Origin: an uncultured Bacteriovoracaceae bacterium
GTDB taxonomy: Bacteria > Bdellovibrionota > Bacteriovoracia > Bacteriovoracales > Bacteriovoracaceae
Assembly (NCBI GenBank): GCA_938017795.1
Contig: CALIJZ010000028.1
Span: 1 to 64,000 of the forward strand
Length of the DNA: 64,000 bases
Direction of reading: 5' to 3'
Part shown: positions 1-64,000 of the stretch, in pieces
How the letters are laid out: each line of letters begins with the position of its first letter
Position numbering within the stretch: the first letter of the stretch is position 1
Position numbers and translations under genes: made by a program
Notes under the pieces: generated by a model
Database searches by the model: none
Seen by the model: only the letters and a program-made list of their open reading frames with translations
Told to the model about the DNA's origin: nothing

Positions 1-1
1 C

Positions 2-124
2 TCTGAGTCTCAATTTATTCTTATTACCCATAACAAGAAAACAATGGAATTAAATGATAAACTTTATGGAATAACGATGCAGGAACCGGGAGTTTCTAAG
101 GCCGTGTCCGTACAACTTCAATAG
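2..124 (+). CDS. smc: Chromosome segregation ATPase SMC, C-terminal end (partial)
   Basis: Only the last 40 codons are in the window; the reading frame is open from base 2 to TAG at 122-124. The residues [13 protein letters not shown], followed later by [13 protein letters not shown], match the end of the ABC-ATPase head of bacterial SMC, including the H-loop region (ITHNK) and the highly conserved [11 protein letters not shown] tail. SMC dimers, with ScpA/ScpB, organise and separate chromosomes. The gene runs in from the left and is followed after 29 bp by lolA on the same strand. Family assignment is firm despite the short fragment. Confidence 0.85.
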
Positions 125-153
125 GTGCTAATAAAAGCATACAGGAGAAAACC

Positions 154-753
154 ATGAGTTTATCAAAAATAATAATTTTAATATTAGTTTCTAGTCTAGG
201 GTATTCATCTTTTTTACCTGATAGCTTTAAAGTTCAATTAACTGAAAAAGCAATGAAGATAGGAAGAAAAAAATCAAAACAAGTTGTTGGTAATTTTAAT
301 TATAAATATCCTGGTCAAGTTCGATATGAAAACGAGCAAATGACTTTTGTAAGTAATAAGACTAATTCATGGAGATATGTACCGCCTTTTATGCCTGGAG
401 AAAAAGGCGAAGTTTATGTTAGTAAAAGAAATAGAAACGTAATTGCTAAGCTTTTTGACGTTTTAAGAAATGGATTAAAAAGTAATGGTGTCTATAAAGT
501 TAAAAAGCACGGTGATCAAAACTACTTTTTAGATTTTACCGCAAAAGGTGTAAAGGATTATAATATTAAATCTGTTATTCTTGCTTTTAATTCTTCTAAA
601 TTACAATTTGCAGACTTATCAAAGATGTCACTAACTTATGCTGATGGAAAACTGGTAGATCTATTTTTAAATTCCATGAATTCTAGTGTGAATTTTGATG
701 ATTCATTTTTTGTATTCAAGACCCCAGCAAATACAAAAACCATTAATCAGTAG
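154..753 (+). CDS. lolA: LolA-like outer-membrane lipoprotein carrier
   Basis: A 199-residue protein with an N-terminal hydrophobic signal (about residues 4-20), so it is predicted to be periplasmic. The segment GNFNYKYPGQVRYE, then later NSWRYVPPF, has the LolA pattern (basic/aromatic strand, R-Y-E, then W-x-Y). LolA receives lipoproteins from LolCDE at the inner membrane and hands them to LolB. This fits a window rich in lipoproteins. An RBS-like AGGAGAAAACC precedes ATG 154. The gene may be co-transcribed with smc. The call rests on pattern similarity and length, so a divergent LolA-fold relative is possible. Confidence 0.75.
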   Translation: MSLSKIIILILVSSLGYSSFLPDSFKVQLTEKAMKIGRKKSKQVVGNFNYKYPGQVRYENEQMTFVSNKTNSWRYVPPFMPGEKGEVYVSKRNRNVIAKLFDVLRNGLKSNGVYKVKKHGDQNYFLDFTAKGVKDYNIKSVILAFNSSKLQFADLSKMSLTYADGKLVDLFLNSMNSSVNFDDSFFVFKTPANTKTINQ

Positions 754-757
754 AAAA

Positions 758-779
758 TAAGACTCATCCTTAAGTCTTA
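758..779. terminator. Bidirectional hairpin between lolA and the convergent gene
   Basis: TAAGACT (758-764) pairs with AGTCTTA (773-779) across an 8-nt loop. It lies between two convergent stop codons. The T-rich tail on the plus strand is interrupted, so this is a moderate candidate. Confidence 0.4.
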
Positions 780-789
780 AAAATTGTTT

Positions 790-1359
790 TTAAAGTTCAG
801 ATAATAATTTAGTAAGTTTCTTAAATTTTCTATTTGAGATTTTCTTAATTTGATTGCTATCGCCATGGAAAAGATCAGTTAATAAACCTTTGAACCTTGA
901 GTCTAATATTCTCTTTTTAGACTTCTTGTAAGTGTTTTGCGGGAAATCAACAACTGTTTCACCGGCATATAAAAATGCAGCTACTGGGTAAAAGATTGTA
1001 GAAAGAACAGCTTTTTTAAATCCATTATTTTCTTTCTTTCTGTTTTTTTTCATTTTTTCTAAACGACTTTTTGTATAGTTATAGTCTTCAAGATTCATTG
1101 GCTTACCGTCTATAAAGTGATCATCTGTTGATAGGATCGCAGGGTAAACGCTCTCATTTATAGCTGTACTCTTTTTGCTGTCTTGAGTTACAAGAATAAC
1201 CTTGTATGCCTGACACTCATCTCCTCCTTTTCCAAAAAAGCCACATTTCATGTAAATAGCAGATGACGTTTTTTTGTTAATAACGATTGAGCCAACATTT
1301 TCAATAGCACTGAAACTCAAGCCACTAAAGATTAGACTGATAAAAATTAAATTTTTCAT
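790..1359 (-). CDS. Exported protein of unknown function
   Basis: 189 residues beginning with a signal peptide (MKNLIFISLIFSGLSFSA). The mature part has two cysteines near residues 39 and 49, a hydrophobic patch near 125-135 (STIFYPVAAFLYAG) and a Lys-rich C-terminus. GGAGAA precedes the start. I recognise no domain. The general layout (signal, short Cys-bearing strand region, one hydrophobic segment, basic tail) recalls the exported proteins at 47763 and 48440, but the sequence resemblance is weak. Confidence 0.65.
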   Translation of the reverse strand: MKNLIFISLIFSGLSFSAIENVGSIVINKKTSSAIYMKCGFFGKGGDECQAYKVILVTQDSKKSTAINESVYPAILSTDDHFIDGKPMNLEDYNYTKSRLEKMKKNRKKENNGFKKAVLSTIFYPVAAFLYAGETVVDFPQNTYKKSKKRILDSRFKGLLTDLFHGDSNQIKKISNRKFKKLTKLLSEL

Positions 1360-1453
1360 ATTTTTCTCCTTTGTAAAAAATAAGTTATAACAAATTTAAT
1401 TGCTATAAAGTATGCATAGATTTATGATATTTTCTATCAGGGGATCACTTGTC

Positions 1454-2464
1454 ATGAATGTCAGACTAGCTCAAAAATTAATAAGATGGTCTAAATTAAA
1501 TTACGCTGATCTTCCTTGGAGAAAAAAGAGATCATTATATAATACTCTTGTTTCTGAAATTATGCTGCAGCAAACAACTGTTTCAACCGTCAAGCCTCGC
1601 TTTTTATCTTTTATTAAGAGATTCCCAGACCTAAAATCACTTGCTCAAGCTGACGAAGCTCATGTGTTAAAAGCATGGGAAGGGTTGGGGTATTATTCCA
1701 GAGCAAGGCGTCTACACTGGGCCGCTAATACTATAAGTAAAATGAAAAATTTCCCAGATACTCATGAGAATTTAGTGGAAATAAAAGGTATTGGTCTTTA
1801 TACAGCAAACGCAATTTTAGCTATTGGGATGGACAAGAGAGCTTTAGCAATAGATGCGAATATTGAAAGAGTATTAGCTCGTTATTTTGGTATTTATGAA
1901 TTTAAAGGAATTTGTGCCAAAAAACTTACTCAAGAATTTGCTGACAAAAAGATTTTAAATTTCAAAGTTAGTTTTCGAGACTTTAATGAAGCATTAATGG
2001 ATCTAGGTAGGACATACTGTAGGGCCAATAAAGTTGATTGCTTATTATGTCCTTTGAGAAAGTCTTGTAAAAGCTTTAAAGACAAGAATGCCTTGCTTAC
2101 ACCTAAGAAAGTGTTGAAAAAGAAAGTAGTAAAAGAAGATCTAAATATTCTACGAGTTGTTTTTAAAAAATCTGATAAATATTTGTTTTTTAAAAGACCC
2201 AAAGGAAAGTGGTTGCAAGATCAATTAGAACTACCAAGTTTCATTATTGCTAACTCGAAACTTAAGCAGTATCCAAGGCTTAAAAGTTTTAACCTAGAGA
2301 AACTACCACATATTGAATCAACAATTACTAAGTATAAAATTAAGAATTATATATTAAATATTGATTCGATTAAATTAGATCCTAAGAGGTCAGTTTGGCT
2401 CTCTAGTAATGACTTCAAAAATCATCACCTTAGCTCAGTAACAAAAAAGATCCTAAACTGTTAA
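1454..2464 (+). CDS. mutY: A/G-specific adenine DNA glycosylase MutY
   Basis: Removes adenine mispaired with 8-oxoguanine in base-excision repair. Visible: the helix-hairpin-helix LVEIKGIGLYTANAI, the catalytic Asp in AIDANIERVLAR, the 4Fe-4S ligands in the C-x6-C-x2-C-x5-C array CRANKVDCLLCPLRKSC, and a C-terminal NUDIX-like domain that recognises 8-oxoG. The frame stays open up to an ATG at 1412, but the ATG at 1454 (MNVRLAQ) gives the usual N-terminus, with AGGGGA upstream. The stop overlaps the convergent symporter gene by 4 bp. Confidence 0.9.
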   Translation: MNVRLAQKLIRWSKLNYADLPWRKKRSLYNTLVSEIMLQQTTVSTVKPRFLSFIKRFPDLKSLAQADEAHVLKAWEGLGYYSRARRLHWAANTISKMKNFPDTHENLVEIKGIGLYTANAILAIGMDKRALAIDANIERVLARYFGIYEFKGICAKKLTQEFADKKILNFKVSFRDFNEALMDLGRTYCRANKVDCLLCPLRKSCKSFKDKNALLTPKKVLKKKVVKEDLNILRVVFKKSDKYLFFKRPKGKWLQDQLELPSFIIANSKLKQYPRLKSFNLEKLPHIESTITKYKIKNYILNIDSIKLDPKRSVWLSSNDFKNHHLSSVTKKILNC

Positions 2465-3711
2465 GTTGTTTTTTTATCAAATGAATCAACAACAACTGTT
2501 CCGACACAATCACCAAAAACATTTATCATTGTTCTAAACATATCTAAGATTCGATCTACAGCTAAAATAAGTGCGATCCCTTCTAACGGATAACCAACGG
2601 CACTTAAAACAATACTCATTGTAACTAGTCCTGCTCCTGGAATAGCAGCGGCTCCAACGGCAGCGAGTGAAGCTGTAATAAAGATGATAATCTGATTAGC
2701 AATAGAGAGGTCTAATCCATAAGCTTGACCAATGAAAATGACTGCAACTGACTCATATAAAGCAGTTCCATCCATATTTATTGTCGCACCTAAAGGTAAA
2801 ACAAATTGAGCAGTTTTTTTATTTACTCCTAAGTTATCTTGAACAGCGTTCATTGTAACAGGTAGAGTTGATGCTGATGAAGAAGTAGAAAAAGCTGTTA
2901 ACATTGGTGGAAGACAAGATTTAATAATAAAAAATGGTGAGCTTTTATGTCTCCACGCCGCAATTAAAACTAAAACTATGAAGTGGAAAAATAACCCGAG
3001 AATAACGGCACTCATATATTTTGAGAGTCCATAGATGGCGCTAAAACCAGAGTTTGCGATGACATAAACCATTAGAGCAAATATCCCAAAAGGAGCGATC
3101 TTCATAATTACATCAATCATAACCATAGAAACTTTCTCTAAAGATTCCATAAAGTTAATAAGTGGCATAGCTACTTTCTTATTCATCAACGAAACAACTC
3201 CAAGAAAGAGAGAAAAAACAATGATTTGAAGGATTTTCATATCGGCCATAGCTTTAAATGGATTGGTAGGAATAGCATCTAATAATACTCCTATGATCGT
3301 ACTCCCGAGGCCTTTACTACCACTGCTTTCAAACTTCTCAGTTTGAGCTGCACTTAGTTCTGAAGTGATTGATGAGATATCAACGCCAACTCCAGGCTGG
3401 ATAAGGTTCACCATAATAATTCCAATAAACACTGCGATAGCAGTTGTGGTGAAATAATAGGCCATAGCACGAATTCCCATGCTTCCTAGTTCATCTGGTG
3501 AGCCAATATTAATAATGGCCATAAAGATTGAAGCTAGAACTAAAGGGACAATAATCATTTTTAAAAGTTTTAAAAAGGCATCTCCAATAGGCTTAATATA
3601 ATTAGCCATTTCTTGATTACCCGAATAATACAAAGCAAACCCAACGATAAGTCCAAGTATAATGGAGACTAGAATATAAAAAGCTTCTTTATTTGCAGAG
3701 TTTGATGTCAT
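2461..3711 (-). CDS. Dicarboxylate/amino acid:cation symporter (DAACS family)
   Basis: Inner-membrane secondary transporter of the GltP/DctA/SDF family, taking up dicarboxylates or acidic amino acids with Na+ or H+. Multiple membrane segments are visible, with the two family signatures: a serine-rich re-entrant loop (STSSSASTLPVTM) and the NMDGTALYE motif in the substrate-binding helix. The start at 3711 (MTSNSANKEAF) has GAGGAAATC immediately upstream and is preferred over the longer frame from 3768. It lies last in a three-gene minus-strand run. Substrate cannot be decided from sequence alone. Confidence 0.88.
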   Translation of the reverse strand: MTSNSANKEAFYILVSIILGLIVGFALYYSGNQEMANYIKPIGDAFLKLLKMIIVPLVLASIFMAIINIGSPDELGSMGIRAMAYYFTTTAIAVFIGIIMVNLIQPGVGVDISSITSELSAAQTEKFESSGSKGLGSTIIGVLLDAIPTNPFKAMADMKILQIIVFSLFLGVVSLMNKKVAMPLINFMESLEKVSMVMIDVIMKIAPFGIFALMVYVIANSGFSAIYGLSKYMSAVILGLFFHFIVLVLIAAWRHKSSPFFIIKSCLPPMLTAFSTSSSASTLPVTMNAVQDNLGVNKKTAQFVLPLGATINMDGTALYESVAVIFIGQAYGLDLSIANQIIIFITASLAAVGAAAIPGAGLVTMSIVLSAVGYPLEGIALILAVDRILDMFRTMINVFGDCVGTVVVDSFDKKTT

Positions 3712-3754
3712 GATTTCCTCATTTTGATTTAATGCACTATAGAAAAATTGAGAT

Positions 3755-4387
3755 CTATCTGCAAGCACAGCTTAAAAATAAAGGACTATTTTTAAGGTTT
3801 TTGCATGTTTTAAATTTATCTTTGCTTGTTAAGCTTAAGTATTTTATTTTTTCATCTTCAATTTCTACGTAAAAACTCGATGAGCCGTATTGAAAAGATT
3901 TTTTTACTAAAGATAGAGTTTTCTTTCCTGAGTAGAGTTTTGCTAAAAGTTTCTTGGAGGGTTGGTAGCTTTGTAAAAGACTAAGCTCTTGAGCAATTGG
4001 AAAGCCATCATCAGATAATTTAAAGTGAGCTAATTTCTTTTTTCCTTGTGGATCATAAGAGAATTTAATGACATGAGTATGACCATCATTTTTTTCAAAG
4101 TGTGTAATCTCTTCTAGAGTTTTAATCTTTCTTTGATCTTCAAAAAAACTGTCCATACTTTTAATTAAGTCATTGGCACTTAGTTCATCACATTGCTTTT
4201 TATTATGAATAGATGATTTTTTTACTGAGCTTTCTAATAGTCTGGTTTTTTGAGCAACTTTCGGTTGATCTATGTCATGTTTCTTTTGAGTATTTAGCTC
4301 TTTCATTTTTCCTAAGTCTTGAAAGAAAAATGATAAAAAAGTAAGTATTGATAATGGACCAAGAATAATAAGAAGGTTTTTTTTCAC
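3755..4387 (-). CDS. Membrane-anchored protein of unknown function
   Basis: 210 residues with one N-terminal hydrophobic anchor (MKKNLLIILGPLSILTFLSFFF), then a Lys-rich linker and a soluble domain with Cys at about residues 66, 194, 206 and 208. No family recognised. It begins 6 bp after the upstream exported gene ends, and the symporter start lies 43 bp beyond its stop, so the three are probably one operon. It is most likely anchored in the inner membrane with the bulk in the periplasm. Confidence 0.6.
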   Translation of the reverse strand: MKKNLLIILGPLSILTFLSFFFQDLGKMKELNTQKKHDIDQPKVAQKTRLLESSVKKSSIHNKKQCDELSANDLIKSMDSFFEDQRKIKTLEEITHFEKNDGHTHVIKFSYDPQGKKKLAHFKLSDDGFPIAQELSLLQSYQPSKKLLAKLYSGKKTLSLVKKSFQYGSSSFYVEIEDEKIKYLSLTSKDKFKTCKNLKNSPLFLSCACR

Positions 4388-4393
4388 TAAGTA

Positions 4394-5623
4394 TTAATAC
4401 TTCTGACAAATTGATTTATCTACTTCCTTGTCTTCAAATCCCCATCTTTGTAAGAGAGAATCATTTGGATTTGTAGAAACAGATCCATCTTTAATTCCAA
4501 AGTAAAACCTTTTTATATCAATTTTTTTAGGTTTCTTAAAAAGTCCTTTTCTAAACTTTACCTTAAGCATTTTTTCGAGTTTTTTTCCAGCTTTTTCACT
4601 GGTGTTAACAGATATTAAATAATCTAATCCTAATTGCTCTTTTTCACCTACTGCAAAAGTATTACCTGCATCCTTTGCTTTGATCCACGATTGTCCTAAG
4701 GCATCCAGTGCAGCAATGATTCTTTTATCTCTAGATGGCGTTGAATAACTATCATATTCGGCAGCGTTAAAGCATCTACCTTTTATTTCTTTTTGATACT
4801 CAATAGATTCATTAACGATTTCGACTCTACTTTTGAATTGATTTTTAATATTTTCTAAAACTCTTTTAATTTCTGTCTTGATCGTTTCTGATTTCTTTTT
4901 GATAAGTTTTCTTACTTCACCAAAAAAACTTTCTCCGTATTGAGCAAGCATCTCATACTGTTTAAAACCAAACCCAAGCTCAGCCGAGATCTCAACATCA
5001 GGATTATCTAAATGTTCAGGCCATTTGAATCTACGGAATCCAAAAGGAGCTTCTGAAAATAAAGGAGTCGGTGGACCGTATTGTCTTAATAAAATTCTAA
5101 CTCCTCTTGGAACAGTAGAAGATAGCAAATCAAAATATCCAGTTTCTTCAATGCCTTTAATGATATAAGCATGTCGTGTTAAATCAGGATTTACGGTCAC
5201 ATATGTATCACCTGGGGAGATTTCTTCAACATTAATAGAAAATGTATCATGGTGAGCTAAAGATAAAGTTCCAACGATATGACCAAAGTTATTGATAAAA
5301 GCAATGAGTCGTTCAACGCCTTCTTTTTGTTCGTCAAAAGCTGATGTTTCATTATTTAAAGTTGTACTTCTTCCACCTAGAGTATTGGCAATTACAAATG
5401 GTAATTCGTTTTCATAAGCAAAAATTGCTCTCAATGCATAAACAGCGTCAGCACAATCTGTGATGATTCCTTTATATTTTCCTTTAGAGTAGGTATTAGC
5501 TTGAAAATCATTGAGAACCCATTGTCGGTATTTTTTTTCCCATTCAAGATCCCAACTATTTTTACTTTCCCAAACTACAGAAAAAGAATTGATAGACATT
5601 AATAAAATAAGAAGAAATTTCAT
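4394..5623 (-). CDS. Exported protein with possible papain-fold (NlpC/P60-like) domain
   Basis: About 409 residues starting at MKFLLILLMSINSFS (signal peptide). This start is preferred over the ATG at 5662 because AAGGG lies 7 nt upstream. An N-terminal segment DCADAVYALRAIFAYENELPF resembles the Cys-helix of papain-like hydrolases. A later GDTYVTVNPDLTRHAYIIKGI could supply the His strand. The C-terminal half is helical and rich in Lys/Glu. If the Cys/His pair is real, a periplasmic peptidoglycan or amide hydrolase role is likely. The assignment is an inference from motif spacing only. Confidence 0.55.
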   Translation of the reverse strand: MKFLLILLMSINSFSVVWESKNSWDLEWEKKYRQWVLNDFQANTYSKGKYKGIITDCADAVYALRAIFAYENELPFVIANTLGGRSTTLNNETSAFDEQKEGVERLIAFINNFGHIVGTLSLAHHDTFSINVEEISPGDTYVTVNPDLTRHAYIIKGIEETGYFDLLSSTVPRGVRILLRQYGPPTPLFSEAPFGFRRFKWPEHLDNPDVEISAELGFGFKQYEMLAQYGESFFGEVRKLIKKKSETIKTEIKRVLENIKNQFKSRVEIVNESIEYQKEIKGRCFNAAEYDSYSTPSRDKRIIAALDALGQSWIKAKDAGNTFAVGEKEQLGLDYLISVNTSEKAGKKLEKMLKVKFRKGLFKKPKKIDIKRFYFGIKDGSVSTNPNDSLLQRWGFEDKEVDKSICQKY

Positions 5624-5709
5624 ATTTAGCCCTTGTGAGATGTATGCTTTCTTGATTAACATATTGAAGTTTTAGGAAATCTAACACATAGGAGCAAGGT
5701 AATTTGTTT

Positions 5710-7176
5710 ATGATTGAAGATTATGGCATTCATTGGTTTAGAAGAGATCTTAGAGTAGCTGGGAACCCTGCACTGCAACGTAATTGGAAAGAAAACAGTG
5801 GAAAAGTGTTAGGGGTTTTTTGCTTTGATAAAGCCTTCCTGGCCCGTCCTGATTTTTCAGTTAATCGATTTCAATTATTTATTAATACACTTATTGGTTT
5901 AAAAAAAGAGCTTCGAGATATAGGTAGTGATTTATTGTTTCTAGATGTAGGGCCTGAGAAAGCTTTCAAGGATCTCTTTAATAATTTGAGCAAATCTAAC
6001 TCATTGCCTAGTTTATTTACTTGTAATCGTGATTATGAACCATTTTCTAGAGTTAGAGACAAATCAATTTCAGAGTTGATGAAAAGTTATGGGGTAAAAG
6101 TTCAAACTTGTAGAGATCATCTTGTTATTGAGCCCCATGAAGTTTTTAGAGGAGATGTTAGCCAAGGCTATAAAGTCTTTACACCTTTTTCTAGAAAGTG
6201 GTTAGAAGCCTTTAAAAAAGAGGATGTGCAACAGAGAATTAAGATTCAAGAAAAAGGTTTTGATTATCTTGCTTTGCCTACCAAGAGTGCAAAAAAACTA
6301 TTTAAAATGACTTGGAATGATTTAGGAATTGATAATGTTGAAAACCTAGAAAAATACTCGAGAGAAAATAGTAAAAAAGTTGATGTTCCTATTCCTGAAT
6401 GTGGATTAAGAGCAGCTCTAAAAACCTTAGATCAGTTTAAAAATAAAATAAGTAATTATAAAAATAAAAGAGATATTCCATCGGTGCCTGGTACCTCTAA
6501 AATGTCTATGTTTTTAAAAAATGGATCGATCACGACTTCTCAAATTATTCACTATCTAGGATTAGATTATTATGAAAAAAAAGATGATTCAGGACGGGCC
6601 ACATATTTTAAAGAGATTATTTGGAGAGAGTTTTATTACCATGTTTTATACAGGTGGCCTGAAGTAGAAAAAACTGCATTTCAATCAAAGTATAAAAATC
6701 TTAAATGGGATAATAAGAAGCATTGGTTTGAAAAATGGAAAGAAGGACAAACTGGTTTTCCTATTGTTGATGCTGGAATGAGAGAGCTTAAGCAAACTGG
6801 ATGGATGCATAATAGAGTAAGAATGATTGTTGCTTCATTTTTAACCAAAGATTTATTAATAGATTGGAAGTGGGGTGAGAAATACTTTATGGAAGTTTTA
6901 TTAGATGGTGACCTTGCTCCTAATAACGGTGGATGGCAATGGGCTGCTTCTACTGGCTGTGATGCTCAACCATATTTTCGGATCTTCAATCCTTGGTCTC
7001 AAAGTAAAAGATTTGATCCAGATGGAGAGTATATAAAAAAGTATGTTCCAGAGTTATCCACATTAGAAGCTAAGAAGCTACATATTCCAATCTTAGATCA
7101 CCCTGATTATCCAGCTCCTATTGTCGACCATGCGATTCAGAGACAATTGGCACTGAAGATGTATAAGTTTGAGTAG
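5710..7176 (+). CDS. phrB: Deoxyribodipyrimidine photolyase (FAD-binding cryptochrome/photolyase family)
   Basis: Light-driven repair of UV-induced pyrimidine dimers. The N-terminal antenna domain starts with IHWFRRDLRV. The C-terminal FAD domain shows WREFYYHVLY, TGFPIVDAGMRELKQTGWMHNRVRM and WQWAASTGCDAQPYFRIFNP, all hallmark photolyase blocks including the Trp chain. Length (about 488 aa) is typical. A TTG at 5704, 9 nt after GGAG, is an alternative start. It is divergent from the exported gene at 5623, and no operon partner is visible. Confidence 0.92.
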   Translation: MIEDYGIHWFRRDLRVAGNPALQRNWKENSGKVLGVFCFDKAFLARPDFSVNRFQLFINTLIGLKKELRDIGSDLLFLDVGPEKAFKDLFNNLSKSNSLPSLFTCNRDYEPFSRVRDKSISELMKSYGVKVQTCRDHLVIEPHEVFRGDVSQGYKVFTPFSRKWLEAFKKEDVQQRIKIQEKGFDYLALPTKSAKKLFKMTWNDLGIDNVENLEKYSRENSKKVDVPIPECGLRAALKTLDQFKNKISNYKNKRDIPSVPGTSKMSMFLKNGSITTSQIIHYLGLDYYEKKDDSGRATYFKEIIWREFYYHVLYRWPEVEKTAFQSKYKNLKWDNKKHWFEKWKEGQTGFPIVDAGMRELKQTGWMHNRVRMIVASFLTKDLLIDWKWGEKYFMEVLLDGDLAPNNGGWQWAASTGCDAQPYFRIFNPWSQSKRFDPDGEYIKKYVPELSTLEAKKLHIPILDHPDYPAPIVDHAIQRQLALKMYKFE

Positions 7177-7228
7177 AATTTCTGATTTGAAATAATCCTA
7201 GAATCTTCTGACTTGTTAGAGCTGCGTC

Positions 7229-7257
7229 TTGTAAAAGCTAATTAACTAAAATACTTT
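7229..7257 (+). promoter_or_regulatory. Candidate sigma70 promoter of ssb
   Basis: TTGTAA at 7229-7234 and TACTTT at 7252-7257 are separated by 17 bp, 26 bp before the ssb start. Read by eye. Confidence 0.4.
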
Positions 7258-7283
7258 ATAGCCACAAATATTAGGAGATTAAC

Positions 7284-7754
7284 ATGAGCGTAAACAAAGT
7301 AACTTTGATAGGAAGATTAGGAACAGATCCAGAACTTAGGTATACACCAAGTGGAGCAGCGGTTTGTAACTTTTCATTAGCAACATCTGAGAACTGGACG
7401 GATAAAGCATCTGGTCAAAGAACAGAGAAAACTGAATGGCATAGAATTGTTGTTTGGGGAAAACAAGCTGAACTTTGTAATCAATATCTTTCAAAAGGTA
7501 GACAAGTTTATATGGAAGGAAAACTTCAAACTCGTCAGTGGGAAGATAAAGATGGGAATAAAAGATATACAACTGAAGTAACTTGTAACCAAGTACAGTT
7601 TTTAGGATCTAATCCCAATGCAAACTCTAATAATTCTCAAAATTATAATAAGCCTGCTCAAGCAAATACAAATACTGGTGCTGGTTCAGAAGCAATGCCT
7701 AACTATGAAGTTAAAGCAGATGAAACTTTTGCTTCTGATGATATCCCATTCTAG
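7284..7754 (+). CDS. ssb: Single-stranded DNA-binding protein
   Basis: 156 residues. The N-terminal OB fold begins [24 protein letters not shown] and includes [14 protein letters not shown] and [10 protein letters not shown], the usual SSB blocks. It is followed by an Asn/Gln-rich disordered linker and the acidic tip DDIPF that recruits repair and replication partners. RBS AGGAGATTAAC precedes ATG 7284. It is monocistronic, with a promoter candidate upstream and a terminator directly after it. Confidence 0.95.
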
Positions 7755-7782
7755 AAATTAATTTTAAAAAATATCATAAAAA

Positions 7783-7814
7783 AAAGCCCATAAATTCTTA
7801 AGGGCCTTTTTTTT
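7783..7814 (+). terminator. Rho-independent terminator of ssb
   Basis: An A-run plus GCCC (7786-7789) pairs with GGGC (7802-7805) and the following T-run (7807-7814). The short GC core is extended by A/T pairs on the outside. Confidence 0.55.
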
Positions 7815-8043
7815 ATTAGTCTATATATTTAAGAGAGTCACATTATAAATACCCCGGCAGGAAATATTTAAATCTTAAAAAACTGAATTTTTTGGGATTT
7901 GGTTTTTTTAGAATTTTCAGCATTATCAACTTTCTTTGTAAAACCGTTTATAGTTTAACTGATGTGGAATTTTTAACAAGCGATGAAATATAGCAACGTA
8001 ATTCTAAGGAGTTAGCGAATTTTTTGTTGAATCTAATAAATGC
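7815..8043. other. Intergenic stretch without recognised gene
   Basis: Both strands read; no ORF with a plausible RBS and no recognisable RNA. It contains one SD-like AAGGAG near 8008 that is not followed by an open frame. Confidence 0.4.
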
Positions 8044-8067
8044 TCTTGCCACAGATCTGTGGCAAGA
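8044..8067. repeat. Perfect 24-bp palindrome downstream of dps
   Basis: TCTTGCCACAGA is followed directly by its exact reverse complement. There is no T-tract on either side, so it is not a standard terminator. It lies about 30 bp beyond the dps stop. Confidence 0.6.
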
Positions 8068-8097
8068 AAAATTGAGCTTAAAATAGATACCAAAATA

Positions 8098-8562
8098 CTA
8101 ATCAAGCAGAGACCTTAGCATCCAAGCAGTTTTCTCATGGATCTGGATTCTTTGAGTTAACAAATCAGCTGAAACCTCGTCACTGGCTTCTTGAATAACT
8201 GGATATAAAGACCTCGCTGTTTTAATTACACTTTCATGACTAACAACTAGGTTTTTAATCATTTCTTTGGCGTCTGGGTTAGCATCTTCTTCCTTTATAG
8301 AAGTTAATGCTAAGAACTCTTTATAAGAACCAGGAGCCCTATGGCCGAGAGATCGGATTCTTTCAGCTATTTCATCTACGGCGGTTGCTAATTCAGTGTA
8401 TTGCTCTTCAAACATTGTATGGAGAGTATTAAACATTGGACCAGTTACGTTCCAGTGGTAATTGTGGGTCTTTAAATAAAGGGTATAGCTATCAGCTAAT
8501 AGTGTTGCTAAGCCTTTTGAAATATTTTCTCTCTTTTTGGGACCAATTCCTATATCTATCAT
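8098..8562 (-). CDS. dps: Dps family DNA-protecting ferritin-like protein
   Basis: 154 residues, the usual Dps length. The ferroxidase-site helix is seen in [13 protein letters not shown] (H36), followed by H48 and the D63/E67 pair in AVDEIAERI; these residues lie at the dimer interface in Dps proteins. Dps dodecamers oxidise and store iron and shield DNA from peroxide. It is the second gene of a short unit with the VOC protein 52 bp upstream, and oxyR is divergent from the pair, so peroxide induction through OxyR is likely. Confidence 0.93.
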
Positions 8563-8614
8563 TTCTTCCTCCTGGAAAATGGCAGGGAGAAAACTACTCC
8601 CTGCATATTAAAAT

Positions 8615-8998
8615 TTATAAACCACCAGCAAAATTTTCAGATAATTCAATCTGGATTCCATTGGGATCAGCAATATAAATAGAGCGAGAGTTATCATAAG
8701 AATTTACTCCACCATATAAAAGAGGAATCTTTCTTGATTGAACTTCTTTGAGTGTTTCATCAAAGTCTTGAACATTGATTCCAAAGTGATTAAAGCTATC
8801 ACAATTTAAATTATCTTTACTTTCACTCAGGCAAAGAACTAGTTTGTTGGAAATTCCAATAATGACAAAAGGGTTGCCTTTAGAACTAACCCCTTTTTCT
8901 TTTACTTCGAAACCAAATAGGTCTTTGTAGAAATCGATTGTTTTATTCATATCTGAAACAGTGAAATTTAAGTGATCTATGTTTGTTATTTGTACCAT
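8615..8998 (-). CDS. VOC family (glyoxalase/bleomycin-resistance-like) protein
   Basis: 127 residues with the paired beta-alpha-beta-beta-beta modules of the vicinal-oxygen-chelate fold. ITNIDHLNFTVSDM supplies the first His. FNHFGINVQD opens the second half with another His. DPNGIQIELSE ends it with the metal-binding Glu. Substrate is unknown; many relatives are virulence-type proteins or small-molecule lyases. It is read away from oxyR and ahead of dps, which suggests a stress role. Confidence 0.85.
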   Translation of the reverse strand: MVQITNIDHLNFTVSDMNKTIDFYKDLFGFEVKEKGVSSKGNPFVIIGISNKLVLCLSESKDNLNCDSFNHFGINVQDFDETLKEVQSRKIPLLYGGVNSYDNSRSIYIADPNGIQIELSENFAGGL

Positions 8999-9041
8999 TG
9001 TGTACCTCCTGACTAGGAATATCTCATAACCTTTTAAATAG

Positions 9042-9069
9042 TTGAAATTAATGATAAATATGCTACGAT
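9042..9069 (+). promoter_or_regulatory. Candidate oxyR promoter
   Basis: TTGAAA (9042-9047) and TACGAT (9064-9069) with a 16-bp spacer, 11 bp before the oxyR start. The 82-bp intergenic region must also hold the promoter and OxyR site for the divergent VOC-dps unit. Confidence 0.35.
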
Positions 9070-9080
9070 AGCTGGTAACT

Positions 9081-10022
9081 ATGATAACGATTGATCAATG
9101 TAGATATGTATTAGCACTTGCCCATCATCTTCACTTTGGGAGAGCAGCAAAAGAGCTGGGTATTACCCAGCCGTCTTTGTCCATACAGGTACAAAAAGTA
9201 GAGGAAATGCTTGGAGTAATTATTTTTGATCGATCCAAGAAGCCTATTCTTATTACTTCTATTGGAGGTGAAGTTATAAATCATGCTCGGAGAGTTATAA
9301 AAGAAGCAGAAGTTTTAATGAAAGCAGGAGATCAGAGAAAAGAAATAAATGGAAAATTTAAATTGGCCATTATTCCTACTTTATCACCATATTTATTACC
9401 AACATTTCTTCATAGCTTTGCTCGTAAATACCCTGGGCTACAACTTGAAATAAATGAATTGCAAACAGATGAAATTTTAAAATTATTAAAAGAAGATCGA
9501 TTAGATGCAGGAATCTTGATAACACCTTTAAGAGATTCAGAAATCGTTGAAAGAGTATTGTTTTATGAGCCGTTAATGTTATTTTTAGAAAAATCTCATA
9601 AGTTTAAATTAGAAAAAATAAATTTAAAAGACTTAGACTTTAATAAGTTATGGTTAATGGAAGAAGGTCATTGTTTAACATCTCAAACTTTAAATCTATG
9701 TAAGATTAAGGAAGAGAATTCAGTTTTATCAAATGTTAGATTTAAAGGTGGAAGCCTAGAGGTCTTAACAAATCTTGTAAGAAAAGTTGGTGGCTTTACA
9801 GTTATACCAAAATTATGTGCTGGTTCATTAAGCTTGAAAGAAAAAAAAGAACAACTCAGAGAATTTAAAGATCCTACCCCCGTCAGAGAAGTCAGCATAA
9901 TTTCATCTAGGATTTTCTATAAAGAAGAAATTATTCTTAAGGTACAAGAAGAAATCTTAAATAATCTTCCTAAAGAGATCACTTCTTTGAAAAAATTAAA
10001 ATCAAAGGTTATAGATCTCTAA
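9081..10022 (+). CDS. oxyR: Peroxide-sensing LysR-type regulator OxyR
   Basis: 313 residues. The N-terminal winged helix starts MITIDQCRYVLALAHHLHFGRAAKELGITQPSLS. The redox pair is visible as GHCLTSQTLNLC: Cys198 and Cys207, with the C-x8-C spacing of E. coli OxyR Cys199/Cys208. Oxidation of this pair by H2O2 switches DNA binding. It is transcribed divergently from the VOC-dps unit, a classic arrangement for an autoregulated OxyR controlling dps. Confidence 0.9.
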   Translation: MITIDQCRYVLALAHHLHFGRAAKELGITQPSLSIQVQKVEEMLGVIIFDRSKKPILITSIGGEVINHARRVIKEAEVLMKAGDQRKEINGKFKLAIIPTLSPYLLPTFLHSFARKYPGLQLEINELQTDEILKLLKEDRLDAGILITPLRDSEIVERVLFYEPLMLFLEKSHKFKLEKINLKDLDFNKLWLMEEGHCLTSQTLNLCKIKEENSVLSNVRFKGGSLEVLTNLVRKVGGFTVIPKLCAGSLSLKEKKEQLREFKDPTPVREVSIISSRIFYKEEIILKVQEEILNNLPKEITSLKKLKSKVIDL

Positions 10023-10206
10023 AGTGGTCTAATTGAAAAGATGGTAATTTGAAGCATGCCTTGGTGGAGGAATGATAATATTGGCCTTCAATTCTAAAAA
10101 ATTATGTATTCACAATGGATATGAGCAATATCAGCACTCTTGGCTCTTCCCAAAAATAGGATAAATATGCTAAATTGTGAAAAACAATATATTTAAGGAG
10201 AAAATC

Positions 10207-10479
10207 ATGGATAAAGTTCAAGCAAGTCATATTTTAGTAGAGCAAGAGCACGAAGCAAAAGACCTGTTAAAAAAATTAGAAGAAGGAACTGAATTTGAAA
10301 CTCTGGCAAAAGATTTTTCAAAATGCCCTTCTGGGAAAAGAGGTGGAGACCTTGGTGAATTTGGAAAAGGAATGATGGTTAAGCCATTTGAGGAAGCAAC
10401 ATATTCTTTAGAAGTAGGTTCAACATCTGAACCAGTTCAAACTCAATTTGGATATCACATTATTAAGAGAACAAAATAA
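10207..10479 (+). CDS. Parvulin-type peptidyl-prolyl isomerase (PpiC-like)
   Basis: 90 residues forming a single parvulin domain: VQASHILVE at the start, FSKCPSGKRGGDLGEFGKGMMVKPFE in the middle, and FGYHIIKR at the end. There is no signal peptide, so it is a cytoplasmic Par10-type isomerase. The start at 10207 follows AAGGAGAAAATC; the upstream ATG at 10177 lacks an RBS. Its stop overlaps the next start (TAATG), so it heads a three-gene coupled operon. Confidence 0.9.
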   Translation: MDKVQASHILVEQEHEAKDLLKKLEEGTEFETLAKDFSKCPSGKRGGDLGEFGKGMMVKPFEEATYSLEVGSTSEPVQTQFGYHIIKRTK

Positions 10480-10943
10480 TGATAAAAGCTTTAATTTTAT
10501 TAGTAATTTCATGTAGTCAAGGCCAGAGAGCAATTGTTACTGAAAAGTGTAAAGGCAAATTTGTTGGAGCCAAAACTGCAGGAGCTAATAATTTTGAAAA
10601 TAAAAATTTAGAAAATCAGCGTTTTTCAAATATGAATTTTAGTTACGGATGTTTTGTTGATACGAATTTAAAAAATACGGTCTTTAATTATTCAGACTTA
10701 ACAAATGCAATATTTGAAGATGCTAACGTTAAGGGTGCATCTTTTAAGTGTACGAATTTAACAAATGCTGATTTTAGAGAAGTAAAAAACTTAACAGCGG
10801 AGCAATTAAAAACAGCTTATGGATATTCTGTTAAGTTACCGGCAGGTCTAAGTGTCCCAGAAACAATGCAAGCTGTGGGTTGTACGGAAAACCCATTTGG
10901 TAAGGAAGTTAACATTCAATTTATTGACGAGGCAAAACAATGA
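10479..10943 (+). CDS. Pentapeptide-repeat lipoprotein
   Basis: 154 residues. A short hydrophobic N-terminus ends in a lipobox-like LVISC. It is followed by pentapeptide-repeat strands (for example NLKNTVFNYSDLTNAIFEDANVKGASF and later NLTNADF), which form a right-handed beta-helix. Overlaps by 1 nt with the parvulin gene and by 4 nt with the next gene, so all three are translationally coupled. Function is unknown; the exported location is inferred from the lipobox. Confidence 0.75.
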   Translation: MIKALILLVISCSQGQRAIVTEKCKGKFVGAKTAGANNFENKNLENQRFSNMNFSYGCFVDTNLKNTVFNYSDLTNAIFEDANVKGASFKCTNLTNADFREVKNLTAEQLKTAYGYSVKLPAGLSVPETMQAVGCTENPFGKEVNIQFIDEAKQ

Positions 10944-11497
10944 AGTTTTTAGTAGCATTATTTTTATTATTTTCTTGTTCATCAATGAGCACAAACACTC
11001 AAAGGACTATCTCAAGTTCAATCTCAAGTTCAATCTCTCAGGTTAAAGATGATGTAATCTTAAAGTATATTAAGATGCCTGGAATGGTTAAGGAGGAAGA
11101 TAGGGAAGTAACGGAGATTCTTTTTGCTAAATCTGGAAGAGTTTTTACAAGAACAACTCCTTGGAAGTCCTATAAAGATAATAAACGTGCACTAAAGAAA
11201 CTTGTGATGAAACTAAATCCAGTTATCTTGAAATCTATCAATAGTAAGGTTAGCAGTTTAAATCCTGAGGCATTGTTGAAATTAGAAATGGAGAAATATG
11301 ATGCTTATCCTTGTGATGCAGGAGGAAGGTCTTTAAAGCTTTTATTTTTAGATAAGGAAGTTTCTATAAGAGAAGACAAAGATTGTAATGGTCGTTATAA
11401 ATTAAAATCTAATACCAAAGCTTTCAATGAAGTTTATAACCTTAATCAATTAGGTGCTTTTGTTTTAAGCTTATTAGAGTTTACCCAACTGAACTAA
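10940..11497 (+). CDS. Lipoprotein of unknown function with Ser-Ile-rich N-terminal repeat
   Basis: 185 residues. MKFLVALFLLFSCSS is a lipoprotein signal with the Cys at about residue 13. Just after it, a 12-bp direct repeat encodes the ISSS units of a flexible linker. The mature domain holds a DAYPCDAGG segment and another Cys near DKDC, possibly a disulfide. ATGA overlap with the pentapeptide gene. No family recognised. Confidence 0.65.
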   Translation: MKFLVALFLLFSCSSMSTNTQRTISSSISSSISQVKDDVILKYIKMPGMVKEEDREVTEILFAKSGRVFTRTTPWKSYKDNKRALKKLVMKLNPVILKSINSKVSSLNPEALLKLEMEKYDAYPCDAGGRSLKLLFLDKEVSIREDKDCNGRYKLKSNTKAFNEVYNLNQLGAFVLSLLEFTQLN

Positions 11498-11498
11498 A

Positions 11499-12968
11499 TT
11501 ACTTCTTAGCATTAAAGTATTTGTACCAAGTTTGAGCTGATAAAGGTTTTCTTTCTTCTATTTCTCTTGCTTCTTCTAAGATTTCTAGAGATTCAGCAAA
11601 TGAGAGCAATCTTTGTTTTTCTTTAGAAACTTTTTCTAAATGTTGATACATCATTTCGCCGATTTTTTCTAAAGTTCCAAAAGTTCCCATTTGTTTTGTA
11701 GACATATTTAGAGGCATTTTTTCCTCTAACTTCATATAACTTTTTAAGCGTTTGAACTTACTTCTTCGAATTTTCCAAGCCATCCAAAATTTTGCTTTAT
11801 CTGTGATTTTAGTATGAATAGTGAATTGCTCATTTTCCATCCATTCAAACATTTTTGTAAGAATCGCATCTTTCATTCTGATTTTTTTTAGTTCATTTGG
11901 ATTTCTCCATTCAGCTACTAATTCAAATCTATGATCGAATTCATAATCTCCCGGGCTTAGAACTTTAAAGTTTCCAATATTTCTCTCATTAACTGCTACA
12001 CCAATAGACTTTAGAAAAGGTAATAATGTTTTTGAAAATCTTGATTTAGTATATGGAATATCTATTTTGTCTTTGAGGCATTGGAAACCAGTATAAGCAA
12101 CTTCTGAACAGAATAATCTATCAGCCTTGTTATATACCATTCCAAAATCGTATTCAATAATACGACCTTGATCTTGTCTTTTCTTAACTCTATTAAACAT
12201 ACATTGGCTTGCTAGCTTTGCAGCTTCGGGATCAACATAACGAAAAACAACTGTTCTAGCATTTTTTTGATCAATGTGGGCCTTAATGTCTGCGGTTACA
12301 TTTCCTACTTCAATATGTGATTCTGTTGTGAAAAGTTGGCCTGTTTTATTTTTAAAAACGAAACTCATATGACTAAATTGAGCATCATCAGCTGCTATTC
12401 TTGAAATAGCTGCACTTGTGTAGGCCTTACCTCTAGATAAAACAACATCACCTGACTTTAGATCATTATAATGAGTAAAAGAAGTTTTATAATCTGGATG
12501 GACTAAAAAATATGTTCCAAAACCTGTTAGAGTTTTATAAGTATTGATCCCGAGCTTTTCTTTTTCAACACTTTCGATTAAAAAATCTTCAAGATATCTT
12601 AATGCTCTTGTAAAATCTCTATACTTTGAATAACAATCACTAAAGTCAGGGTTTTCATTTATAAATTTTAAATGTTTTCTTGAATCAATTCTTATATTAA
12701 AACTTAAATTTATTGCTTTTGACTTATCTTCAGGTTTAATCTTTTCTAGCTGAATGTCGTTTTGTGTAAGTCCATACAATTTCTCATAAGCTTCAGTTAG
12801 TTTTCCTTGAGAGCAAAACAATTTTGAATCATCCTTTAGGACAAAATCATGAAGATTTATTAAATCTTTCATATATGATGAATGATCTGTTTCATTTGCT
12901 GGGGTTCTTAAAGAAATGGTCTTACTACATGAAAGAAGTAGCAGAGTAATAATAGTCAAAAATTTCAT
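11499..12968 (-). CDS. Lipoprotein with YiiX/C92-type permuted papain-fold domain
   Basis: 489 residues with lipobox LLLLSCSK. The central domain reads LKSGDVVLSRGKAYTSAA, then FSHMSFV (His about residue 197), then YDFGMVYN and LFCSEVAYTGF (Cys about residue 285). This is the His-first, Cys-later order of permuted NlpC/P60 enzymes (YiiX/YebB, peptidase family C92/LRAT-like), which act on amide or ester bonds of peptidoglycan or lipids. The start overlaps the stop of the phospholipase-like gene upstream. Family is reasonably sure; substrate unknown. Confidence 0.75.
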   Translation of the reverse strand: MKFLTIITLLLLSCSKTISLRTPANETDHSSYMKDLINLHDFVLKDDSKLFCSQGKLTEAYEKLYGLTQNDIQLEKIKPEDKSKAINLSFNIRIDSRKHLKFINENPDFSDCYSKYRDFTRALRYLEDFLIESVEKEKLGINTYKTLTGFGTYFLVHPDYKTSFTHYNDLKSGDVVLSRGKAYTSAAISRIAADDAQFSHMSFVFKNKTGQLFTTESHIEVGNVTADIKAHIDQKNARTVVFRYVDPEAAKLASQCMFNRVKKRQDQGRIIEYDFGMVYNKADRLFCSEVAYTGFQCLKDKIDIPYTKSRFSKTLLPFLKSIGVAVNERNIGNFKVLSPGDYEFDHRFELVAEWRNPNELKKIRMKDAILTKMFEWMENEQFTIHTKITDKAKFWMAWKIRRSKFKRLKSYMKLEEKMPLNMSTKQMGTFGTLEKIGEMMYQHLEKVSKEKQRLLSFAESLEILEEAREIEERKPLSAQTWYKYFNAKK

Positions 12969-15634
12969 TTAGCCCTCTTTGATAAAAATATTTTACAATT
13001 TGTTAATAATGTTTTTTTCCAATCTAGTAGTTCATTTAAGTCTAGTTTTCTATAAGAACCATCTTTATTTAAAATAGAGTTGTCAGCTTTGGTTCTGCTT
13101 AAAGTATTATTATTAAAAATTCCTACTTTAACGGTTTTTGTTAGTTTTTTGGAATCCTTGGAAAGTGACTTTGAAACTTGAGATACATCTTCTTTAGTTC
13201 TTGCTGAGAATGAGAAAAGATGAAGTTTTTCTTTTGTTTCACCATCGGCTCCTAATAATTCAAGATATCCAGCGGGTATTTTCTTAGAGCTTAGTTTCTT
13301 TGTTTCAGAGTTAACAAAGGCTACAACTTCAGCAGTATCTTTCATTTGTATGAAATTCTTTTTAGGAACAGTGTCTTCAATATGTTTTTTCTTTTTAAGA
13401 AAAGCAAAGATTTTTTCTAAATCTTCATTAGAGACTTTCTTTGAATAGACTTTTACTAATTTCCCATTTTTTCCTTTAAGTGCCCATTGGAGCTCATTAA
13501 AAGCGGGTCCCATGAGCTTTGATGGGTTGTCACTTTCATAGGCTTTAATGAAATCATCGTAAGTGAATTTTTTACGATCAAATTTTACGATATTATTATC
13601 AAATTCAAAAATAAAGTTTGTTTTCTGAAAAGGGGAGTCTATCGGGATTTCTTGGCCGAGAGTGAAAATAAGTTTAGAGGTTTTATTAACTCCGAGAAGT
13701 CTTTTTATTTCTTTAATACTTTCACTTATAATATCATCATCAACTCCTTCTGAAATTTGAGATATTAATTTCTTTCTTATCTTCCGAACTTTTCTAATCA
13801 ATGCTTTGTTTTTTACATTTTCAGCTTTAATTATGTTTTCAACAGTTCTTCCTTCTTGAAATGACTTTAATGCTAAGTATTCTGTTGCTCCTGACATTTC
13901 ATCGACAACTTGAGGGTTGTTCGTTGCTAGAATTTGTTCATTGTTAGATTCAGCACCACCACTAAAGTTAAATGAACTTGCTACAAGTGTTGCGTCTCCT
14001 GAACGGATGATTTTACTATGAATCTTTGAAGTTAGTGGGATTTTCTCTCCAGATGCTAACTCAATCCAATTATTTCCATACTCAGATGAACCTACAAACA
14101 CACTTTCTTTTCTCATCTTCTCCAAGTAATCCTTGCCCAGTTCTTTTAGAAATCTTGATTTTTTATCTTCTTGGTAAACTGTAATTCCAGTGTATGGATC
14201 TACGGTTGCTTTATAACCTGCCATTACTAGAAATTGCGACCACTCTCTTTTGGCAAATGGTGGATCACCAACAAACCTTAAAATGGGTTCTTCTCCATTA
14301 GCGATAGTGAGTTTTATTTTTTCTAGAATTTCATTTGAGATAATCTCTGATGAGTGAGCAAAAATCATCATATCTATTTCGGGGCCTTTTCCTTCTCTAA
14401 TTAATTTTCCGATGAAATTATAATTTATATCATCGAGTCCACCTTGAGGAGCAAAAGTTAGGTAATAATTAACTGGTTTTTCTGGAGCTGTATCTATAAG
14501 TTGAAATGCTCCACTGACTGGATACTCTGAGCCTCGAAGGCCAGAGAAAGTATAATCAAGATTATGTTTTACAAATGCAGCTAGACTATCACTTTTAATT
14601 ACAACCATGTGATTGGAATTTGGTTTAGCATATTTTAATACTTTTTCGGCATCTTCTGACTTAAGCAATCGTTTACGTTCAGCCTCAGTCAAGTTTGCCA
14701 GATCACCAAGGGGAGCAATCCCTGAGTTTGTAAAATTTCCTGATGAGAGGATAACTTTTGATTTATTTTTTATTCCATGATCAATAACAATCATTTTTTG
14801 ATGATTAATACCTACTGAATCAACTTCATGAACTATAATTTTTCCTTTCTTTAATCTCTTTGCAATTTTTTTAACTGAGTCACTATGCTCTACAGCATCC
14901 AAATCTATACCGACAGTTATTATAACCTCAGGGTTCGTTTTTTTCTTTTCAATTAATGCATCAGCGATTTCAGGAATACTGAATTCATAAATGTTTATTG
15001 AAATATCTGAAGTCGCTGACTTAATATTGCGAATAATTTCTTTAATTAAATCATCTGATTTTTGTACGGGTAGTTCTTCTCCCTGATTATTTGTAATGAA
15101 GTGTGAAAACTCTTTATCACTTTCCTTAAGATTTCTATTAATTCTTTCGTGAGTAAAAAATAGTTTTACCGCATTTTTGTTTAAGCGCTCTTTAACTTTA
15201 AATGGCTCAGTAGCTTTGAATAGATTTCTTAAATCTTTTTCAACATTATTCCTATTGAAAAACCTTGAAGCTTCAACTCTTAAGTTTTCTCGTACCTTTG
15301 CTAAACTCTCAATTGATTTTTTAGATTTTACAACTTCTTGAACATATCGATCTAACAAATCATAAACTTGGTCATATTTATCGACTAGATGAATAAGTTG
15401 GGTCTCATTCAATGTTGTTGTTGATTTTTGAGTAATTTTAAACTCTTCTAATTCCTCTGGAGTAAAGAGGTCTATATCTGCTAATAACTCAGATAAGAAG
15501 GTTTCGAAGTATTTTCTAGTCTCAAGGTTTTTGTATATTTCTCTTACTACTGCAAGCTTAGACTTAAGAGAGCGAGAGTAAGTTAGGGGTGATAATGATA
15601 ATGAAATCAGACAGAAAATGAGTAATTTTTTCAT
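12965..15634 (-). CDS. Exported phospholipase D-like protein with two HKD motifs
   Basis: 889 residues with a signal peptide (about 1-20). Two catalytic HxK motifs are visible: HQKMIVID at about residue 277, followed by SSGNFTNSG, and HSKIIRSGD at about residue 539, followed by SSFNFSGG. Each half contributes one motif to a PLD active site. The long C-terminal extension (about 640-889) has no recognised domain. It is coupled by a 4-bp overlap to the C92-type lipoprotein. A periplasmic or secreted phosphodiesterase is likely; use on prey or host lipids or nucleic acids is speculation. Confidence 0.8.
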   Translation of the reverse strand: MKKLLIFCLISLSLSPLTYSRSLKSKLAVVREIYKNLETRKYFETFLSELLADIDLFTPEELEEFKITQKSTTTLNETQLIHLVDKYDQVYDLLDRYVQEVVKSKKSIESLAKVRENLRVEASRFFNRNNVEKDLRNLFKATEPFKVKERLNKNAVKLFFTHERINRNLKESDKEFSHFITNNQGEELPVQKSDDLIKEIIRNIKSATSDISINIYEFSIPEIADALIEKKKTNPEVIITVGIDLDAVEHSDSVKKIAKRLKKGKIIVHEVDSVGINHQKMIVIDHGIKNKSKVILSSGNFTNSGIAPLGDLANLTEAERKRLLKSEDAEKVLKYAKPNSNHMVVIKSDSLAAFVKHNLDYTFSGLRGSEYPVSGAFQLIDTAPEKPVNYYLTFAPQGGLDDINYNFIGKLIREGKGPEIDMMIFAHSSEIISNEILEKIKLTIANGEEPILRFVGDPPFAKREWSQFLVMAGYKATVDPYTGITVYQEDKKSRFLKELGKDYLEKMRKESVFVGSSEYGNNWIELASGEKIPLTSKIHSKIIRSGDATLVASSFNFSGGAESNNEQILATNNPQVVDEMSGATEYLALKSFQEGRTVENIIKAENVKNKALIRKVRKIRKKLISQISEGVDDDIISESIKEIKRLLGVNKTSKLIFTLGQEIPIDSPFQKTNFIFEFDNNIVKFDRKKFTYDDFIKAYESDNPSKLMGPAFNELQWALKGKNGKLVKVYSKKVSNEDLEKIFAFLKKKKHIEDTVPKKNFIQMKDTAEVVAFVNSETKKLSSKKIPAGYLELLGADGETKEKLHLFSFSARTKEDVSQVSKSLSKDSKKLTKTVKVGIFNNNTLSRTKADNSILNKDGSYRKLDLNELLDWKKTLLTNCKIFLSKRAK

Positions 15635-15841
15635 ATATAAACCTTTGCTCTATTTTACCAAAGCTAGGTTTTTATATCCCGCTAATGCACTTTAGACCTA
15701 GTGGAGAGCACCTTTAGTGCAGAAGGTTAAAAATGTGAGTATCTAGAATAAATATACTTTTTTATATTCTTAACCTATGTTAATCCACCAAATGTAAGTT
15801 GGTGTTAGATTGCTCGTGGAGATAATAACTAGGTAGAAATT

Positions 15842-17197
15842 ATGAACTTTAAACACAATATTGACCTGATTGATGAAACCCTTAGAGAGGGATCAGAAAG
15901 GTCTCCTTATTATGTTGACCTTAATACTAAGGTAGAACTAGCTAAGCAAATACTTGACTCAGGAGTTCGATCAATTGTTGTCGGGATGTTTCCAGATGTT
16001 CCTGAAAACATAGAGCTATTAAAAGAATTATTAAGACTCCAAAAAATTGGTGAAATATCGAAAAATAAAAGATTTATTATTATTTCACACTTAGGTAAGA
16101 GGTTTCATGAAACTAATCAGATTCTTGAGGAGTTTCAAATTGAAAGTGACTCTGTTTGGATATTGGCCATTCATGGAGCATCTAGTGAACAAATCAAATA
16201 CTTATTTCCTAAAATTTTTAATGAAACAGAAATAAAGAAAATTAAAATGGATGACTGGTTAAAGCTTAATGACAGTGAAAGAAAGCAAATTAATTTCAAA
16301 TGGTTCGAAAACTTCATTAGTGGAAATAAATCAAAGAATGGATCACGAATTATGCTTGGTCTTTTAGATTATTTTAGGTCTGACTTAGATCTTATTGATT
16401 ATTTTTTATCGGTAGCTGTTTCGAATAACATTTCTCAAATTAGACTGGTTGATAGTGCTGGAACTTGTAGACCTGATCAATTAGAAACTTATGTTGAACA
16501 AAAAATTAAAAAATTCTCGATGTTAAAGTTCTATGGACATTTCCATAATGATTTTGGAATTGCGACAAGCAATGCTCTCATTGGCCTGTCAATGGGAATG
16601 CAGGGAGTGGATGTTTCTCTTGGTGGTTTTGCTAATAGGGCAGGTCACCCTGCTTTAGCTGAGATAGCTTATGGGCTAAAGAAATTATACAACCAAGACA
16701 TTCCATATTTTAAATATGAAAACCTTTTTAAATTAAGTAGAAAAGTTGAACAAGTTTATGGTTTGATAGAAAGCCCAACAACTCCAGTGACAGGAGTCAT
16801 TACGAGTACTACTACTACCGGTATTAGGACAGAGCTTGAAAAAATATGCCCTGATATTTTTGATATAACAGATGCTCACGAGATAGGCACAAAAGCTTTT
16901 AAGACCTTTGGGATTAGATCTGGATTAGATGGATTAAAAAGGTTCATAAAAGAAAACAGATTTGAAGTTAAAGAAGAAGAGATTCCAGAGATATATAAAA
17001 AACTAGTAAAGTCTTGGTCGGAAAAATCAACAAAAAGAAAAGAAAGAGCAAGGAACTTAATTAGTGAATATCAAAAAAACATAAAAGCATCTTTGTATAC
17101 GGAAGATGAGATTTTAGAAACGTTAAATTCTTTAAAAGGAAGAAAACATGAACACATTACATCAAATCTTAAGATTAATGAAGGGAACTTACAATAA
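15842..17197 (+). CDS. HMGL-like / isopropylmalate-synthase-family enzyme
   Basis: 451 residues. The TIM-barrel opening IDLIDETLREGSERSP carries the conserved Arg-Glu-Gly, and the metal site is in FYGHFHNDFGIATSNAL (HxH). GGFANRAGHPALAEIAYGL follows. This is the family of 2-isopropylmalate, homocitrate and citramalate synthases and HMG-CoA lyase, which join or split acyl-CoA and 2-oxoacids. It lacks an obvious LeuA regulatory domain. The next gene starts 50 bp inside its end, so the two work together. Exact substrate unknown. Confidence 0.8.
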   Translation: MNFKHNIDLIDETLREGSERSPYYVDLNTKVELAKQILDSGVRSIVVGMFPDVPENIELLKELLRLQKIGEISKNKRFIIISHLGKRFHETNQILEEFQIESDSVWILAIHGASSEQIKYLFPKIFNETEIKKIKMDDWLKLNDSERKQINFKWFENFISGNKSKNGSRIMLGLLDYFRSDLDLIDYFLSVAVSNNISQIRLVDSAGTCRPDQLETYVEQKIKKFSMLKFYGHFHNDFGIATSNALIGLSMGMQGVDVSLGGFANRAGHPALAEIAYGLKKLYNQDIPYFKYENLFKLSRKVEQVYGLIESPTTPVTGVITSTTTTGIRTELEKICPDIFDITDAHEIGTKAFKTFGIRSGLDGLKRFIKENRFEVKEEEIPEIYKKLVKSWSEKSTKRKERARNLISEYQKNIKASLYTEDEILETLNSLKGRKHEHITSNLKINEGNLQ

Positions 17198-18191
17198 AGC
17201 AGAGCTTTATAGAGATGAAACAGTTTCCGAGATATTAAATTTAAAAGTAGAAGAAATTATTTCAGATATAAGTGAAGGTAAAGAGCAAGGTTTAGAAAAT
17301 CTTCATAGAGCGTTATATGAAATCTATATATGCCATTTTGTTTCTCCATGGTCAGAAGATGTTCTAGATGTAAATGATTTACAAATCTTATCGATAAGAA
17401 CAAAGCTGGAAAAAGTTTGGGATAAAATATTAGAACAGAAATATGAAAGTGAAATAGAGCAACTTGCAAATTCACAAGATTTTTTTAATGATCTAGAAAA
17501 AACAATCCATAATCATAAATCTGGAATTGATCATGAATTGTTTTCTTACTTAAGAGAAAGTGCAACCTTAGATGATTTAAGAGAATATATCAGACAAGAA
17601 GGTCCATTTGATTTATGTTTTTCTGACATCCTATGTTACCTAATGCCAGGGATTTATGGACAAAAACGAATAGAGATTGCTTCAAACTTTTGGGATGAGA
17701 TAGGGAAAGGTAAGGAAGCTAGAACTCATCGAAAACTAAGAATTAGTCTAATGAAAGCTCTAAATATTGATGAATATGAGCATATCCAAAATCCGGCGAA
17801 ATATTGTTGGGAAGAATTAGCTTTAGCCAATTTTTATTTCAAATCAAGCCTGAATCGTAAAAAGAATACTCAAGCCTTAGGAGCTCTTTTATGTGTTGAA
17901 ATGGCGGTGCCTGGAAAAATGAATTATATATATGATGGCCTTAAGAGGGTAGGACTTAGAGACAAAGACTTAGTTTATGTAAGTGAGCATAGTGTAGTAG
18001 ATATCAAACATGCACAAGGATGGAGAGATGATGTCCTTACCCCCTTGTTAGAAGAGCGACCTGACTTAAGAACTGAAGTGTTAAAAGGAGTCTTTGGTCG
18101 ACTTGAAGTTGCAGGAAATGTTTGCGACAAGCTATTGAAACTTATGAAGGAAAAAAAGATCAGCTCTTATCAAGATAGAGCCACGGTTTAG
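17148..18191 (+). CDS. Haem-oxygenase-like diiron (HDO) family protein
   Basis: 347 residues, mostly helical. Two blocks resemble the iron ligands of haem-oxygenase-like diiron oxidases: FWDEIGKGKEARTHRKL (Glu and His) and YVSEHSVVDIKHAQGW (H-x3-D-x2-H). Known members include UndA, SznF, BesC and CADD, which oxidise or cleave small molecules, fatty acids or amino acids. An AAGGAAG RBS precedes ATG 17148 within the HMGL-like gene. The pairing suggests a small dedicated pathway. Confidence 0.75.
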   Translation: MNTLHQILRLMKGTYNKAELYRDETVSEILNLKVEEIISDISEGKEQGLENLHRALYEIYICHFVSPWSEDVLDVNDLQILSIRTKLEKVWDKILEQKYESEIEQLANSQDFFNDLEKTIHNHKSGIDHELFSYLRESATLDDLREYIRQEGPFDLCFSDILCYLMPGIYGQKRIEIASNFWDEIGKGKEARTHRKLRISLMKALNIDEYEHIQNPAKYCWEELALANFYFKSSLNRKKNTQALGALLCVEMAVPGKMNYIYDGLKRVGLRDKDLVYVSEHSVVDIKHAQGWRDDVLTPLLEERPDLRTEVLKGVFGRLEVAGNVCDKLLKLMKEKKISSYQDRATV

Positions 18192-18195
18192 AAAT

Positions 18196-18225
18196 AAGGC
18201 AGCTCACTTTATTTTGAGCTGCCTT
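18196..18225. terminator. Bidirectional terminator hairpin
   Basis: AAGGCAGCTCA (18196-18206) pairs perfectly with TGAGCTGCCTT (18215-18225) across an 8-nt loop, between convergent genes. Confidence 0.8.
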
Positions 18226-18232
18226 GTGTTTA

Positions 18233-18583
18233 TTAAGCAACTTTTTTAGAAATATAGTGAGATTGCTGGCCTAAACTTTCTACTATGAAATAATAAAAAA
18301 CCGGTCTTAACTTATTTCTATTAGAGCTACCAAGCTTATTCGTAGCATACTCTATAGCATCCTCAGCTCTCTTGCCTTCAATTCCAAATTTCTTGTGAAT
18401 AAAGTTTGTTCTAATTCTATCTACTTCTTCTTTACTGCCAGTAGATACTAAAATTGCATCTGCTTTATAGATTGAAGGTCCTAGGCCTTTTGCAATAGCT
18501 TCTAATAAATCTGTGTTCCATGAATCAGTAGATTCTTCAATTTGCTTTGTACATCTTTCAAATACTTCATTAAATTTTGACAT
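18233..18583 (-). CDS. DUF2853 family protein
   Basis: 116 residues without signal peptide. AIAKGLGPSIYKADAILVS, the FIHKKFGIEG region and LGSSNRNKLRPVFYYFIVE are the recognisable DUF2853 blocks, a small helical cytosolic family of unknown role. RBS AAGGAGTAAG lies upstream of the start. It sits alone, convergent with the HDO gene. Confidence 0.8.
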   Translation of the reverse strand: MSKFNEVFERCTKQIEESTDSWNTDLLEAIAKGLGPSIYKADAILVSTGSKEEVDRIRTNFIHKKFGIEGKRAEDAIEYATNKLGSSNRNKLRPVFYYFIVESLGQQSHYISKKVA

Positions 18584-18799
18584 TTCTTACTCCTTTAAGA
18601 ATTTATTAAAATGAGAGCCTATTCTTACTTAAATAGCTTTGATTTCCAATACAAGGAAAAGTCGTCCTACTTATTTATTACTAATAATGAAAATTAGCTG
18701 CTCATCTGTAAAATACAACTGTCTTAATTGCTTTATATGAGCATGTAAATTTTGCATGTATCGAATCAAAAAAGATTGAGGGTATGGTAGTAAATATGT

Positions 18800-19984
18800 A
18801 TGAAAATGCTATTTTTACTATTATCTATATTGCTTTATACATCTTCATCTTTCGCCAATTGCAAGGGGACCCATTATATATACTTGATTCATGGGATAGC
18901 AGCCAGTGGAACAACCTTTGGCTCAATGGCTGAAACTCTTGAAAAACAATTATTAGATCAATGTATAAAAATAAAGACTTATGAGTACGATACGGGCAAT
19001 AGATTTAAAACTATTTGGGACTTTGCAAAAAAGTTTGAAAAAGAAAGTGTTTTTAATAAGCTGAAAAAAGATGATACTTTTTCTATGGTCATGCATTCTC
19101 AAGGCGGGTTAGTTGGCTTAGCTTTTCTTGAATTGGCAAAAGTATCACCTAATTTCCATAAAATCGATTCTTTCATTACATTGTCTACTCCTTTCCATGG
19201 TGCTCATGTTGCAAAATGGGGTGATTTTTTTCTTTTTATTGATGGAAGATTATCTCCATTTGGGAAGCAAGAACTTATAGGAATGAAATATGGTTCTCTA
19301 AACTATTACCAACTTATCAATGCTCAAAAAAATCTCTTGCCACAAACGAGAGCACTTTCTTTTGGAGGCTACTCATTTAAGCACGGTGGACTTTTAGGTG
19401 AAGATGATAATATTGTTCCTGTTTATTCTTCAAGAACGAACTCAATTTTCTTAGATGCTAGGGCTGAATATAAAAACAACGAACTTACTTGTGGTGCTCA
19501 ACCACTTAATTCTGTTCCTTATATACTAGTGAAGGCGTCTCATTTTAAATTTGATAGACATGGTATTGCTAAGATTCCACCTGAGTGTATTAACGATATA
19601 AACTGTGGGCATCCTGCACTGATTCCAATTATAGATCATTTGAATGGAAGAGATATAGAGCAAAAACAAATTGATAACCAAAAGCAGTTATCGAGATTTA
19701 GAGTAACTCTCTATATTGAATCTTCAAATGCCCCCAAGGTGGAAGTTTTAACTTACCCAGAGAGTAATCGAAGAATTTTGGCAGATATATTCAAGCTTGG
19801 AGTTAGGCCTAAGAAGATTGCGGAAAAACTCTATTCATACTCATTTGATTCTCCAATGAAAAAAATGAATCAATCTATTATTGAATTTGAAGTAAGTTCA
19901 CCTGGTATGAAAAGTAGAAGGATTTTTACTGAAGTAAAGTCTGGTACTTCGACGAATATTATTACTAAATTAGATGAAATTTAA
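18800..19984 (+). CDS. Exported alpha/beta-hydrolase (lipase-like)
   Basis: 394 residues with a signal peptide (MKMLFLLLSILLYTSSSFA). YLIHGIAASGTTF gives the HG oxyanion region, MVMHSQGGLVGLAFLE carries the nucleophile Ser in G/H-x-S-x-G form (HSQGG), and TLSTPFHGAHVAKW is the typical lipase follow-on. The catalytic His may lie around residues 250-260 (SHFKFDRHGI). The C-terminal ~100 residues look like a separate beta domain. Probably a periplasmic or secreted lipase/esterase of the DUF676/PGAP1-like group. Confidence 0.8.
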   Translation: MKMLFLLLSILLYTSSSFANCKGTHYIYLIHGIAASGTTFGSMAETLEKQLLDQCIKIKTYEYDTGNRFKTIWDFAKKFEKESVFNKLKKDDTFSMVMHSQGGLVGLAFLELAKVSPNFHKIDSFITLSTPFHGAHVAKWGDFFLFIDGRLSPFGKQELIGMKYGSLNYYQLINAQKNLLPQTRALSFGGYSFKHGGLLGEDDNIVPVYSSRTNSIFLDARAEYKNNELTCGAQPLNSVPYILVKASHFKFDRHGIAKIPPECINDINCGHPALIPIIDHLNGRDIEQKQIDNQKQLSRFRVTLYIESSNAPKVEVLTYPESNRRILADIFKLGVRPKKIAEKLYSYSFDSPMKKMNQSIIEFEVSSPGMKSRRIFTEVKSGTSTNIITKLDEI

Positions 19985-20000
19985 ATTAATGATTTATAAA

Positions 20001-21254
20001 CTATATATCTGAAATATAAACTGCTTGACGATAATACTTATCATCAAGTCTCCTTGAAAGATGTTTAGAATTTTTTAAACTAAGAGTAATTTGGTGACGA
20101 CCTGTCTTGCTTGGTTCCCACCAATACCACCAATGTTGCCATGATAATAAATTATTTCTTTCTACAGAATCGACGATTTTATTTACTTCTAAATCTTTAT
20201 TTTTATGACTTATATTAATTCTCAAGTCAGGTCTTGTATTTTGTCCACCCCATTGAAGGCCAATTATTCGATATATTGGTGATCCATTTAATTTTTTCCA
20301 CTTCTCAACTTTTATAGGAATCGCAGTGTAGTCAATAACAGGATTTTTATATTCAGATATAATTTGCGGGGTTCCTATTTGGTGAGTTCTATCCGAAAAT
20401 TCTCTCATTTGAGCAGTTGTTGGGGTGTAAGCATTTGCATTAAAGAAAACAATCTTATTAACCCATTTGATTGAAGCACATCCATACCAGCCTGGTACAA
20501 TTAGGCGACAAGGATATCCTCTGTCAATCGATAGATTCTTCCCATTCATTTTTGTCGCAAAAAAAGATTTTTGTTTTATAAGATCATTAATAGTGAAGAC
20601 CCAACTTGCTCCAGCCGTGGATTGTACTCCTTTCCAGTTAAAGCCAGATTCAGTACTTTTATCAAAGCCGCTTATTAGTACATGAGTAAATGAAGCACCG
20701 AGTTTAGTAATTCCAAAAATCTTTGAAGTGATAAATTCTTTGAAGCTTACACCACTCCAATTAGCTGCTGACATTAATCTGAACCCTGAGTACTTATCAT
20801 TGCCGGCACATTCCATCATCGTTACACCTTGAGAAGTAGCATTATCGGCAATAGTTTGTATTGGTAAGAATGTTGGGTTTTCAAAATTTTCTTTAATTTG
20901 AATATGAGTTAGCTGGCTAGTATTTAATAAATTTGGTTTTTCAGTTCGAGTATAATAATTCTCATCAGTCATGACTAGGTTATCAGGATTAAGATGATTT
21001 AAATCAATTTCCCCTATAGGAAAAATCTCTCTTAGATTTGAAAATTTTCTGGCATTTCGACCTTTTCCATATTTTTTTTTATCTTTAGAATATAATAACT
21101 TTTTCCCTAATCGTGATTGAATATCTGGACCCTTCAGGGGCACTAATCCGTCATAAGTTAAATCTGAGCTTGCAAGAGCTCTCAAGTATTTTCCAGAACA
21201 GGATGAGAAAATTATGGATGAAAGTAAACTTGCAATAAATTCTCTTCTATACAT
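20001..21254 (-). CDS. Sulfite-oxidase-like molybdopterin oxidoreductase
   Basis: 417 residues. The N-terminus YRREFIASLLSSIIFSSCSG combines a twin-arginine-like pair with a lipobox-like Cys, so export of a folded cofactor enzyme is likely. MMECAGNDKYSGFRL carries the conserved Cys (about 145) that ligates Mo. GYPCRLIVPGWYGCASIKWVNKI and the late WWWEP block are also typical of the SuoX/YedY superfamily. Substrate is unknown; a YedY-type protein-repair role or sulfite oxidation are both open. Monocistronic. Confidence 0.83.
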   Translation of the reverse strand: MYRREFIASLLSSIIFSSCSGKYLRALASSDLTYDGLVPLKGPDIQSRLGKKLLYSKDKKKYGKGRNARKFSNLREIFPIGEIDLNHLNPDNLVMTDENYYTRTEKPNLLNTSQLTHIQIKENFENPTFLPIQTIADNATSQGVTMMECAGNDKYSGFRLMSAANWSGVSFKEFITSKIFGITKLGASFTHVLISGFDKSTESGFNWKGVQSTAGASWVFTINDLIKQKSFFATKMNGKNLSIDRGYPCRLIVPGWYGCASIKWVNKIVFFNANAYTPTTAQMREFSDRTHQIGTPQIISEYKNPVIDYTAIPIKVEKWKKLNGSPIYRIIGLQWGGQNTRPDLRINISHKNKDLEVNKIVDSVERNNLLSWQHWWYWWEPSKTGRHQITLSLKNSKHLSRRLDDKYYRQAVYISDI

Positions 21255-21354
21255 AGCTTCATCTTAAATCAGTTATATACAGTTGTGAAGACTAAGCTAG
21301 GCCTGAAGTTACAAGCTTTAAATTTGTACTATAAAAGTGTAGAGTTGAGTTTAT

Positions 21355-21927
21355 ATGATTCATAAATTATCAATCACTAAAGACGAAATCAATGAATTGC
21401 CCTTGTTTCATTTTGAAGGCAAGGTTGTTCTAATTGATTCAAGATCAAAAGCATTAGATGTCATCGATTCCCTTAAGAGTGAAAAGATTCTTGGTTTTGA
21501 TACTGAAACAAAAGCTGCTTTTAAAAAAGGTGAAAGATATGATGTTTCTCTACTACAACTTGCAACTGATACTCATGCTTATCTTTTTAGATTAAATAAG
21601 TTTCCTCTTTTGAAAGAGTTGACAGCAATCCTTGAAGATCCCAATATTGTAAAAGCCGGTGTTGCAATCAATGATGATTTGAAGGCATTGAAAAAACTTA
21701 CGCCCTTTGAGGAGAAAAACTTTGTTGATTTAGCCAAGGTTGCTCAAGATAGGCAAATTATAAATTTTAGTTTGAGAGCATTAACTGCTATCTTTTTGAG
21801 AGCTCGTTTATCAAAAAAAGCAAAGATTTCAAATTGGCAGCGAGAAGTTTTAACTCCAGCTCAATTAAAGTACGCGGCTAATGACGGAGTCGTTGGATAT
21901 TTAATTTATAAAGCTTTAGTTAAGTAA
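21355..21927 (+). CDS. 3'-5' exonuclease, DEDD (RNase D-like) family
   Basis: 190 residues forming just the exonuclease domain. ILGFDTETKAAF gives the DxE of Exo I. VAINDDLKALKKL gives the Exo II Asp. Exo III appears as LKYAANDGVVGYLIY, a Y-x3-D, so DEDDy type. No HRDC domain follows, unlike full RNase D. It resembles stand-alone WRN/RNase D-like exonucleases found in many Gram-negative genomes. Target (RNA or DNA ends) undetermined. Confidence 0.85.
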   Translation: MIHKLSITKDEINELPLFHFEGKVVLIDSRSKALDVIDSLKSEKILGFDTETKAAFKKGERYDVSLLQLATDTHAYLFRLNKFPLLKELTAILEDPNIVKAGVAINDDLKALKKLTPFEEKNFVDLAKVAQDRQIINFSLRALTAIFLRARLSKKAKISNWQREVLTPAQLKYAANDGVVGYLIYKALVK

Positions 21928-21929
21928 GG

Positions 21930-22151
21930 TTACTTTAAGAGATCTCTTTCTGCTTTTTTTACCTTTTCAAGCAATTCTTTACACTCATTAAGTTCTAACT
22001 CTGAAAGTGGATGACTGGGAGGTAAGTTTTTGTTTTTAGAGCTTATGCTTAAGCTTTCTATTCTATTTTTTACAGTGATACGTAGTTTTCTCAATTCTTT
22101 AGTATTCCATGACTCAAGTTTATTTATCGGTTTTAATTTTATATTAGCCAT
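21930..22151 (-). CDS. Small charged protein of unknown function
   Basis: 73 residues, Lys/Glu-rich, predicted helical with two helices (about 15-37 and 49-73). No signal peptide. It ends 2 bp from the convergent exonuclease stop. A weak RBS is present. Real-gene status is likely but not certain. Confidence 0.5.
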   Translation of the reverse strand: MANIKLKPINKLESWNTKELRKLRITVKNRIESLSISSKNKNLPPSHPLSELELNECKELLEKVKKAERDLLK

Positions 22152-22230
22152 TTTATTTATCTTTTGAAGAAGAAGTCTTCGCTATTATCTAAGTCAAAGA
22201 TAAGAACGAAGACATCTTGAAAATTATTTT

Positions 22231-22713
22231 CTAGTAAACAAACCATCTAGTTTTTGAACCCATTTTACCATTGGCCATTGAGCAAACTTCTTTTGCAGAT
22301 TCGATAGTTGAACTTAAGTCCTCATCATCTGCCGGTAAAATAGAAACCAACATTTCTAACTTTATACCAGCAATATTAGTTTCATTAACACAAGTTTGAT
22401 TTAATACATCTCCTCTACTTAAAGGACATAATGAATTCTCTGTATAATGAGCCTCAAAATTCTCATTTGCATCTATTTGGTCACACTGATCGCTCATCTG
22501 TTCTTTGAAAGAAGCCATGTTTTTATTTGCTTTCACTGCTCTACAGTCTATATATCTTTGCTGAGTTTTGTCGTAAACCTCACAAGATGACCATGCAGAA
22601 TTTGCAGACAAAGTCACAGGTGTGTTGTTGGCTGGATTTCTCTTTGAGTCTCCGTCATCTCCACCACAACTTACAAGTGTAGCAAATGTTAAAATTAAGC
22701 ATAAAGTTTTCAT
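22231..22713 (-). CDS. Lipoprotein of unknown function
   Basis: 160 residues from MKTLCLILTFATLVSCGGDDGDSK, a clear lipoprotein signal with Asp at +4 after the Cys. AGGAGGAAAA precedes this ATG, so the longer frame from 22776 is not used. The mature part holds seven further Cys residues (for example SSCEVYDK, YIDCRAV, DQCDQ, SLCPLS, QTCVN, EVCSM), suggesting several disulfides. No family recognised. Confidence 0.7.
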   Translation of the reverse strand: MKTLCLILTFATLVSCGGDDGDSKRNPANNTPVTLSANSAWSSCEVYDKTQQRYIDCRAVKANKNMASFKEQMSDQCDQIDANENFEAHYTENSLCPLSRGDVLNQTCVNETNIAGIKLEMLVSILPADDEDLSSTIESAKEVCSMANGKMGSKTRWFVY

Positions 22714-22886
22714 TTTTCCTCCTAGTTTGAAAACAAGATACATTAAATATTTGGTTAACACTATATTAATATTCATTGCTAATCTGACACGTCTTGTAAA
22801 TTTTGAATAAGGATTTTACAACTCAATAGAGTTATTTGGATCAATCTTTTATGAAAAGCTCTATTGGTTATGCTAGAGTTTAGTCT

Positions 22887-23096
22887 ATGAATAATGCTAT
22901 AAGTATCATTGGAATCGTTCTTATATTTTCGGGTATTTTATTATCTATCTACAGAAAATGGATAAATCCTCTAACTTCTAGAGGTCTATTAAGGCTTACT
23001 GACGGCAGGTCGGTATTTAAAAACAGTGGAGATAGATATAGGCCCTGGGTTGGGATTATCTTTATACTTATTGGGTTTTTCATGGTCCTACGTTAA
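22887..23096 (+). CDS. Small two-helix membrane protein
   Basis: 69 residues with a hydrophobic helix at about 4-21 and another at about 53-68, joined by a basic 30-residue loop. Upstream TTGGTTATGCTAGAGTT may include a -10-like element. No SD is obvious. Function unknown. Confidence 0.5.
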   Translation: MNNAISIIGIVLIFSGILLSIYRKWINPLTSRGLLRLTDGRSVFKNSGDRYRPWVGIIFILIGFFMVLR

Positions 23097-23221
23097 AGCC
23101 AAGACAGGCTATCTTTGCTAATCTTTTGTGCATAGCTCTAATTGTAAATATTACCTTTCGTATCCATAAATTGATAAGTCAATGCTACCTATAGAAATAT
23201 AAATTTTTTGGGGAGGCAACT

Positions 23222-23578
23222 TTGAAGTATATATTGGGATTATTTCTTTTATTAAGTATTGTATCATGTGGGAATAACGATGATTCAGTAAATGAATTTG
23301 ATCAAAGACAAAGAGAAATTCGAGATGCTAATAGTGCCTACCTTGATGGAGTAGATTGTGGGAGTTATGTTATTTCTGATTATAATGACGTTTCAAGAAA
23401 TTGTAGAACGTTTATTGATAGAAGTGATCTTCTAAAATGTAGAGATATGCTCCAAGACTTTATTGATAAATACCCCGGGATATACTGCGGTGGTTACGAT
23501 AAAGAAGTTGGTTATCAAATGATAGATGAGGCTGAATTAGAATTATTAATATTAAAAATTGAAAGTTCTTTATTTTAG
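23222..23578 (+). CDS. Lipoprotein of unknown function (TTG start)
   Basis: 118 residues. GGGAGG lies 5 nt before a TTG at 23222, which begins the signal (TTG)KYILGLFLLLSIVSCGNNDD with lipobox IVSC. The mature part is acidic with Cys at about 48, 62, 73 and 89. No ATG fits the signal peptide, so TTG initiation is supported by RBS spacing. No family recognised. Confidence 0.65.
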   Translation: MKYILGLFLLLSIVSCGNNDDSVNEFDQRQREIRDANSAYLDGVDCGSYVISDYNDVSRNCRTFIDRSDLLKCRDMLQDFIDKYPGIYCGGYDKEVGYQMIDEAELELLILKIESSLF

Positions 23579-23664
23579 CTACCACTGGATTGATTTAAAT
23601 AATTTTAACCCAAATCCCTACCGTATAGTTTGACCTATATTAAAACCTAAATTAAGCTCTAAAC

Positions 23665-24561
23665 ATGAGTTCTGGATTATTAGCATTGCTCGATGATGTC
23701 TCTGCTTTAGTAAAAGCAAGTGCGACAAGCCTCGATGATATCTCAACACAGGTTTCAAAAACAGCCACAAAGGTAAGTGGAATTGTCATTGATGATGCTG
23801 CTGTCACGCCAAAATATGTTGTGGGTTTAGATCCAAGTAGAGAACTTAGTATAATTTTTAATATTGCTAAAAAATCTGTAATCAATAAACTTATATTTCT
23901 CGGACCTATTACTCTCTTATTAGGTTTTTATCTTCCACAAACGATTACTCCTATTTTAATGTTGGGAGGTAGTTATTTATGCTTAGAAGGATTTCATAAA
24001 GTCCTAGAACTATTTGGAAAAAAGCATGAGCAAAAAAACACGGAAGAACTTGAAGAAATTACACCTGAACAACTAGAAGAAAAAAGAATCAGCAGTGCTG
24101 TCAGAACGGATTTAATTTTATCTGCTGAAATTATGGCAATTACATATTCTACTCTTATACATACTAATCTTATTAATCAGATAATTATTATGGCCATTGT
24201 TGCAATTGCTATTACATTTGTTGTTTATGGATCAGTTGCAATTATCGTAAAAATGGATGACCTTGGATTATATATGGCCCAAAACTCCAGCTCTGAATTA
24301 ATAAAAAAGTTAGGACATTTCATTGTAAAATCTATGCCTACATTTTTGAAAATTCTTAGTCTCGTAGGAACGTTTGCGATGTTGCTAGTTGGTTTTGAAA
24401 TCATTGTTCATGGCGTAGCCTTCTTAGAGCACTTTTTTCACACTCTAAATCCTTGGGTAAATAAGATTCTCATTATCGTTTCAGGCGTAATTTGGGGCTT
24501 TATCGTTCATTGCCTTGTTACTTTATTTAATAAAGCAAAGAAATCATTCGTTTCTAAATAA
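23665..24561 (+). CDS. DUF808 family inner-membrane protein (YedI-like)
   Basis: 298 residues. MSSGLLALLDDVSALVKASATSLDDISTQ, then VVGLDPSRELSIIFNIAKKS and later LMLGGSYLCLEGFHKV are diagnostic for the DUF808/YedI family. About six membrane helices follow. Members are inner-membrane proteins of unknown transport or stress role. Monocistronic. Confidence 0.92.
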   Translation: MSSGLLALLDDVSALVKASATSLDDISTQVSKTATKVSGIVIDDAAVTPKYVVGLDPSRELSIIFNIAKKSVINKLIFLGPITLLLGFYLPQTITPILMLGGSYLCLEGFHKVLELFGKKHEQKNTEELEEITPEQLEEKRISSAVRTDLILSAEIMAITYSTLIHTNLINQIIIMAIVAIAITFVVYGSVAIIVKMDDLGLYMAQNSSSELIKKLGHFIVKSMPTFLKILSLVGTFAMLLVGFEIIVHGVAFLEHFFHTLNPWVNKILIIVSGVIWGFIVHCLVTLFNKAKKSFVSK

Positions 24562-24607
24562 TCAATAAAAGTTAGCTGTTTTTCTAAGTTTGTAATATAT
24601 TAGAGTG

Positions 24608-25561
24608 ATGTTCAAAGTACTTCTTATTGTCTGCACTTTCAATCTACTTGCTTTTGATAGAGTATGGTTTGATTACGATTTGGGATTTGGAAAATTTGCT
24701 CATGATGTCGATGATGCCTATGCTTTAACGCATTTACTTCTTAATCATAAAAACTATGAGATTGTAGGTCTTAGTCTTGTACATGGAAATACTACAGACT
24801 TAGACTTTCAAAAGAAACAAACACAACTTATTTTAAATAAACTAAAAATGAAGATCAGTGTTTTTAAAGGAGCAAGCTCAAAAGAAGAGATCACTAAAAT
24901 TACTCCCGCAGTTCTAGGATTAAAAAATGCTTTAGAAAAAGGAAAGTTAAAAGTCTTCTCAAGTGGAAGATTAACAAATATTGCAACCTTAGTTCATTTT
25001 TATCCTCACCTTATTAAAAATATATCTGAGTTAGTATTTTTAGGAGGAAGAAGACTTGAAGGAGTGAGTAAGTTTAAAGGGAAAATTAATTTTCCAGATA
25101 CAAATGTAGATGGAGATCTTGCTGCAATTATTACTATATTAAAAAGTAAGGTTAATTTAACACTAATTCCTGTTGAGAGCATGCATGATTTATTATGGAA
25201 CTCTAGAGTTATGGATGAGACATCTCAAATAAATTCATATTTTAAATGGCTAAATAAAAAATCCAAGCTTTGGAAGTTTTTATGGAACTTATGGCCTCGA
25301 GTAGATGGTTTTATTCCTTGGGATTTATTTGTAATTACCTACGAGACGCATAAGGAAGATTTTTTTTGTGAAAAGAATCTATATGTAGATTTGAAGTATT
25401 TAACTAATACTAGTTCACATCCGTTACGTGCTGATCCTGAGAAGAAGTTTTTCTTAACTGTATCTAAAAAGAATCAATCACTATATAAAGCCAATTATTG
25501 TTCTTCAATAGATTCTAATCATATATTAAATATTTTAAAAAATTGGGAAAAACTTAGATAA
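24608..25561 (+). CDS. Exported inosine-uridine nucleoside hydrolase-like protein
   Basis: 317 residues. The N-terminal hydrophobic stretch MFKVLLIVCTFNLLAF looks like a signal peptide. The Ca2+-binding acidic cluster follows as WFDYDLGFGKFAHDVDDAYAL, with KINFPDTNVDGDLAA and the later VDGFIPWDLFVIT supplying further family positions. Such enzymes release bases from nucleosides. An exported one would act in nucleoside salvage in the periplasm. GTG at 24605 is an alternative start. It ends 16 bp before frmA. Confidence 0.78.
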   Translation: MFKVLLIVCTFNLLAFDRVWFDYDLGFGKFAHDVDDAYALTHLLLNHKNYEIVGLSLVHGNTTDLDFQKKQTQLILNKLKMKISVFKGASSKEEITKITPAVLGLKNALEKGKLKVFSSGRLTNIATLVHFYPHLIKNISELVFLGGRRLEGVSKFKGKINFPDTNVDGDLAAIITILKSKVNLTLIPVESMHDLLWNSRVMDETSQINSYFKWLNKKSKLWKFLWNLWPRVDGFIPWDLFVITYETHKEDFFCEKNLYVDLKYLTNTSSHPLRADPEKKFFLTVSKKNQSLYKANYCSSIDSNHILNILKNWEKLR

Positions 25562-25568
25562 ATTATAG

Positions 25569-26711
<1,143 letters not shown>

Positions 26712-26714
26712 TAA

Positions 26715-27548
26715 ATGGCTTATGAATTATTAAAAAAACATAAGAGCTTTGATGGAGAAACGATTTTTTGTGAACACGAAAGTGCTTCAACAAAAACAAA
26801 GATGAAGTTTTCTGCATTTTTACCAAAAGATCTAAAAGAGATAAAAAATGCAATCATCTGGCTTTCAGGTCTTACCTGCAATGAAGAAAATTTTATCACT
26901 AAAAGTGGAGTTCAACGATGCTTGGCTGATTCTGATACAATGATTATTTGTCCTGATACTTCTCCTAGAGGTTTGAGTCTTCCTAAAGAAAGTGAGTCAT
27001 ATGATTTTGGAACAGGTGCTGGTTTTTATGTTAATGCAACGACTGAGGGATATAAGGGGCATTATAAAATGTATGATTATATTTCAAAAGATTTAATTAA
27101 TATTTTAAGAAATGATTTTGGAGTATCTTCTTTTTCAATTACCGGTCACTCTATGGGTGGTCATGGGGCCTTAATTCTTGGACTTAGAGAGAAAGGAACT
27201 TTTAAAACGATCTCTGCATTTTCTCCCATCGTGAATCCAGTTGTTTCCCCTTGGGGGCAGAAAGCACTTAAGGGTTATTTAGGGCCAGATACTGATACAT
27301 GGAAACAATATGATGCATGTGAACTAGTGGGCTCGGGGAATACAAGCAATAGTAAAATTTTGATTGATCAAGGGTTAGATGATGAGTTTTATGAAAAAGA
27401 GCTTCTTACTCAAAACTTTGAAAAAATATGTAAATCATCAAGCCAAAGCCTTCTCGTAAATTATAGAGAAGGATATGATCATAGTTATTATTTCATCTCA
27501 AGCTTTATAAAAAACCATATTGATTATCATTTGGAGAACTTTAATTAA
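26715..27548 (+). CDS. frmB: S-formylglutathione hydrolase
   Basis: 277 residues, esterase-D family. The nucleophile is in ITGHSMGGHGALIL; the Asp in ILIDQGLDDEFY and His in YDHSYYFISSFI complete the triad. FLPKDL...AIIWLSGLTCNEENFI is the typical oxyanion block. It hydrolyses S-formylglutathione to formate and glutathione, the second step after frmA. Start 3 bp after the frmA stop. Confidence 0.95.
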   Translation: MAYELLKKHKSFDGETIFCEHESASTKTKMKFSAFLPKDLKEIKNAIIWLSGLTCNEENFITKSGVQRCLADSDTMIICPDTSPRGLSLPKESESYDFGTGAGFYVNATTEGYKGHYKMYDYISKDLINILRNDFGVSSFSITGHSMGGHGALILGLREKGTFKTISAFSPIVNPVVSPWGQKALKGYLGPDTDTWKQYDACELVGSGNTSNSKILIDQGLDDEFYEKELLTQNFEKICKSSSQSLLVNYREGYDHSYYFISSFIKNHIDYHLENFN

Positions 27549-27927
27549 AGTTTCAAAGATTGAATTTATTGAAAGTATTTATACTTTAATTTTTACTTGT
27601 TTGGGTTTTTATTCAACTTACTTCTTAATAGAGATGAACTATAATTCTATTTTGTCATCAGCTTTGATTGGTTTTAGCGGCTGCCTCCTATGTGGGAAGA
27701 AATGTTTAAATTATAAGCTTGGAAGCGAAGTGATTTATTGTTCAAGTTTTGCAGCAATAGGGGTAAAAGAAATACTGAACTCGCATGTTGAGATTTCTAT
27801 ATTACTAATTCTATTAACAGTAGTTTTCATTACTAGTAAGAATGTATATAGAGGTTTTGGAGGTAAACTCGGAACGATTGCCTTTATCACCACCTACATA
27901 ATTGGGAGTGTCTTATCATTTCCTTGA
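27520..27927 (+). CDS. Small polytopic membrane protein of unknown function
   Basis: Up to 135 residues with three to four hydrophobic segments and a GCLLCGKKC cysteine group. The start is uncertain: the frame opens with TTG 27520 inside the frmB end, and later non-ATG starts are possible. Its stop TGA overlaps the ATG of the next membrane protein. The coupled pair may form one complex. No family recognised. Confidence 0.5.
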   Translation: MIIIWRTLIKVSKIEFIESIYTLIFTCLGFYSTYFLIEMNYNSILSSALIGFSGCLLCGKKCLNYKLGSEVIYCSSFAAIGVKEILNSHVEISILLILLTVVFITSKNVYRGFGGKLGTIAFITTYIIGSVLSFP

Positions 27928-28283
27928 TGTTTTTATCCATTTTATCATGCTTACTAACTCAAGTTTTAGTAAGAAGACTACGTTGGAATAGTGTAAAGGC
28001 TTCAGCTAGCGTGACTTTACTTTTCTATGGGATGTTCATGTTCTTAGAAAGTTCTTATTATATTGATACATCGAACTACTTAAAAGTTGTTTTTGGTGCT
28101 AGTTTTGCTGGTATGACTAAAGTCGAAATTAGTTGGATAAGTACATCATTTATTATTGGAGTTTTATTCTGGCTTTTTTTTACTTGGGTATTTCCATATT
28201 TACCCTATCAGGGAGGAGCTCTTGGATTTAGTGCTTTTCTATCGGTCCTAACTTACAAGAAGCTTTCTATATTATTGTCTTAG
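27927..28283 (+). CDS. Small polytopic membrane protein, coupled to the preceding gene
   Basis: About 118 residues with three hydrophobic segments (about 2-12, 26-40, 68-90) and a last one near the C-terminus. ATG 27927 shares its A with the TGA of the upstream membrane gene, a strong sign of translational coupling. The 3' end overlaps the convergent exported gene by 12 bp. No family recognised. Confidence 0.55.
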   Translation: MFLSILSCLLTQVLVRRLRWNSVKASASVTLLFYGMFMFLESSYYIDTSNYLKVVFGASFAGMTKVEISWISTSFIIGVLFWLFFTWVFPYLPYQGGALGFSAFLSVLTYKKLSILLS

Positions 28284-28667
28284 AGCTCGAAGGTGAACTT
28301 TTTGAATGATTCCGTTGATGGTACCAATTTTGAATACTCCTTCAGATCCATCTGTTAGCAACACAGCTGTCTTTAATCTTGAGCTAGAGTCTTTCTTTAA
28401 TCCTCGGGTTCGTTTTAGATCTAATTCAATATGAATTTTTTCTCTTCCATCAACTAAAGTATATGAAGGGATTATTTTAATTGATGTATTATTGGTGTCA
28501 TCACTCTTTTCTATCGTTGCAGATTTATTTTCAAGAGTAATAACACGACCATTTGAGATGATTTCGTTGTTTTCGTAGTATTGAATTTCAATGTCATATT
28601 CTCTTTCATAAGAAAATAAAGAGATTGGTAAAGTCATTAATAAAATTAGCTTAAATAAAGTAGTCAT
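28272..28667 (-). CDS. Exported protein of unknown function
   Basis: 131 residues with a signal peptide (MTTLFKLILLMTLPISLFS). The mature part is beta-rich with alternating charged strands and no cysteines, about the size of a small periplasmic beta-sandwich. TGGAGAC precedes the start. No family recognised. Confidence 0.6.
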   Translation of the reverse strand: MTTLFKLILLMTLPISLFSYEREYDIEIQYYENNEIISNGRVITLENKSATIEKSDDTNNTSIKIIPSYTLVDGREKIHIELDLKRTRGLKKDSSSRLKTAVLLTDGSEGVFKIGTINGIIQKVHLRALRQ

Positions 28668-28768
28668 ATTTGTCTCCAGATAAAATGGTCTCTTTTAAAA
28701 CCTTAAATGTAAAATGTAGATTTGATATCACTTGAAAAAATTGAATTCAAAAGTTAGGTTTAACTATA

Positions 28769-28921
28769 ATGAACTCAGTTGTCTTTGATTTTCTATGGTT
28801 TAGTGCAATGTCACTTATAATTATTTACGCCGCAATTAAAGGGTTGGGTTCACACTTTTCAGATTTAATTATAGACAAGAAAAACGGAAGTTTTATTACG
28901 TGTTTAGATTCAATTTATTAA
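28769..28921 (+). CDS. Small single-pass membrane ORF
   Basis: A 50-codon ORF from ATG 28769 to TAA 28919-28921. It has one hydrophobic helix (FDFLWFSAMSLIIIYAA), then a basic tail. It overlaps the next membrane gene (GTG 28900) by 22 bp. The overlap and matching topology suggest a coupled pair, but no SD is clear. Confidence 0.4.
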   Translation: MNSVVFDFLWFSAMSLIIIYAAIKGLGSHFSDLIIDKKNGSFITCLDSIY

Positions 28922-29322
28922 TAATCTTGGCTGCTCTTTACTTGACTCGAACTTATGAAAACCCTTTTTTTGAAACAGTTCCTGATTATATAATGTATCT
29001 AAGAACAATTTTGTTATTTATATTGATAGTGATTCTTTCTTTGTTAATTGGAATAAAGTGTCTTCAGTGTAGCAAGAGATATATTATTATGGATTTTAGA
29101 ACTGTTTTTAGTTGGCAAGAAAGTAATCAATGTTTAAGTTGCCTAGAGCGTAAAGAAAAAAGACTCGAAGGTGATGAACTAACAATTTTTGGAAAAGTAA
29201 TGTCATATGTCTTTGAATATTTCTGGTTTGTATTATTTCTCCTTGTCGTATTGCGTTCGATATTTGAGACATATAAATTTTTTATTAGTGTTGTTGCTAA
29301 TTACGTTTTTTCAATCGCTTAA
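28900..29322 (+). CDS. Membrane protein with Cys pairs, unknown function
   Basis: 140 residues from GTG 28900. Hydrophobic helices lie at about 3-17, 32-49 and 102-122. Between them is a cytoplasmic segment with two Cys-x2-Cys pairs (KCLQCSK and QCLSCLE), which could bind zinc. No family recognised. It converges on the acetyltransferase with a 12-bp overlap. Confidence 0.55.
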   Translation: MFRFNLLIILAALYLTRTYENPFFETVPDYIMYLRTILLFILIVILSLLIGIKCLQCSKRYIIMDFRTVFSWQESNQCLSCLERKEKRLEGDELTIFGKVMSYVFEYFWFVLFLLVVLRSIFETYKFFISVVANYVFSIA

Positions 29323-29763
29323 TTTTTTTATCATTATTATTTTTTTTACTCCATTATGAGCCCGGATTTTTGTACCAACAATTTTAAAACCATTGCGAAT
29401 ATTATGAATCATCATATCGTTATAGCGATGATCTGTATGAGTCCTTATTTCTTTATAGCCTTTGATCTTGGCCCAGTTATGTTGGATCTCAGTTAGTTCC
29501 CTTGCAATTCCATTTTTTCTATAAGCTTTTAATACTCCGCCCATCCATGAGTGAAAAAGTCCATCTTCAGCAAAGCCAACTTTAAAACCTAATGTGTGTG
29601 ATTCGTTCTTTGCTATTAATACTAAGTAGTCTATTTTGTTGGTTGAGCGCTCTCTTAGATTTTCAATCGGATAAGCATCATCAAAGAGTTGGGAATATAT
29701 AGAGTGAAGTTCACGCAACATGCTTTCATTAAGTTCAAAGTGTTTTTCAATGATATAATCCAT
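29311..29763 (-). CDS. GNAT family N-acetyltransferase
   Basis: About 150 residues from MDYIIEKHFELNESM; the frame is open to 29847, with no clear RBS at either start. The acetyl-CoA loop region is seen as GGVLKAYRKNGIARELTEIQHNWAKIKGY, followed by the strand with IRTHTDHRYNDMMIHNIRNGFKIVG. These are the motif A and B regions of GNAT proteins. Acceptor substrate unknown. Confidence 0.8.
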   Translation of the reverse strand: MDYIIEKHFELNESMLRELHSIYSQLFDDAYPIENLRERSTNKIDYLVLIAKNESHTLGFKVGFAEDGLFHSWMGGVLKAYRKNGIARELTEIQHNWAKIKGYKEIRTHTDHRYNDMMIHNIRNGFKIVGTKIRAHNGVKKIIMIKKLSD

Positions 29764-29915
29764 GAGATACGTTATTCGTTCTTTTTTAATCTGAAAAGCA
29801 CTACTGAAGTTTATCAAAACTAAATCTTTATAATTATTTATGAACATAAGTATTGTTAATCGAGTAAGTGTTTAAAGCAGTTGAACTAAGAGATTAAAGA
29901 GGTTACGCTCTTGTT

Positions 29916-30413
29916 ATGAAAACAATATTAATATTTATACTACTTATGTTTTCTTGTGGAAAAGACTCAACTTCTTTGGTGGGACAATGGCAAGGACCAT
30001 GTGAGGAATATCCTCTAGTTATAAATGATGACCCACAGTCTTATACTGAAGTTCTGTCAATCAATAGTGATAAAACCCTATCCTATATCTCTGAAGAGTT
30101 TACTAACGATGATTGTACGGGCTCAATCATTGAGAAATTACAAGGAAGTTTCTCCTATATAGATTTCGAATCTAGATTAGATATTACAGTCATAAGTGAA
30201 TCCTTAGCTCCGACAATTGCTTCAAGAGTGATTGAGTTTAATGATATTGAAAAATGTGGTTTCTTGGATTGGGAACTTAATGTATTTAAAAATATAACAA
30301 CTTGTGAGGGAGGATCACCTGGTGATAAAGGAACCGTCTCTTACCAGATTGATGAGAATAAATTAACTGTAAAACTGGAAAATGGAAGCACAGTTACTTA
30401 TACAAAAAAATAA
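29916..30413 (+). CDS. Lipoprotein, possibly lipocalin-like
   Basis: 165 residues with lipobox LLMFSCGKDS. The mature start SLVGQWQGPCEEY (G-x-W) and a chain of beta strands resemble lipocalin-like lipoproteins that assess or bind small ligands, but no family is certain. Cys pairs at about 29/68 and 113/128 may form disulfides. A strong hairpin follows the stop. Confidence 0.6.
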   Translation: MKTILIFILLMFSCGKDSTSLVGQWQGPCEEYPLVINDDPQSYTEVLSINSDKTLSYISEEFTNDDCTGSIIEKLQGSFSYIDFESRLDITVISESLAPTIASRVIEFNDIEKCGFLDWELNVFKNITTCEGGSPGDKGTVSYQIDENKLTVKLENGSTVTYTKK

Positions 30414-30424
30414 TAGAATTAATT

Positions 30425-30449
30425 GGTCGTATAAAATATTTATACGACC
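30425..30449. terminator. Bidirectional terminator hairpin
   Basis: GGTCGTATA (30425-30433) pairs with TATACGACC (30441-30449), with A/T closing pairs inside. It lies between convergent genes at 30413 and 30465. Confidence 0.65.
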
Positions 30450-30464
30450 GATTAGAAAAAAATA

Positions 30465-31514
30465 TTAAAATGACATATCAAAGGTATTAAGATTTAAGAT
30501 CGTTGATGGACCTTCATAAACACTAATTGAATTTCCAGTGAAATCATGGAAACTTGAATTGTAAGTTGTTGTGATTGATGAACATACTCCAAGACAAGTA
30601 TCATAATCTGCATCTTGAGTCGTTACTAAATAGTGATCATAAAACTCATTCGTACCATCCCATCCAAAAATAACAGAATATGATTCACTTCCAGTATCTC
30701 CCTCTGAATGAAGAAGTTTTGCATTTGTAACAGATGAAAATTCTCCTGTTGCTGGAGAGAATGTACCTTCAATCTTAACTCTTATATGTCTATCGTTATC
30801 ATAGTCTTTATTTTCAAACAGAACTTCGTTGTTAGTTGAGTCGAGAACTATTTCTGTGATTGAATCAGGTTGATCAATCTTTGCAGCTAAAACACCGTTT
30901 GAATCTCTTAAGTAAAAAGTAATATGTGGAGCAGATCCCTCATCATACGTTGGACCTAGTTGTAGATCTACTTGAAAATCATATTCGGCACCAGATAAAG
31001 ACTTTTCTCTCATTGAGATGATTATTGAACCAGATGTATCATCATCATCGTTCAGATCAAATCCATCTACACCAAAACAACTATCTAACTCTGACAATGT
31101 AATACCATCTTGAATTGTAAAATCCGAGGCATATGTAAATGAATGACTTTTTTCTATTGCACAGATTACACCAGCTACAACAAAGTAACTTCCCATCATG
31201 GTATCTGGGGATTTTGAATTTGAGTTAAACATGCAGTTTGTTTTCTCTCCTGCATAACTTGGATCACCCTGGCTAACACCATCTGGTTCACCACTTGTAC
31301 ATGTAGTTGTTATCTTTGATGAACTCAAAGATCCTGTGAAGCCTGAAGTTAGTCCATTTCCGGCAGAAGAAATAGCAGCATTTGCTTGTTCAAAAACACC
31401 TAAGACTTCAGCTTCTTCTTCTGTAGAGTTTTTATTGTCATCATTGTTTTGAGTATCTGTCCCACAAGATGATGCTAGAAAAATTAGACTTAATAGTATA
31501 CCGAAGTACTTCAT
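30465..31514 (-). CDS. Large lipoprotein of unknown function
   Basis: About 349 residues from MKYFGILLSLIFLASSCGTDTQNND, a clear lipoprotein signal with an Asn/Asp-rich linker after the Cys. GGAGGATAAA precedes this ATG, so the upstream start at 31526 is not needed. The body is acidic and beta-rich, with Cys residues at TTCTSG, NCMF, VICAI, SCFG and the late pair DTCLGVC. No family recognised. Confidence 0.7.
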   Translation of the reverse strand: MKYFGILLSLIFLASSCGTDTQNNDDNKNSTEEEAEVLGVFEQANAAISSAGNGLTSGFTGSLSSSKITTTCTSGEPDGVSQGDPSYAGEKTNCMFNSNSKSPDTMMGSYFVVAGVICAIEKSHSFTYASDFTIQDGITLSELDSCFGVDGFDLNDDDDTSGSIIISMREKSLSGAEYDFQVDLQLGPTYDEGSAPHITFYLRDSNGVLAAKIDQPDSITEIVLDSTNNEVLFENKDYDNDRHIRVKIEGTFSPATGEFSSVTNAKLLHSEGDTGSESYSVIFGWDGTNEFYDHYLVTTQDADYDTCLGVCSSITTTYNSSFHDFTGNSISVYEGPSTILNLNTFDMSF

Positions 31515-31693
31515 TTTATCCTCCAATGATAAATTTGATTATATATATAATTGTATGCAGAGTTTTGTTTTAAGCAATATGGGAAAATCTAACTTCTTGA
31601 GAGAGACATGAGGACTCAATTCAATAAAGTAATTTTTTGAATTGAGTCTATAATGAAAATGAAAACCCAAATTATAGGATAGTGTAAATCTAA

Positions 31694-32191
31694 CTAAAAC
31701 TCGTCAGAACAAATATATTGATTAGAGCAACCACACCTATAAACTTCAAGACCTGCACTTTCACATTGATCAATAAAGCTTTCTTCATAATGAGTTAATT
31801 CTTGTACTGGAGTATAGTTACTGCAAGTCACTTCTTGGCCGTATACTAAACAAGTGTTTTGATCTATAAAGTCTCTACCTATCGGAAGCATTTGATCCCT
31901 AAATCCAGTTTTTACTGAGGAGTCCAGATCATTAGAACATATATGAGACTTGTTACAAAAACCAGCATTTGATTGAAAACCTAGAGAGTCACAGACTTTA
32001 GCGTATTCTCTTGATACTCCATAACTATTGTTCCATTCTTCAGTACAGTGAAGGTTGTCAGATAGCTGCAAATCCATCTCAACCATTTCAGACTTGTAAT
32101 TAAATCCGCTGATCTTTTCAATTTCAATATATTCTTGAGATATAAACTCATTGCAAGATAAAAATGTTAAAAGTAATAGTAGGTTTTTCAT
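31694..32191 (-). CDS. Cys-rich lipoprotein with internal duplication
   Basis: 165 residues, lipobox LTFLSCNE. The mature part contains two similar Cys modules. The first ends VCDSLGFQSNAGFCNKSHICSND and the last QCESAGLEVYRCGCSNQYICSDE, each with C-x3-G spacing and a terminal ICS-D. A surface-exposed disulfide-stabilised protein is likely. No family recognised. Confidence 0.65.
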   Translation of the reverse strand: MKNLLLLLTFLSCNEFISQEYIEIEKISGFNYKSEMVEMDLQLSDNLHCTEEWNNSYGVSREYAKVCDSLGFQSNAGFCNKSHICSNDLDSSVKTGFRDQMLPIGRDFIDQNTCLVYGQEVTCSNYTPVQELTHYEESFIDQCESAGLEVYRCGCSNQYICSDEF

Positions 32192-32490
32192 TAAGCTCCT
32201 TTTTTGTTGTTAATAAATAATATCATTTAATCAACCTCTCAGTTCTGACATTAGTGGCGAGGTAGGATTGTCCAAATCACTATAATTTAAAAGCTAATTA
32301 GATCGAATTTGAGGAAATCTTAACTTTAATTACCTTTCTAGAATGAATATATTTGAGTCTGTGAAACTCTCTATAGATAATCGATTAAAAAGTTCATTAT
32401 TAAAAGTGATTTTCCCAATTTAACAAAATACTAATTAATGAATTTATAATATTGGGTCAAGTAATATTTCAATAAACCGATATTTAAAAT
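32192..32490. other. Intergenic stretch without recognised gene
   Basis: About 300 bp of AT-rich sequence between divergent lipoprotein genes. Neither strand has a convincing ORF. It must hold both promoters; no consensus box pair stood out. Confidence 0.4.
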
Positions 32491-33816
32491 ATGAAAAGAA
32501 TATCAACCCTAAGCACTCTTTTAATACTTCTATCTTGCTCAGGCCTTCAGCCTAAAAGAGAATTGTCTTCACTCACTAATGAATCAAAATGTAATGAAGA
32601 TATCGAAGCTAGCTATTTTTCAAAAGATTATAAGAGAATTGAATCTATACTGAAATATTGTGATTTTAATCCTAATAAGCAATTTAAAGGTTCGTCATAT
32701 AATTTATTAGGACACACAATTAACGATAATAACTTTAAATTATTTAAAAAGTTAATGAAGCACCAAAACATAAGCTTAAAAACAATTGGGTCTTCTCATA
32801 TCAAAAAAATATCACTTGATTCTGTTAGGCTTGCTATAAAGAACAATAATAAAAAAATACTTAGATATTTGATTGAAAAAAAGCCGGAGGTATTAGAAGA
32901 GTATACTCGGTATGGAGACAAAAGGAATTTATTTTTTGATGTTCTCGACACCAACAACCCTGTTGAAGAACAAAAGGATATGATTGACTTCTTAATTAAG
33001 AAAAAATATGAAAGCAGGACTTTTGCATACGATCATTATTACAGTACCTCTGTACCAAAGTATTTAATCTCTAGGAATAAAATAAACCTTTTTAGATATT
33101 TATTAAAAAAATCAGCTGATCTTTATGGGCCAGATGATATAGAAAAACAATTAGAAGTCTCAGTTAAAATTGCTGTAACCACTGGAAACTTAGAAATATT
33201 GAAATTACTGATCGAAGAGTACGAAGTTACAAATATAAATCATACCGATCATCTTAGAGATCATGTTTTACATATTGCGATTGATAAAGGTTATACAGAG
33301 ATTGCAAAATATATAATCAATATAAATCAAATAGATCTTAACATAAAACATAATTCTGGGAAGAAATTCAGTGTTTCTCCATTAATTAATTCTATAATGA
33401 GTAATAATTTTGAGGTCTTTGAAATTTTAGTTCAAGACGAAAGAGTAGATGTAAATTTAAATAGAAGAGATGATGAAAAATATTTTCGAAATGCATTATA
33501 CTTTTCTCTAAAAAAGAAAAACACAAAGTATTTAGAGCTTTTATTAAAAAGAAAAGATCTAGTAATAGATAATCCTATGTTGGCTTGTATTACTTCTCCA
33601 TTAAGTTTGGCAATTTCCTCAAAGGATAGGTTAAAGATTGATTTGATTTTTTCTCATGAAAATATACTTTCTATTGTGGATATGGGACATGAGAAGTGGT
33701 CCTGTGATAAGAATGTGGGATGGTCAGGGTTTAAGCCAATAGATGTTGCTAAAGAGATAGGTGATGAGTATTCGATTCAAAAAATCTCAGAATTACTTAT
33801 GCAAAAGTCCAATTAA
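32491..33816 (+). CDS. Ankyrin-repeat lipoprotein
   Basis: 441 residues, signal MKRISTLSTLLILLSCSGL. Degenerate ankyrin repeats of about 33 residues follow, with units such as SVRLAIKNNNKKILRYLIEKKPE, SVKIAVTTGNLEILKLLIEEYE and VLHIAIDKGYTEIAKYIININ. Ankyrin stacks bind proteins; anchored through the lipid, it would present them in the periplasm or on the surface. The partner is unknown. Confidence 0.78.
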   Translation: MKRISTLSTLLILLSCSGLQPKRELSSLTNESKCNEDIEASYFSKDYKRIESILKYCDFNPNKQFKGSSYNLLGHTINDNNFKLFKKLMKHQNISLKTIGSSHIKKISLDSVRLAIKNNNKKILRYLIEKKPEVLEEYTRYGDKRNLFFDVLDTNNPVEEQKDMIDFLIKKKYESRTFAYDHYYSTSVPKYLISRNKINLFRYLLKKSADLYGPDDIEKQLEVSVKIAVTTGNLEILKLLIEEYEVTNINHTDHLRDHVLHIAIDKGYTEIAKYIININQIDLNIKHNSGKKFSVSPLINSIMSNNFEVFEILVQDERVDVNLNRRDDEKYFRNALYFSLKKKNTKYLELLLKRKDLVIDNPMLACITSPLSLAISSKDRLKIDLIFSHENILSIVDMGHEKWSCDKNVGWSGFKPIDVAKEIGDEYSIQKISELLMQKSN

Positions 33817-33888
33817 TAATTATCCTCTATAGTACTCATACTGCAATCATTTTTTACAAACCTTGTTAAGAAATGCTAAAAATCATCT

Positions 33889-34386
33889 ATGGATCATAGT
33901 CAATCAAAAGAAGAATTAGAAAGAGAAATTAAGCAAAGAAATCTAGCCGCTCTAAATAAGGGAGATTCGCTAGGGGCACTCTTGGTTTTCAATCTCGAAA
34001 ATTTCGCTCACCGATATCTAGAAACAAAAAAAATGAAAGATATTAAGTGCCAATATTTTGAAAAAACTTATTGGGTTGAATCTATTGAAGATGATATCTT
34101 TACCGCTCTTAAGTGGGACAATAGAGAGTTAAAAGAAAAATTAATCGACTTGTGCAAAAAATATCCAGGACAAGAATCAAAAAATATTAAAATAAAGTTA
34201 AGACTAGGAACAACTCTAGTTGGCGACGATAAGGTGAAATGTTTCTCGTCAATTAATTGGGATTTTCCAAATTTTACAAATAAAGAAAATGAAATTTCTT
34301 GTGTCCAAGACTTTGATTATTCTGACTTACTTGAGCTTAGAAATAAACATGCTGCACTTCTTGAAAAAGTAGCTGAAATCTTTTAA
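33889..34386 (+). CDS. Cytoplasmic protein of unknown function
   Basis: 165 residues, no signal peptide. The N-terminal helix is charged (SKEELEREIKQRNL). Four cysteines are scattered through the rest. No domain recognised. Followed by a ~260-bp spacer before the TIGR02147 regulator; a 35-codon ORF at 34444-34551 there is not convincing. Confidence 0.5.
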   Translation: MDHSQSKEELEREIKQRNLAALNKGDSLGALLVFNLENFAHRYLETKKMKDIKCQYFEKTYWVESIEDDIFTALKWDNRELKEKLIDLCKKYPGQESKNIKIKLRLGTTLVGDDKVKCFSSINWDFPNFTNKENEISCVQDFDYSDLLELRNKHAALLEKVAEIF

Positions 34387-34650
34387 GTCTATTTTTAAAG
34401 TTTTTTTTGATTGTCTTGTAAAAATCTAGAGTTAATCACAAATATGTTTTTAAGAAAATCTCAGACTTCAAACTTCACAGTATCAATGGCTGGGAAGCTA
34501 AATAGGGCCAGGGGAAATGCTACTATAAAAGCTTCTTTAGGTTCAATTTAAATGCAGTGAGTTATATAGGACATCTCACCTTACACTCCCCGTACACTTC
34601 AACTGGTAAGTCGTTGACTCTATATATCCTATAGGGCTATAAGCTTCTTA

Positions 34651-35445
34651 ATGAATTTAGAACTTAAGACCTATAGAACCATTTTAAAAGAAGAGCTAGC
34701 ACAACGCTGTTCAAGAAATGCTAGATATTCATTACGCTCATTTGCAAAGTTTTTAAATATCTCACCTGGAAGACTTTCTGATGTTATGAATGGTCGTTAT
34801 GGCCTATCGAGAAACTCAGCTCAAGAGATAGCTTCTAGGCTTGGGTATAACACTGAAGAATTAAATCATTTTTGCGACCTTGTTGATAGTCAACATGCAA
34901 GAGCAAAAAAAGAGAGAGAAAAAGCGAAGGAACGTTTAAAAACTAACATTCCTGAAAAACAAAACTTAACAATGGATGCCTTTCAGATTGTTTCTGATTG
35001 GTATCATTATGCAATTCTTGAACTAACTGTAACTAAAAACTTTAAAAGCTCACCAAAGTGGATTTCTAAGAAGTTAGATGTCAGTGAGCATATAGTTAAA
35101 TCGGGAATTGAACGAATGAAGCGTTTGGGGTTAATAGAAGAAGCTTCAGGATCATTAAAGGCAGTTGACGATTTTTCGGCCTCACCTAGTGGAATTCCTA
35201 GCGAGAGCATTAAAAAATTTCATACTCAAGTATTAGAAAAGGCACTTGCAGCAATTAGGGAACAGTCTTTGGATGAGCGAGACTTCTCGAGTATTATCAT
35301 GGCCATCAATCCAAAAGATATACCTGATGCAAAAGAAGAAATTAAAAACTTTCGAAGAAAATTAAATAATCGATTTGAAAAATCAAAAACTAAATCATCT
35401 GTATACTGTCTGAACATTCAACTGTTTAGACTCAGTAATGATTAA
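34651..35445 (+). CDS. TIGR02147 (DUF4423) family putative regulator
   Basis: 264 residues. The N-terminal HTH SLRSFAKFLNISPGRLSDVMNGRYGLS is followed by a long middle section with the family signature FQIVSDWYHYAILELTVTKNF and the second helical block WISKKLDVSEHIVKSGIERMKRLGLIEE. A C-terminal LDERDFSSIIMAINPKDIPDAKEEIKNFRRKL follows. This family is expanded in Bdellovibrio-like and Fibrobacter genomes. The stop overlaps the frame of the exported gene next door, suggesting joint control. Confidence 0.85.
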   Translation: MNLELKTYRTILKEELAQRCSRNARYSLRSFAKFLNISPGRLSDVMNGRYGLSRNSAQEIASRLGYNTEELNHFCDLVDSQHARAKKEREKAKERLKTNIPEKQNLTMDAFQIVSDWYHYAILELTVTKNFKSSPKWISKKLDVSEHIVKSGIERMKRLGLIEEASGSLKAVDDFSASPSGIPSESIKKFHTQVLEKALAAIREQSLDERDFSSIIMAINPKDIPDAKEEIKNFRRKLNNRFEKSKTKSSVYCLNIQLFRLSND

Positions 35446-35458
35446 ACAAGGGGAAGAT

Positions 35459-36643
35459 ATGAAAAAAATAATTTTATTATTAACGATGATATTTGTTGTT
35501 AATTCACATGCCGGAAGAGAAACAGGCAATGGAGGTTTTGCGTATGTATGTCGAGATTCAAATGGAAAAATAAGCTCTGCGAGATTACTTGATCTTTGGG
35601 AAGGAGCAGGTTTGAATACTTGGTCAAAAAGTACTCCAATGGAAAAACAAATTGAACAGGCGTTGGATAGAATCAAGGATGTTTCTCCAAACTTCTATAG
35701 TATGGTTAAGAGCTATTATCTAAGTTTTAAAGGGAAACATTTTTTATCAAATCGTACCCTGACTAAAACTGAGGATGCTTTCCCTACTTACGTTCCTGAG
35801 AAAGGATGTAACTACGAACAAGTTGCTCGTTTTGAACTAACTCTCATGGAGACTGGACAAAGAGGCCTTAGGATAAATAAAGAAATCTATCAATCTGAAT
35901 ATTTTTCAGAAACTGATAGAGCCGCTTTAATGCTTCACGAAGCAATTTATCTTGTAGATAGAAATTTTAATGATGCCCAAACTTCTGCCAGAACAAGACT
36001 ATTAGTTGCTCATTTGTTTTCAGATTCGAAACTACCCAATGCCATAAGAATGACTTTTGGAAAAATGATTGCTCTACCTACTCAATGGACCGAAAAAATA
36101 AAAAAGCGTAAAAGAGTTTTTGCAGCAGAGAACCCAAAAGAAATTGAAGTGATTTTCCAAATCGGGCACCTTGATGGAGTACAATCATACTCAGGTGAAG
36201 CCAGTGCTGAACAACGAGCAAAGCAATATAGATGTGAGATAGATGAGATAGGAGATATTGTTGCAGACACAGGTTGGATTTCAATTGGAGTGATGCTCGA
36301 CTTAGACAATCCTGATGTTGGTACTCCGGGAAATCCATACTTTGCTCTTAAGGGTAAATTTATTTCAAATACAACTGCGGCGTTAGATGACTCTATAAGT
36401 ATGATCTCTGAAGGAATCAGGTTTTCTTGTTGGAGTCGAGAAAATAAGACCTCTGAGGAAATCCCTGTAGAGTTTAAAGGCTATTATTACTTAGGGGAAG
36501 GCAATACATGTTTGAATGAATCTATTGATGGCTCAGTAATAGAAGAGTCAGGAGATAATTGTATGTCTTGGATAAAAGGAGACAAAGAAAACAGGTTCTT
36601 TGATTTTGCTCCTTTTGAAATTGTAAAAGCTTTAAATAAATAA
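35459..36643 (+). CDS. Exported protein coupled to TIGR02147 regulator
   Basis: 394 residues from MKKIILLLTMIFVVNSHAG (signal peptide); AAGGGGAAGAT precedes this ATG, 13 bp after the regulator stop. The mature start GRETGNGGFAYVCRDSNGKISSARLLDLWEG and the motif LMLHEAIYLVDRN (HE-x-x-Y) recur in exported proteins of predatory bacteria as far as I can recall, but function is not known. HE could hint at a metal site, without the full HExxH. The C-terminal third is beta-rich with Cys. Confidence 0.65.
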   Translation: MKKIILLLTMIFVVNSHAGRETGNGGFAYVCRDSNGKISSARLLDLWEGAGLNTWSKSTPMEKQIEQALDRIKDVSPNFYSMVKSYYLSFKGKHFLSNRTLTKTEDAFPTYVPEKGCNYEQVARFELTLMETGQRGLRINKEIYQSEYFSETDRAALMLHEAIYLVDRNFNDAQTSARTRLLVAHLFSDSKLPNAIRMTFGKMIALPTQWTEKIKKRKRVFAAENPKEIEVIFQIGHLDGVQSYSGEASAEQRAKQYRCEIDEIGDIVADTGWISIGVMLDLDNPDVGTPGNPYFALKGKFISNTTAALDDSISMISEGIRFSCWSRENKTSEEIPVEFKGYYYLGEGNTCLNESIDGSVIEESGDNCMSWIKGDKENRFFDFAPFEIVKALNK

Positions 36644-36658
36644 TTAAAATTAAATAAT

Positions 36659-36702
36659 ACTATCTTTTTAGTTTTGAAAAATTCTAGAAAGATAGTTTTT
36701 TA
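36659..36702 (+). terminator. Rho-independent terminator
   Basis: ACTATCTTT (36659-36667) pairs with AAAGATAGT (36688-36696), directly followed by a T-run. It ends the regulator/exported-protein operon. Confidence 0.7.
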
Positions 36703-36706
36703 TGAA

Positions 36707-37540
36707 TCATTTTCTTATAAATTTGTGGATAACTGCTTTTTTTCCTTTAGCTTCATTGGCGATATACATATTTCCTAAATCATCAAAAGCGATAGCTTCT
36801 GGTTGCCTATGTAGTTTTTTATCTAATTCCTTCCAAGCAAGAAGTTGGCCTAATGGATCAATAATAATGATAAACCTTGGGTTTGCAGAAGTTATATAAT
36901 AGTTTTTTGAAATAGGATCTTTGCCAATTCCAGACGGAGATATTTTCTTTAGCTTTTTAAGTCCAGGAATCTTTGAGAAATTAAAATTAAACCTTTGTGC
37001 TATTTCGTTGTCTTTTAGTAGAAAGATTGTTTTTCCTTTTTCTTTTTTTAGTGAGTCTTTGCATAAAGCTAAAGTCATCTGACTTTCATTGTCGTACTTA
37101 ATTCCTTCAAAATCGCATTTGAATTTTTTTAAAGTTTTTATTTTATCAACTTCATTTCTTTCAATATCAACCTTAGAAATAAGTCCATTAGATTCGATGA
37201 CTAATAAGTTTTCATCTTGCACACTGATCCCTTCAAAATCTCCCTTCTTTTTGAAATCAGTTATTATAGAAATTTGCTTGGTCTTAAAATCTAGAGAGTA
37301 GGCGCGTCCTTTTTCGTCATTAATAGCAATGAAAATATTTTCCTTCTTATAATAATCTAGACCAGAAATCTCATTAAGTTTTTTTGGTAATTCAAATGTC
37401 TCAGATGGAGAGCTGAAATCAAATTCAGAGTCATCTATGTAATGTGGTGTTGTATTTATGCTTTCAGATGATACGACTCTTCCCACTTGTTTTGAAGTGC
37501 AGGAGATCAATAATAAAAATAAAAGAGTAAAAAGTCTCAT
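36707..37540 (-). CDS. SdiA-regulated-like beta-propeller lipoprotein (YjiK-like)
   Basis: 277 residues from MRLFTLLFLLLISCTSKQ (lipobox LLISC), with GGAGGCTCTC before the ATG. The propeller-like repeats EISGLDYYKKENIFIAINDEKG, GDFEGISVQDENLLVIES, DFEGIKYDNESQMTLALC, PSGIGKDPISKNYYITSA and QPEAIAFDDLGNMYIANE match the SdiA-regulated domain pattern of E. coli YjiK. Ligand or role unknown. Confidence 0.75.
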   Translation of the reverse strand: MRLFTLLFLLLISCTSKQVGRVVSSESINTTPHYIDDSEFDFSSPSETFELPKKLNEISGLDYYKKENIFIAINDEKGRAYSLDFKTKQISIITDFKKKGDFEGISVQDENLLVIESNGLISKVDIERNEVDKIKTLKKFKCDFEGIKYDNESQMTLALCKDSLKKEKGKTIFLLKDNEIAQRFNFNFSKIPGLKKLKKISPSGIGKDPISKNYYITSANPRFIIIIDPLGQLLAWKELDKKLHRQPEAIAFDDLGNMYIANEAKGKKAVIHKFIRK

Positions 37541-37897
37541 GAGAGCCTCCAAGATATACTGAATAATATCAATAAAAGTGATTAATGATCAAATGAAGGC
37601 AATAAAATTCAAACGAGAGCTGATTTAATAGTTATAAAAAAATAGAAAAAGCTAGTGGTTATCATTCCAGCCATAGTAAATACTCATACAATCAACAAAT
37701 AAAGTTCTAAGCGATTCTGTTCTTAGGACTATATGTGAAGCGTCGCACCGTAAAAGTTTATCAAAGTTTTAGAGAAAGCAGAGCAATAGATTAAGCTTAG
37801 AATCCTTATGGGCTACCAAGTGTACAAGAAAAGAAGAAGATGACAGGAAAGTAGGAATATAATTATAATAAGAATAAATATTCTCAAGGAAACTTTT
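37541..37897. other. Intergenic stretch with one hairpin, no recognised gene
   Basis: About 357 bp. GTTCTAAG (37704-37711) can pair with CTTAGGAC (37722-37729) around a 10-nt loop with one G-T pair. Otherwise no ORF or known RNA seen. A small RNA cannot be excluded. Confidence 0.35.
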
Positions 37898-38383
37898 ATG
37901 AAATACATTCTCTTTCTTTCTCTTTTTTCTTCAACTTTATTATTTTCTTTTGAACCAAAAGTTGGAGACTTTGTTAAATATTATACTACTTTCGAAGATA
38001 GATTTGGAGTTAATCGTAGCTATACAACACACGAGATAGTGAGGATTAGTGGAGGGCAATTTAAGAAATATTCCATAACGAGGAAATTGTTTAATATAGA
38101 CAATCAGTTAATTAATAGAAAAGCTTATGAACTTCAAGATTTTGAAATCAAAGGGCAATATATTGATGATATTGTAGAATTTTGTGAGAAAAATGAAGGT
38201 AAATTAGAGAACTTGGTTGTCTATACAAAGTCGTATGAAGCATGTTTAGTCTCTACTAGCAGTTCTGGAGGAACTTCATGGTTTTGGTTTGCTCAAGACA
38301 TTCCTTTTGGCACCTTAAAGAGCAAGACTCTTTCAAGGGACAAAGAAACAATCGTCACTAAAGTGCTTTATGAATATAAGTAA
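37898..38383 (+). CDS. Exported protein of unknown function
   Basis: 161 residues, signal peptide MKYILFLSLFSSTLLFS. AAGGAAACTTTT precedes the start. The mature protein has a VGDFVKYYTTFED opening, a Cys pair (EFCEKN and EACLVS) and a Ser/Gly/Trp-rich stretch (SSSGGTSWFWFAQDIPFG). No family recognised. Confidence 0.6.
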   Translation: MKYILFLSLFSSTLLFSFEPKVGDFVKYYTTFEDRFGVNRSYTTHEIVRISGGQFKKYSITRKLFNIDNQLINRKAYELQDFEIKGQYIDDIVEFCEKNEGKLENLVVYTKSYEACLVSTSSSGGTSWFWFAQDIPFGTLKSKTLSRDKETIVTKVLYEYK

Positions 38384-38527
38384 ATCGCTTCTAAGGTCGA
38401 GTTTTTTATTATTAAATATTGACCTTTGAATTGTATTGTTTCGAATGGAAAGTTCACATAGCGATTGTACATTCTTTTCCCAAGAACTAAATCTCCAATT
38501 TCTTAAACTGCAAATATATATAAAAAT

Positions 38528-39478
38528 CTATTTATCTTGAAAAGAAGATCGATGATGGGATTCGATTATAACAAATGGATCGTTACGAGTTTGAATATAT
38601 ATTCTTGCTATATACTCACCAATTATCCCTAGGAACATTGAATTTAGACCAATGAGAGCAAGTAAAACAATGATAATTGTAGTAAAACCAGCTGGTATGT
38701 TTTGAGAGTAAAAATATAATCCAATATAAAACATTGCAAATAGAAATGAAGCTGCCAATAAAAATAAGCCGATAAAAGTAGCTATTCTAAGTGGTACTAT
38801 AGAGTGAGCAATGATCCCATCAATGGCCAAAGATAACATTTTGAAAAATGGAAACTTGCTTTCTCCTTCTTTTCTTTCGGATCTTTTATAATCAACCCCG
38901 ATTTTTTTAAAACCTTGAGAAAAAATCAACCCACGAAGATAGAAGTTTGAAACATTATATAATTTCAAATTATTCAGGACTTTTCGATCAATCAACATGA
39001 AATCACCAGCATCATGAGGCAAGTCTTCAGGACTTATTAAATTAATTAGTCGATAAAAAAGTTTTCTTGAAAGGTTGGATAATGCAGATTCTTTTCTAGA
39101 AGTTCGTACTCCATAAACAATTTTATATCCAGCTTCCCAATGCTTAAGAAAATTCTCCAAAAGTTCGGGAGGATCTTGAAGATCACAATCTAGCTCTAAT
39201 ACAGCTTGTCCTTTAGATTCAAGGTACCCTGCTAAAAGAGAAGATTGATAGCCAAAGTTTTTGGAAAAATTTATTAGTCCAATATTGGGATGCATCTCTT
39301 GATATTTAAGAATTTTTTCTTTGGTCTTATCTATTGAGCAATTATTCGTAAAAATCAACTCAAAGTCATATCTTTCTTTAAGCCCTTCTAATACTGGTAA
39401 AACCCTAGCAAAATAACTATCTAAAGTAAGTTCTTCATTGTAGACAGGCGTTACAATGCTAATGATTGTTTTTATCAT
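38528..39478 (-). CDS. Glycosyltransferase family 2, polyprenyl-phosphate type (GtrB/ArnC-like)
   Basis: 316 residues. The GT-A domain IISIVTPVYNEELTLDSYF, the ELDCDLQDPPELLENF DxD-like site and HDAGDFMLIDRKVL define the dolichol-/undecaprenyl-phosphate glycosyltransferase subgroup. Two C-terminal membrane helices (about 235-260 and 268-292) anchor it in the inner membrane. It transfers a sugar to undecaprenyl phosphate or to a glycan under assembly. The start overlaps the epimerase gene by 20 bp; last gene of the polysaccharide operon. Confidence 0.9.
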   Translation of the reverse strand: MIKTIISIVTPVYNEELTLDSYFARVLPVLEGLKERYDFELIFTNNCSIDKTKEKILKYQEMHPNIGLINFSKNFGYQSSLLAGYLESKGQAVLELDCDLQDPPELLENFLKHWEAGYKIVYGVRTSRKESALSNLSRKLFYRLINLISPEDLPHDAGDFMLIDRKVLNNLKLYNVSNFYLRGLIFSQGFKKIGVDYKRSERKEGESKFPFFKMLSLAIDGIIAHSIVPLRIATFIGLFLLAASFLFAMFYIGLYFYSQNIPAGFTTIIIVLLALIGLNSMFLGIIGEYIARIYIQTRNDPFVIIESHHRSSFQDK

Positions 39479-40277
39479 GAAGGTATTTTATTCTCTCAAG
39501 TCCTTTTTGTAACGAAAATAATATCTTATGACCTTCTATTTTTTTTGCAGGCTCACAAGCATCAGCAACTAAGAATTTCTTGTCACCCCAATTAATCTTA
39601 AGATTAGATTCAAAGATCTTGCTTGCTAAGTTCAGAGCTTTCTTCAGAGACATCCGCTCACCAGAGATAAAAAATCTTTCAGCAGTTGCGATTTCATTGA
39701 CCAATAATAAGTTTAATCCTGAAATCACATCCTCAAGATAAGAAAAATTTAGTTCTTGATTTCCATCGCTATTTAGAAAGATCTCTCGAGCCTCATTTTT
39801 AGTTAGGATTTGATTTAAAATCTTGTTTCTTTTATCAAAGGGTCCATAGACATCATTGAGAATAATTGAATTTAGCTTAGTTTCTTTTTCCTTAATACTT
39901 TCCATGTACTGGCAAATTTCTTCTTTGTACTGGGCGTATTGATTTCGAGGTTTGATTATCCCAGCACTATTATATTGCCAATAAGATCCAATCTGAAACA
40001 CCTTAGCGACCTTGTTTTTCAAAGAAAAATCTATAACTTTCTTGGGGATATTATAGTTAATATTCTCTAGTTGTTTTTTATCTAAGTTAGGATCATGAAC
40101 TCCATTAAAAATATAGACTACGTGAGGCTTAAAACTAAGAGAATCAATATCATCATAAGAAAAGATATTAGTTCCCGTGTTTTTTGAAGATAATCCAATG
40201 ACGTCATGTTTAGCCGAAATTGCTTTCCAAAATGATTTTGCAATATAGCTAGAGCTTCCACTAATTAATATGTTCAT
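39459..40277 (-). CDS. NAD-dependent epimerase/reductase, CDP-dideoxyhexose type
   Basis: 272 residues of extended SDR fold: nucleotide loop ILISGSSSYIAKSFW and the catalytic YxxxK in YAQYKEEI. Placed right after rfbH, it is the best candidate for the 4-keto reductase (RfbJ/RfbS-like) that finishes a CDP-3,6-dideoxyhexose such as abequose or paratose. Which epimer cannot be read from sequence. ATGA overlap with rfbH. Confidence 0.78.
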   Translation of the reverse strand: MNILISGSSSYIAKSFWKAISAKHDVIGLSSKNTGTNIFSYDDIDSLSFKPHVVYIFNGVHDPNLDKKQLENINYNIPKKVIDFSLKNKVAKVFQIGSYWQYNSAGIIKPRNQYAQYKEEICQYMESIKEKETKLNSIILNDVYGPFDKRNKILNQILTKNEAREIFLNSDGNQELNFSYLEDVISGLNLLLVNEIATAERFFISGERMSLKKALNLASKIFESNLKINWGDKKFLVADACEPAKKIEGHKILFSLQKGLERIKYLHDKNNH

Positions 40278-41581
40278 TTGCTCTTGAAAAAATCTTCAAC
40301 AACCTGCTCAACATAATCATAATGTTCCTTGTTAAGCCCAGGGTAAACTCCTAACCAAAAAGTGTCATTCATTACTTTATTTGTTACTTCTAAATCACTT
40401 TTTACTACATGCTCAATGTTTTTAAAGTATGGTTGATATAAAACATTTCCAGCAAAAAGCAATCGTGACATTATTCTTTTATTATTGATAAATTTAAGAA
40501 ATTCATTTCGCTTAAATGGGGCATTGTCTTTTATAGTTAACAAGAAACCAAACCAGCTCGGCTCACTGTTCAATGTCGCTTTAGGTAGGAGAAAATATTC
40601 TTCATACTTCTTGAAAATCCTAATTAAGTGGTTGAAGTTTTCTTTTCTTTTCTTAATAAAGAAATTTATTTTATCAATTTGAGAACTGCCAATTGCTGCT
40701 TGCATATCTGTTATTTTTAAATTGTAACCGAGATGAGAATAAACGTATTTATGATCGTAGCCATGGGGCAATTGTTCCCAGTCCCACTCAAACCTTTTAT
40801 TGCATGAATTATCTTGACCAGGCTCACACCAACAATCTCGTCCCCAATCCCTTATTGCCATTAGAGTTTTTTTCAACTTTGGCTTATTTGAATAAATAGC
40901 ACCCCCTTCTCCCATTGTGATATGGTGAGCAGGGTAGAAGCTAAGTGTAGCAAGATCCCCAAGAGTACCAACATGTTGCTTGTTATAAGTTGAACCTAAA
41001 GAGTCACAACAATCTTCAATCAAAAAAAGTTTATTATCATCACAGAACTTTTTCACCTCAGAGAGATTAAATGGATTACCTAAAGTATGGGCTAACATAA
41101 CTGCTCTAGTCTTAGGAGATAGTGCTTTTTCCAACTCATTAACGTTTATATTGTAGGTTCCTAGATCAATATCTACAAAAACTGGAACCAATCCATTTTG
41201 AATAATTGGATTAATTGTTGTTGGAAACCCAGCAGCAACAGTGATAACCTCGTCACCTTTTTTAATAGAACTCTCTCCCAGACTTGGAGAGCAAAGTGTT
41301 GTCATTGCTAAAAGGTTCGCAGAAGACCCTGAATTAGTAGTAAGGCACCATTTTGTCTGAGTGAATGCTTTTACCTTTTTTTCAAAATCTTTATTAAACC
41401 TTCCGGTTGTCAGCCACATATCAAGTGAAGCATTTATCAAAGCCTCGAGATCATTGGCATCAAGATATTTTCCGGAAATATTTACTTTATCTTCTGTAGA
41501 ATTAAATTTTTTTTGGCCCTTGTGTTTTTCAAAGTACTGCCTCGCCAATTTTAAAATTTCTTGTCGATCTTCAGTTTCCAT
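40274..41581 (-). CDS. rfbH: CDP-6-deoxy-L-threo-D-glycero-4-hexulose-3-dehydrase (E1)
   Basis: About 435 residues from METEDRQEILK. PMP-dependent, [2Fe-2S] dehydrase of the DegT fold that removes the C3 hydroxyl. The usual PLP lysine is replaced by His in SFYPAHHITMGEGG, the hallmark of E1/RfbH. The iron-sulfur Cys cluster is seen in DWGRDCWCEPGQDNSC. The frame is open to an upstream ATG at 41614, but 41581 gives the standard N-terminus and an 11-bp overlap with rfbG. Confidence 0.93.
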   Translation of the reverse strand: METEDRQEILKLARQYFEKHKGQKKFNSTEDKVNISGKYLDANDLEALINASLDMWLTTGRFNKDFEKKVKAFTQTKWCLTTNSGSSANLLAMTTLCSPSLGESSIKKGDEVITVAAGFPTTINPIIQNGLVPVFVDIDLGTYNINVNELEKALSPKTRAVMLAHTLGNPFNLSEVKKFCDDNKLFLIEDCCDSLGSTYNKQHVGTLGDLATLSFYPAHHITMGEGGAIYSNKPKLKKTLMAIRDWGRDCWCEPGQDNSCNKRFEWDWEQLPHGYDHKYVYSHLGYNLKITDMQAAIGSSQIDKINFFIKKRKENFNHLIRIFKKYEEYFLLPKATLNSEPSWFGFLLTIKDNAPFKRNEFLKFINNKRIMSRLLFAGNVLYQPYFKNIEHVVKSDLEVTNKVMNDTFWLGVYPGLNKEHYDYVEQVVEDFFKSK

Positions 41582-42659
41582 ATTGATTTCTCGCTTTTTT
41601 GAAATATTTATCAACCAGATCGTGAGTATATTTCTTAATTAAATCTTTATTAGAAAAATATGTTTCATACCATAAAAGAGTTTCTCTTAGGTTTTCATCG
41701 AATGAGTAAAGATTCATCCAGTCTAGAGTACTTTTGGCTAAATCAGCATTTAGCTGAAGAAGTTGTGACTCCTGAATTGAACTTTCTTGAAACTTCACAT
41801 TTATTTTTATCTTAGGAAATATCGCTTGGGACTTATCACAAACTTCCTTGACAGTTATTTTCTTTTCACTTGGAGCAAAATTAAACGCTTCTTCGTATGA
41901 ATCATTTTCATCGATATAAGAAGCTGCAAGCAAGTATCCATATATTAAATCTTGAATGTACTGCCAAGGCCTAACTGCTGCTGGGTTTCTGATTTCGAGA
42001 AGTTTATTTTCAAAAATAGAAGAAACAAGATCAACAATAATTCTATCTTTGGCAAAATCTCCACCACCAATAACGTTTCCAGCTCTTAGGTTTATTGATT
42101 TAATTAACCTGGAATCTTTAAAATAAGTACTCTGGTAAGATCGGGATATTAATTCACTAGTGGATTTGCTTGCAGAATAGGGATCAACTCCACCAATAAT
42201 ATCATTTTCTCGATAAGAATATGGCCACTCTTTATTTTCATATACTTTGTCAGTAGTGATATTGAGGACAAGAGTTTTACGATTTGTTTTCTTGATTGCT
42301 TCGTAAAGGTTTAGAGTTCCAAGAGCATTTGTTGTAAAAGTATCATATGGATTTAAATATGCTTCTCTTACTAAAGGTTGTGCGGCTAAGTGATATATGA
42401 TATATGGCTTAACTTTTTCAACAATTTCTTGAACAAATTCTTTATTTCTAATATCACCGTAAAAGCATTTACAGATAGATTCTATCTCTAAGATTTCTTG
42501 GAGTTTAAATTCTTCTTTAGGCTGTTCAGATAGGCCATAACAATGAGCACCCATTTTTTGTAGAGTCAAAGTTAACCATGAACCTTTAAAACCATTGAAC
42601 CCGGTAATTAATACCTTCTTATTTTTAAAGAAACATTCAAGATCATTGTGAGATCTCAC
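41571..42659 (-). CDS. rfbG: CDP-glucose 4,6-dehydratase
   Basis: 362 residues, SDR fold. NAD loop VLITGFNGFKGSWLTLTLQ, Thr-Asp-Lys in NITTDKVYEN, and YSASKSTSELISRSYQSTY giving YxxxK. RAGNVIGGGDFAKDRIIVD and the RPWQYIQD block are specific for RfbG. It converts CDP-glucose to CDP-4-keto-6-deoxyglucose. It abuts the rfbF stop (42660) with no spacer. Confidence 0.95.
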   Translation of the reverse strand: MRSHNDLECFFKNKKVLITGFNGFKGSWLTLTLQKMGAHCYGLSEQPKEEFKLQEILEIESICKCFYGDIRNKEFVQEIVEKVKPYIIYHLAAQPLVREAYLNPYDTFTTNALGTLNLYEAIKKTNRKTLVLNITTDKVYENKEWPYSYRENDIIGGVDPYSASKSTSELISRSYQSTYFKDSRLIKSINLRAGNVIGGGDFAKDRIIVDLVSSIFENKLLEIRNPAAVRPWQYIQDLIYGYLLAASYIDENDSYEEAFNFAPSEKKITVKEVCDKSQAIFPKIKINVKFQESSIQESQLLQLNADLAKSTLDWMNLYSFDENLRETLLWYETYFSNKDLIKKYTHDLVDKYFKKARNQYGN

Positions 42660-43433
42660 TTACCAGCTCTTCCAAGGAGCTTCATTTGAAGCCCAAATTT
42701 TTTCAAGTCGATCATGATCTCTTTTTGTGTCCATGCATTGCCAATAACCTTGATGATGGAAATCGTACAGATTACCCTGTTTGGTTAATTCCTCTAGAGG
42801 TTCTCGCTCCCAGCTAATATGATCACCCTCAATTGTATTAAGAGCACTTGGATGTACGACAAAATAACCGCCATTTATTTTCTGACCATCACCTTTGGGT
42901 TTTTCTAAAAAATTAGTAATGCATCCATTTTGATTTGATTCAATTGCTCCAAACCTGCCAGGAGGAACTACTGATGTCATAGAGACCTTACCTTCATGAG
43001 AATGATGAAACTTTAAGAGTTCATCAAGTGCAACATTAGCGACTCCATCTCCATAAGTAAGAAAAAAGTCCTCATTTTCATTGAGATAAGGCTTAATTCT
43101 TTTAAGCCTTCCACCAGTCATTACGTTGTCACCAGTATCAATCAAGTGAATTTTCCAAGGTTCAGGAGATGAATCTAAAATCTCAAGAGAACCATCCGCT
43201 AGATTAACAGTTAGGTTGGAATGATGCTTATGATAGTTAAAAAAGAATTCCTTGATAACGTATCCTTTATAGCCAAGACAAATGATGAATTCATTATGCC
43301 CAAATGAAGAATAATATTTCATGATATGCCACAGAATGGGTTTTCCACCAATCGGAACCATTGGCTTGGGAATCGATTGTGTATACTCACTGATTCTCGT
43401 GCCAAAACCACCTGCTAAAAGTACTGTTTTCAT
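42660..43433 (-). CDS. rfbF: Glucose-1-phosphate cytidylyltransferase
   Basis: 257 residues. MKTVLLAGGFGTRISEYTQSIPKPMVPIGGKPILWHIMKYY is the nucleotidyltransferase loop and sugar-phosphate signature. Later NGGYFVVHPSAL, EREPLEEL and YWQCMDTKRD are typical of RfbF. It makes CDP-glucose, the entry point to CDP-dideoxyhexoses. First dedicated sugar gene after the membrane protein, 81 bp downstream of it. Confidence 0.95.
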   Translation of the reverse strand: MKTVLLAGGFGTRISEYTQSIPKPMVPIGGKPILWHIMKYYSSFGHNEFIICLGYKGYVIKEFFFNYHKHHSNLTVNLADGSLEILDSSPEPWKIHLIDTGDNVMTGGRLKRIKPYLNENEDFFLTYGDGVANVALDELLKFHHSHEGKVSMTSVVPPGRFGAIESNQNGCITNFLEKPKGDGQKINGGYFVVHPSALNTIEGDHISWEREPLEELTKQGNLYDFHHQGYWQCMDTKRDHDRLEKIWASNEAPWKSW

Positions 43434-43514
43434 AAATGTAGTCTAATACATCTTTCTCTAAATAGTAAGACCTTGATATCTTTCAAGATTAAGATATTAA
43501 TGACTTGAAGTAAC

Positions 43515-45158
43515 TTATTGTCTTTTACTTAAAACCTCTATAATACAGGCTTGCTTATTGGAGAATACTTTTTTCCCTAATAATTTTTTTCCAGCTAAGA
43601 AGAAACTCTTATAACCTTCTTCATTCATGTAATCAACACACGCAATATTTTGACCAAAAATAGCAAAAGATTTATATTTAGTAGGGTAGCTAACAACTTT
43701 TTTACTTAAATCAAAGACTTTCTTACCTTGGCCAAAGAAATAGAATTTTTTTTCATCCTTTATATATTGAGCAACTTGATTAACTTGAAAGTCCATTCGT
43801 TCTTCAGTTGTTGAAAATTCTCCATAAGGATTTCTTTTTGTAATACATATTTCATAAGTGCAGACTTTTTCATACTCAAGACCTTCAATCAAATTTAACA
43901 TCACCATAAAGTCCCAATAAAACAGTCTATCTACAACAATTCTACTCTCAGAGTTTTTTACATTTAAAAAGCTTGTAGCTTCTGAAAAACCAATGTCAGG
44001 CAAGTACTTCTCTACAAACTTAAAGTTTGGTAAAATAAAAAATGAAATTGCCAAAACACTGATTTTAGCAAATCTTTGATGCTTAATTTTATTTGCATAA
44101 AAATAATCAATTCCAATGTTAATTGAGTTTGAAAGTGCCATGAAAAAGAAAATAATCACTGCAAATAAAACTCTAGGAGCCTGATGTATTTGTCCCGCTA
44201 AACCCAAGCCCATTATAAAAATGAAACTAAAGATAAAAAGTCCATCAACGAGTAGCTTCTTTGTCTTTAATACTTTTAGCTTAGTCAGAGTAAGAAAATG
44301 AAACAGAAGAATAAAAAAATACAAGAAAATTGTAACCGCTCCCGTATCATTGATAAATACTTTCAATAAAGGCATCTCTAAAATATTTAAAACTGTGAAC
44401 TTAGGAAATTCATATAGTTTTGTATAATTTCCATAGTGAAAACCATCCTCTCCTGAGATTAAGGGATAAATGACTGTTATCCATAAAGGAAAAGTCACAA
44501 TAATTGCGCTAAATACTAGCCTTAACTTACTTTTTTTCAGCAGGAATGAATAAAAATATAATAAAAGTACTGGTACCAGAATCTCTTTTCTAATCAAAAT
44601 TGCACAAAATGCACTCGCTATAAATACAACTTGATGAAAATAACTCCCTCTTTGTTGTAGTTTAACAAAACTAGAAAAACTTAAGGTAAAGAATAACATT
44701 GATAAGTTCTCTCCCATATTCGCACTTGAGACGTGATTAATCACTCCTGAAGAGAAAAACAATGGAATAAGGGCTAGGAAAAAAAATGTTCTCATTAATG
44801 AATTCATGGAGGTGACAAGCAGAAACACGCTCGTTCCCCAAATGAATAAGTTAAAGAGTTTTAAAAAATTCAAGAATAAAAGTTCATCATTTACTGATTT
44901 ACTAAGTGTATATATATTCCCTTTAACAATTGTGTCTAAACTTGAATGTATTTCTAAAAATAATGACTTGAAGGAGTTTTGAGAATCGTAAAGACCTTCA
45001 GAGTAAATCTTTGAAAAAATAGCTCTACTTGTAGAATCTCCTTGATAGGTAAGTTGCCCTGAAGGAATAACCTTTGCCAATTGAAATAAGTAAACACCAA
45101 TGATTACAATGGTAATTAGATGACGGATTAATAAACCTGATCTAGTCGAAATATTCAT
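43515..45158 (-). CDS. Polytopic membrane protein of the polysaccharide locus (GT-C-like candidate)
   Basis: 547 residues with about ten hydrophobic helices up to about residue 370, then a soluble C-terminal domain with several Cys (VCTYEICITK, IACVDY, QACIIEV). The first periplasmic loop has QGDSTSRA, where GT-C glycosyltransferases often carry acidic residues. It heads the operon, so glycan transfer to a lipid-linked acceptor is a reasonable guess. No firm family match. Confidence 0.55.
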   Translation of the reverse strand: MNISTRSGLLIRHLITIVIIGVYLFQLAKVIPSGQLTYQGDSTSRAIFSKIYSEGLYDSQNSFKSLFLEIHSSLDTIVKGNIYTLSKSVNDELLFLNFLKLFNLFIWGTSVFLLVTSMNSLMRTFFFLALIPLFFSSGVINHVSSANMGENLSMLFFTLSFSSFVKLQQRGSYFHQVVFIASAFCAILIRKEILVPVLLLYFYSFLLKKSKLRLVFSAIIVTFPLWITVIYPLISGEDGFHYGNYTKLYEFPKFTVLNILEMPLLKVFINDTGAVTIFLYFFILLFHFLTLTKLKVLKTKKLLVDGLFIFSFIFIMGLGLAGQIHQAPRVLFAVIIFFFMALSNSINIGIDYFYANKIKHQRFAKISVLAISFFILPNFKFVEKYLPDIGFSEATSFLNVKNSESRIVVDRLFYWDFMVMLNLIEGLEYEKVCTYEICITKRNPYGEFSTTEERMDFQVNQVAQYIKDEKKFYFFGQGKKVFDLSKKVVSYPTKYKSFAIFGQNIACVDYMNEEGYKSFFLAGKKLLGKKVFSNKQACIIEVLSKRQ

Positions 45159-45522
45159 TTTTTTTTAATTAACTGCACTTTGTTCTTTTTCCATTTTATA
45201 TAGATTATTAGCTCCTAGCATACAATTTTTCAAAAAAGAAAAACAACACTCTCTTTCACTCATTCGGCTTCCAAAATGCTAATCAGGTCTTATTACTTTC
45301 GTGAAGTTCAACTATAGTTGAGAATGGCCCTTTATAAAATAATATTAAAAAATACTTAAGGAAAGTTGGCGGGGGCAATGGGTCGCGTTCAGGACTAAAT
45401 TGTTGGTTCAATCTTTCTTTATATAGGAATGGTTCCTTTTCTTGGTACTTTTAAGATTTTTGCACAAATCAGTTCTGGTTAATATACTTTGCTTTAATAG
45501 GTTTCAATTAAGGAGATAACCA
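45159..45522. other. Intergenic boundary between polysaccharide operon and cassette array
   Basis: 364 bp between divergent genes. Apart from the first array repeat (45365-45396), no ORF or RNA is evident. It must hold the promoters of the minus-strand polysaccharide operon and of the XRE regulator. Confidence 0.4.
45365..45396 (+). repeat. tRNA-tail-like array repeat R1 (left boundary)
   Basis: GTTGGCGGGGGCAATGGG then TCGCGTTCAGGACT. Matches the consensus over the first 25 positions, with two changes near the right end (TTCAGGAC for TTTAGAAC). Confidence 0.85.
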
Positions 45523-46260
45523 ATGAAAAATGAAGTATTTATTGTTTTAAAAGAAGTTATAAAGTCCAGAGGCTTTAACTACAAAAGCTTTTCAGAAGAG
45601 CTGGGAATGTCTGAATCGGGCTTTAAGAAGGTGATGTCTAATAAAGATTGCTCAGTAGGGAAACTTGATGAGATTTGTGATGCACTCAATTTGTCTTTTG
45701 CAGACTTAGTTGCTTTATCTAAAGAGAAGGTACAGACCTTGACGTTAAATAAAAAGCAAGAGGATCTGTTTTTGAGAGAACCATCATATTATCACTTCTT
45801 CACTGAACTAATTTCAAATGATTACAACTGGCAAAAGGTTAAAGACAAACACAGGTTAAGCAAGAAGAAATGTCTTCTGATTTTGACTTCATTAGATAAG
45901 GTGAATCTTCTCAGGCTTGAACCTGCAAATAGAGTGAAAAAAGTATTTAGTGGTGAGGATATTAGAATTTCTGCTAAGTTGGGAGAGAAGGTATCTTGGG
46001 ATGTAGATGAAGCATTTTTTCATCACGCAAGGGATGAATTTAAAGCGAAGAAAAGATCAGCCTGTGGAATTAGAGGCAGTTACTACCTTAAAAAAGAAAG
46101 CCTTGATGAAATGATTAACTCTGTTCATGAGGTTACCGAGGAGTTTATAAAGCGATCAAAAAGAGAAAGAACTTTGTATGGAAAAGATAAGTTAAAAGAA
46201 GTAACGATGCTGGCTTTTGTTGCACAAGGTTTTAGATCTAGCAATCATATGAAGTTTTAA
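45523..46260 (+). CDS. XRE-type HTH transcriptional regulator
   Basis: 245 residues. The N-terminal 65 residues form a Cro/C1-type HTH (NYKSFSEELGMSESGFKKVMSNKDCSVGKLDEICDALN). A longer C-terminal domain of unknown type follows (HFFTELISNDYNWQKVKDKHRL onward), recalling in layout the TIGR02147 regulators but not clearly belonging to them. AAGGAGATAACC precedes the start. It is the first gene of the cassette region. Confidence 0.78.
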   Translation: MKNEVFIVLKEVIKSRGFNYKSFSEELGMSESGFKKVMSNKDCSVGKLDEICDALNLSFADLVALSKEKVQTLTLNKKQEDLFLREPSYYHFFTELISNDYNWQKVKDKHRLSKKKCLLILTSLDKVNLLRLEPANRVKKVFSGEDIRISAKLGEKVSWDVDEAFFHHARDEFKAKKRSACGIRGSYYLKKESLDEMINSVHEVTEEFIKRSKRERTLYGKDKLKEVTMLAFVAQGFRSSNHMKF

Positions 46261-46305
46261 TGTTTCATAAAAAAGCCACTACTTCTTGAAGGGAAAACTA
46301 AAATC

Positions 46306-46707
46306 TCAACTAGAGGACTCTAGTTTTGAAATATCAAGAAAGCTACTTGTTAGTCTTGATTTACAAAATGGAACAAGACTTCTTTGTTGGTCACTTAGAA
46401 TATTTTTAAAAACATACACTAATTGGTTCATTTTAATTTTATCTAATTCGTATTTACTTTCATTTAATCGCAGCATGACTTCTTTTATTGGAATGCTCGT
46501 TTCTGGAAAATCTTGAAAGTATTCTTCGTATAACTTAGTATTGGCTTCATATTCTTCTTTAAGGCTTTCCATTCTTAGTTGGGATTGATCAACCAAAGCA
46601 AGTGTTCTGTCTTTTTGTTCTTGGCCAAGAGCCAAGAGTTCACAACTCTTAGAGGAAGCAATACCTCTGGTTACTAGAACCATTAGTATGAAAAATAATA
46701 TTTTCAA
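46306..46707 (-). CDS. Exported coiled-coil protein of unknown function
   Basis: 133 residues with a signal peptide (MKILFFILMVLVTRGIASS). The mature part is helical and Glu/Lys/Leu-rich (LRMESLKEEYEANTKLYEEYFQDF), consistent with a short coiled coil, with Cys at the start and near the end. AAGGAGAATAAA precedes the start. No family recognised. Confidence 0.6.
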   Translation of the reverse strand: MKILFFILMVLVTRGIASSKSCELLALGQEQKDRTLALVDQSQLRMESLKEEYEANTKLYEEYFQDFPETSIPIKEVMLRLNESKYELDKIKMNQLVYVFKNILSDQQRSLVPFCKSRLTSSFLDISKLESSS

Positions 46708-46815
46708 ATTTATTCTCCTTGAATAAGTTTGTATCCTTTAATCTTTATTGCGAATCAATTCTTTTTAGGAACCCTTCATGCTCAATGTCAAAAAAAAACA
46801 AGCTCACTTCTTGGC

Positions 46816-47121
46816 TTAAAGAAAATTAGTGTGAGCATAATCTAAAGATTGTCTTTTTTTTCTCATGAATTGCCTGCGAACTTTTTGTCTTAATTGTTCT
46901 AATAGTTTATTCAATGATCTATCTCTTCCCTTGGCATAGAAATTTCCTAAATCAGATTGAAAAACAACTGATGCTGATACAAATTCTTGTGAATATCTTT
47001 CAAAACTACACACTAATAACTTAACTCTACTTCCTTTGGACATTAGTCTTAATTTAGACTCTATTAAACTTTTTGACTCTCTACTAAAAGGGATTCCTCG
47101 ATACTTAATTTGAATACTCAT
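46816..47121 (-). CDS. Possible ribosome-hibernation-factor-like (S30AE) protein
   Basis: 101 residues. SIQIKYRGIPFSRESKSLIESKLRLM at the start and the FYAKGRDRSLNKLLEQLRQKVRRQFMRKK helix with a basic tail resemble the beta-alpha-beta-beta-beta-alpha S30AE domain of HPF/RaiA, which silences ribosomes in stationary phase. The match is loose, so a basic nucleic-acid-binding protein of another family is possible. AGGAGTAAAAC precedes the start. Confidence 0.5.
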   Translation of the reverse strand: MSIQIKYRGIPFSRESKSLIESKLRLMSKGSRVKLLVCSFERYSQEFVSASVVFQSDLGNFYAKGRDRSLNKLLEQLRQKVRRQFMRKKRQSLDYAHTNFL

Positions 47122-47373
47122 GTTTTACTCCTAAAAAGATATTAATAAACTTAGAAAATCTAAAAACCTCCATCATTTATTCTTTAATAAAGCAATATTG
47201 GCGCCACTCTCATTCATGTGTTTTTTGTCTGCAAGAATTCAAAACATGCCAGAATGACGATTTAATGATGCCTCTTTGACAATCTCAAAACTGTAACAGC
47301 TTAATTGCCAGTAAATACTGGAACAATTTTTGCATTATATAAGAACGAACATAACTCGGGGGAGAAATACAAC

Positions 47374-47550
47374 ATGGAAGTTTCACAAAGAAAGATTTTT
47401 AAAGATAAAAGAACAAATAAAGTTAAAACAAAAAAAATAAAATGTTCCGATTATTTCAATCAACCATTCGATGGTTTTTCTCATTCCGAAAAAGTTTCAA
47501 TGAGAAGGCTTTGGAAGAGATTGTTCACAAATATTCATAAGTCACAGTAA
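47374..47550 (+). CDS. Small basic protein of unknown function
   Basis: About 58 residues from MEVSQRKIFKDKRTNK, strongly basic, with one Cys. GGGGGAGAAATACAAC precedes ATG 47374. The longer frame to 47305 starts with a weak codon. Could be an RNA- or DNA-binding peptide; no family recognised. Confidence 0.45.
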   Translation: MEVSQRKIFKDKRTNKVKTKKIKCSDYFNQPFDGFSHSEKVSMRRLWKRLFTNIHKSQ

Positions 47551-47762
47551 GTATTTCCTGAAGTACCCTTTATTGAGCAATTCGAGATATTTCCAACTTC
47601 CATTTTGCGCTTAAAAAATAGTTTCTTGGTTAACTCTTAAAGGTATATTCTATTTATGGATCTATTCGGTCGAGTACTAAAATCATATATAAAATACAGG
47701 GTAACAATAAGTAGACAAAACTCTATGGTAAGAAAGATTAATATCTTTAATTTGGAGTTTTT

Positions 47763-48323
47763 ATGAAATTTATTAGCCTTAGTTTAATTGCAACAATTTT
47801 ATTTTCCAGTGTTGGATTCAGTGCGCCTGAGAATGTGTACGGGACAGGTGATACCTTCATAGATGTTATACTTTCTGAATCTAGAGATGAAGTCTCTTTC
47901 AAAGAATGCTCAGTTCCAGATCCAACCGTTTGTAAGAGAATTGGAAATCAAGATTCTTATGTTATTTCTGAACTTGTAAGTCAGAGAAATATAGAGAAGT
48001 GGCAAGTTGCAGGAAGTGTTGTAGCTGATGTTGCTCTCATCTTAACTGCAGGTGTTGGTGGGCTCACTGCAAGCCTTTTTGCTATTAACACAACTGTGGC
48101 AACAGGTAGTAGTGCAGCGGCGGCTATTTATACTGGTGTAGGCTTAGGAGTCGGAGCTGCGAGTATTGCAGTTACTGTAGTAGATGCACTCAATCCTTAT
48201 GAGCAGTACAAGCAAGTAGAAACAATTCAAGATAAAGTATTGAAAGATGAGAAAGTTTTCATTAAAGGTAAAGTTTCTACTTTTGCAAAGAGACTTGCGA
48301 GTGTCTTAGAGAAAATTGAGTAA
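47763..48323 (+). CDS. Exported protein with central Gly/Ala-rich hydrophobic region
   Basis: 186 residues, signal peptide MKFISLSLIATILFSSVGFS. A Cys pair (KECSVPDPTVCKR) precedes a long Gly/Ala-rich hydrophobic section (about 80-140) that could cross a membrane twice. NPYEQYKQVETIQDKVL follows. Its layout is shared with the gene at 49043 (DPFKRYKSIRMMDEM in the same place), so the two may be diverged paralogues. Function unknown. Confidence 0.6.
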   Translation: MKFISLSLIATILFSSVGFSAPENVYGTGDTFIDVILSESRDEVSFKECSVPDPTVCKRIGNQDSYVISELVSQRNIEKWQVAGSVVADVALILTAGVGGLTASLFAINTTVATGSSAAAAIYTGVGLGVGAASIAVTVVDALNPYEQYKQVETIQDKVLKDEKVFIKGKVSTFAKRLASVLEKIE

Positions 48324-48439
48324 TTAAAAATTTACTAAGATTAAAAAAAGAAGTGGGTAACCTGTAATCTTTGTGAATTTTGATAAGGCATCCAATTATC
48401 GTTGTATATCCATTGAACATAAAAGTCTTTAAGAGTTGG

Positions 48440-48937
48440 CTATCGAAATACTTTTCTAAAATGCTTATCTAGTAATAATACTTCTTTCTTAGTTAGCTCT
48501 ATATCTTCTAATATAAAGTCTTGCTCTACCAATGCTTCGATAAGCTTTAAAGTTCTTTGGCCTCTACTAATTCCTCGAATTCCGTAAATAACCAGTGCTC
48601 CCATGAGACTCATCAATTTAATCTCTTTATCTGGGTGATGCCGAATAACCATAGCAGCTGTACTTAATAGAAATGTAGACCCAATTATTTTAAATTCTGA
48701 TCGTTTAATAATTTTATTGAAGGCCTTTATGATCTCCTTCTTTGTTAGGTCTTTTTGTGTAATTTTCTCACAAGCTTTAACTATAGAGTCTTGTTCCTTA
48801 CATACTGAAATGCTGAAAGTATTATCGAGATGACCCTTTTTAAAAATAATTTCAATTGAATTATCTTTAGAGATAAAATTTGTATTGGAGGAAAATGCAG
48901 TAAGAGAAAGAAGAGCAAATATAAAGAATAATTTCAT
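48440..48937 (-). CDS. Exported protein with hydrophobic middle, unknown function
   Basis: 165 residues, signal peptide MKLFFIFALLSLTAFS. A Cys pair (SVCKEQDSIVKACEK) precedes two hydrophobic segments (about 82-95 and 105-118) and a charged helical tail. The order of elements is like that of the neighbour at 47763 but on the opposite strand. No family recognised. Confidence 0.6.
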   Translation of the reverse strand: MKLFFIFALLSLTAFSSNTNFISKDNSIEIIFKKGHLDNTFSISVCKEQDSIVKACEKITQKDLTKKEIIKAFNKIIKRSEFKIIGSTFLLSTAAMVIRHHPDKEIKLMSLMGALVIYGIRGISRGQRTLKLIEALVEQDFILEDIELTKKEVLLLDKHFRKVFR

Positions 48938-49042
48938 ATTTTAATTTAAAGAAACTTCGACGTTTTTGTAAAGTAATTTGACACCGAGGTAATATTTTTA
49001 GATTTGAGAACAGTAATTGCTATTAAGTTATATAATTACTGG

Positions 49043-49756
49043 ATGAGAAGGTTGCAATTTATCTTATTTTTCATGTTTGTTTCTGGCAGTGTTTTTGCTC
49101 AAGAAAAGCTCGTTGTGAAGTTTAAGCAAGATCAAGATCTCTATGGAAAATCTTCTGAATATATTAAATTTATTATTCACCCTGATGATTATGAGTTTGC
49201 TCAAATTTTCAATTGCTCCAGAAAACGTGGGACCGGAGAAGTATGTGATTATTTTTACAGTGATCATAGATATATTAATCTGAAAATATTTGCTGATTAT
49301 AAGACTTCGAATAAGTATATGATTGCTGGAGTTTTTTATAATTTATTACGAGGAGGACAGGCCATTTCTTCTGTTACTTCAAAACTTCTTGTAAATATAG
49401 GTGCAAATATCGCATTCGATTCGGCCCTTATGGCCTGTTCTGATCAAATGGATCCATTTAAAAGATATAAGTCAATTAGGATGATGGATGAAATGAGTAC
49501 CAACAAACTAGAAGATGAACTTTGCTCTACCTATAAAAGTAAACCAGTATATTTAGATGCACCTTATGATTTTTTAGTTAAAGAGATTGAAGGTGCAATG
49601 GTTGAAATGAAATGGGTTACTAACAATCGTTGTGAAGATTGTTATGACCACAAGCCTTTAATATTAGATCACCTTGATGAAGATGGATATTTAGATATTC
49701 ATGGAAGAAAAAAGAAAAAAAAGAAACAACATTTTAAATTACCAATGGAGAAATAA
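49043..49756 (+). CDS. Exported protein related in layout to the 47763 protein
   Basis: About 237 residues from MRRLQFILFFMFVSGSVFAQ, a signal peptide; a longer frame to TTG 49004 exists and neither start has a strong RBS. Cys pairs (NCSRKRGTGEVC and later RCEDC), a hydrophobic middle and DPFKRYKSIRMMDEM are visible. The tail is Lys-rich. The next gene starts 1 bp after its stop, so the two form an operon. Confidence 0.58.
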   Translation: MRRLQFILFFMFVSGSVFAQEKLVVKFKQDQDLYGKSSEYIKFIIHPDDYEFAQIFNCSRKRGTGEVCDYFYSDHRYINLKIFADYKTSNKYMIAGVFYNLLRGGQAISSVTSKLLVNIGANIAFDSALMACSDQMDPFKRYKSIRMMDEMSTNKLEDELCSTYKSKPVYLDAPYDFLVKEIEGAMVEMKWVTNNRCEDCYDHKPLILDHLDEDGYLDIHGRKKKKKKQHFKLPMEK

Positions 49757-49757
49757 A

Positions 49758-50579
49758 ATGAAATTTACGTATTTAATTCTAGCTTTAATTTTTGCTGCAA
49801 ACTCTTTTTCTCAGACAAGTCATGAGAAAATTGATGACTCTATTAATTTCTTAGAAAAAGTATTTACTAAAGAGGGAGCATCTCAGTCATTTGTAAACGA
49901 AGCATTAGGTTTTACTCTTACTTTGGGTGGAGCCGGCTATTCATTAGTCAACGGCACTGAAGCTGTAATTGTACATAAAATAAGAAAATATACCGCTCCA
50001 ATTGCTCAAAAGGCCCAGGTCGTTAAAAATGTTACTGACAAGGTTGATAATCTAGGAAAGCAAGTGAGTAAACAGGTAGGTAATGTTACTCGTAAATTAA
50101 CGATCTTTAGTAAATTGAATAGAATCTCAACAAAGTTAACAGCAAAGGTAATTCCTCAAAGTATTTCTTCAAAGGTTGGGGGTGCTAGTAAGGCTGTCGC
50201 CAAAAGCGCAGTTGTGAAGACTTTTGCTAAAGCAGGTGTTGATAAATTAATTACCAAATTTGTTCCTCAAGCAAATCTTGTAAGCAAAGCTTACGGTGTG
50301 ACGAAATGGGGAGCTAAGATTTCTACAATGACAGACGATGTTGCAAAAGGAATTATAAGAAAGAATATCTACTCATCAATCATTGGGCTAGGAGTAGCAG
50401 TTGGTGGATATTATTTGATAAGTTTTGATAATGAAGTAGATCATAAGCTTTCAGAAGAGGAAGAAGTTTTAGGTTTATTTATTCAGGGTACTTATGATGA
50501 AAGATATGACTTATTGGAAGCTAATCCAAAGCTTTTAGAGCAATTATATGAATATTCTCAGAAATTTGAAGATTCTTAA
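49758..50579 (+). CDS. Exported Lys/Ala-rich protein of unknown function
   Basis: About 273 residues from MKFTYLILALIFAANSFSQ (signal peptide); GGAGAAATAAA lies within the end of the upstream gene, so the longer frame to 49701 is not used. The middle is Lys/Val/Ser-rich (about 75-190). One hydrophobic segment near 205-220 (SIIGLGVAVGGYYLIS) could anchor it. An acidic tail follows. No family recognised. Confidence 0.6.
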   Translation: MKFTYLILALIFAANSFSQTSHEKIDDSINFLEKVFTKEGASQSFVNEALGFTLTLGGAGYSLVNGTEAVIVHKIRKYTAPIAQKAQVVKNVTDKVDNLGKQVSKQVGNVTRKLTIFSKLNRISTKLTAKVIPQSISSKVGGASKAVAKSAVVKTFAKAGVDKLITKFVPQANLVSKAYGVTKWGAKISTMTDDVAKGIIRKNIYSSIIGLGVAVGGYYLISFDNEVDHKLSEEEEVLGLFIQGTYDERYDLLEANPKLLEQLYEYSQKFEDS

Positions 50580-50962
50580 TAGAGAGATATTCAAGTATTA
50601 GAATTGAGTTAATTAATCTATATATTGAGAAAAGATCAAACACTCATTCTTCACGTTTAATGTTGGAGATTAAGAACTGAAAAAGATGATAGACTCATAC
50701 CTAGCTCATCAAAGTATATTAAAGATAAGTTTTTTGTTTTTGCCTGAAATGTTGTCTGTGAATGGCGGGGCAATGGGTCACGTTTAGAACTCATATTTTC
50801 CTTGTTTTAGGTTTATGAATTCTAGTGATTTAAATATTGTAGAATAAAAGAGAAGCTCATGAATTAGACAGTTTTTATAATTTTTACACTTAAGGAAATT
50901 AAGAGAGCAAGAAAGTATTATTCTATATTTGAATTAGATTAAATCTTAACCAAGGGTATAGA
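50580..50962. other. Intergenic stretch holding repeat R2
   Basis: About 380 bp. Apart from repeat R2 (50763-50792), no ORF, RNA or strong hairpin was seen on either strand. Confidence 0.4.
50763..50792 (+). repeat. tRNA-tail-like array repeat R2
   Basis: TGGCGGGGCAATGGGTCA then CGTTTAGAACTC; one G shorter than consensus in the G-run. Confidence 0.85.
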
Positions 50963-51514
50963 ATGAAAAAAACAATTATAATTTCACTTTTTATATTAAA
51001 TTTCTCAACGAATCTTTTTTCTCAAAGTATAGGCAAGTTAGATAGCTATAACTTCGATCAGTATTATGATTTCGAGAATGGGGAAGGCTCAAGATTGGGC
51101 ATAGAACTATCTAGAGATATTGAAGACAATGGGACTTGTTTGGAGGACTTAAGAATAAAGTGTGCATATGAGAAAGCAAGGGAATTCAACGTAGGCATAG
51201 GGATTCTTGATGCACCTGGTATTTATATGAGCAAGTATTATAGTGTCTATTGCTCTACTGATTTTTATTTTCGCAAAAATAATGGATCTGAAAAAGTGAT
51301 TGAGAACTACCTTACTGTAGGGACTTGGAGTGATAGTGATATTTTTTCTTTCTTTTCATCAAAAGAAAGACCTGGAACTAAAAGACAGGCCTTGAGGCAA
51401 AGTGCTAATTTTTATCATCGAAAATTTTTTAATTCTAGATGTGAAAATTCAAGTTTACCTAGCTTTGATGACTTTTTTGAGATTCTTTCAGATGAAGTAC
51501 TTAATTTGAATTAA
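50963..51514 (+). CDS. Exported Cys-containing protein (cassette R2-R3)
   Basis: 183 residues, signal peptide MKKTIIISLFILNFSTNLFS. The mature part has Cys at DNGTCLEDLRIKCAYE, YCSTDF and SRCENS, likely disulfides. It is the sole gene between repeats R2 and R3, on the plus strand with its stop 113 bp before R3. No family recognised. Confidence 0.6.
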   Translation: MKKTIIISLFILNFSTNLFSQSIGKLDSYNFDQYYDFENGEGSRLGIELSRDIEDNGTCLEDLRIKCAYEKAREFNVGIGILDAPGIYMSKYYSVYCSTDFYFRKNNGSEKVIENYLTVGTWSDSDIFSFFSSKERPGTKRQALRQSANFYHRKFFNSRCENSSLPSFDDFFEILSDEVLNLN

Positions 51515-51626
51515 GCTTATGGTTTGCACTCAGGACTGGTGAATTTTCGGATTTCTTCGGCTAATAGTGCAAACTTTTATTTATAAATTTTTTAATCAGT
51601 ATTTAAGCATTGTTAATTTGTCGAAA

Positions 51627-51655
51627 TGGCGGGGGCGATGGGTAGCGTTTAGAAC
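51627..51655 (+). repeat. tRNA-tail-like array repeat R3
   Basis: TGGCGGGGGCGATGGGTA then GCGTTTAGAAC. Two substitutions relative to consensus. Confidence 0.85.
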
Positions 51656-51703
51656 CAAGTTATTATCATGATAATCTCTTTCTAGTAAGATTTTCTGTTT
51701 GTT

Positions 51704-52078
51704 TCAATCAATATACTTCCAAGAGTTCGCTCCATCAAAATGGCGAGTACGAATTTTATCAATCTCAAGGTTTGTAAAGAGCCTGGCATTGACTCCCATT
51801 CGATCTGTGAACTTAGGATCTAAGCTTCTCCAGTAGCTGTAACAACCACAATCCCCACAACGAACGAATGCTAGCCCCTTATCTCCCCATGAGTACTCTT
51901 GAGTAGTATTGGGTTTTGTAAGGATTTTTACTTCATCAGGATGAAAATATGCGTGTAACGAGCCATATCGCTGACAAATGGAACAGTTACAATTTGTTAA
52001 GAAAGTTGGGGGTTCGGCGTTAATCTCTAATTTGAGAGTTCCGCAATGACAAGAAGATTTAATTAAATTTGCTTTCAT
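51704..52078 (-). CDS. GFA (glutathione-dependent formaldehyde-activating-like) family protein
   Basis: 124 residues. Zinc-binding cysteines are arranged as SCHCGTLKLE, NCNCSICQRYG and RCGDCGCYSYW, the GFA/CENP-V fold. Despite the name, most members have unknown substrates. It is the only gene between repeats R3 and R4, on the minus strand: its stop is 49 bp after R3 and its start 55 bp before R4. A chromosomal frmA-frmB pair lies elsewhere in this window, but a link is only a guess. Confidence 0.88.
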   Translation of the reverse strand: MKANLIKSSCHCGTLKLEINAEPPTFLTNCNCSICQRYGSLHAYFHPDEVKILTKPNTTQEYSWGDKGLAFVRCGDCGCYSYWRSLDPKFTDRMGVNARLFTNLEIDKIRTRHFDGANSWKYID

Positions 52079-52132
52079 AATTTTAGCTTAGTTGATAATC
52101 ATTGAATGGTCAGTAATCAAGAAGGACTAAAA

Positions 52133-52164
52133 GTTGACGGGGCAATGGGGCGTGTTTAGAAACC
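52133..52164 (+). repeat. tRNA-tail-like array repeat R4
   Basis: GTTGACGGGGCAATGGGG then CGTGTTTAGAAACC. One G shorter in the G-run; TGAC replaces TGGC. Confidence 0.8.
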
Positions 52165-52271
52165 ATTTTATGGCTTATAGCAAAAGATCGGTAACTTTGT
52201 TTTCATATCTAAATCAATTACTTATATTTCAAGAATAACTTTAATAATAAAAACTTTAGGAAAGGATTAGT

Positions 52272-52730
52272 GTGATAGTTGTTAGGTTGATGAACGAAAA
52301 TGAGTTTGAACATGTCATGGGAAAAGCTCATCAAGATTATATTGAAGGTATGGCGAGAGCTCAAAATATTTCATTGGAAGAGGCGACTAGAAAAGCAGAC
52401 AAGCAAGTTCAAAGCATATTGAAAGACGGATATCATACTGAAAATCACTTGTTTTATGGAGTTGAGTTTAAAGGTGAGTTTGCTGGACTTGCTTGGATTG
52501 AAATCAAAGATGAAGGAAGATCGGCATGGGGATATAATATCTATGTTGAAGAAAAATTTAGAAGGCAGGGAATAGCTAAGAAAGTTTTTCAAGAACTTGG
52601 AGCAAAACTAAAGTCAGATGGTGTTCAACAAATGAGTTTTCATGTTTATGCAGATAATCCAAATGCACTTGCTCTTTATGAGCAATTTGGATTTAAAACA
52701 ACGAATATAGTCATGAGAAAGACTTTATAG
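52272..52730 (+). CDS. GNAT family N-acetyltransferase (cassette R4-R5)
   Basis: 152 residues from GTG 52272 with AGGAAAGG upstream. LAWIEIKDEGRSAWGYNIYVEEKFRRQGIAKKVFQELGAKLK contains the R-x2-G-x-A pyrophosphate loop. FHVYADNPNALALYEQFGFKTTNIVM is the motif B end. The acceptor is unknown; such enzymes are common cassette cargo. Only gene of its unit, 34 bp before R5. Confidence 0.9.
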   Translation: MIVVRLMNENEFEHVMGKAHQDYIEGMARAQNISLEEATRKADKQVQSILKDGYHTENHLFYGVEFKGEFAGLAWIEIKDEGRSAWGYNIYVEEKFRRQGIAKKVFQELGAKLKSDGVQQMSFHVYADNPNALALYEQFGFKTTNIVMRKTL

Positions 52731-52764
52731 TTGTAAGTCTTCTAGCTGGAAATCACTAAAATAT

Positions 52765-52796
52765 GTTGCCGGAGAAATGGGTCGCAATTAGAACTC
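52765..52796 (+). repeat. tRNA-tail-like array repeat R5
   Basis: GTTGCCGGAGAAATGGG then TCGCAATTAGAACTC. It supplies part of the stop codon of the minus-strand methyltransferase. Confidence 0.8.
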
Positions 52797-53553
52797 ATTT
52801 CTTAGTAGCTAAACAGAAATAAGACTTACATTCAGAGAAATAGTCCTCATCAGAGAGCGTGATGAGAAAGTCATTTTTAAATCTTTTAAAGTCATCTCCA
52901 AAGAAATTCTTAAGACCGCCCATTCTTTCAAGTCGATTTGACCAGGCAGTTATTACTTCTTCTGAAGATTTACCAGAGCCACTTAATTCACTATCTTTTA
53001 ATATCTCTTGTTCGATGATTTCTAGATCTAGTTCTTTAAATGTTTTTTCTATCTTTGAGCCACTTGAGAAGTCATAAACATTTCTTGAGAGAGCATCTTG
53101 ATAGAAAAGAGTGATTTTTTTTTGATCTGCGAGACTCATTGGTTGGTGAGAGAGGAAGTCATTGATTTCCGTTAAGGCAATCCAGCCTGTTGGGTTTAAA
53201 CTTTCTAACCATAGCTTAATAATTGATTTAGAATCCACGAAGTATGCAAGAACAAAACTGGACCAAATGCCATCAACAGGAGAGTCTATTAGTGAGCTCA
53301 GTTTTGTGAGGTCTCCTTGGATGAAGTTCGCATTCGGGATATTTCTAGACTTGGCATATTCTAATAGTTCTGGATTCGCATCGACTCCAATGACACTCGC
53401 TCCAAGTTTAGATAATTCATGAGAATGGTCGCCATGAGCACACCCTAGATCTAAAATAGTTTTACCTTTTAAGTCAGGAAGCTTTGAAAAGAGAGAATTC
53501 CAATCTCTCCACTGCCACTGCTTTTTATATTGATCTAGTAATGATGATTTCAT
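52795..53553 (-). CDS. Class I SAM-dependent methyltransferase (cassette R5-R6)
   Basis: 252 residues. GKTILDLGCAHGDHSHELSKLGASVIGVDANPELLEYAK is motif I and the acidic loop that binds S-adenosylmethionine. PVDGIWSSFVLAYFVD and GWIALTEINDFL are later motifs. Substrate unknown. Its stop codon overlaps the right end of repeat R5, and its start lies 62 bp before R6. Minus strand, opposite to its neighbours. Confidence 0.9.
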   Translation of the reverse strand: MKSSLLDQYKKQWQWRDWNSLFSKLPDLKGKTILDLGCAHGDHSHELSKLGASVIGVDANPELLEYAKSRNIPNANFIQGDLTKLSSLIDSPVDGIWSSFVLAYFVDSKSIIKLWLESLNPTGWIALTEINDFLSHQPMSLADQKKITLFYQDALSRNVYDFSSGSKIEKTFKELDLEIIEQEILKDSELSGSGKSSEEVITAWSNRLERMGGLKNFFGDDFKRFKNDFLITLSDEDYFSECKSYFCLATKK

Positions 53554-53615
53554 TTAAAGATAATCTCAGAATTGAGAATTAATGTCTTGAGTTTATTAGA
53601 TGGGAATCATTAAAA

Positions 53616-53645
53616 GTTGGCGGAGACGGCTCCACTTGAACCTAT
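53616..53645 (+). repeat. Array repeat R6, closest to real tRNA geometry
   Basis: GTTGGCGGAGACGGCTCC then ACTTGAACC. On the minus strand this reads GG-TTCAAGT-5 nt-7 nt-G-CCA, the exact spacing of a tRNA T-loop, T-stem, acceptor and CCA. The acceptor strand CGTCTCC is unlike tRNA-Asp. Confidence 0.75.
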
Positions 53646-53789
53646 TTCTGGATACTTGAAAATCATATCTATGGCCAATAACTTGCACAGCATTCTACAA
53701 GGTTGATTCGTCCTTCAGTGATCGTTTTTACAAGGAGGTTTACTTGTATATCAAATAGTGATATAGTGATATAGGCAAATGGAGTCATT

Positions 53790-54080
53790 GTGATAATTAG
53801 TTTTCAAGGAAAGATTGCCAAAGACATATGGGAGACAAATTCTTCCAAGTCGTTGCCAAGAGATTTATGGATACGTGCAAAGGCGCTTCTGACAATAATG
53901 CACGCAACAACAGATATAGAGGATTTAAAAATTAAAGGTCAGCCACCCAATATTCGTCTCCATAAACTTAAAGGTGATCGGAAAGAGTATTGGAGCGTAA
54001 CAATAAAATTACCTTGGTGTATAACGTTCAAATTTAAAAATGGAGAGTTCACCGAGGTTAAGATAGAGAACTATCATTAA
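53790..54080 (+). CDS. higB: HigB/RelE-type toxin
   Basis: 96 residues from GTG 53790, GGAG 5 nt upstream. RLHKLKGDRKEYWSVTIKLPWCITFKFKNGEFTEVKIENYH is the HigB/RelE strand set, with the family R-x-Y-W-S-(V/I) segment. HigB cleaves mRNA on the ribosome when its antitoxin is degraded. higA follows after 15 bp, so this is a type II toxin-antitoxin operon inside unit R6-R7. Confidence 0.92.
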   Translation: MIISFQGKIAKDIWETNSSKSLPRDLWIRAKALLTIMHATTDIEDLKIKGQPPNIRLHKLKGDRKEYWSVTIKLPWCITFKFKNGEFTEVKIENYH

Positions 54081-54095
54081 GCAGCGAGGTTTAAA

Positions 54096-54359
54096 ATGAT
54101 TACTAATTCAATGCCAATGCATCCAGGAGTTGTATTATCTTCTGTTTATATGTCTGAGATGGGTCTTACTCAGGTTGGACTTGCTAAGCTATGCGGTTGC
54201 ACGAGTGCAAAAATTAATGAAATTGTTAATAAAAAGCGTGGAATTACAGCGGTCTTTGCTATTACACTTGAGACTGTGCTTGGAACAAGTGCAGAGATGT
54301 GGGTCAGAATGCAAGCAGAGTATGACCTTTGGGAAGCAAGACAGAAGCTAGCTTCTTAA
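54096..54359 (+). CDS. higA: HigA-type antitoxin, XRE family
   Basis: 87 residues. HPGVVLSSVYMSEMGLTQVGLAKLCGCTSAKINEIVNKKRGIT is the HigA HTH. ALETVLGTSAEMWVRMQAEYDLWEA-type ending (here TLETVLGTSAEMW...) is the family C-terminus. Neutralises HigB and represses the operon. AGCGAGG precedes the start. Standard toxin-first HigBA order. Confidence 0.93.
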   Translation: MITNSMPMHPGVVLSSVYMSEMGLTQVGLAKLCGCTSAKINEIVNKKRGITAVFAITLETVLGTSAEMWVRMQAEYDLWEARQKLAS

Positions 54360-54385
54360 AACATTTTTCTTTCTAGAATCAACTT

Positions 54386-55009
54386 ATGAGTTTAAAAGAT
54401 CGACTTTTTTCTAATAATAATTATTACGATAAATTCCTTGGAAAAGTAGGAAACAGAAGTATAAATAGAGATTTTTCTAGATCAATGGATTTATTTGTTC
54501 AAGAAGTTAAACCTCAAGGAGTGGTTTTAGATGTTGGTTGTGGATCAGGTAATCATCTAAAAATGTTCAGGGAAAGAGGATTAGTTGCGATAGGGATAGA
54601 TCCTTGCCAAGCAATGAGAAGTATTTGTATTTCGAAAGGACTTAAAGTCATGGATGGTTGTTTCGAAGATATGCCATTAATAAAAGAAAACGTCTCAGGA
54701 ATTTGGTGCGCTTCTTCATTACTGCATGTCCCTAAAGCGGAACTAAGCGAGGTGCTTAAAGGTCTTAACTTACTGATAGTTGAGAGCGGTCCTTTGTTTG
54801 TAACGGTAAGACTTGGGACTGGATCTAAGTGGGATAGCTTTGACAGTATTGATTCTAAAATAGATCGACGGTTTATCCAATTGTATGAAGAAGACTTTTT
54901 GATTGAGGAACTAATAAAAGCAGGATTTAAAGTTAAAGACTTATTTATTGAAGATTCATACTGGGGCCGAGAAAGCAAGTGGATTTCTGTCGTTTTAAGT
55001 AAAATGTAA
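54386..55009 (+). CDS. Class I SAM-dependent methyltransferase
   Basis: 207 residues. VVLDVGCGSGNHLKMFRERGLVAIGIDPCQAM is motif I. ENVSGIWCASSLLHVPKAELSEVLKGL and GPLFVTVRLGTG are later motifs. DSKIDRRFIQLYEEDFLIEEL marks the C-terminal region. It follows higA by 26 bp and ends 45 bp before R7. Substrate unknown; not closely similar to the methyltransferase of the previous unit. Confidence 0.9.
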   Translation: MSLKDRLFSNNNYYDKFLGKVGNRSINRDFSRSMDLFVQEVKPQGVVLDVGCGSGNHLKMFRERGLVAIGIDPCQAMRSICISKGLKVMDGCFEDMPLIKENVSGIWCASSLLHVPKAELSEVLKGLNLLIVESGPLFVTVRLGTGSKWDSFDSIDSKIDRRFIQLYEEDFLIEELIKAGFKVKDLFIEDSYWGRESKWISVVLSKM

Positions 55010-55386
55010 ATCACTTGAAATTCAAGAAATGTTTAAATGAAATCATTAATTAAAGTTGGCGGAGGCAATGGGTCTCATTCAGAACCGATTTATTCATGAT
55101 TAAAAATTAATCAGAAATAAGCTAGGTGATACGTTTTTTTTCTTTTATTTCTTTTTAGTGCTTCACTATAATTTCAGACTGAAATTATATTAATGGCTAG
55201 CTGCGATGACTTAGATCTTTCAAGTGTAGTTTTTGGAAAATTAATCAAACCTTCCCCCGTTCATATTATTTATGATGATATACGTAATGAGGTTGAGGTT
55301 ATTAATACCTGACTAGAGCTGACCGTTGATATAAGTTTTCTTTAGAGCTAAGATTTTTTATTGAATTAGTTTAACTGGAAGGAAGT
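55010..55386. other. Intergenic stretch with repeat R7 and a doubtful 39-codon ORF
   Basis: About 377 bp. It contains R7 (55055-55086) and a plus-strand ORF 55193-55312 (starts MASCDDLDLSSVVFGKLIKP) lacking a clear RBS. The peptide looks protein-like in composition but cannot be assigned; it may be the remnant of a former cassette gene. Confidence 0.35.
55055..55086 (+). repeat. tRNA-tail-like array repeat R7
   Basis: GTTGGCGGAGGCAATGGG then TCTCATTCAGAACC. Confidence 0.85.
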
Positions 55387-55917
55387 ATGAATTTTTTAAG
55401 CTTATTATTGATGTTATGTTTGATTTCTTGTGCTAGTGAACAAATTGTTAGCAAAAGACAGGTTGCTACAAGTGATAGTCCGCTAATAAAGTGTACAGAT
55501 GTAGAACTAGATGGAACTTATGAAGTCGTTGAATCTTTTGGAAATAAAAGAAATCGAGAACTCTTTACTTATATTCTAGATTTTAGTCCTGAAAATCTTC
55601 CATTAAATTTTGAAAAAAAAAAACTTGGAGTTACAACTCAGACATATAAAGTAAATATTTCAAATGTGAGTGGATCTTCATTGAAAACTATTAATAGTTT
55701 ATATAGGCGGTATAAAGTTCGTTACGCTAGTTTAGAGGAAGCCACAAGCACTGGCCGTTGCGGAGTAAAGTGGTATTTTGACCCAACCGATACTTATATT
55801 AATGATTATTATCATTCATTATTTTATGAACTTGATGGAAATAATGGATTTTCTCTTGCCGGAAGTAGTTTTCGAAAAGATTTTAGAAGATTATCAATCT
55901 TTAAAAGAAAGATTTAA
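55387..55917 (+). CDS. Lipoprotein, paralogue of the lipoprotein at 61937
   Basis: 176 residues. MNFLSLLLMLCLISCASEQIVSKRQVATSDSPLIKCTDVELDGTYEV has lipobox LISC and then a second Cys. The protein at 61937 has the same order: VSCASYQEI..., then LISCSDLSLVGEYDF. Late RCGVKWYFD here parallels GCAIVYWSK there. Hence two members of one family in two separate units. AAGGAAGT precedes the start. Function unknown. Confidence 0.68.
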   Translation: MNFLSLLLMLCLISCASEQIVSKRQVATSDSPLIKCTDVELDGTYEVVESFGNKRNRELFTYILDFSPENLPLNFEKKKLGVTTQTYKVNISNVSGSSLKTINSLYRRYKVRYASLEEATSTGRCGVKWYFDPTDTYINDYYHSLFYELDGNNGFSLAGSSFRKDFRRLSIFKRKI

Positions 55918-56156
55918 TCTTGAAAAAAGGCGAACAAATCCCTAATTTCTATTTAAGCTGTAATTCTAGGTGTTGAGCATCCTTGATATTCACTAGCTAG
56001 ACCTATTTACTTTCTTCCTAAGCAATTGATCTCTAGGAAATTAAGTAGAAACCCGTCAAAATAAAATCTCCTTAATCTCAAGATCGGGTCATTCAGATAA
56101 AGCAATAAGGATTAAAATTATTTACATTCGTTCTGTTTGTTTATACAAATTTCCCT

Positions 56157-57701
56157 ATGAATAAACTACTTTTTTTTCTTTTACTACTTTCTTCGAAATA
56201 TTCTTATTCTCAAACATATAAAGTACCAGATCTTTTATTAAGAAACATTTCAATCATAAATGTTCAAAACGGAAAGATATTAAAGAATAAAACTTTACTT
56301 CTTAGAGATGGGTACATAGTTGATATTAAAGATGTCAATTCAAAATGGAATCTTTCAAAAAAGGTTAAAACTATTAATAGTTCTGGTAAATTCTTAATAC
56401 CGGGCTTAATGGATGCTCATGTTCACCTGGCTGGTACTCATAGTCCTGAAAGACGAGGAAGAAAATTTCTTCACGATGATTTAAAACTTTTCTTAGTCAA
56501 CGGGGTCACTAGTATTCGAAATATGAAAAGTTTCGCAAGTGAAGTAACTCTTGCAAATAAAATCAAAAAAAGACAACTTTTAGCTCCTAATCTTTTTGTA
56601 GCAACTCCAGCTCTAGATAATAGAAAAGATATTGATTTTGGTGAAAAAGATTTTCAATGTTGGGATACATGGTCAAATTGTTCAATAGTTAATAAGAAAG
56701 GAGCTTTGGCCCTAATGGATCGATTTGAAAAGGTCGGTTTTGATATAGTTAAACTAAGAGAACCTCTAACCAATGAGATGGCACTTTTTCTGGTCGAACT
56801 TGCTAAAACAAAAAAAATGCAAATCGCAGGTCATATCTCAGAAGGAAGTTTTTATCCAAAAGTCTTGAGCAGAAATATTTTTGACTCTATAGAACATAGT
56901 TACCATTATCGCTACCTTGAAAGTGAAAAATCTCCTTTTAAAAAACTGGAAGCAGGCAAAGATTATCCTCTCTATACCTTATTGCACATGTTTCACTTAG
57001 ATAAATTAAAAACACTTCGTTTTTTTAAGTATATTCACTCTGATTTTAATGGATATTTTACTCCAACCCTTTTTATGGCAGAAATTTTTGCTAATGTACT
57101 TACTGCTCCTCTAAATGCGAAAAATATTCAAGGGAGTCAGTATATAGATAAATGTACAATTGATGACGTCAACAAAGTATATCAACAGCGATACCAGAAT
57201 AAACTCGTAAGAAAGTTTAATTCTTATAAAGGAAAAAATAGTTATCTGAAAGCTTTAAAGAAAACACGAGAACTTAATCAGAAAATGCATTTTGCTGGGG
57301 CTAAGTTTGTAGCTGGAACTGATGCTAATGTTCCTGGCGTTTGGCCTGGTTTTTCTCTACATGCAGAACTTAAAGCTCTTACTAAAGCTGGATTGAGTAA
57401 CTTATCTGCTTTACAGTCTGCTACTATCAATGCAGCAAAACTCATGAAGAAAAAAAAATCAGGCTTCATAAAAAAAGGCTATAAGGCTGATTTAGTCATT
57501 TTGAATGCAAATCCTTTAAAAGATATCTCACACAGTAAAAATATTTTTGGGGTGATCAGAGATGGGGTCTATATAAATAAAAGAAAAATAGATATTATCT
57601 ATGAAAAAATTAAAAAAAGAGCATCACAGCACCAATGTAGCTCAAATAAGAAAACTGGAAAAAGAGTTGAGAAGTTTAGGGTCTTCCATCATCACTTCTA
57701 G
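56157..57701 (+). CDS. Exported amidohydrolase (imidazolonepropionase-like/prolidase-like)
   Basis: 514 residues with a signal peptide (MNKLLFFLLLLSSKYSYS). Metal ligands are visible: FLIPGLMDAHVHLAG (HxH), IVKLRE (Lys region), IAGHISEG and SIEHSYHYR (His), FVAGTDANVPGVWPGF (Asp). The C-terminal KKGYKADLVILNANPLKDI is the usual beta-sandwich. Such secreted enzymes cut dipeptides or cyclic amides. It ends in a His-rich tail. It has no repeat directly on either side; unit R7-R8 is long and mixed. Confidence 0.87.
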   Translation: MNKLLFFLLLLSSKYSYSQTYKVPDLLLRNISIINVQNGKILKNKTLLLRDGYIVDIKDVNSKWNLSKKVKTINSSGKFLIPGLMDAHVHLAGTHSPERRGRKFLHDDLKLFLVNGVTSIRNMKSFASEVTLANKIKKRQLLAPNLFVATPALDNRKDIDFGEKDFQCWDTWSNCSIVNKKGALALMDRFEKVGFDIVKLREPLTNEMALFLVELAKTKKMQIAGHISEGSFYPKVLSRNIFDSIEHSYHYRYLESEKSPFKKLEAGKDYPLYTLLHMFHLDKLKTLRFFKYIHSDFNGYFTPTLFMAEIFANVLTAPLNAKNIQGSQYIDKCTIDDVNKVYQQRYQNKLVRKFNSYKGKNSYLKALKKTRELNQKMHFAGAKFVAGTDANVPGVWPGFSLHAELKALTKAGLSNLSALQSATINAAKLMKKKKSGFIKKGYKADLVILNANPLKDISHSKNIFGVIRDGVYINKRKIDIIYEKIKKRASQHQCSSNKKTGKRVEKFRVFHHHF

Positions 57702-57745
57702 AGATTTATAAAATTCTGGATTTTTTCAAAAAACTACGAATAATT

Positions 57746-57775
57746 CAAAAAATGAGGAGGTAATTTCATTTTTTG
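57746..57775 (+). terminator. Hairpin after the amidohydrolase gene
   Basis: CAAAAAATGA (57746-57755) pairs with TCATTTTTTG (57766-57775), flanked by AATT on both sides; 44 bp after the stop. A/T-rich stem, so only moderate support. Confidence 0.45.
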
Positions 57776-58013
57776 GGAATTGTTGATTTTACAAATATCA
57801 GAGAAGCGATTATTACTCATATTCACTCAGCTAAAAATAAATCGACCCGATTCTAGATATTTGCAGCAATACTGGCCAATCTGAACATTTCATCTCCCAG
57901 AAAAAATTAATTAAGTTGTCAGCCATTTTTCCAATATAAATAAGTATGAAATTTTCATCAGATTTTGGTGTTAAAAAATCAGGTGTCATGGAAGTACAGG
58001 GATTTTAGGACAT
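57776..58013. other. Intergenic stretch without recognised gene
   Basis: Spacer of about 240 bp between the two hairpins. No ORF with RBS and no intact array repeat was found on either strand. Confidence 0.35.
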
Positions 58014-58042
58014 AAAAAAACTCGGGGAGGATGTCCCGAGTT
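58014..58042 (-). terminator. Rho-independent terminator of the minus-strand broken gene
   Basis: AACTCGGG (58019-58026) pairs with CCCGAGTT (58035-58042). On the minus strand the stem is followed by a run of T, the typical terminator form. Confidence 0.75.
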
Positions 58043-58093
58043 CAAATATTTTCAAGTGCTATAGAACTAAGTGTTTTGTGAAAGTCACTACTA

Positions 58094-58753
58094 TCATGAG
58101 GAGAGATCCCCAGCTATTTTTAGAAGCTTTGCTTTTGACTCAAGCATTAATCTATACTCAAAAAACTTGTGCCTTTCTGACAGATCTGGATTATTTTTCT
58201 TAATTCTCTCAAAATTTTTTTCTATTTCTGACTTTAATGAAGTGATTTTCTTTCTAGATTTATTCCAAATACCTTGATCAGTAATCCTTTCTAAGAGCGA
58301 AGTATGGATAGCGATTTCTAATAATGAGTTTTCTCTTATAAAAAGAGATTTTTTTAAATATGACAAATAACTATTCAGGATAGATTTTTTCGCTCTCTTG
58401 TCTAGATCTTTCAAGTCTGAGATTGCGGCTTTAGATAGTTCAAATTCACTAAATAAGTGGCAACCATCTAGTTCTTTGCTATATAACTAGTTGAATTTAA
58501 ATCGATTATAAACGGGCATTTTTTCTTTTAAGCTAGATAGACTATTAAAAAAAGGTGCTCTCTTATTGTTATTCTTGATCTTATAAGATCTTTCTAGATC
58601 GACCGATTCCTTCTCATTCAGCTTGATAAAAGAGCTAACCACTAATTTCGATAAGAGAGTGTCGCATTTCTTTTTCTCTTTTATCGCTATCTCTTGATAG
58701 TTGATATTATTTCCAAAAGCTGAAATAGCAAAAATGTAAAAGATAAGTTTCAT
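58094..58753 (-). pseudogene. Exported protein gene interrupted by an in-frame amber codon
   Basis: One continuous minus-strand frame begins at ATG 58753 with a signal peptide (MKLIFYIFAISAFG) and runs to TGA at 58094. It is broken only by TAG at 58489-58487. The upstream part is 88 codons; downstream, the frame continues LYSKELDGCHLFSEFELSKAAISDLKDLDKRA and on through a helical tail. The product would be about 218 residues, helical and Lys/Leu-rich. It is either a recently inactivated gene, a sequencing error, or a readthrough case. It has its own terminator. No family recognised. Confidence 0.7.
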
Positions 58754-58911
58754 TATTTTCCTTTTTTAAGGTTATCTAAAAGATTCTACGAGCATCCATA
58801 TAAAAACGATTCGAAGAGCAAGTGCAATTCACATTAAGTTTACATTCTACTTTCGATCTGCTCGGTCAATAGTGGAAACTATCCAATAAACCCCTCTGAC
58901 ACGTCTCGTAA

Positions 58912-59091
58912 GCTACTGATAAATTAAAATCTAAATTTAACAGATATTTAGATCCAGAACAACAAAGGAAACTAATCAAGATCTTGATTAGCAAGATTGA
59001 AGTAGATTCAACATCAGTGACTATTCATTTTTTTATAGGAGAGAAGCATATAGCAAGAGGAGCTAGTAAAACCAGATCATCAAAAAAATAA
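58912..59091 (+). pseudogene. C-terminal remnant of a site-specific serine recombinase
   Basis: An open frame without a start codon follows a stop at 58909-58911 and ends at TAA 59089-59091. It reads NRYLDPEQQRKLIKILISK then IEVDSTSVTIHFFIGEKHI. This resembles the end of large serine recombinases, where a Glu/Gln/Arg-rich helix leads into an I-(E/V)-V-x3-V-x-I-x-F/Y strand. No catalytic domain is left in the window. It lies 30 bp before repeat R8. The call is by eye and moderate. Confidence 0.5.
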
Positions 59092-59121
59092 TCTTGAAAA
59101 GTGTTCGACTAATTTGATAAA

Positions 59122-59152
59122 TGGCGGGGGCAATGGGTCGCGTTTAGAACTC
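59122..59152 (+). repeat. tRNA-tail-like array repeat R8
   Basis: TGGCGGGGGCAATGGG then TCGCGTTTAGAACTC; exact consensus core. Confidence 0.9.
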
Positions 59153-59198
59153 TTATGTGTTGCCTGAACTATGTTCAGTGTGACAGTGCTTTGCTAGA

Positions 59199-59627
59199 AT
59201 GAATCAAATGACTGACATGATTATTTTATCCTGTGTTATAATAGCACTTACCCTTCTTTTTAAAGTTAAAAGGAGAGCTGACTTTAAAAGAAAACTTGTT
59301 GAGTTCAATGGAAGGGTCTTTCTTTTTTATAATAATAGAAGTGAGTTAATTAATTTATTCGAGGGCGATCTTAACGGGAAATTAGTTTCTTCAGTGAAGC
59401 CGATCCTGCTGGAGGGGCGAACTGCGTTGTGCGGTAAAGAAAATAAAGAATTTTTTAAAAAATTACTGTGGGATTTAAGAAAGTACAAGAAGTTCCCTCA
59501 TCTAGTGAAAATCGAAAATGGTAAGATTATCGAAAATTCTATCAACAATCTTACTTATAATATAATTAATGGGACTCAAAGTCTAAACGAGCTTATTGAT
59601 TTGATTAATAAATTTCCTGGAAGATAG
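59199..59627 (+). CDS. Membrane-anchored protein of unknown function (cassette R8-R9)
   Basis: 142 residues. One N-terminal helix (DMIILSCVIIALTLLF) followed by a basic stretch, so N-out/C-in anchoring is likely. The soluble part is mixed alpha/beta with no recognised domain. TTGCTAGAAT just upstream looks like an extended -10, so the unit may carry its own promoter. The NUDIX gene begins 10 bp after its stop. Confidence 0.55.
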   Translation: MNQMTDMIILSCVIIALTLLFKVKRRADFKRKLVEFNGRVFLFYNNRSELINLFEGDLNGKLVSSVKPILLEGRTALCGKENKEFFKKLLWDLRKYKKFPHLVKIENGKIIENSINNLTYNIINGTQSLNELIDLINKFPGR

Positions 59628-59637
59628 CGATCGAGGA

Positions 59638-60039
59638 ATGGAAGTTGTTAAGAAAGTATTAGCGTATATTTATAGAAATCCAGAGGAAGTATTAGTATTT
59701 AATCATCTTTTGTATCCTGAAGTAAGTCCCCAAGTAATCTGTGGGACAGTCGAAGAAAGTGAAGGATTAGAAGAAGCAGTTCTTAGAGAAATTTTTGAAG
59801 AATCAGGATTAAGGCTGAAGAATCCAGCACTTTTGAAAACAGCGTCTTATATTAGAAAGGATTTAAACCAATTGCATGAAAGAAATATTTTTGAATTGTT
59901 TGATGTAAACTTACCTGACAAATGGAAACATGTCGTAAGCTCAGGAGAGGAAGATCAAGGAATGGAATTTGAGTTTTATTGGCTAAGCACTAATGAAGCA
60001 AAACTAAAACTAGTTGGTGAGATGGGATTATATTTATAA
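59638..60039 (+). CDS. NUDIX hydrolase (cassette R8-R9)
   Basis: 133 residues. The Nudix box is complete: GTVEESEGLEEAVLREIFEESGL fits G-x5-E-x7-R-E-U-x-E-E-x-G-U. It hydrolyses a nucleoside diphosphate linked to another moiety; substrate unknown. It starts 10 bp after the membrane protein, so both probably share a transcript. Stop 19 bp before R9. Confidence 0.92.
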   Translation: MEVVKKVLAYIYRNPEEVLVFNHLLYPEVSPQVICGTVEESEGLEEAVLREIFEESGLRLKNPALLKTASYIRKDLNQLHERNIFELFDVNLPDKWKHVVSSGEEDQGMEFEFYWLSTNEAKLKLVGEMGLYL

Positions 60040-60058
60040 ATATTGAGAAAATAAAGAA

Positions 60059-60090
60059 GTTGGCAGGAGCAATGGGTTGAGTTTAGAACT
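60059..60090 (+). repeat. tRNA-tail-like array repeat R9
   Basis: GTTGGCAGGAGCAATGGG then TTGAGTTTAGAACT. Confidence 0.85.
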
Positions 60091-60179
60091 TGCATTATGT
60101 CAAAATCTAAACTTGAGGTTGCTCTTTAAATTGCAAGAGGAGCGAGATAATATTATTAGGTGAAACAAAAGGAATAAGA

Positions 60180-60683
60180 ATGAATATTATATTATTGTCT
60201 GTGGGGCTCTTTATTAGTTCTTGTGCAGGTTTGAAGACATATGATGTAAAGAAAAAATATGATTCATCGCAGATTGCTTGGTCAAAATCAAAAGGGACAT
60301 CAGTCATTTCTGGTGAAGCATTCTTATTAAAGAAACTTGATGGAAGCATAGTAACATGTGCAGGACAAAACGTAATGCTGACAGCAAGGTCTGACTATTC
60401 AAATGAAAGGTTTGCAATTCTTTATGGTTTTGAGGAAGACGCATATGGAAAAACCTTTACACCTAAGCCTGTACAATTGTCTGGAGCTCCTTCAGAGTAC
60501 TTTTCGGATAAAAAAATAAAAAAATGTAATTCGAAAGGAGAATTTTCTTTTACGCAAGTTCCCAATGGAAAGTACTTCCTAGAAGCGCGAGTGTGGTGGG
60601 GAGGAGATTTAGGAGAAACCTTAATGCAATTAATCGATATTAATAAGGAAAATCAGACAGTCAAAGTTCAACTGAACCAATAA
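60180..60683 (+). CDS. Lipoprotein with possible carboxypeptidase-regulatory-like fold (cassette R9-R10)
   Basis: 167 residues, lipobox LFISSCAGL. The later part KKCNSKGEFSFTQVPNGKYFLEARVWWGG has the G-x-F-x-F-x2-(V/L)-P-x-G-x-Y pattern of CarboxypepD_reg-like beta-sandwiches, which often bind or display. A Cys (IVTCAG) pairs possibly with KKCNS. Only gene of its unit; stop 26 bp before R10. Confidence 0.68.
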   Translation: MNIILLSVGLFISSCAGLKTYDVKKKYDSSQIAWSKSKGTSVISGEAFLLKKLDGSIVTCAGQNVMLTARSDYSNERFAILYGFEEDAYGKTFTPKPVQLSGAPSEYFSDKKIKKCNSKGEFSFTQVPNGKYFLEARVWWGGDLGETLMQLIDINKENQTVKVQLNQ

Positions 60684-60709
60684 AGATAACCTTGATAAAT
60701 AATGAAAAA

Positions 60710-60742
60710 GTTGGCGGGGGCAATGGGTCGCGTTTAGAACTC
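60710..60742 (+). repeat. tRNA-tail-like array repeat R10 (consensus copy)
   Basis: GTTGGCGGGGGCAATGGG then TCGCGTTTAGAACTC; 33 bp, taken as the consensus. Confidence 0.92.
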
Positions 60743-60791
60743 AGCTTAAACCTTAATTGCCAATTATTTCTTTCGAGGGGACAATAATCAA

Positions 60792-61178
60792 ATGAAAAAA
60801 AGCCCTCTCTTAATTGTAACCTTTATGAGTATTGTTTACGCAATCTACACAAAGAATAGCTCGAATCCTTTTGTCTTTGGAAGTTTTAACTTTTATTCAG
60901 CGTTTTCCATGGAGCATGTTCTGGGCTCTTTGTTTAAGTTTAAACATATAGTTCATTATGCAATTACTTATTTACTGGCTGTTTATGCATTTGGATTTAA
61001 GGGAAATCAATTGAAAATAATCGGTTGTTGTTTCTTTTTAGGGCTTTTCATTGAAGTTCTTCAAGGTTTTGTACCATCAAGAGGAGCTTCTTTTACTGAT
61101 CTATTACCTAATGTTCTCGGGATTGTGCTTGGGGCTCTACTTCTTCAAGTTATGCGAGTTTTGAAGTTGGAGAGTTAA
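60792..61178 (+). CDS. VanZ-like family membrane protein (cassette R10-R11)
   Basis: 128 residues with about four hydrophobic segments. KHIVHYAITYLLAVYAFG and FIEVLQGFVPSRGASFTDLLPNVLGIVLGALL are the VanZ signature (E-x-x-Q-x-F-x-x-x-R-x-x-x-x-x-D). VanZ relatives change sensitivity to some glycopeptide and lipopeptide antibiotics in Firmicutes, but most members are uncharacterised. Only gene of its unit, stop 4 bp before R11. Confidence 0.9.
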   Translation: MKKSPLLIVTFMSIVYAIYTKNSSNPFVFGSFNFYSAFSMEHVLGSLFKFKHIVHYAITYLLAVYAFGFKGNQLKIIGCCFFLGLFIEVLQGFVPSRGASFTDLLPNVLGIVLGALLLQVMRVLKLES

Positions 61179-61182
61179 AAAA

Positions 61183-61215
61183 GTTGGCGGGGGCAATGGG
61201 TCGCGTTTAGAAATC
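61183..61215 (+). repeat. tRNA-tail-like array repeat R11
   Basis: GTTGGCGGGGGCAATGGG then TCGCGTTTAGAAATC; differs from R10 at one position (A for C). Confidence 0.92.
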
Positions 61216-61286
61216 ATTTACCTACTTTCATGAAAAGATAAGTGGAAAGTTAGTAAATTATTGTTTTTTTTCTTATACAATGAATC

Positions 61287-61829
61287 ATGTCGAATTTTTA
61301 TCAGGAACTTCCTATATTTGAAACACAAAGGCTTATTATGCGACCTTTAGTTGAGAGTGACTTTGAGCACATGCGTAAGCTTGAAACCGAAGAAAGTGTA
61401 GTTAAATATCTTGGAAATGGAGAAATTAGAACAGAAGAAGAGACAAGGTATTATTTAAACAAGCATCTAAATGATTATAGAAAGTATGGATTAGGACTTT
61501 ATGCAGTCGAAGAGAAAGAAAGCAACATCTTTATTGGACGATCAGGCTTAATCCCTTGGGTTTTAGATAAAGTAAATAAACCTCTTTGGGAAATTGGTTA
61601 TACCTTAAGAAAAGAGAGTTGGGGCAAGGGATATGCAACTGAACTAGCGTCACACCTTAAGAGTTGGGCCGAAAGTAATCTTGATACAGACTTTGTTGTG
61701 AGCTTGATTCACCCTGAGAACAAAGCTTCTATCAATGTTGCAAAGAAGATTGGGATGGATTTTTGGAAAAAAATTAAAATAAATAATTATGAATGTGACG
61801 GCTATAGAATCAAGTTTCACAAGGGATGA
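61287..61829 (+). CDS. GNAT acetyltransferase, RimJ/RimL-like (cassette R11-R12)
   Basis: 180 residues. FETQRLIMRPLVESDFEHM opens the RimL-type domain. EIGYTLRKESWGKGYATELASHLKSWAE contains the acetyl-CoA loop (W-G-x-G-x-A). SLIHPENKASINVAKKIGMDFWKK is motif B. It probably acetylates a protein N-terminus or small amine. A TATACAAT box just upstream suggests a promoter within the unit. Only gene of its unit, stop 10 bp before R12. Confidence 0.92.
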   Translation: MSNFYQELPIFETQRLIMRPLVESDFEHMRKLETEESVVKYLGNGEIRTEEETRYYLNKHLNDYRKYGLGLYAVEEKESNIFIGRSGLIPWVLDKVNKPLWEIGYTLRKESWGKGYATELASHLKSWAESNLDTDFVVSLIHPENKASINVAKKIGMDFWKKIKINNYECDGYRIKFHKG

Positions 61830-61839
61830 TACGAAAGGT

Positions 61840-61872
61840 GTTGGCGTGGGCAATGGGTCGCGTTTAGAACTC
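61840..61872 (+). repeat. tRNA-tail-like array repeat R12
   Basis: GTTGGCGTGGGCAATGGG then TCGCGTTTAGAACTC. The bases before it (AAAGGT) are the same as those before the tRNA 3' end (AAAGGT). Confidence 0.9.
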
Positions 61873-61936
61873 ATTTCCTCAATTAAAGAAATTCACTTGA
61901 AAGTCCGATTATTAGTTGAAAAAGAGGAGGGCTCAT

Positions 61937-62479
61937 ATGAAGTGTTCAGTATTTGTCATGATTTTAGGCTTAGTGTCTTGTGCTAGTTACCAAGAAATAG
62001 GAAATAGAAAAATTGCAAATGAGCAAGATCTTATAAGTTGTAGCGATCTTAGTTTGGTGGGAGAATATGATTTTTCACATACTCCAGAAAGAGGGGGAGT
62101 TACTATTAACTTTAAGAAAAAATTTGAAAAATCTATGATTCCTAGAACTAATATTTTAGGTTTTAAGGTAAGTGTTGATGATATTGATATTAGAAGAAAA
62201 GACGGTTCTCCTTTGGATAAACAGATGAAGGTCAGTGGAGAAAGTTCTCTTGAGGATTTCTATTCAAGTCATCCTTATACATCATTGGTAAGTGGTAATG
62301 GTACTGAAGAGGGTTGTGCGATCGTTTATTGGAGCAAAACAAGAGATGGCTATTTTGAGGCAGATGACTCATCCCTTACTTATATTACGGAGCTTTTTGA
62401 TGATGGAAGTTTTTGGGTTGGAGATCAAATCTCAGAAAGTCCTAGTCGTATGCGTATATCTCTATTTAAAAAAAATTGA
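61937..62479 (+). CDS. Lipoprotein, paralogue of the lipoprotein at 55387 (cassette R12-R13)
   Basis: 180 residues from MKCSVFVMILGLVSCASYQ, with GAGGGCTCAT before ATG 61937; the longer frame to 61916 is not needed. Lipobox LVSC. Segments LISCSDLSLVGEYDF and GCAIVYWSK parallel those of the 55387 protein. Beta-rich. Only gene of its unit, 31 bp before R13. Function unknown. Confidence 0.68.
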   Translation: MKCSVFVMILGLVSCASYQEIGNRKIANEQDLISCSDLSLVGEYDFSHTPERGGVTINFKKKFEKSMIPRTNILGFKVSVDDIDIRRKDGSPLDKQMKVSGESSLEDFYSSHPYTSLVSGNGTEEGCAIVYWSKTRDGYFEADDSSLTYITELFDDGSFWVGDQISESPSRMRISLFKKN

Positions 62480-62510
62480 TCAGTGTGTGAATGTTGTTGA
62501 TTTCAATAAA

Positions 62511-62540
62511 TTGCGGGGGCAATGAGTCGTGTTTAGAACC
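62511..62540 (+). repeat. tRNA-tail-like array repeat R13
   Basis: TTGCGGGGGCAATGAG then TCGTGTTTAGAACC; several substitutions. Confidence 0.85.
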
Positions 62541-62589
62541 AATCTGTACTGCAAACGCAAAGAAATCTTAGTAGTTAATAGCGAGTGTC

Positions 62590-63360
62590 TCAGTGGGGTA
62601 AAAACATAAATAGTCTCAATGTTCCAAGGTTTAGCACCAGCGGAGCAGGAAGAATAATTACTATCCAACAGAAGATGGTTTTGAAATTAAGCGAAGTATT
62701 TTTAAGGAGCCTTGTTTCAATAAAACTACCAATAAACTGAATAAAGAAATATAAAAACATAGATCCGAACAAGCTCTTTTGATAGATGAGATATAATGGG
62801 ACATTTACGATAATTTCATGGATAAAAGCGGAAATAAAGAAAGAGGCAAAGCTTCCTAACGCAGGATTTGAGAATCTGCTAAATATATGTTCTCGGAACC
62901 AGTCGGAAAAAAAGGTGTTCCAGCGCTTACCCCAAAATTGTTTTAAAGAAGTTGATTTAAATATATCTTGATGAACAGCAGGAAGGTAAGACCAATCTTT
63001 CAAAGATAGCAACTGAAGAATTCTTCCGAAGCAATTAGTTAATATAAAAAAAGGAATGATTGCCACATAAGAATTGATTATCCAATTATTAGAAAAAAAG
63101 ATTTTTTCTTTAAAGCTGTAAATAATCACTAATAGAAGTGCTTGAGGCAAGATGACTTTAATTAGATCCCACACATCATTTTTAGAAAACATACGACCCT
63201 TCAGAAGGGTTGAATAATCTGGAGTTGGTCCTAATAGAAAAAACTTTAGTTTATTGCTAGCAGGTATTTCTTTTAACGTTAATACTGAGCAGGCTTTCAT
63301 CGCAACTCCAACACAAGCAAGAAGAGCAAGGTAGAGATAAGTGATATTAGAAAAGATCAT
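62590..63360 (-). CDS. MBOAT/wax-synthase-like membrane acyltransferase (cassette R13-R14)
   Basis: 256 residues, about seven hydrophobic segments. LKQFWGKRWNTFFSDWFREHIF is the wax-synthase/MBOAT_2 block (S-x-x-F-W-x-R-R-W). FISAFIHEIIVNVPLYLIY carries the conserved His of MBOAT enzymes. Likely transfers an acyl chain to an alcohol or a glycan hydroxyl. Only gene of its unit: stop 49 bp after R13 and start 51 bp before R14, on the minus strand. Confidence 0.78.
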   Translation of the reverse strand: MIFSNITYLYLALLACVGVAMKACSVLTLKEIPASNKLKFFLLGPTPDYSTLLKGRMFSKNDVWDLIKVILPQALLLVIIYSFKEKIFFSNNWIINSYVAIIPFFILTNCFGRILQLLSLKDWSYLPAVHQDIFKSTSLKQFWGKRWNTFFSDWFREHIFSRFSNPALGSFASFFISAFIHEIIVNVPLYLIYQKSLFGSMFLYFFIQFIGSFIETRLLKNTSLNFKTIFCWIVIILPAPLVLNLGTLRLFMFLPH

Positions 63361-63411
63361 ATTTAAAGAGTACTAATAACTGAAAGTAATGTGCAAGTTT
63401 TAATAGTAAAA

Positions 63412-63444
63412 GTTGGCGGGAGCAATGGGACGTGTTTAGAACTC
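63412..63444 (+). repeat. tRNA-tail-like array repeat R14 (tRNA-proximal)
   Basis: GTTGGCGGGAGCAATGGG then ACGTGTTTAGAACTC. Matches the tRNA-Asp 3' end at 16 of the first 21 positions from TGG, more than the consensus copy (15). Confidence 0.9.
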
Positions 63445-63504
63445 ATCTAAATCAAGCCTGACTCGCAACTTATAAGTATATGCTGCGAGTTAAAATACAA
63501 TGTT

Positions 63505-63825
63505 TTAGTAAAAAAGAACTCTTGCTCGAAGAGAATAGCTTTTTTCGTCATCAACTGAATGGCTTAAAACGTAATTTGAAGTTCTGTCTAGTCCTTCAAT
63601 TTTTACGATCGTCCCAAGTTCTTTAGATAATTGTTTTTTTAGTTGAGCTACTTTGCAAGTAAACTCTGCATCAGTTGAAGGATCGGAGTCTGAAGTTTCA
63701 AGACACTCTACAGTTGCATTGATTTCTACTATTTTCAAACTTTGTTCAGTTTTAGTTATAGAGAAATCTGAAGCACTAGAAAGGCAAGTTCCCAAGATGG
63801 CAGCTATAATTAATGATTTTTTCAT
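63505..63825 (-). CDS. Exported protein of unknown function (cassette R14-tRNA)
   Basis: 106 residues, signal peptide MKKSLIIAAILGTCLSSAS. The mature part has Cys at VECLETS and FTCKVA, probably one disulfide, and a beta-rich C-terminus (YSLRARVLFY). AAAGGAAAATGT precedes the start. It is the newest-position unit, between the last repeat and the intact tRNA. No family recognised. Confidence 0.6.
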   Translation of the reverse strand: MKKSLIIAAILGTCLSSASDFSITKTEQSLKIVEINATVECLETSDSDPSTDAEFTCKVAQLKKQLSKELGTIVKIEGLDRTSNYVLSHSVDDEKSYSLRARVLFY

Positions 63826-63957
63826 ACATTTTCCTTTTGTTATTATTCATTATGAATATTTTTGTATTGAGGTTTATTAGTAAAAAATATTAGATAAAAC
63901 GAGTTAAGATTAGATTAAGACGAATTTAGTGAAAAATATTCATGGATTTAAAGGTGT

Positions 63958-64000
63958 TGGCGGGAGTGAAGGGACTCGAACCCTCGGCCTTCTGCGTGAC
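63958..64000 (-). tRNA. tRNA-Asp(GUC), 3' part (runs off the window)
   Basis: On the minus strand the last 43 bases read from anticodon GTC: GTCACGCAGA (anticodon and 3' stem), variable loop, T-arm GAGGG-TTCGAGT-CCCTT with five pairs, acceptor strand CACTCCC, discriminator G, and encoded CCA ending at 63958. GTC followed by ACGCAG is the tRNA-Asp signature. The 5' half lies outside the window. Its 3' end is the anchor for the direct repeats to its left. Confidence 0.88.

Follow-up and report, generated by a model that had tools for sequence, protein, structure and literature searches.

A tRNA-Asp-anchored array of mostly single-gene, integrase-less cassettes in an uncultured Bacteriovoracaceae bacterium

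Results

Between the 3′ end of a tRNA-Asp gene and the DNA that once abutted it, the genome of an uncultured Bacteriovoracaceae bacterium carries a block of mostly single-gene units separated by directly oriented copies of a short site, inserted exactly at a 7-bp sequence, TGGCGGG, that the site has in common with the tRNA end. On balance, we favor the view that integrase-less, mostly single-gene cassettes accumulated at this tRNA end by conservative site-specific recombination, with the recombinase provided in trans. The window, that is, the whole stretch of DNA analyzed, comprises the first 64,000 bases of the 64,036-base contig C28 in a draft genome of 2.86 Mb. Comparisons were made from assemblies only and with the few congeners available (three: G066, G067, and G068).

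A repeated site between genes

Weight matrix and pattern searches located 13 copies of a site of ~34 bp, all on the plus strand and intergenic, from 45367 to 63442 (Table 1; start positions are counted from the first T of TGG). The site is laid out as AAAAGT-TGGCGGG-GGCAATGGGTCGCGTTTAGAACTC and likewise as AAAAGT-TGGCGGG-GGCAATGGGTCGCGTTTAGAAC, and the repeat consensus is AAAAGTTGGCGGGGGCAATGGGTCGCGTTTAGAACTC. Left of TGG, several copies are without GTT and have AAATGG, GAATGG, or AAATTG forms. Intervals from repeat to repeat are 0.5-5.4 kb. All 13 copies lie between genes, one of them touching an ORF end; thirteen such misses by random 34-nt sites would have a chance of about 1e-7, although the sites themselves help to create the gaps.

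A pattern search of the whole genome gave 13 forward matches, 12 of them in one block, and no reverse match. Thirteen of the 15 scored copies lie in a single orientation inside one 18-kb block, and outside the array the genome has degraded copies only (degraded copies are those at 52135, 52767, C52:2162, and C52:3019). The repeat was absent from the viral contigs, plasmids, and phages searched, and among the GTDB genome contigs searched only a G068 contig matched. A repeat profile run over 129 genomes of the order found convincing matches in this genus only, three weak matches in other genera falling inside seemingly coding regions.

Table 1. Features of the array, its tRNA anchor, and related sites in other genomes
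Feature	Position	Strand	Remarks
Repeat 1	45367..45395	+	left of ancestral flank
Ancestral 3′ flank of tRNA-Asp (X)	50666..50762	.	homology to G068 tRNA-Asp flank, ending at TGGCGGG
Repeat 2	50763..50790	+	junction of ancestral flank and first cassette
Cassette gene	50963..51514	+	
Repeat 3	51627..51655	+	
Cassette gene, GFA family	51704..52078	-	
Repeat 4	52135..52162	+	
Cassette gene, GNAT acetyltransferase	52272..52730	+	
Repeat 5	52767..52794	+	
Cassette gene, methyltransferase	52795..53553	-	multi-gene cassette 52767-55057
HigB-like toxin (53790-54080) and HTH antitoxin-like partner (54096-54359)	53790..54359	+	cassette 52767-55057
Methyltransferase-like gene	54386..55009	+	cassette 52767-55057
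Repeat 6	55057..55085	+	
Cassette gene	55387..55917	+	interval 55057-59122
Amidohydrolase	56157..57701	+	interval 55057-59122
Repeat 7	59122..59150	+	cassette end on its left recurs beside tRNA-Trp island (C52)
Two-gene cassette: ORF (59199-59627) and NUDIX hydrolase (59638-60039)	59199..60039	+	
Repeat 8	60061..60089	+	
Cassette gene	60180..60683	+	
Repeat 9	60712..60740	+	consensus
Cassette gene, VanZ-like	60792..61178	+	
Repeat 10	61185..61213	+	
Cassette gene, GNAT acetyltransferase	61287..61829	+	
Repeat 11	61842..61870	+	left arm AAAGGTGT in common with tRNA flank
Cassette gene	61916..62479	+	
Repeat 12	62511..62539	+	12/21 to tRNA, among the least similar
Cassette gene, MBOAT-like	62590..63360	-	
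Repeat 13	63414..63442	+	R14 of the earlier note; 16/21 to tRNA
tRNA-proximal cassette gene, 106 aa	63505..63825	-	unit 63461-63957 also beside tRNA-Asp in G066
tRNA-Asp(GTC) 3′ end, encoded CCA	63958..64000, gene on to 64034	-	ARAGORN; 5′ neighbors same in G066, G067, G068
Related site TGGCGGGAGCGTAAAGACACGATACC, examples	G044:C1:202802 and 205779; G003:C3:1336731; G045:C11:653323; G058:C19:18212; others		

The tRNA anchor, the empty site, and the crossover

With the last 36 bases of the contig included, ARAGORN predicts a full-length minus-strand tRNA-Asp(GTC) at 63958-64034; an Rfam scan of the window gave no match, the tRNA being interrupted by the window end. Contig C43 overlaps the tRNA and five flank bases and extends on the 5′ side of the tRNA, where its genes are syntenic in G066, G067, and G068; the 3′ side therefore faces left, into the array.

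The empty site is found in G068. Window 50666-50769 is 84% identical to G068:C66:1400-1504, the DNA abutting tRNA-Asp in that congener, and the homology continues through GTCTGTGAATGGCGGG, beyond which G068 has the tRNA body and this genome has GCAATGGGTCACGTTTAGAAC. Relative to G068, 13.2 kb (50770-63957) separate the same flank from the same tRNA, and as the homology splits after TGGCGGG, this segment is an insertion exactly at TGGCGGG. Insertion at a tRNA 3′ end is a feature of tRNA-anchored additive islands and CIME arrays that this locus shares. At a second junction, window 59023-59132 is 87% identical to C52:1894-2004 of the same genome, a locus beside a tRNA-Trp island, and the two again diverge at TGGCGGG. 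Left of TGGCGGG, the flanks of the two tRNA-Asp genes in the empty-site comparison differ (GTGAA versus GGTGT), and the bases to its right differ between repeat and tRNA; the exchange therefore occurred inside TGGCGGG. We infer that the crossover in tRNA-Asp lies in the TGGCGGG at 63958-63964, and we propose tRNA-Asp as the primary insertion site.

A wider segment, window 22154-63460 (~41 kb), corresponds to only 3.4 kb between the same neighbors in G066, and the tRNA-Asp island therefore exceeds the repeat array. Its part at 22-45 kb of the window has glycosylation and sugar-nucleotide genes and is without the repeats.

Cassette units and their movement

There are 12 intervals from 50763 to the tRNA. 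Nine are single-gene by prediction and span 0.4-0.9 kb; one has two genes and the two longest have more. Gene orientation within the cassettes is mixed. The cargo (GNAT, NUDIX, VanZ, methyltransferase, HigBA) is integron-like, and the HigB-like toxin/HTH pair in one cassette is reminiscent of the stabilizing toxin-antitoxin cassettes of large integrons. A defense-gene scan of ten cassette proteins found nothing except a weak match of the HTH protein. The interval 55057-59122 also holds an intergenic repeat of ~72 bp (58854-58925), with 78-84% identical copies on C63 and C23 of this genome and on C4, C28, C20, and C45 of G068. Short homologies (84-87%) link window 57791-58078 to C8:4584 and C8:12280 of this genome and to G068:C2:3169; they are intergenic and near a terminator-like hairpin.

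A carbonic-anhydrase cassette delimits the mobile unit. The copies at C52:2171-3046 of this genome and C52:5981-6858 of G068 are 86% identical in DNA, and the homology begins inside the left repeat and stops inside the right repeat, with unrelated surroundings. Their proteins are 93% identical, against 77% identity between the two genomes in the DNA beside tRNA-Asp. As the homology runs from repeat to repeat, the mobile unit consists of right arm, gene, and left arm, and closing it into a circle would yield just one consensus repeat. Beside tRNA-Asp in G066 lies a unit that is 81% identical to the tRNA-proximal unit of the array (63461-63957), in contrast to ~70% for the adjoining core gene, which suggests lateral exchange. 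A repeat at the left border of the G066 unit was not detected by profile, and a decayed copy suspected by eye is unsupported. The tRNA-proximal unit has no counterpart in G068, a closer relative of this genome than G066; either it was inserted independently or the array was lost exactly in G068, and TGGCGGG would have been used either way. With the unit present in the more distant G066 and absent from the closer G068, the cassette beside the tRNA need not be the newest. Most cassettes are without a relative in the three congeners, which leaves one or two with direct evidence of movement.

Similarity of the site to the tRNA end

An earlier note on this DNA had described the repeats as becoming more tRNA-like next to the tRNA. 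The counts behind that description are correct: of 21 positions, the copy at 63414 matches tRNA-Asp at 16, against 15 for the consensus copies (45367, 59122, 60712, 61185), the 61842 copy (its R12) and the tRNA have AAAGGTGTTGGCG in common, and the GAAC of the repeat is displaced outward by 5 nt relative to that of the tRNA. Similarity between repeat and tRNA is also above chance (15/21, p = 0.0003, composition-matched shuffles). Most of it is TGGCGGG: outside this motif the match is 8/14 (p = 0.026), and exact identity of the repeat with the tRNA end is limited to these 7 bases.

The gradient itself is not borne out. From left to right, the identities to tRNA-Asp (out of 21) are 15, 15, 15, 13, 12, 14, 15, 13, 15, 15, 14, 12, and 16 (Spearman rho = -0.02, p = 0.95 across 13 copies), and repeat distance bears no relation to array distance (Mantel test, r = -0.12, p = 0.75, in an alignment with copy 52767 slightly out of register). 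The two extra tRNA matches of the 63414 copy are A8 and A17 of the 21-mer, and its neighbor is among the least similar copies. The shared AAAGGTGT preceding TGGCG entered with the cassette end on the left-hand side of the crossover and is no evidence for a gradient. TTTAGAAC, which had been ascribed to all repeats, is exact in only 8 of 13. Nor is the resemblance specific to tRNA-Asp, as tRNA-Trp fits the repeats equally well; among 29 tRNAs with readable 3′ ends, only these two end in TGGCGGG. What stands is the proposal that the site is a related sequence of the incoming units and no tRNA duplicate, as seen in the empty site of G068 and in the carbonic-anhydrase cassette at two loci. That the site is cassette-borne, and not a copy of the tRNA end, is thus well supported. 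An intergenic copy in G067 (C175:1738-1756), TAGCGGGTTGCAGAGGGTCGCGTTTAGAACTC, joins a GCAGAGGG resembling tRNA-Trp to the cassette right arm, a hint that the system also used tRNA-Trp.

A candidate recombinase family

There is no PF00589 match anywhere on C28, the array cassettes encode no tyrosine recombinase, and no integrase fragment is detectable in the twelve units from 50763 to the tRNA. The genome has five tyrosine-recombinase matches, three of them full-length. One, a protein of 366 aa encoded at C52:9316-10416, adjoins tRNA-Trp and belongs to a small, satellite-like island at the 3′ end of this tRNA gene (C52:1990-10471) that also encodes a VapE/D5-type primase-helicase; further tyrosine recombinases lie at C86:57354 and C19:15259. 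This island is bounded by CAAATGGCGGGTGCAGAGGGATTC, with a 24-bp direct repeat that includes TGGCGGG, and holds the carbonic-anhydrase cassette near one end; the second att-like site, at C52:3019, suggests a tandem unit holding this cassette.

A homologue of the C52 recombinase lies beside tRNA-Asp in G037 (E = 5e-42), in an island that ends in TGGCGGGAGCGAAGGG. Homologues are present in 69 of 125 genomes of the family, and about half of 30 loci checked adjoin a tRNA (Trp, Ser, Arg, Glu, or Pro). The mover of the cassettes is most likely a tRNA-type tyrosine recombinase acting in trans, the candidate family being chosen by its association with these sites. Because this family uses many tRNAs, no single member is assignable to the cassette repeat.

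Discussion

Our model for the growth of the array begins with a cassette circle that would carry one ~34-bp site, in which AAAAGTTGGCGGG would be joined to GGCAATGGGTCGCG. Exchange within TGGCGGG, common to the CCCGCCA end of the tRNA, would insert the circle; the tRNA body would be retained, CCCGCCA would be restored from the cassette left arm, and the cassette right arm GCAATGGGTCGCGTTTAGAAC would be left at the junction away from the tRNA. Repeated insertion, at the tRNA or at resident repeats, could then line up different genes between sites of one orientation. As no recombinase is encoded in the cassettes, the enzyme would have to act in trans; it is probably a tyrosine recombinase belonging to the family whose members place islands at tRNA 3′ ends among the Bacteriovoracaceae. 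The sequences themselves show the array, its orientation, the empty site, the 7-bp crossover, and the unit boundaries; the circular intermediate, the enzyme class, its action in trans, and the order of insertion are the parts of this model that we infer.

It is conceivable, although unlikely, that there is no dedicated cassette system and that serial tRNA-Asp islands with integrases were each later deleted to one gene by CIME formation and accretion. Accretion has been described for tRNA and tmRNA sites (PMC5704250, PMC3146451), and integrase-bearing islands do occupy tRNA-Asp in G037 and tRNA-Trp here. However, nine of the twelve units are single-gene, of 0.4-0.9 kb, with no integrase fragment detectable, and it seems unlikely that so many independent deletions would reach such a size with both ends kept. 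One cassette, that with carbonic anhydrase, has moreover been found elsewhere as a free single-gene unit.

Quite improbable is an origin by homologous or illegitimate recombination between short repeats that shuffles genes, the repeats being passive remnants of one decayed tRNA-targeted island. RecA-mediated exchange can occur over a length of ~34 bp, albeit inefficiently. Several degraded copies and the restriction of the common carbonic-anhydrase cassette to two genomes would suit such remnants, but two independent comparisons both break within one stretch of 7 bases, most units hold a single gene, and the sites are all in one orientation. Furthermore, decay of an island would not leave a full 34-bp site, the same each time, between all of its genes.

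Very little speaks for a small intergenic repeat family, REP/MITE-like or regulatory, that resembles the tRNA end by chance. The copies are intergenic and alike in sequence, but their clustering in one block and one orientation, a repeat that is not palindromic, and genes that leave the copies both ways do not agree with it, and only insertion of the entire block accounts for the empty-site junction of G068; a REP-like repeat was rejected on its single orientation and single locus. A true divergent integron, with attC-like repeats in a sedentary chromosomal integron minus intI, is scarcely credible and was also rejected on sequence tests: single-gene cassettes of mixed functions, toxin-antitoxin cargo, and direct repeats would fit, but there are no R''/R' box pairs, no RYYYAAC/GTTRRRY complementary pairs within 150 nt, and no excess of hairpins on either strand (mean z -0.32 to 0.17), several copies are without the left GTT, and IntI is lacking, the three full-length tyrosine recombinases reaching 28-70 bits against an integron integrase model with a cut-off of 265.

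Accumulation of cassettes by site-specific recombination, the reading that we prefer, places the array closest to the tRNA-anchored additive islands and CIME accretion (PMC4119200, PMC10872708, PMC7771536, PMC5704250, PMC3146451); it departs from that kind in its mostly single-gene units and in a conserved cassette-borne site instead of a tRNA-end copy. Additive flexible genomic islands at tRNA genes include Alteromonas fGI1 (PMC4119200), fGI-2 of the Methylophilaceae, with units of 330 bp to 42 kb and 1 to 63 CDS (PMC10872708), and those of Ca. Actinomarinales (PMC7771536). They likewise have a tRNA as cassette target, repeats at cassette ends, and units that can be very small, but their repeats are described as tRNA-end copies (e.g., the last 20 bp of tRNA-Lys), whereas here only TGGCGGG is exact. 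CIME accretion and the Dehalococcoides ssrA genomic islands, sixteen of which carry integration modules with serine recombinases (PMC5704250, PMC3146451), offer tandem units, many of them integrase-less, with direct repeats at one tRNA or tmRNA 3′ end and a recombinase from other elements. Their units are islands, in contrast to the mostly one-gene units without an integration module found here.

Chromosomal integrons resemble the array in single-gene cassettes with one site each, uniform site orientation, and GNAT, toxin-antitoxin, and hypothetical cargo; the array differs in having no IntI, attI, or attC fold or boxes, in its mixed gene orientation, and in its tRNA anchor. Tycheposons also combine tRNA 3′ ends as targets, tyrosine recombinases, and cargo genes, but carry their own recombinase, unlike the array units. 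The pdif modules of Acinetobacter plasmids place ~28-bp sites around single genes and use the host recombinase in trans. Short sites bounding single genes, and a recombinase that here would act in trans, are common to both; however, the site described here has no Xer-like inverted arms and its copies all point one way. An Xer/dif module was rejected, as there are no two inverted ~11-bp arms around a 6-8-bp center (best arm match 5/11).

We tentatively raise the possibility that the locus is an integron-like but independently evolved gene-capture platform, with free single-gene cassettes, its own double-stranded ~34-bp site, a tRNA as fixed primary site, and a tRNA-type tyrosine recombinase in trans. 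If true, this would be a second architecture, outside integrons, by which single genes are stored next to a fixed chromosomal site, in an understudied lineage with predatory relatives. It would exemplify how tRNA-targeting recombination could produce cassette arrays, and the sharp empty site and 7-bp crossover make the proposal directly testable.

Nine of 125 genomes of the family, from six genera, contain a related site, TGGCGGGAGCGTAAAGACACGATACC (up to 3 mismatches), which lies 1-7 kb on the tRNA-Asp 3′ side in the cases with the tRNA position available. The units in G044, G003, and G045 have no integrase related to the recombinases of the genome described here, and those of G044 are two in tandem. 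Insertions have thus reached the tRNA-Asp 3′ end repeatedly in the family, with at least two different cassette-borne arms, and elements with other arms of the TGGCGGGAGCGTAAAGACACGATACC kind may occupy tRNA-Asp across the Bacteriovoracaceae.
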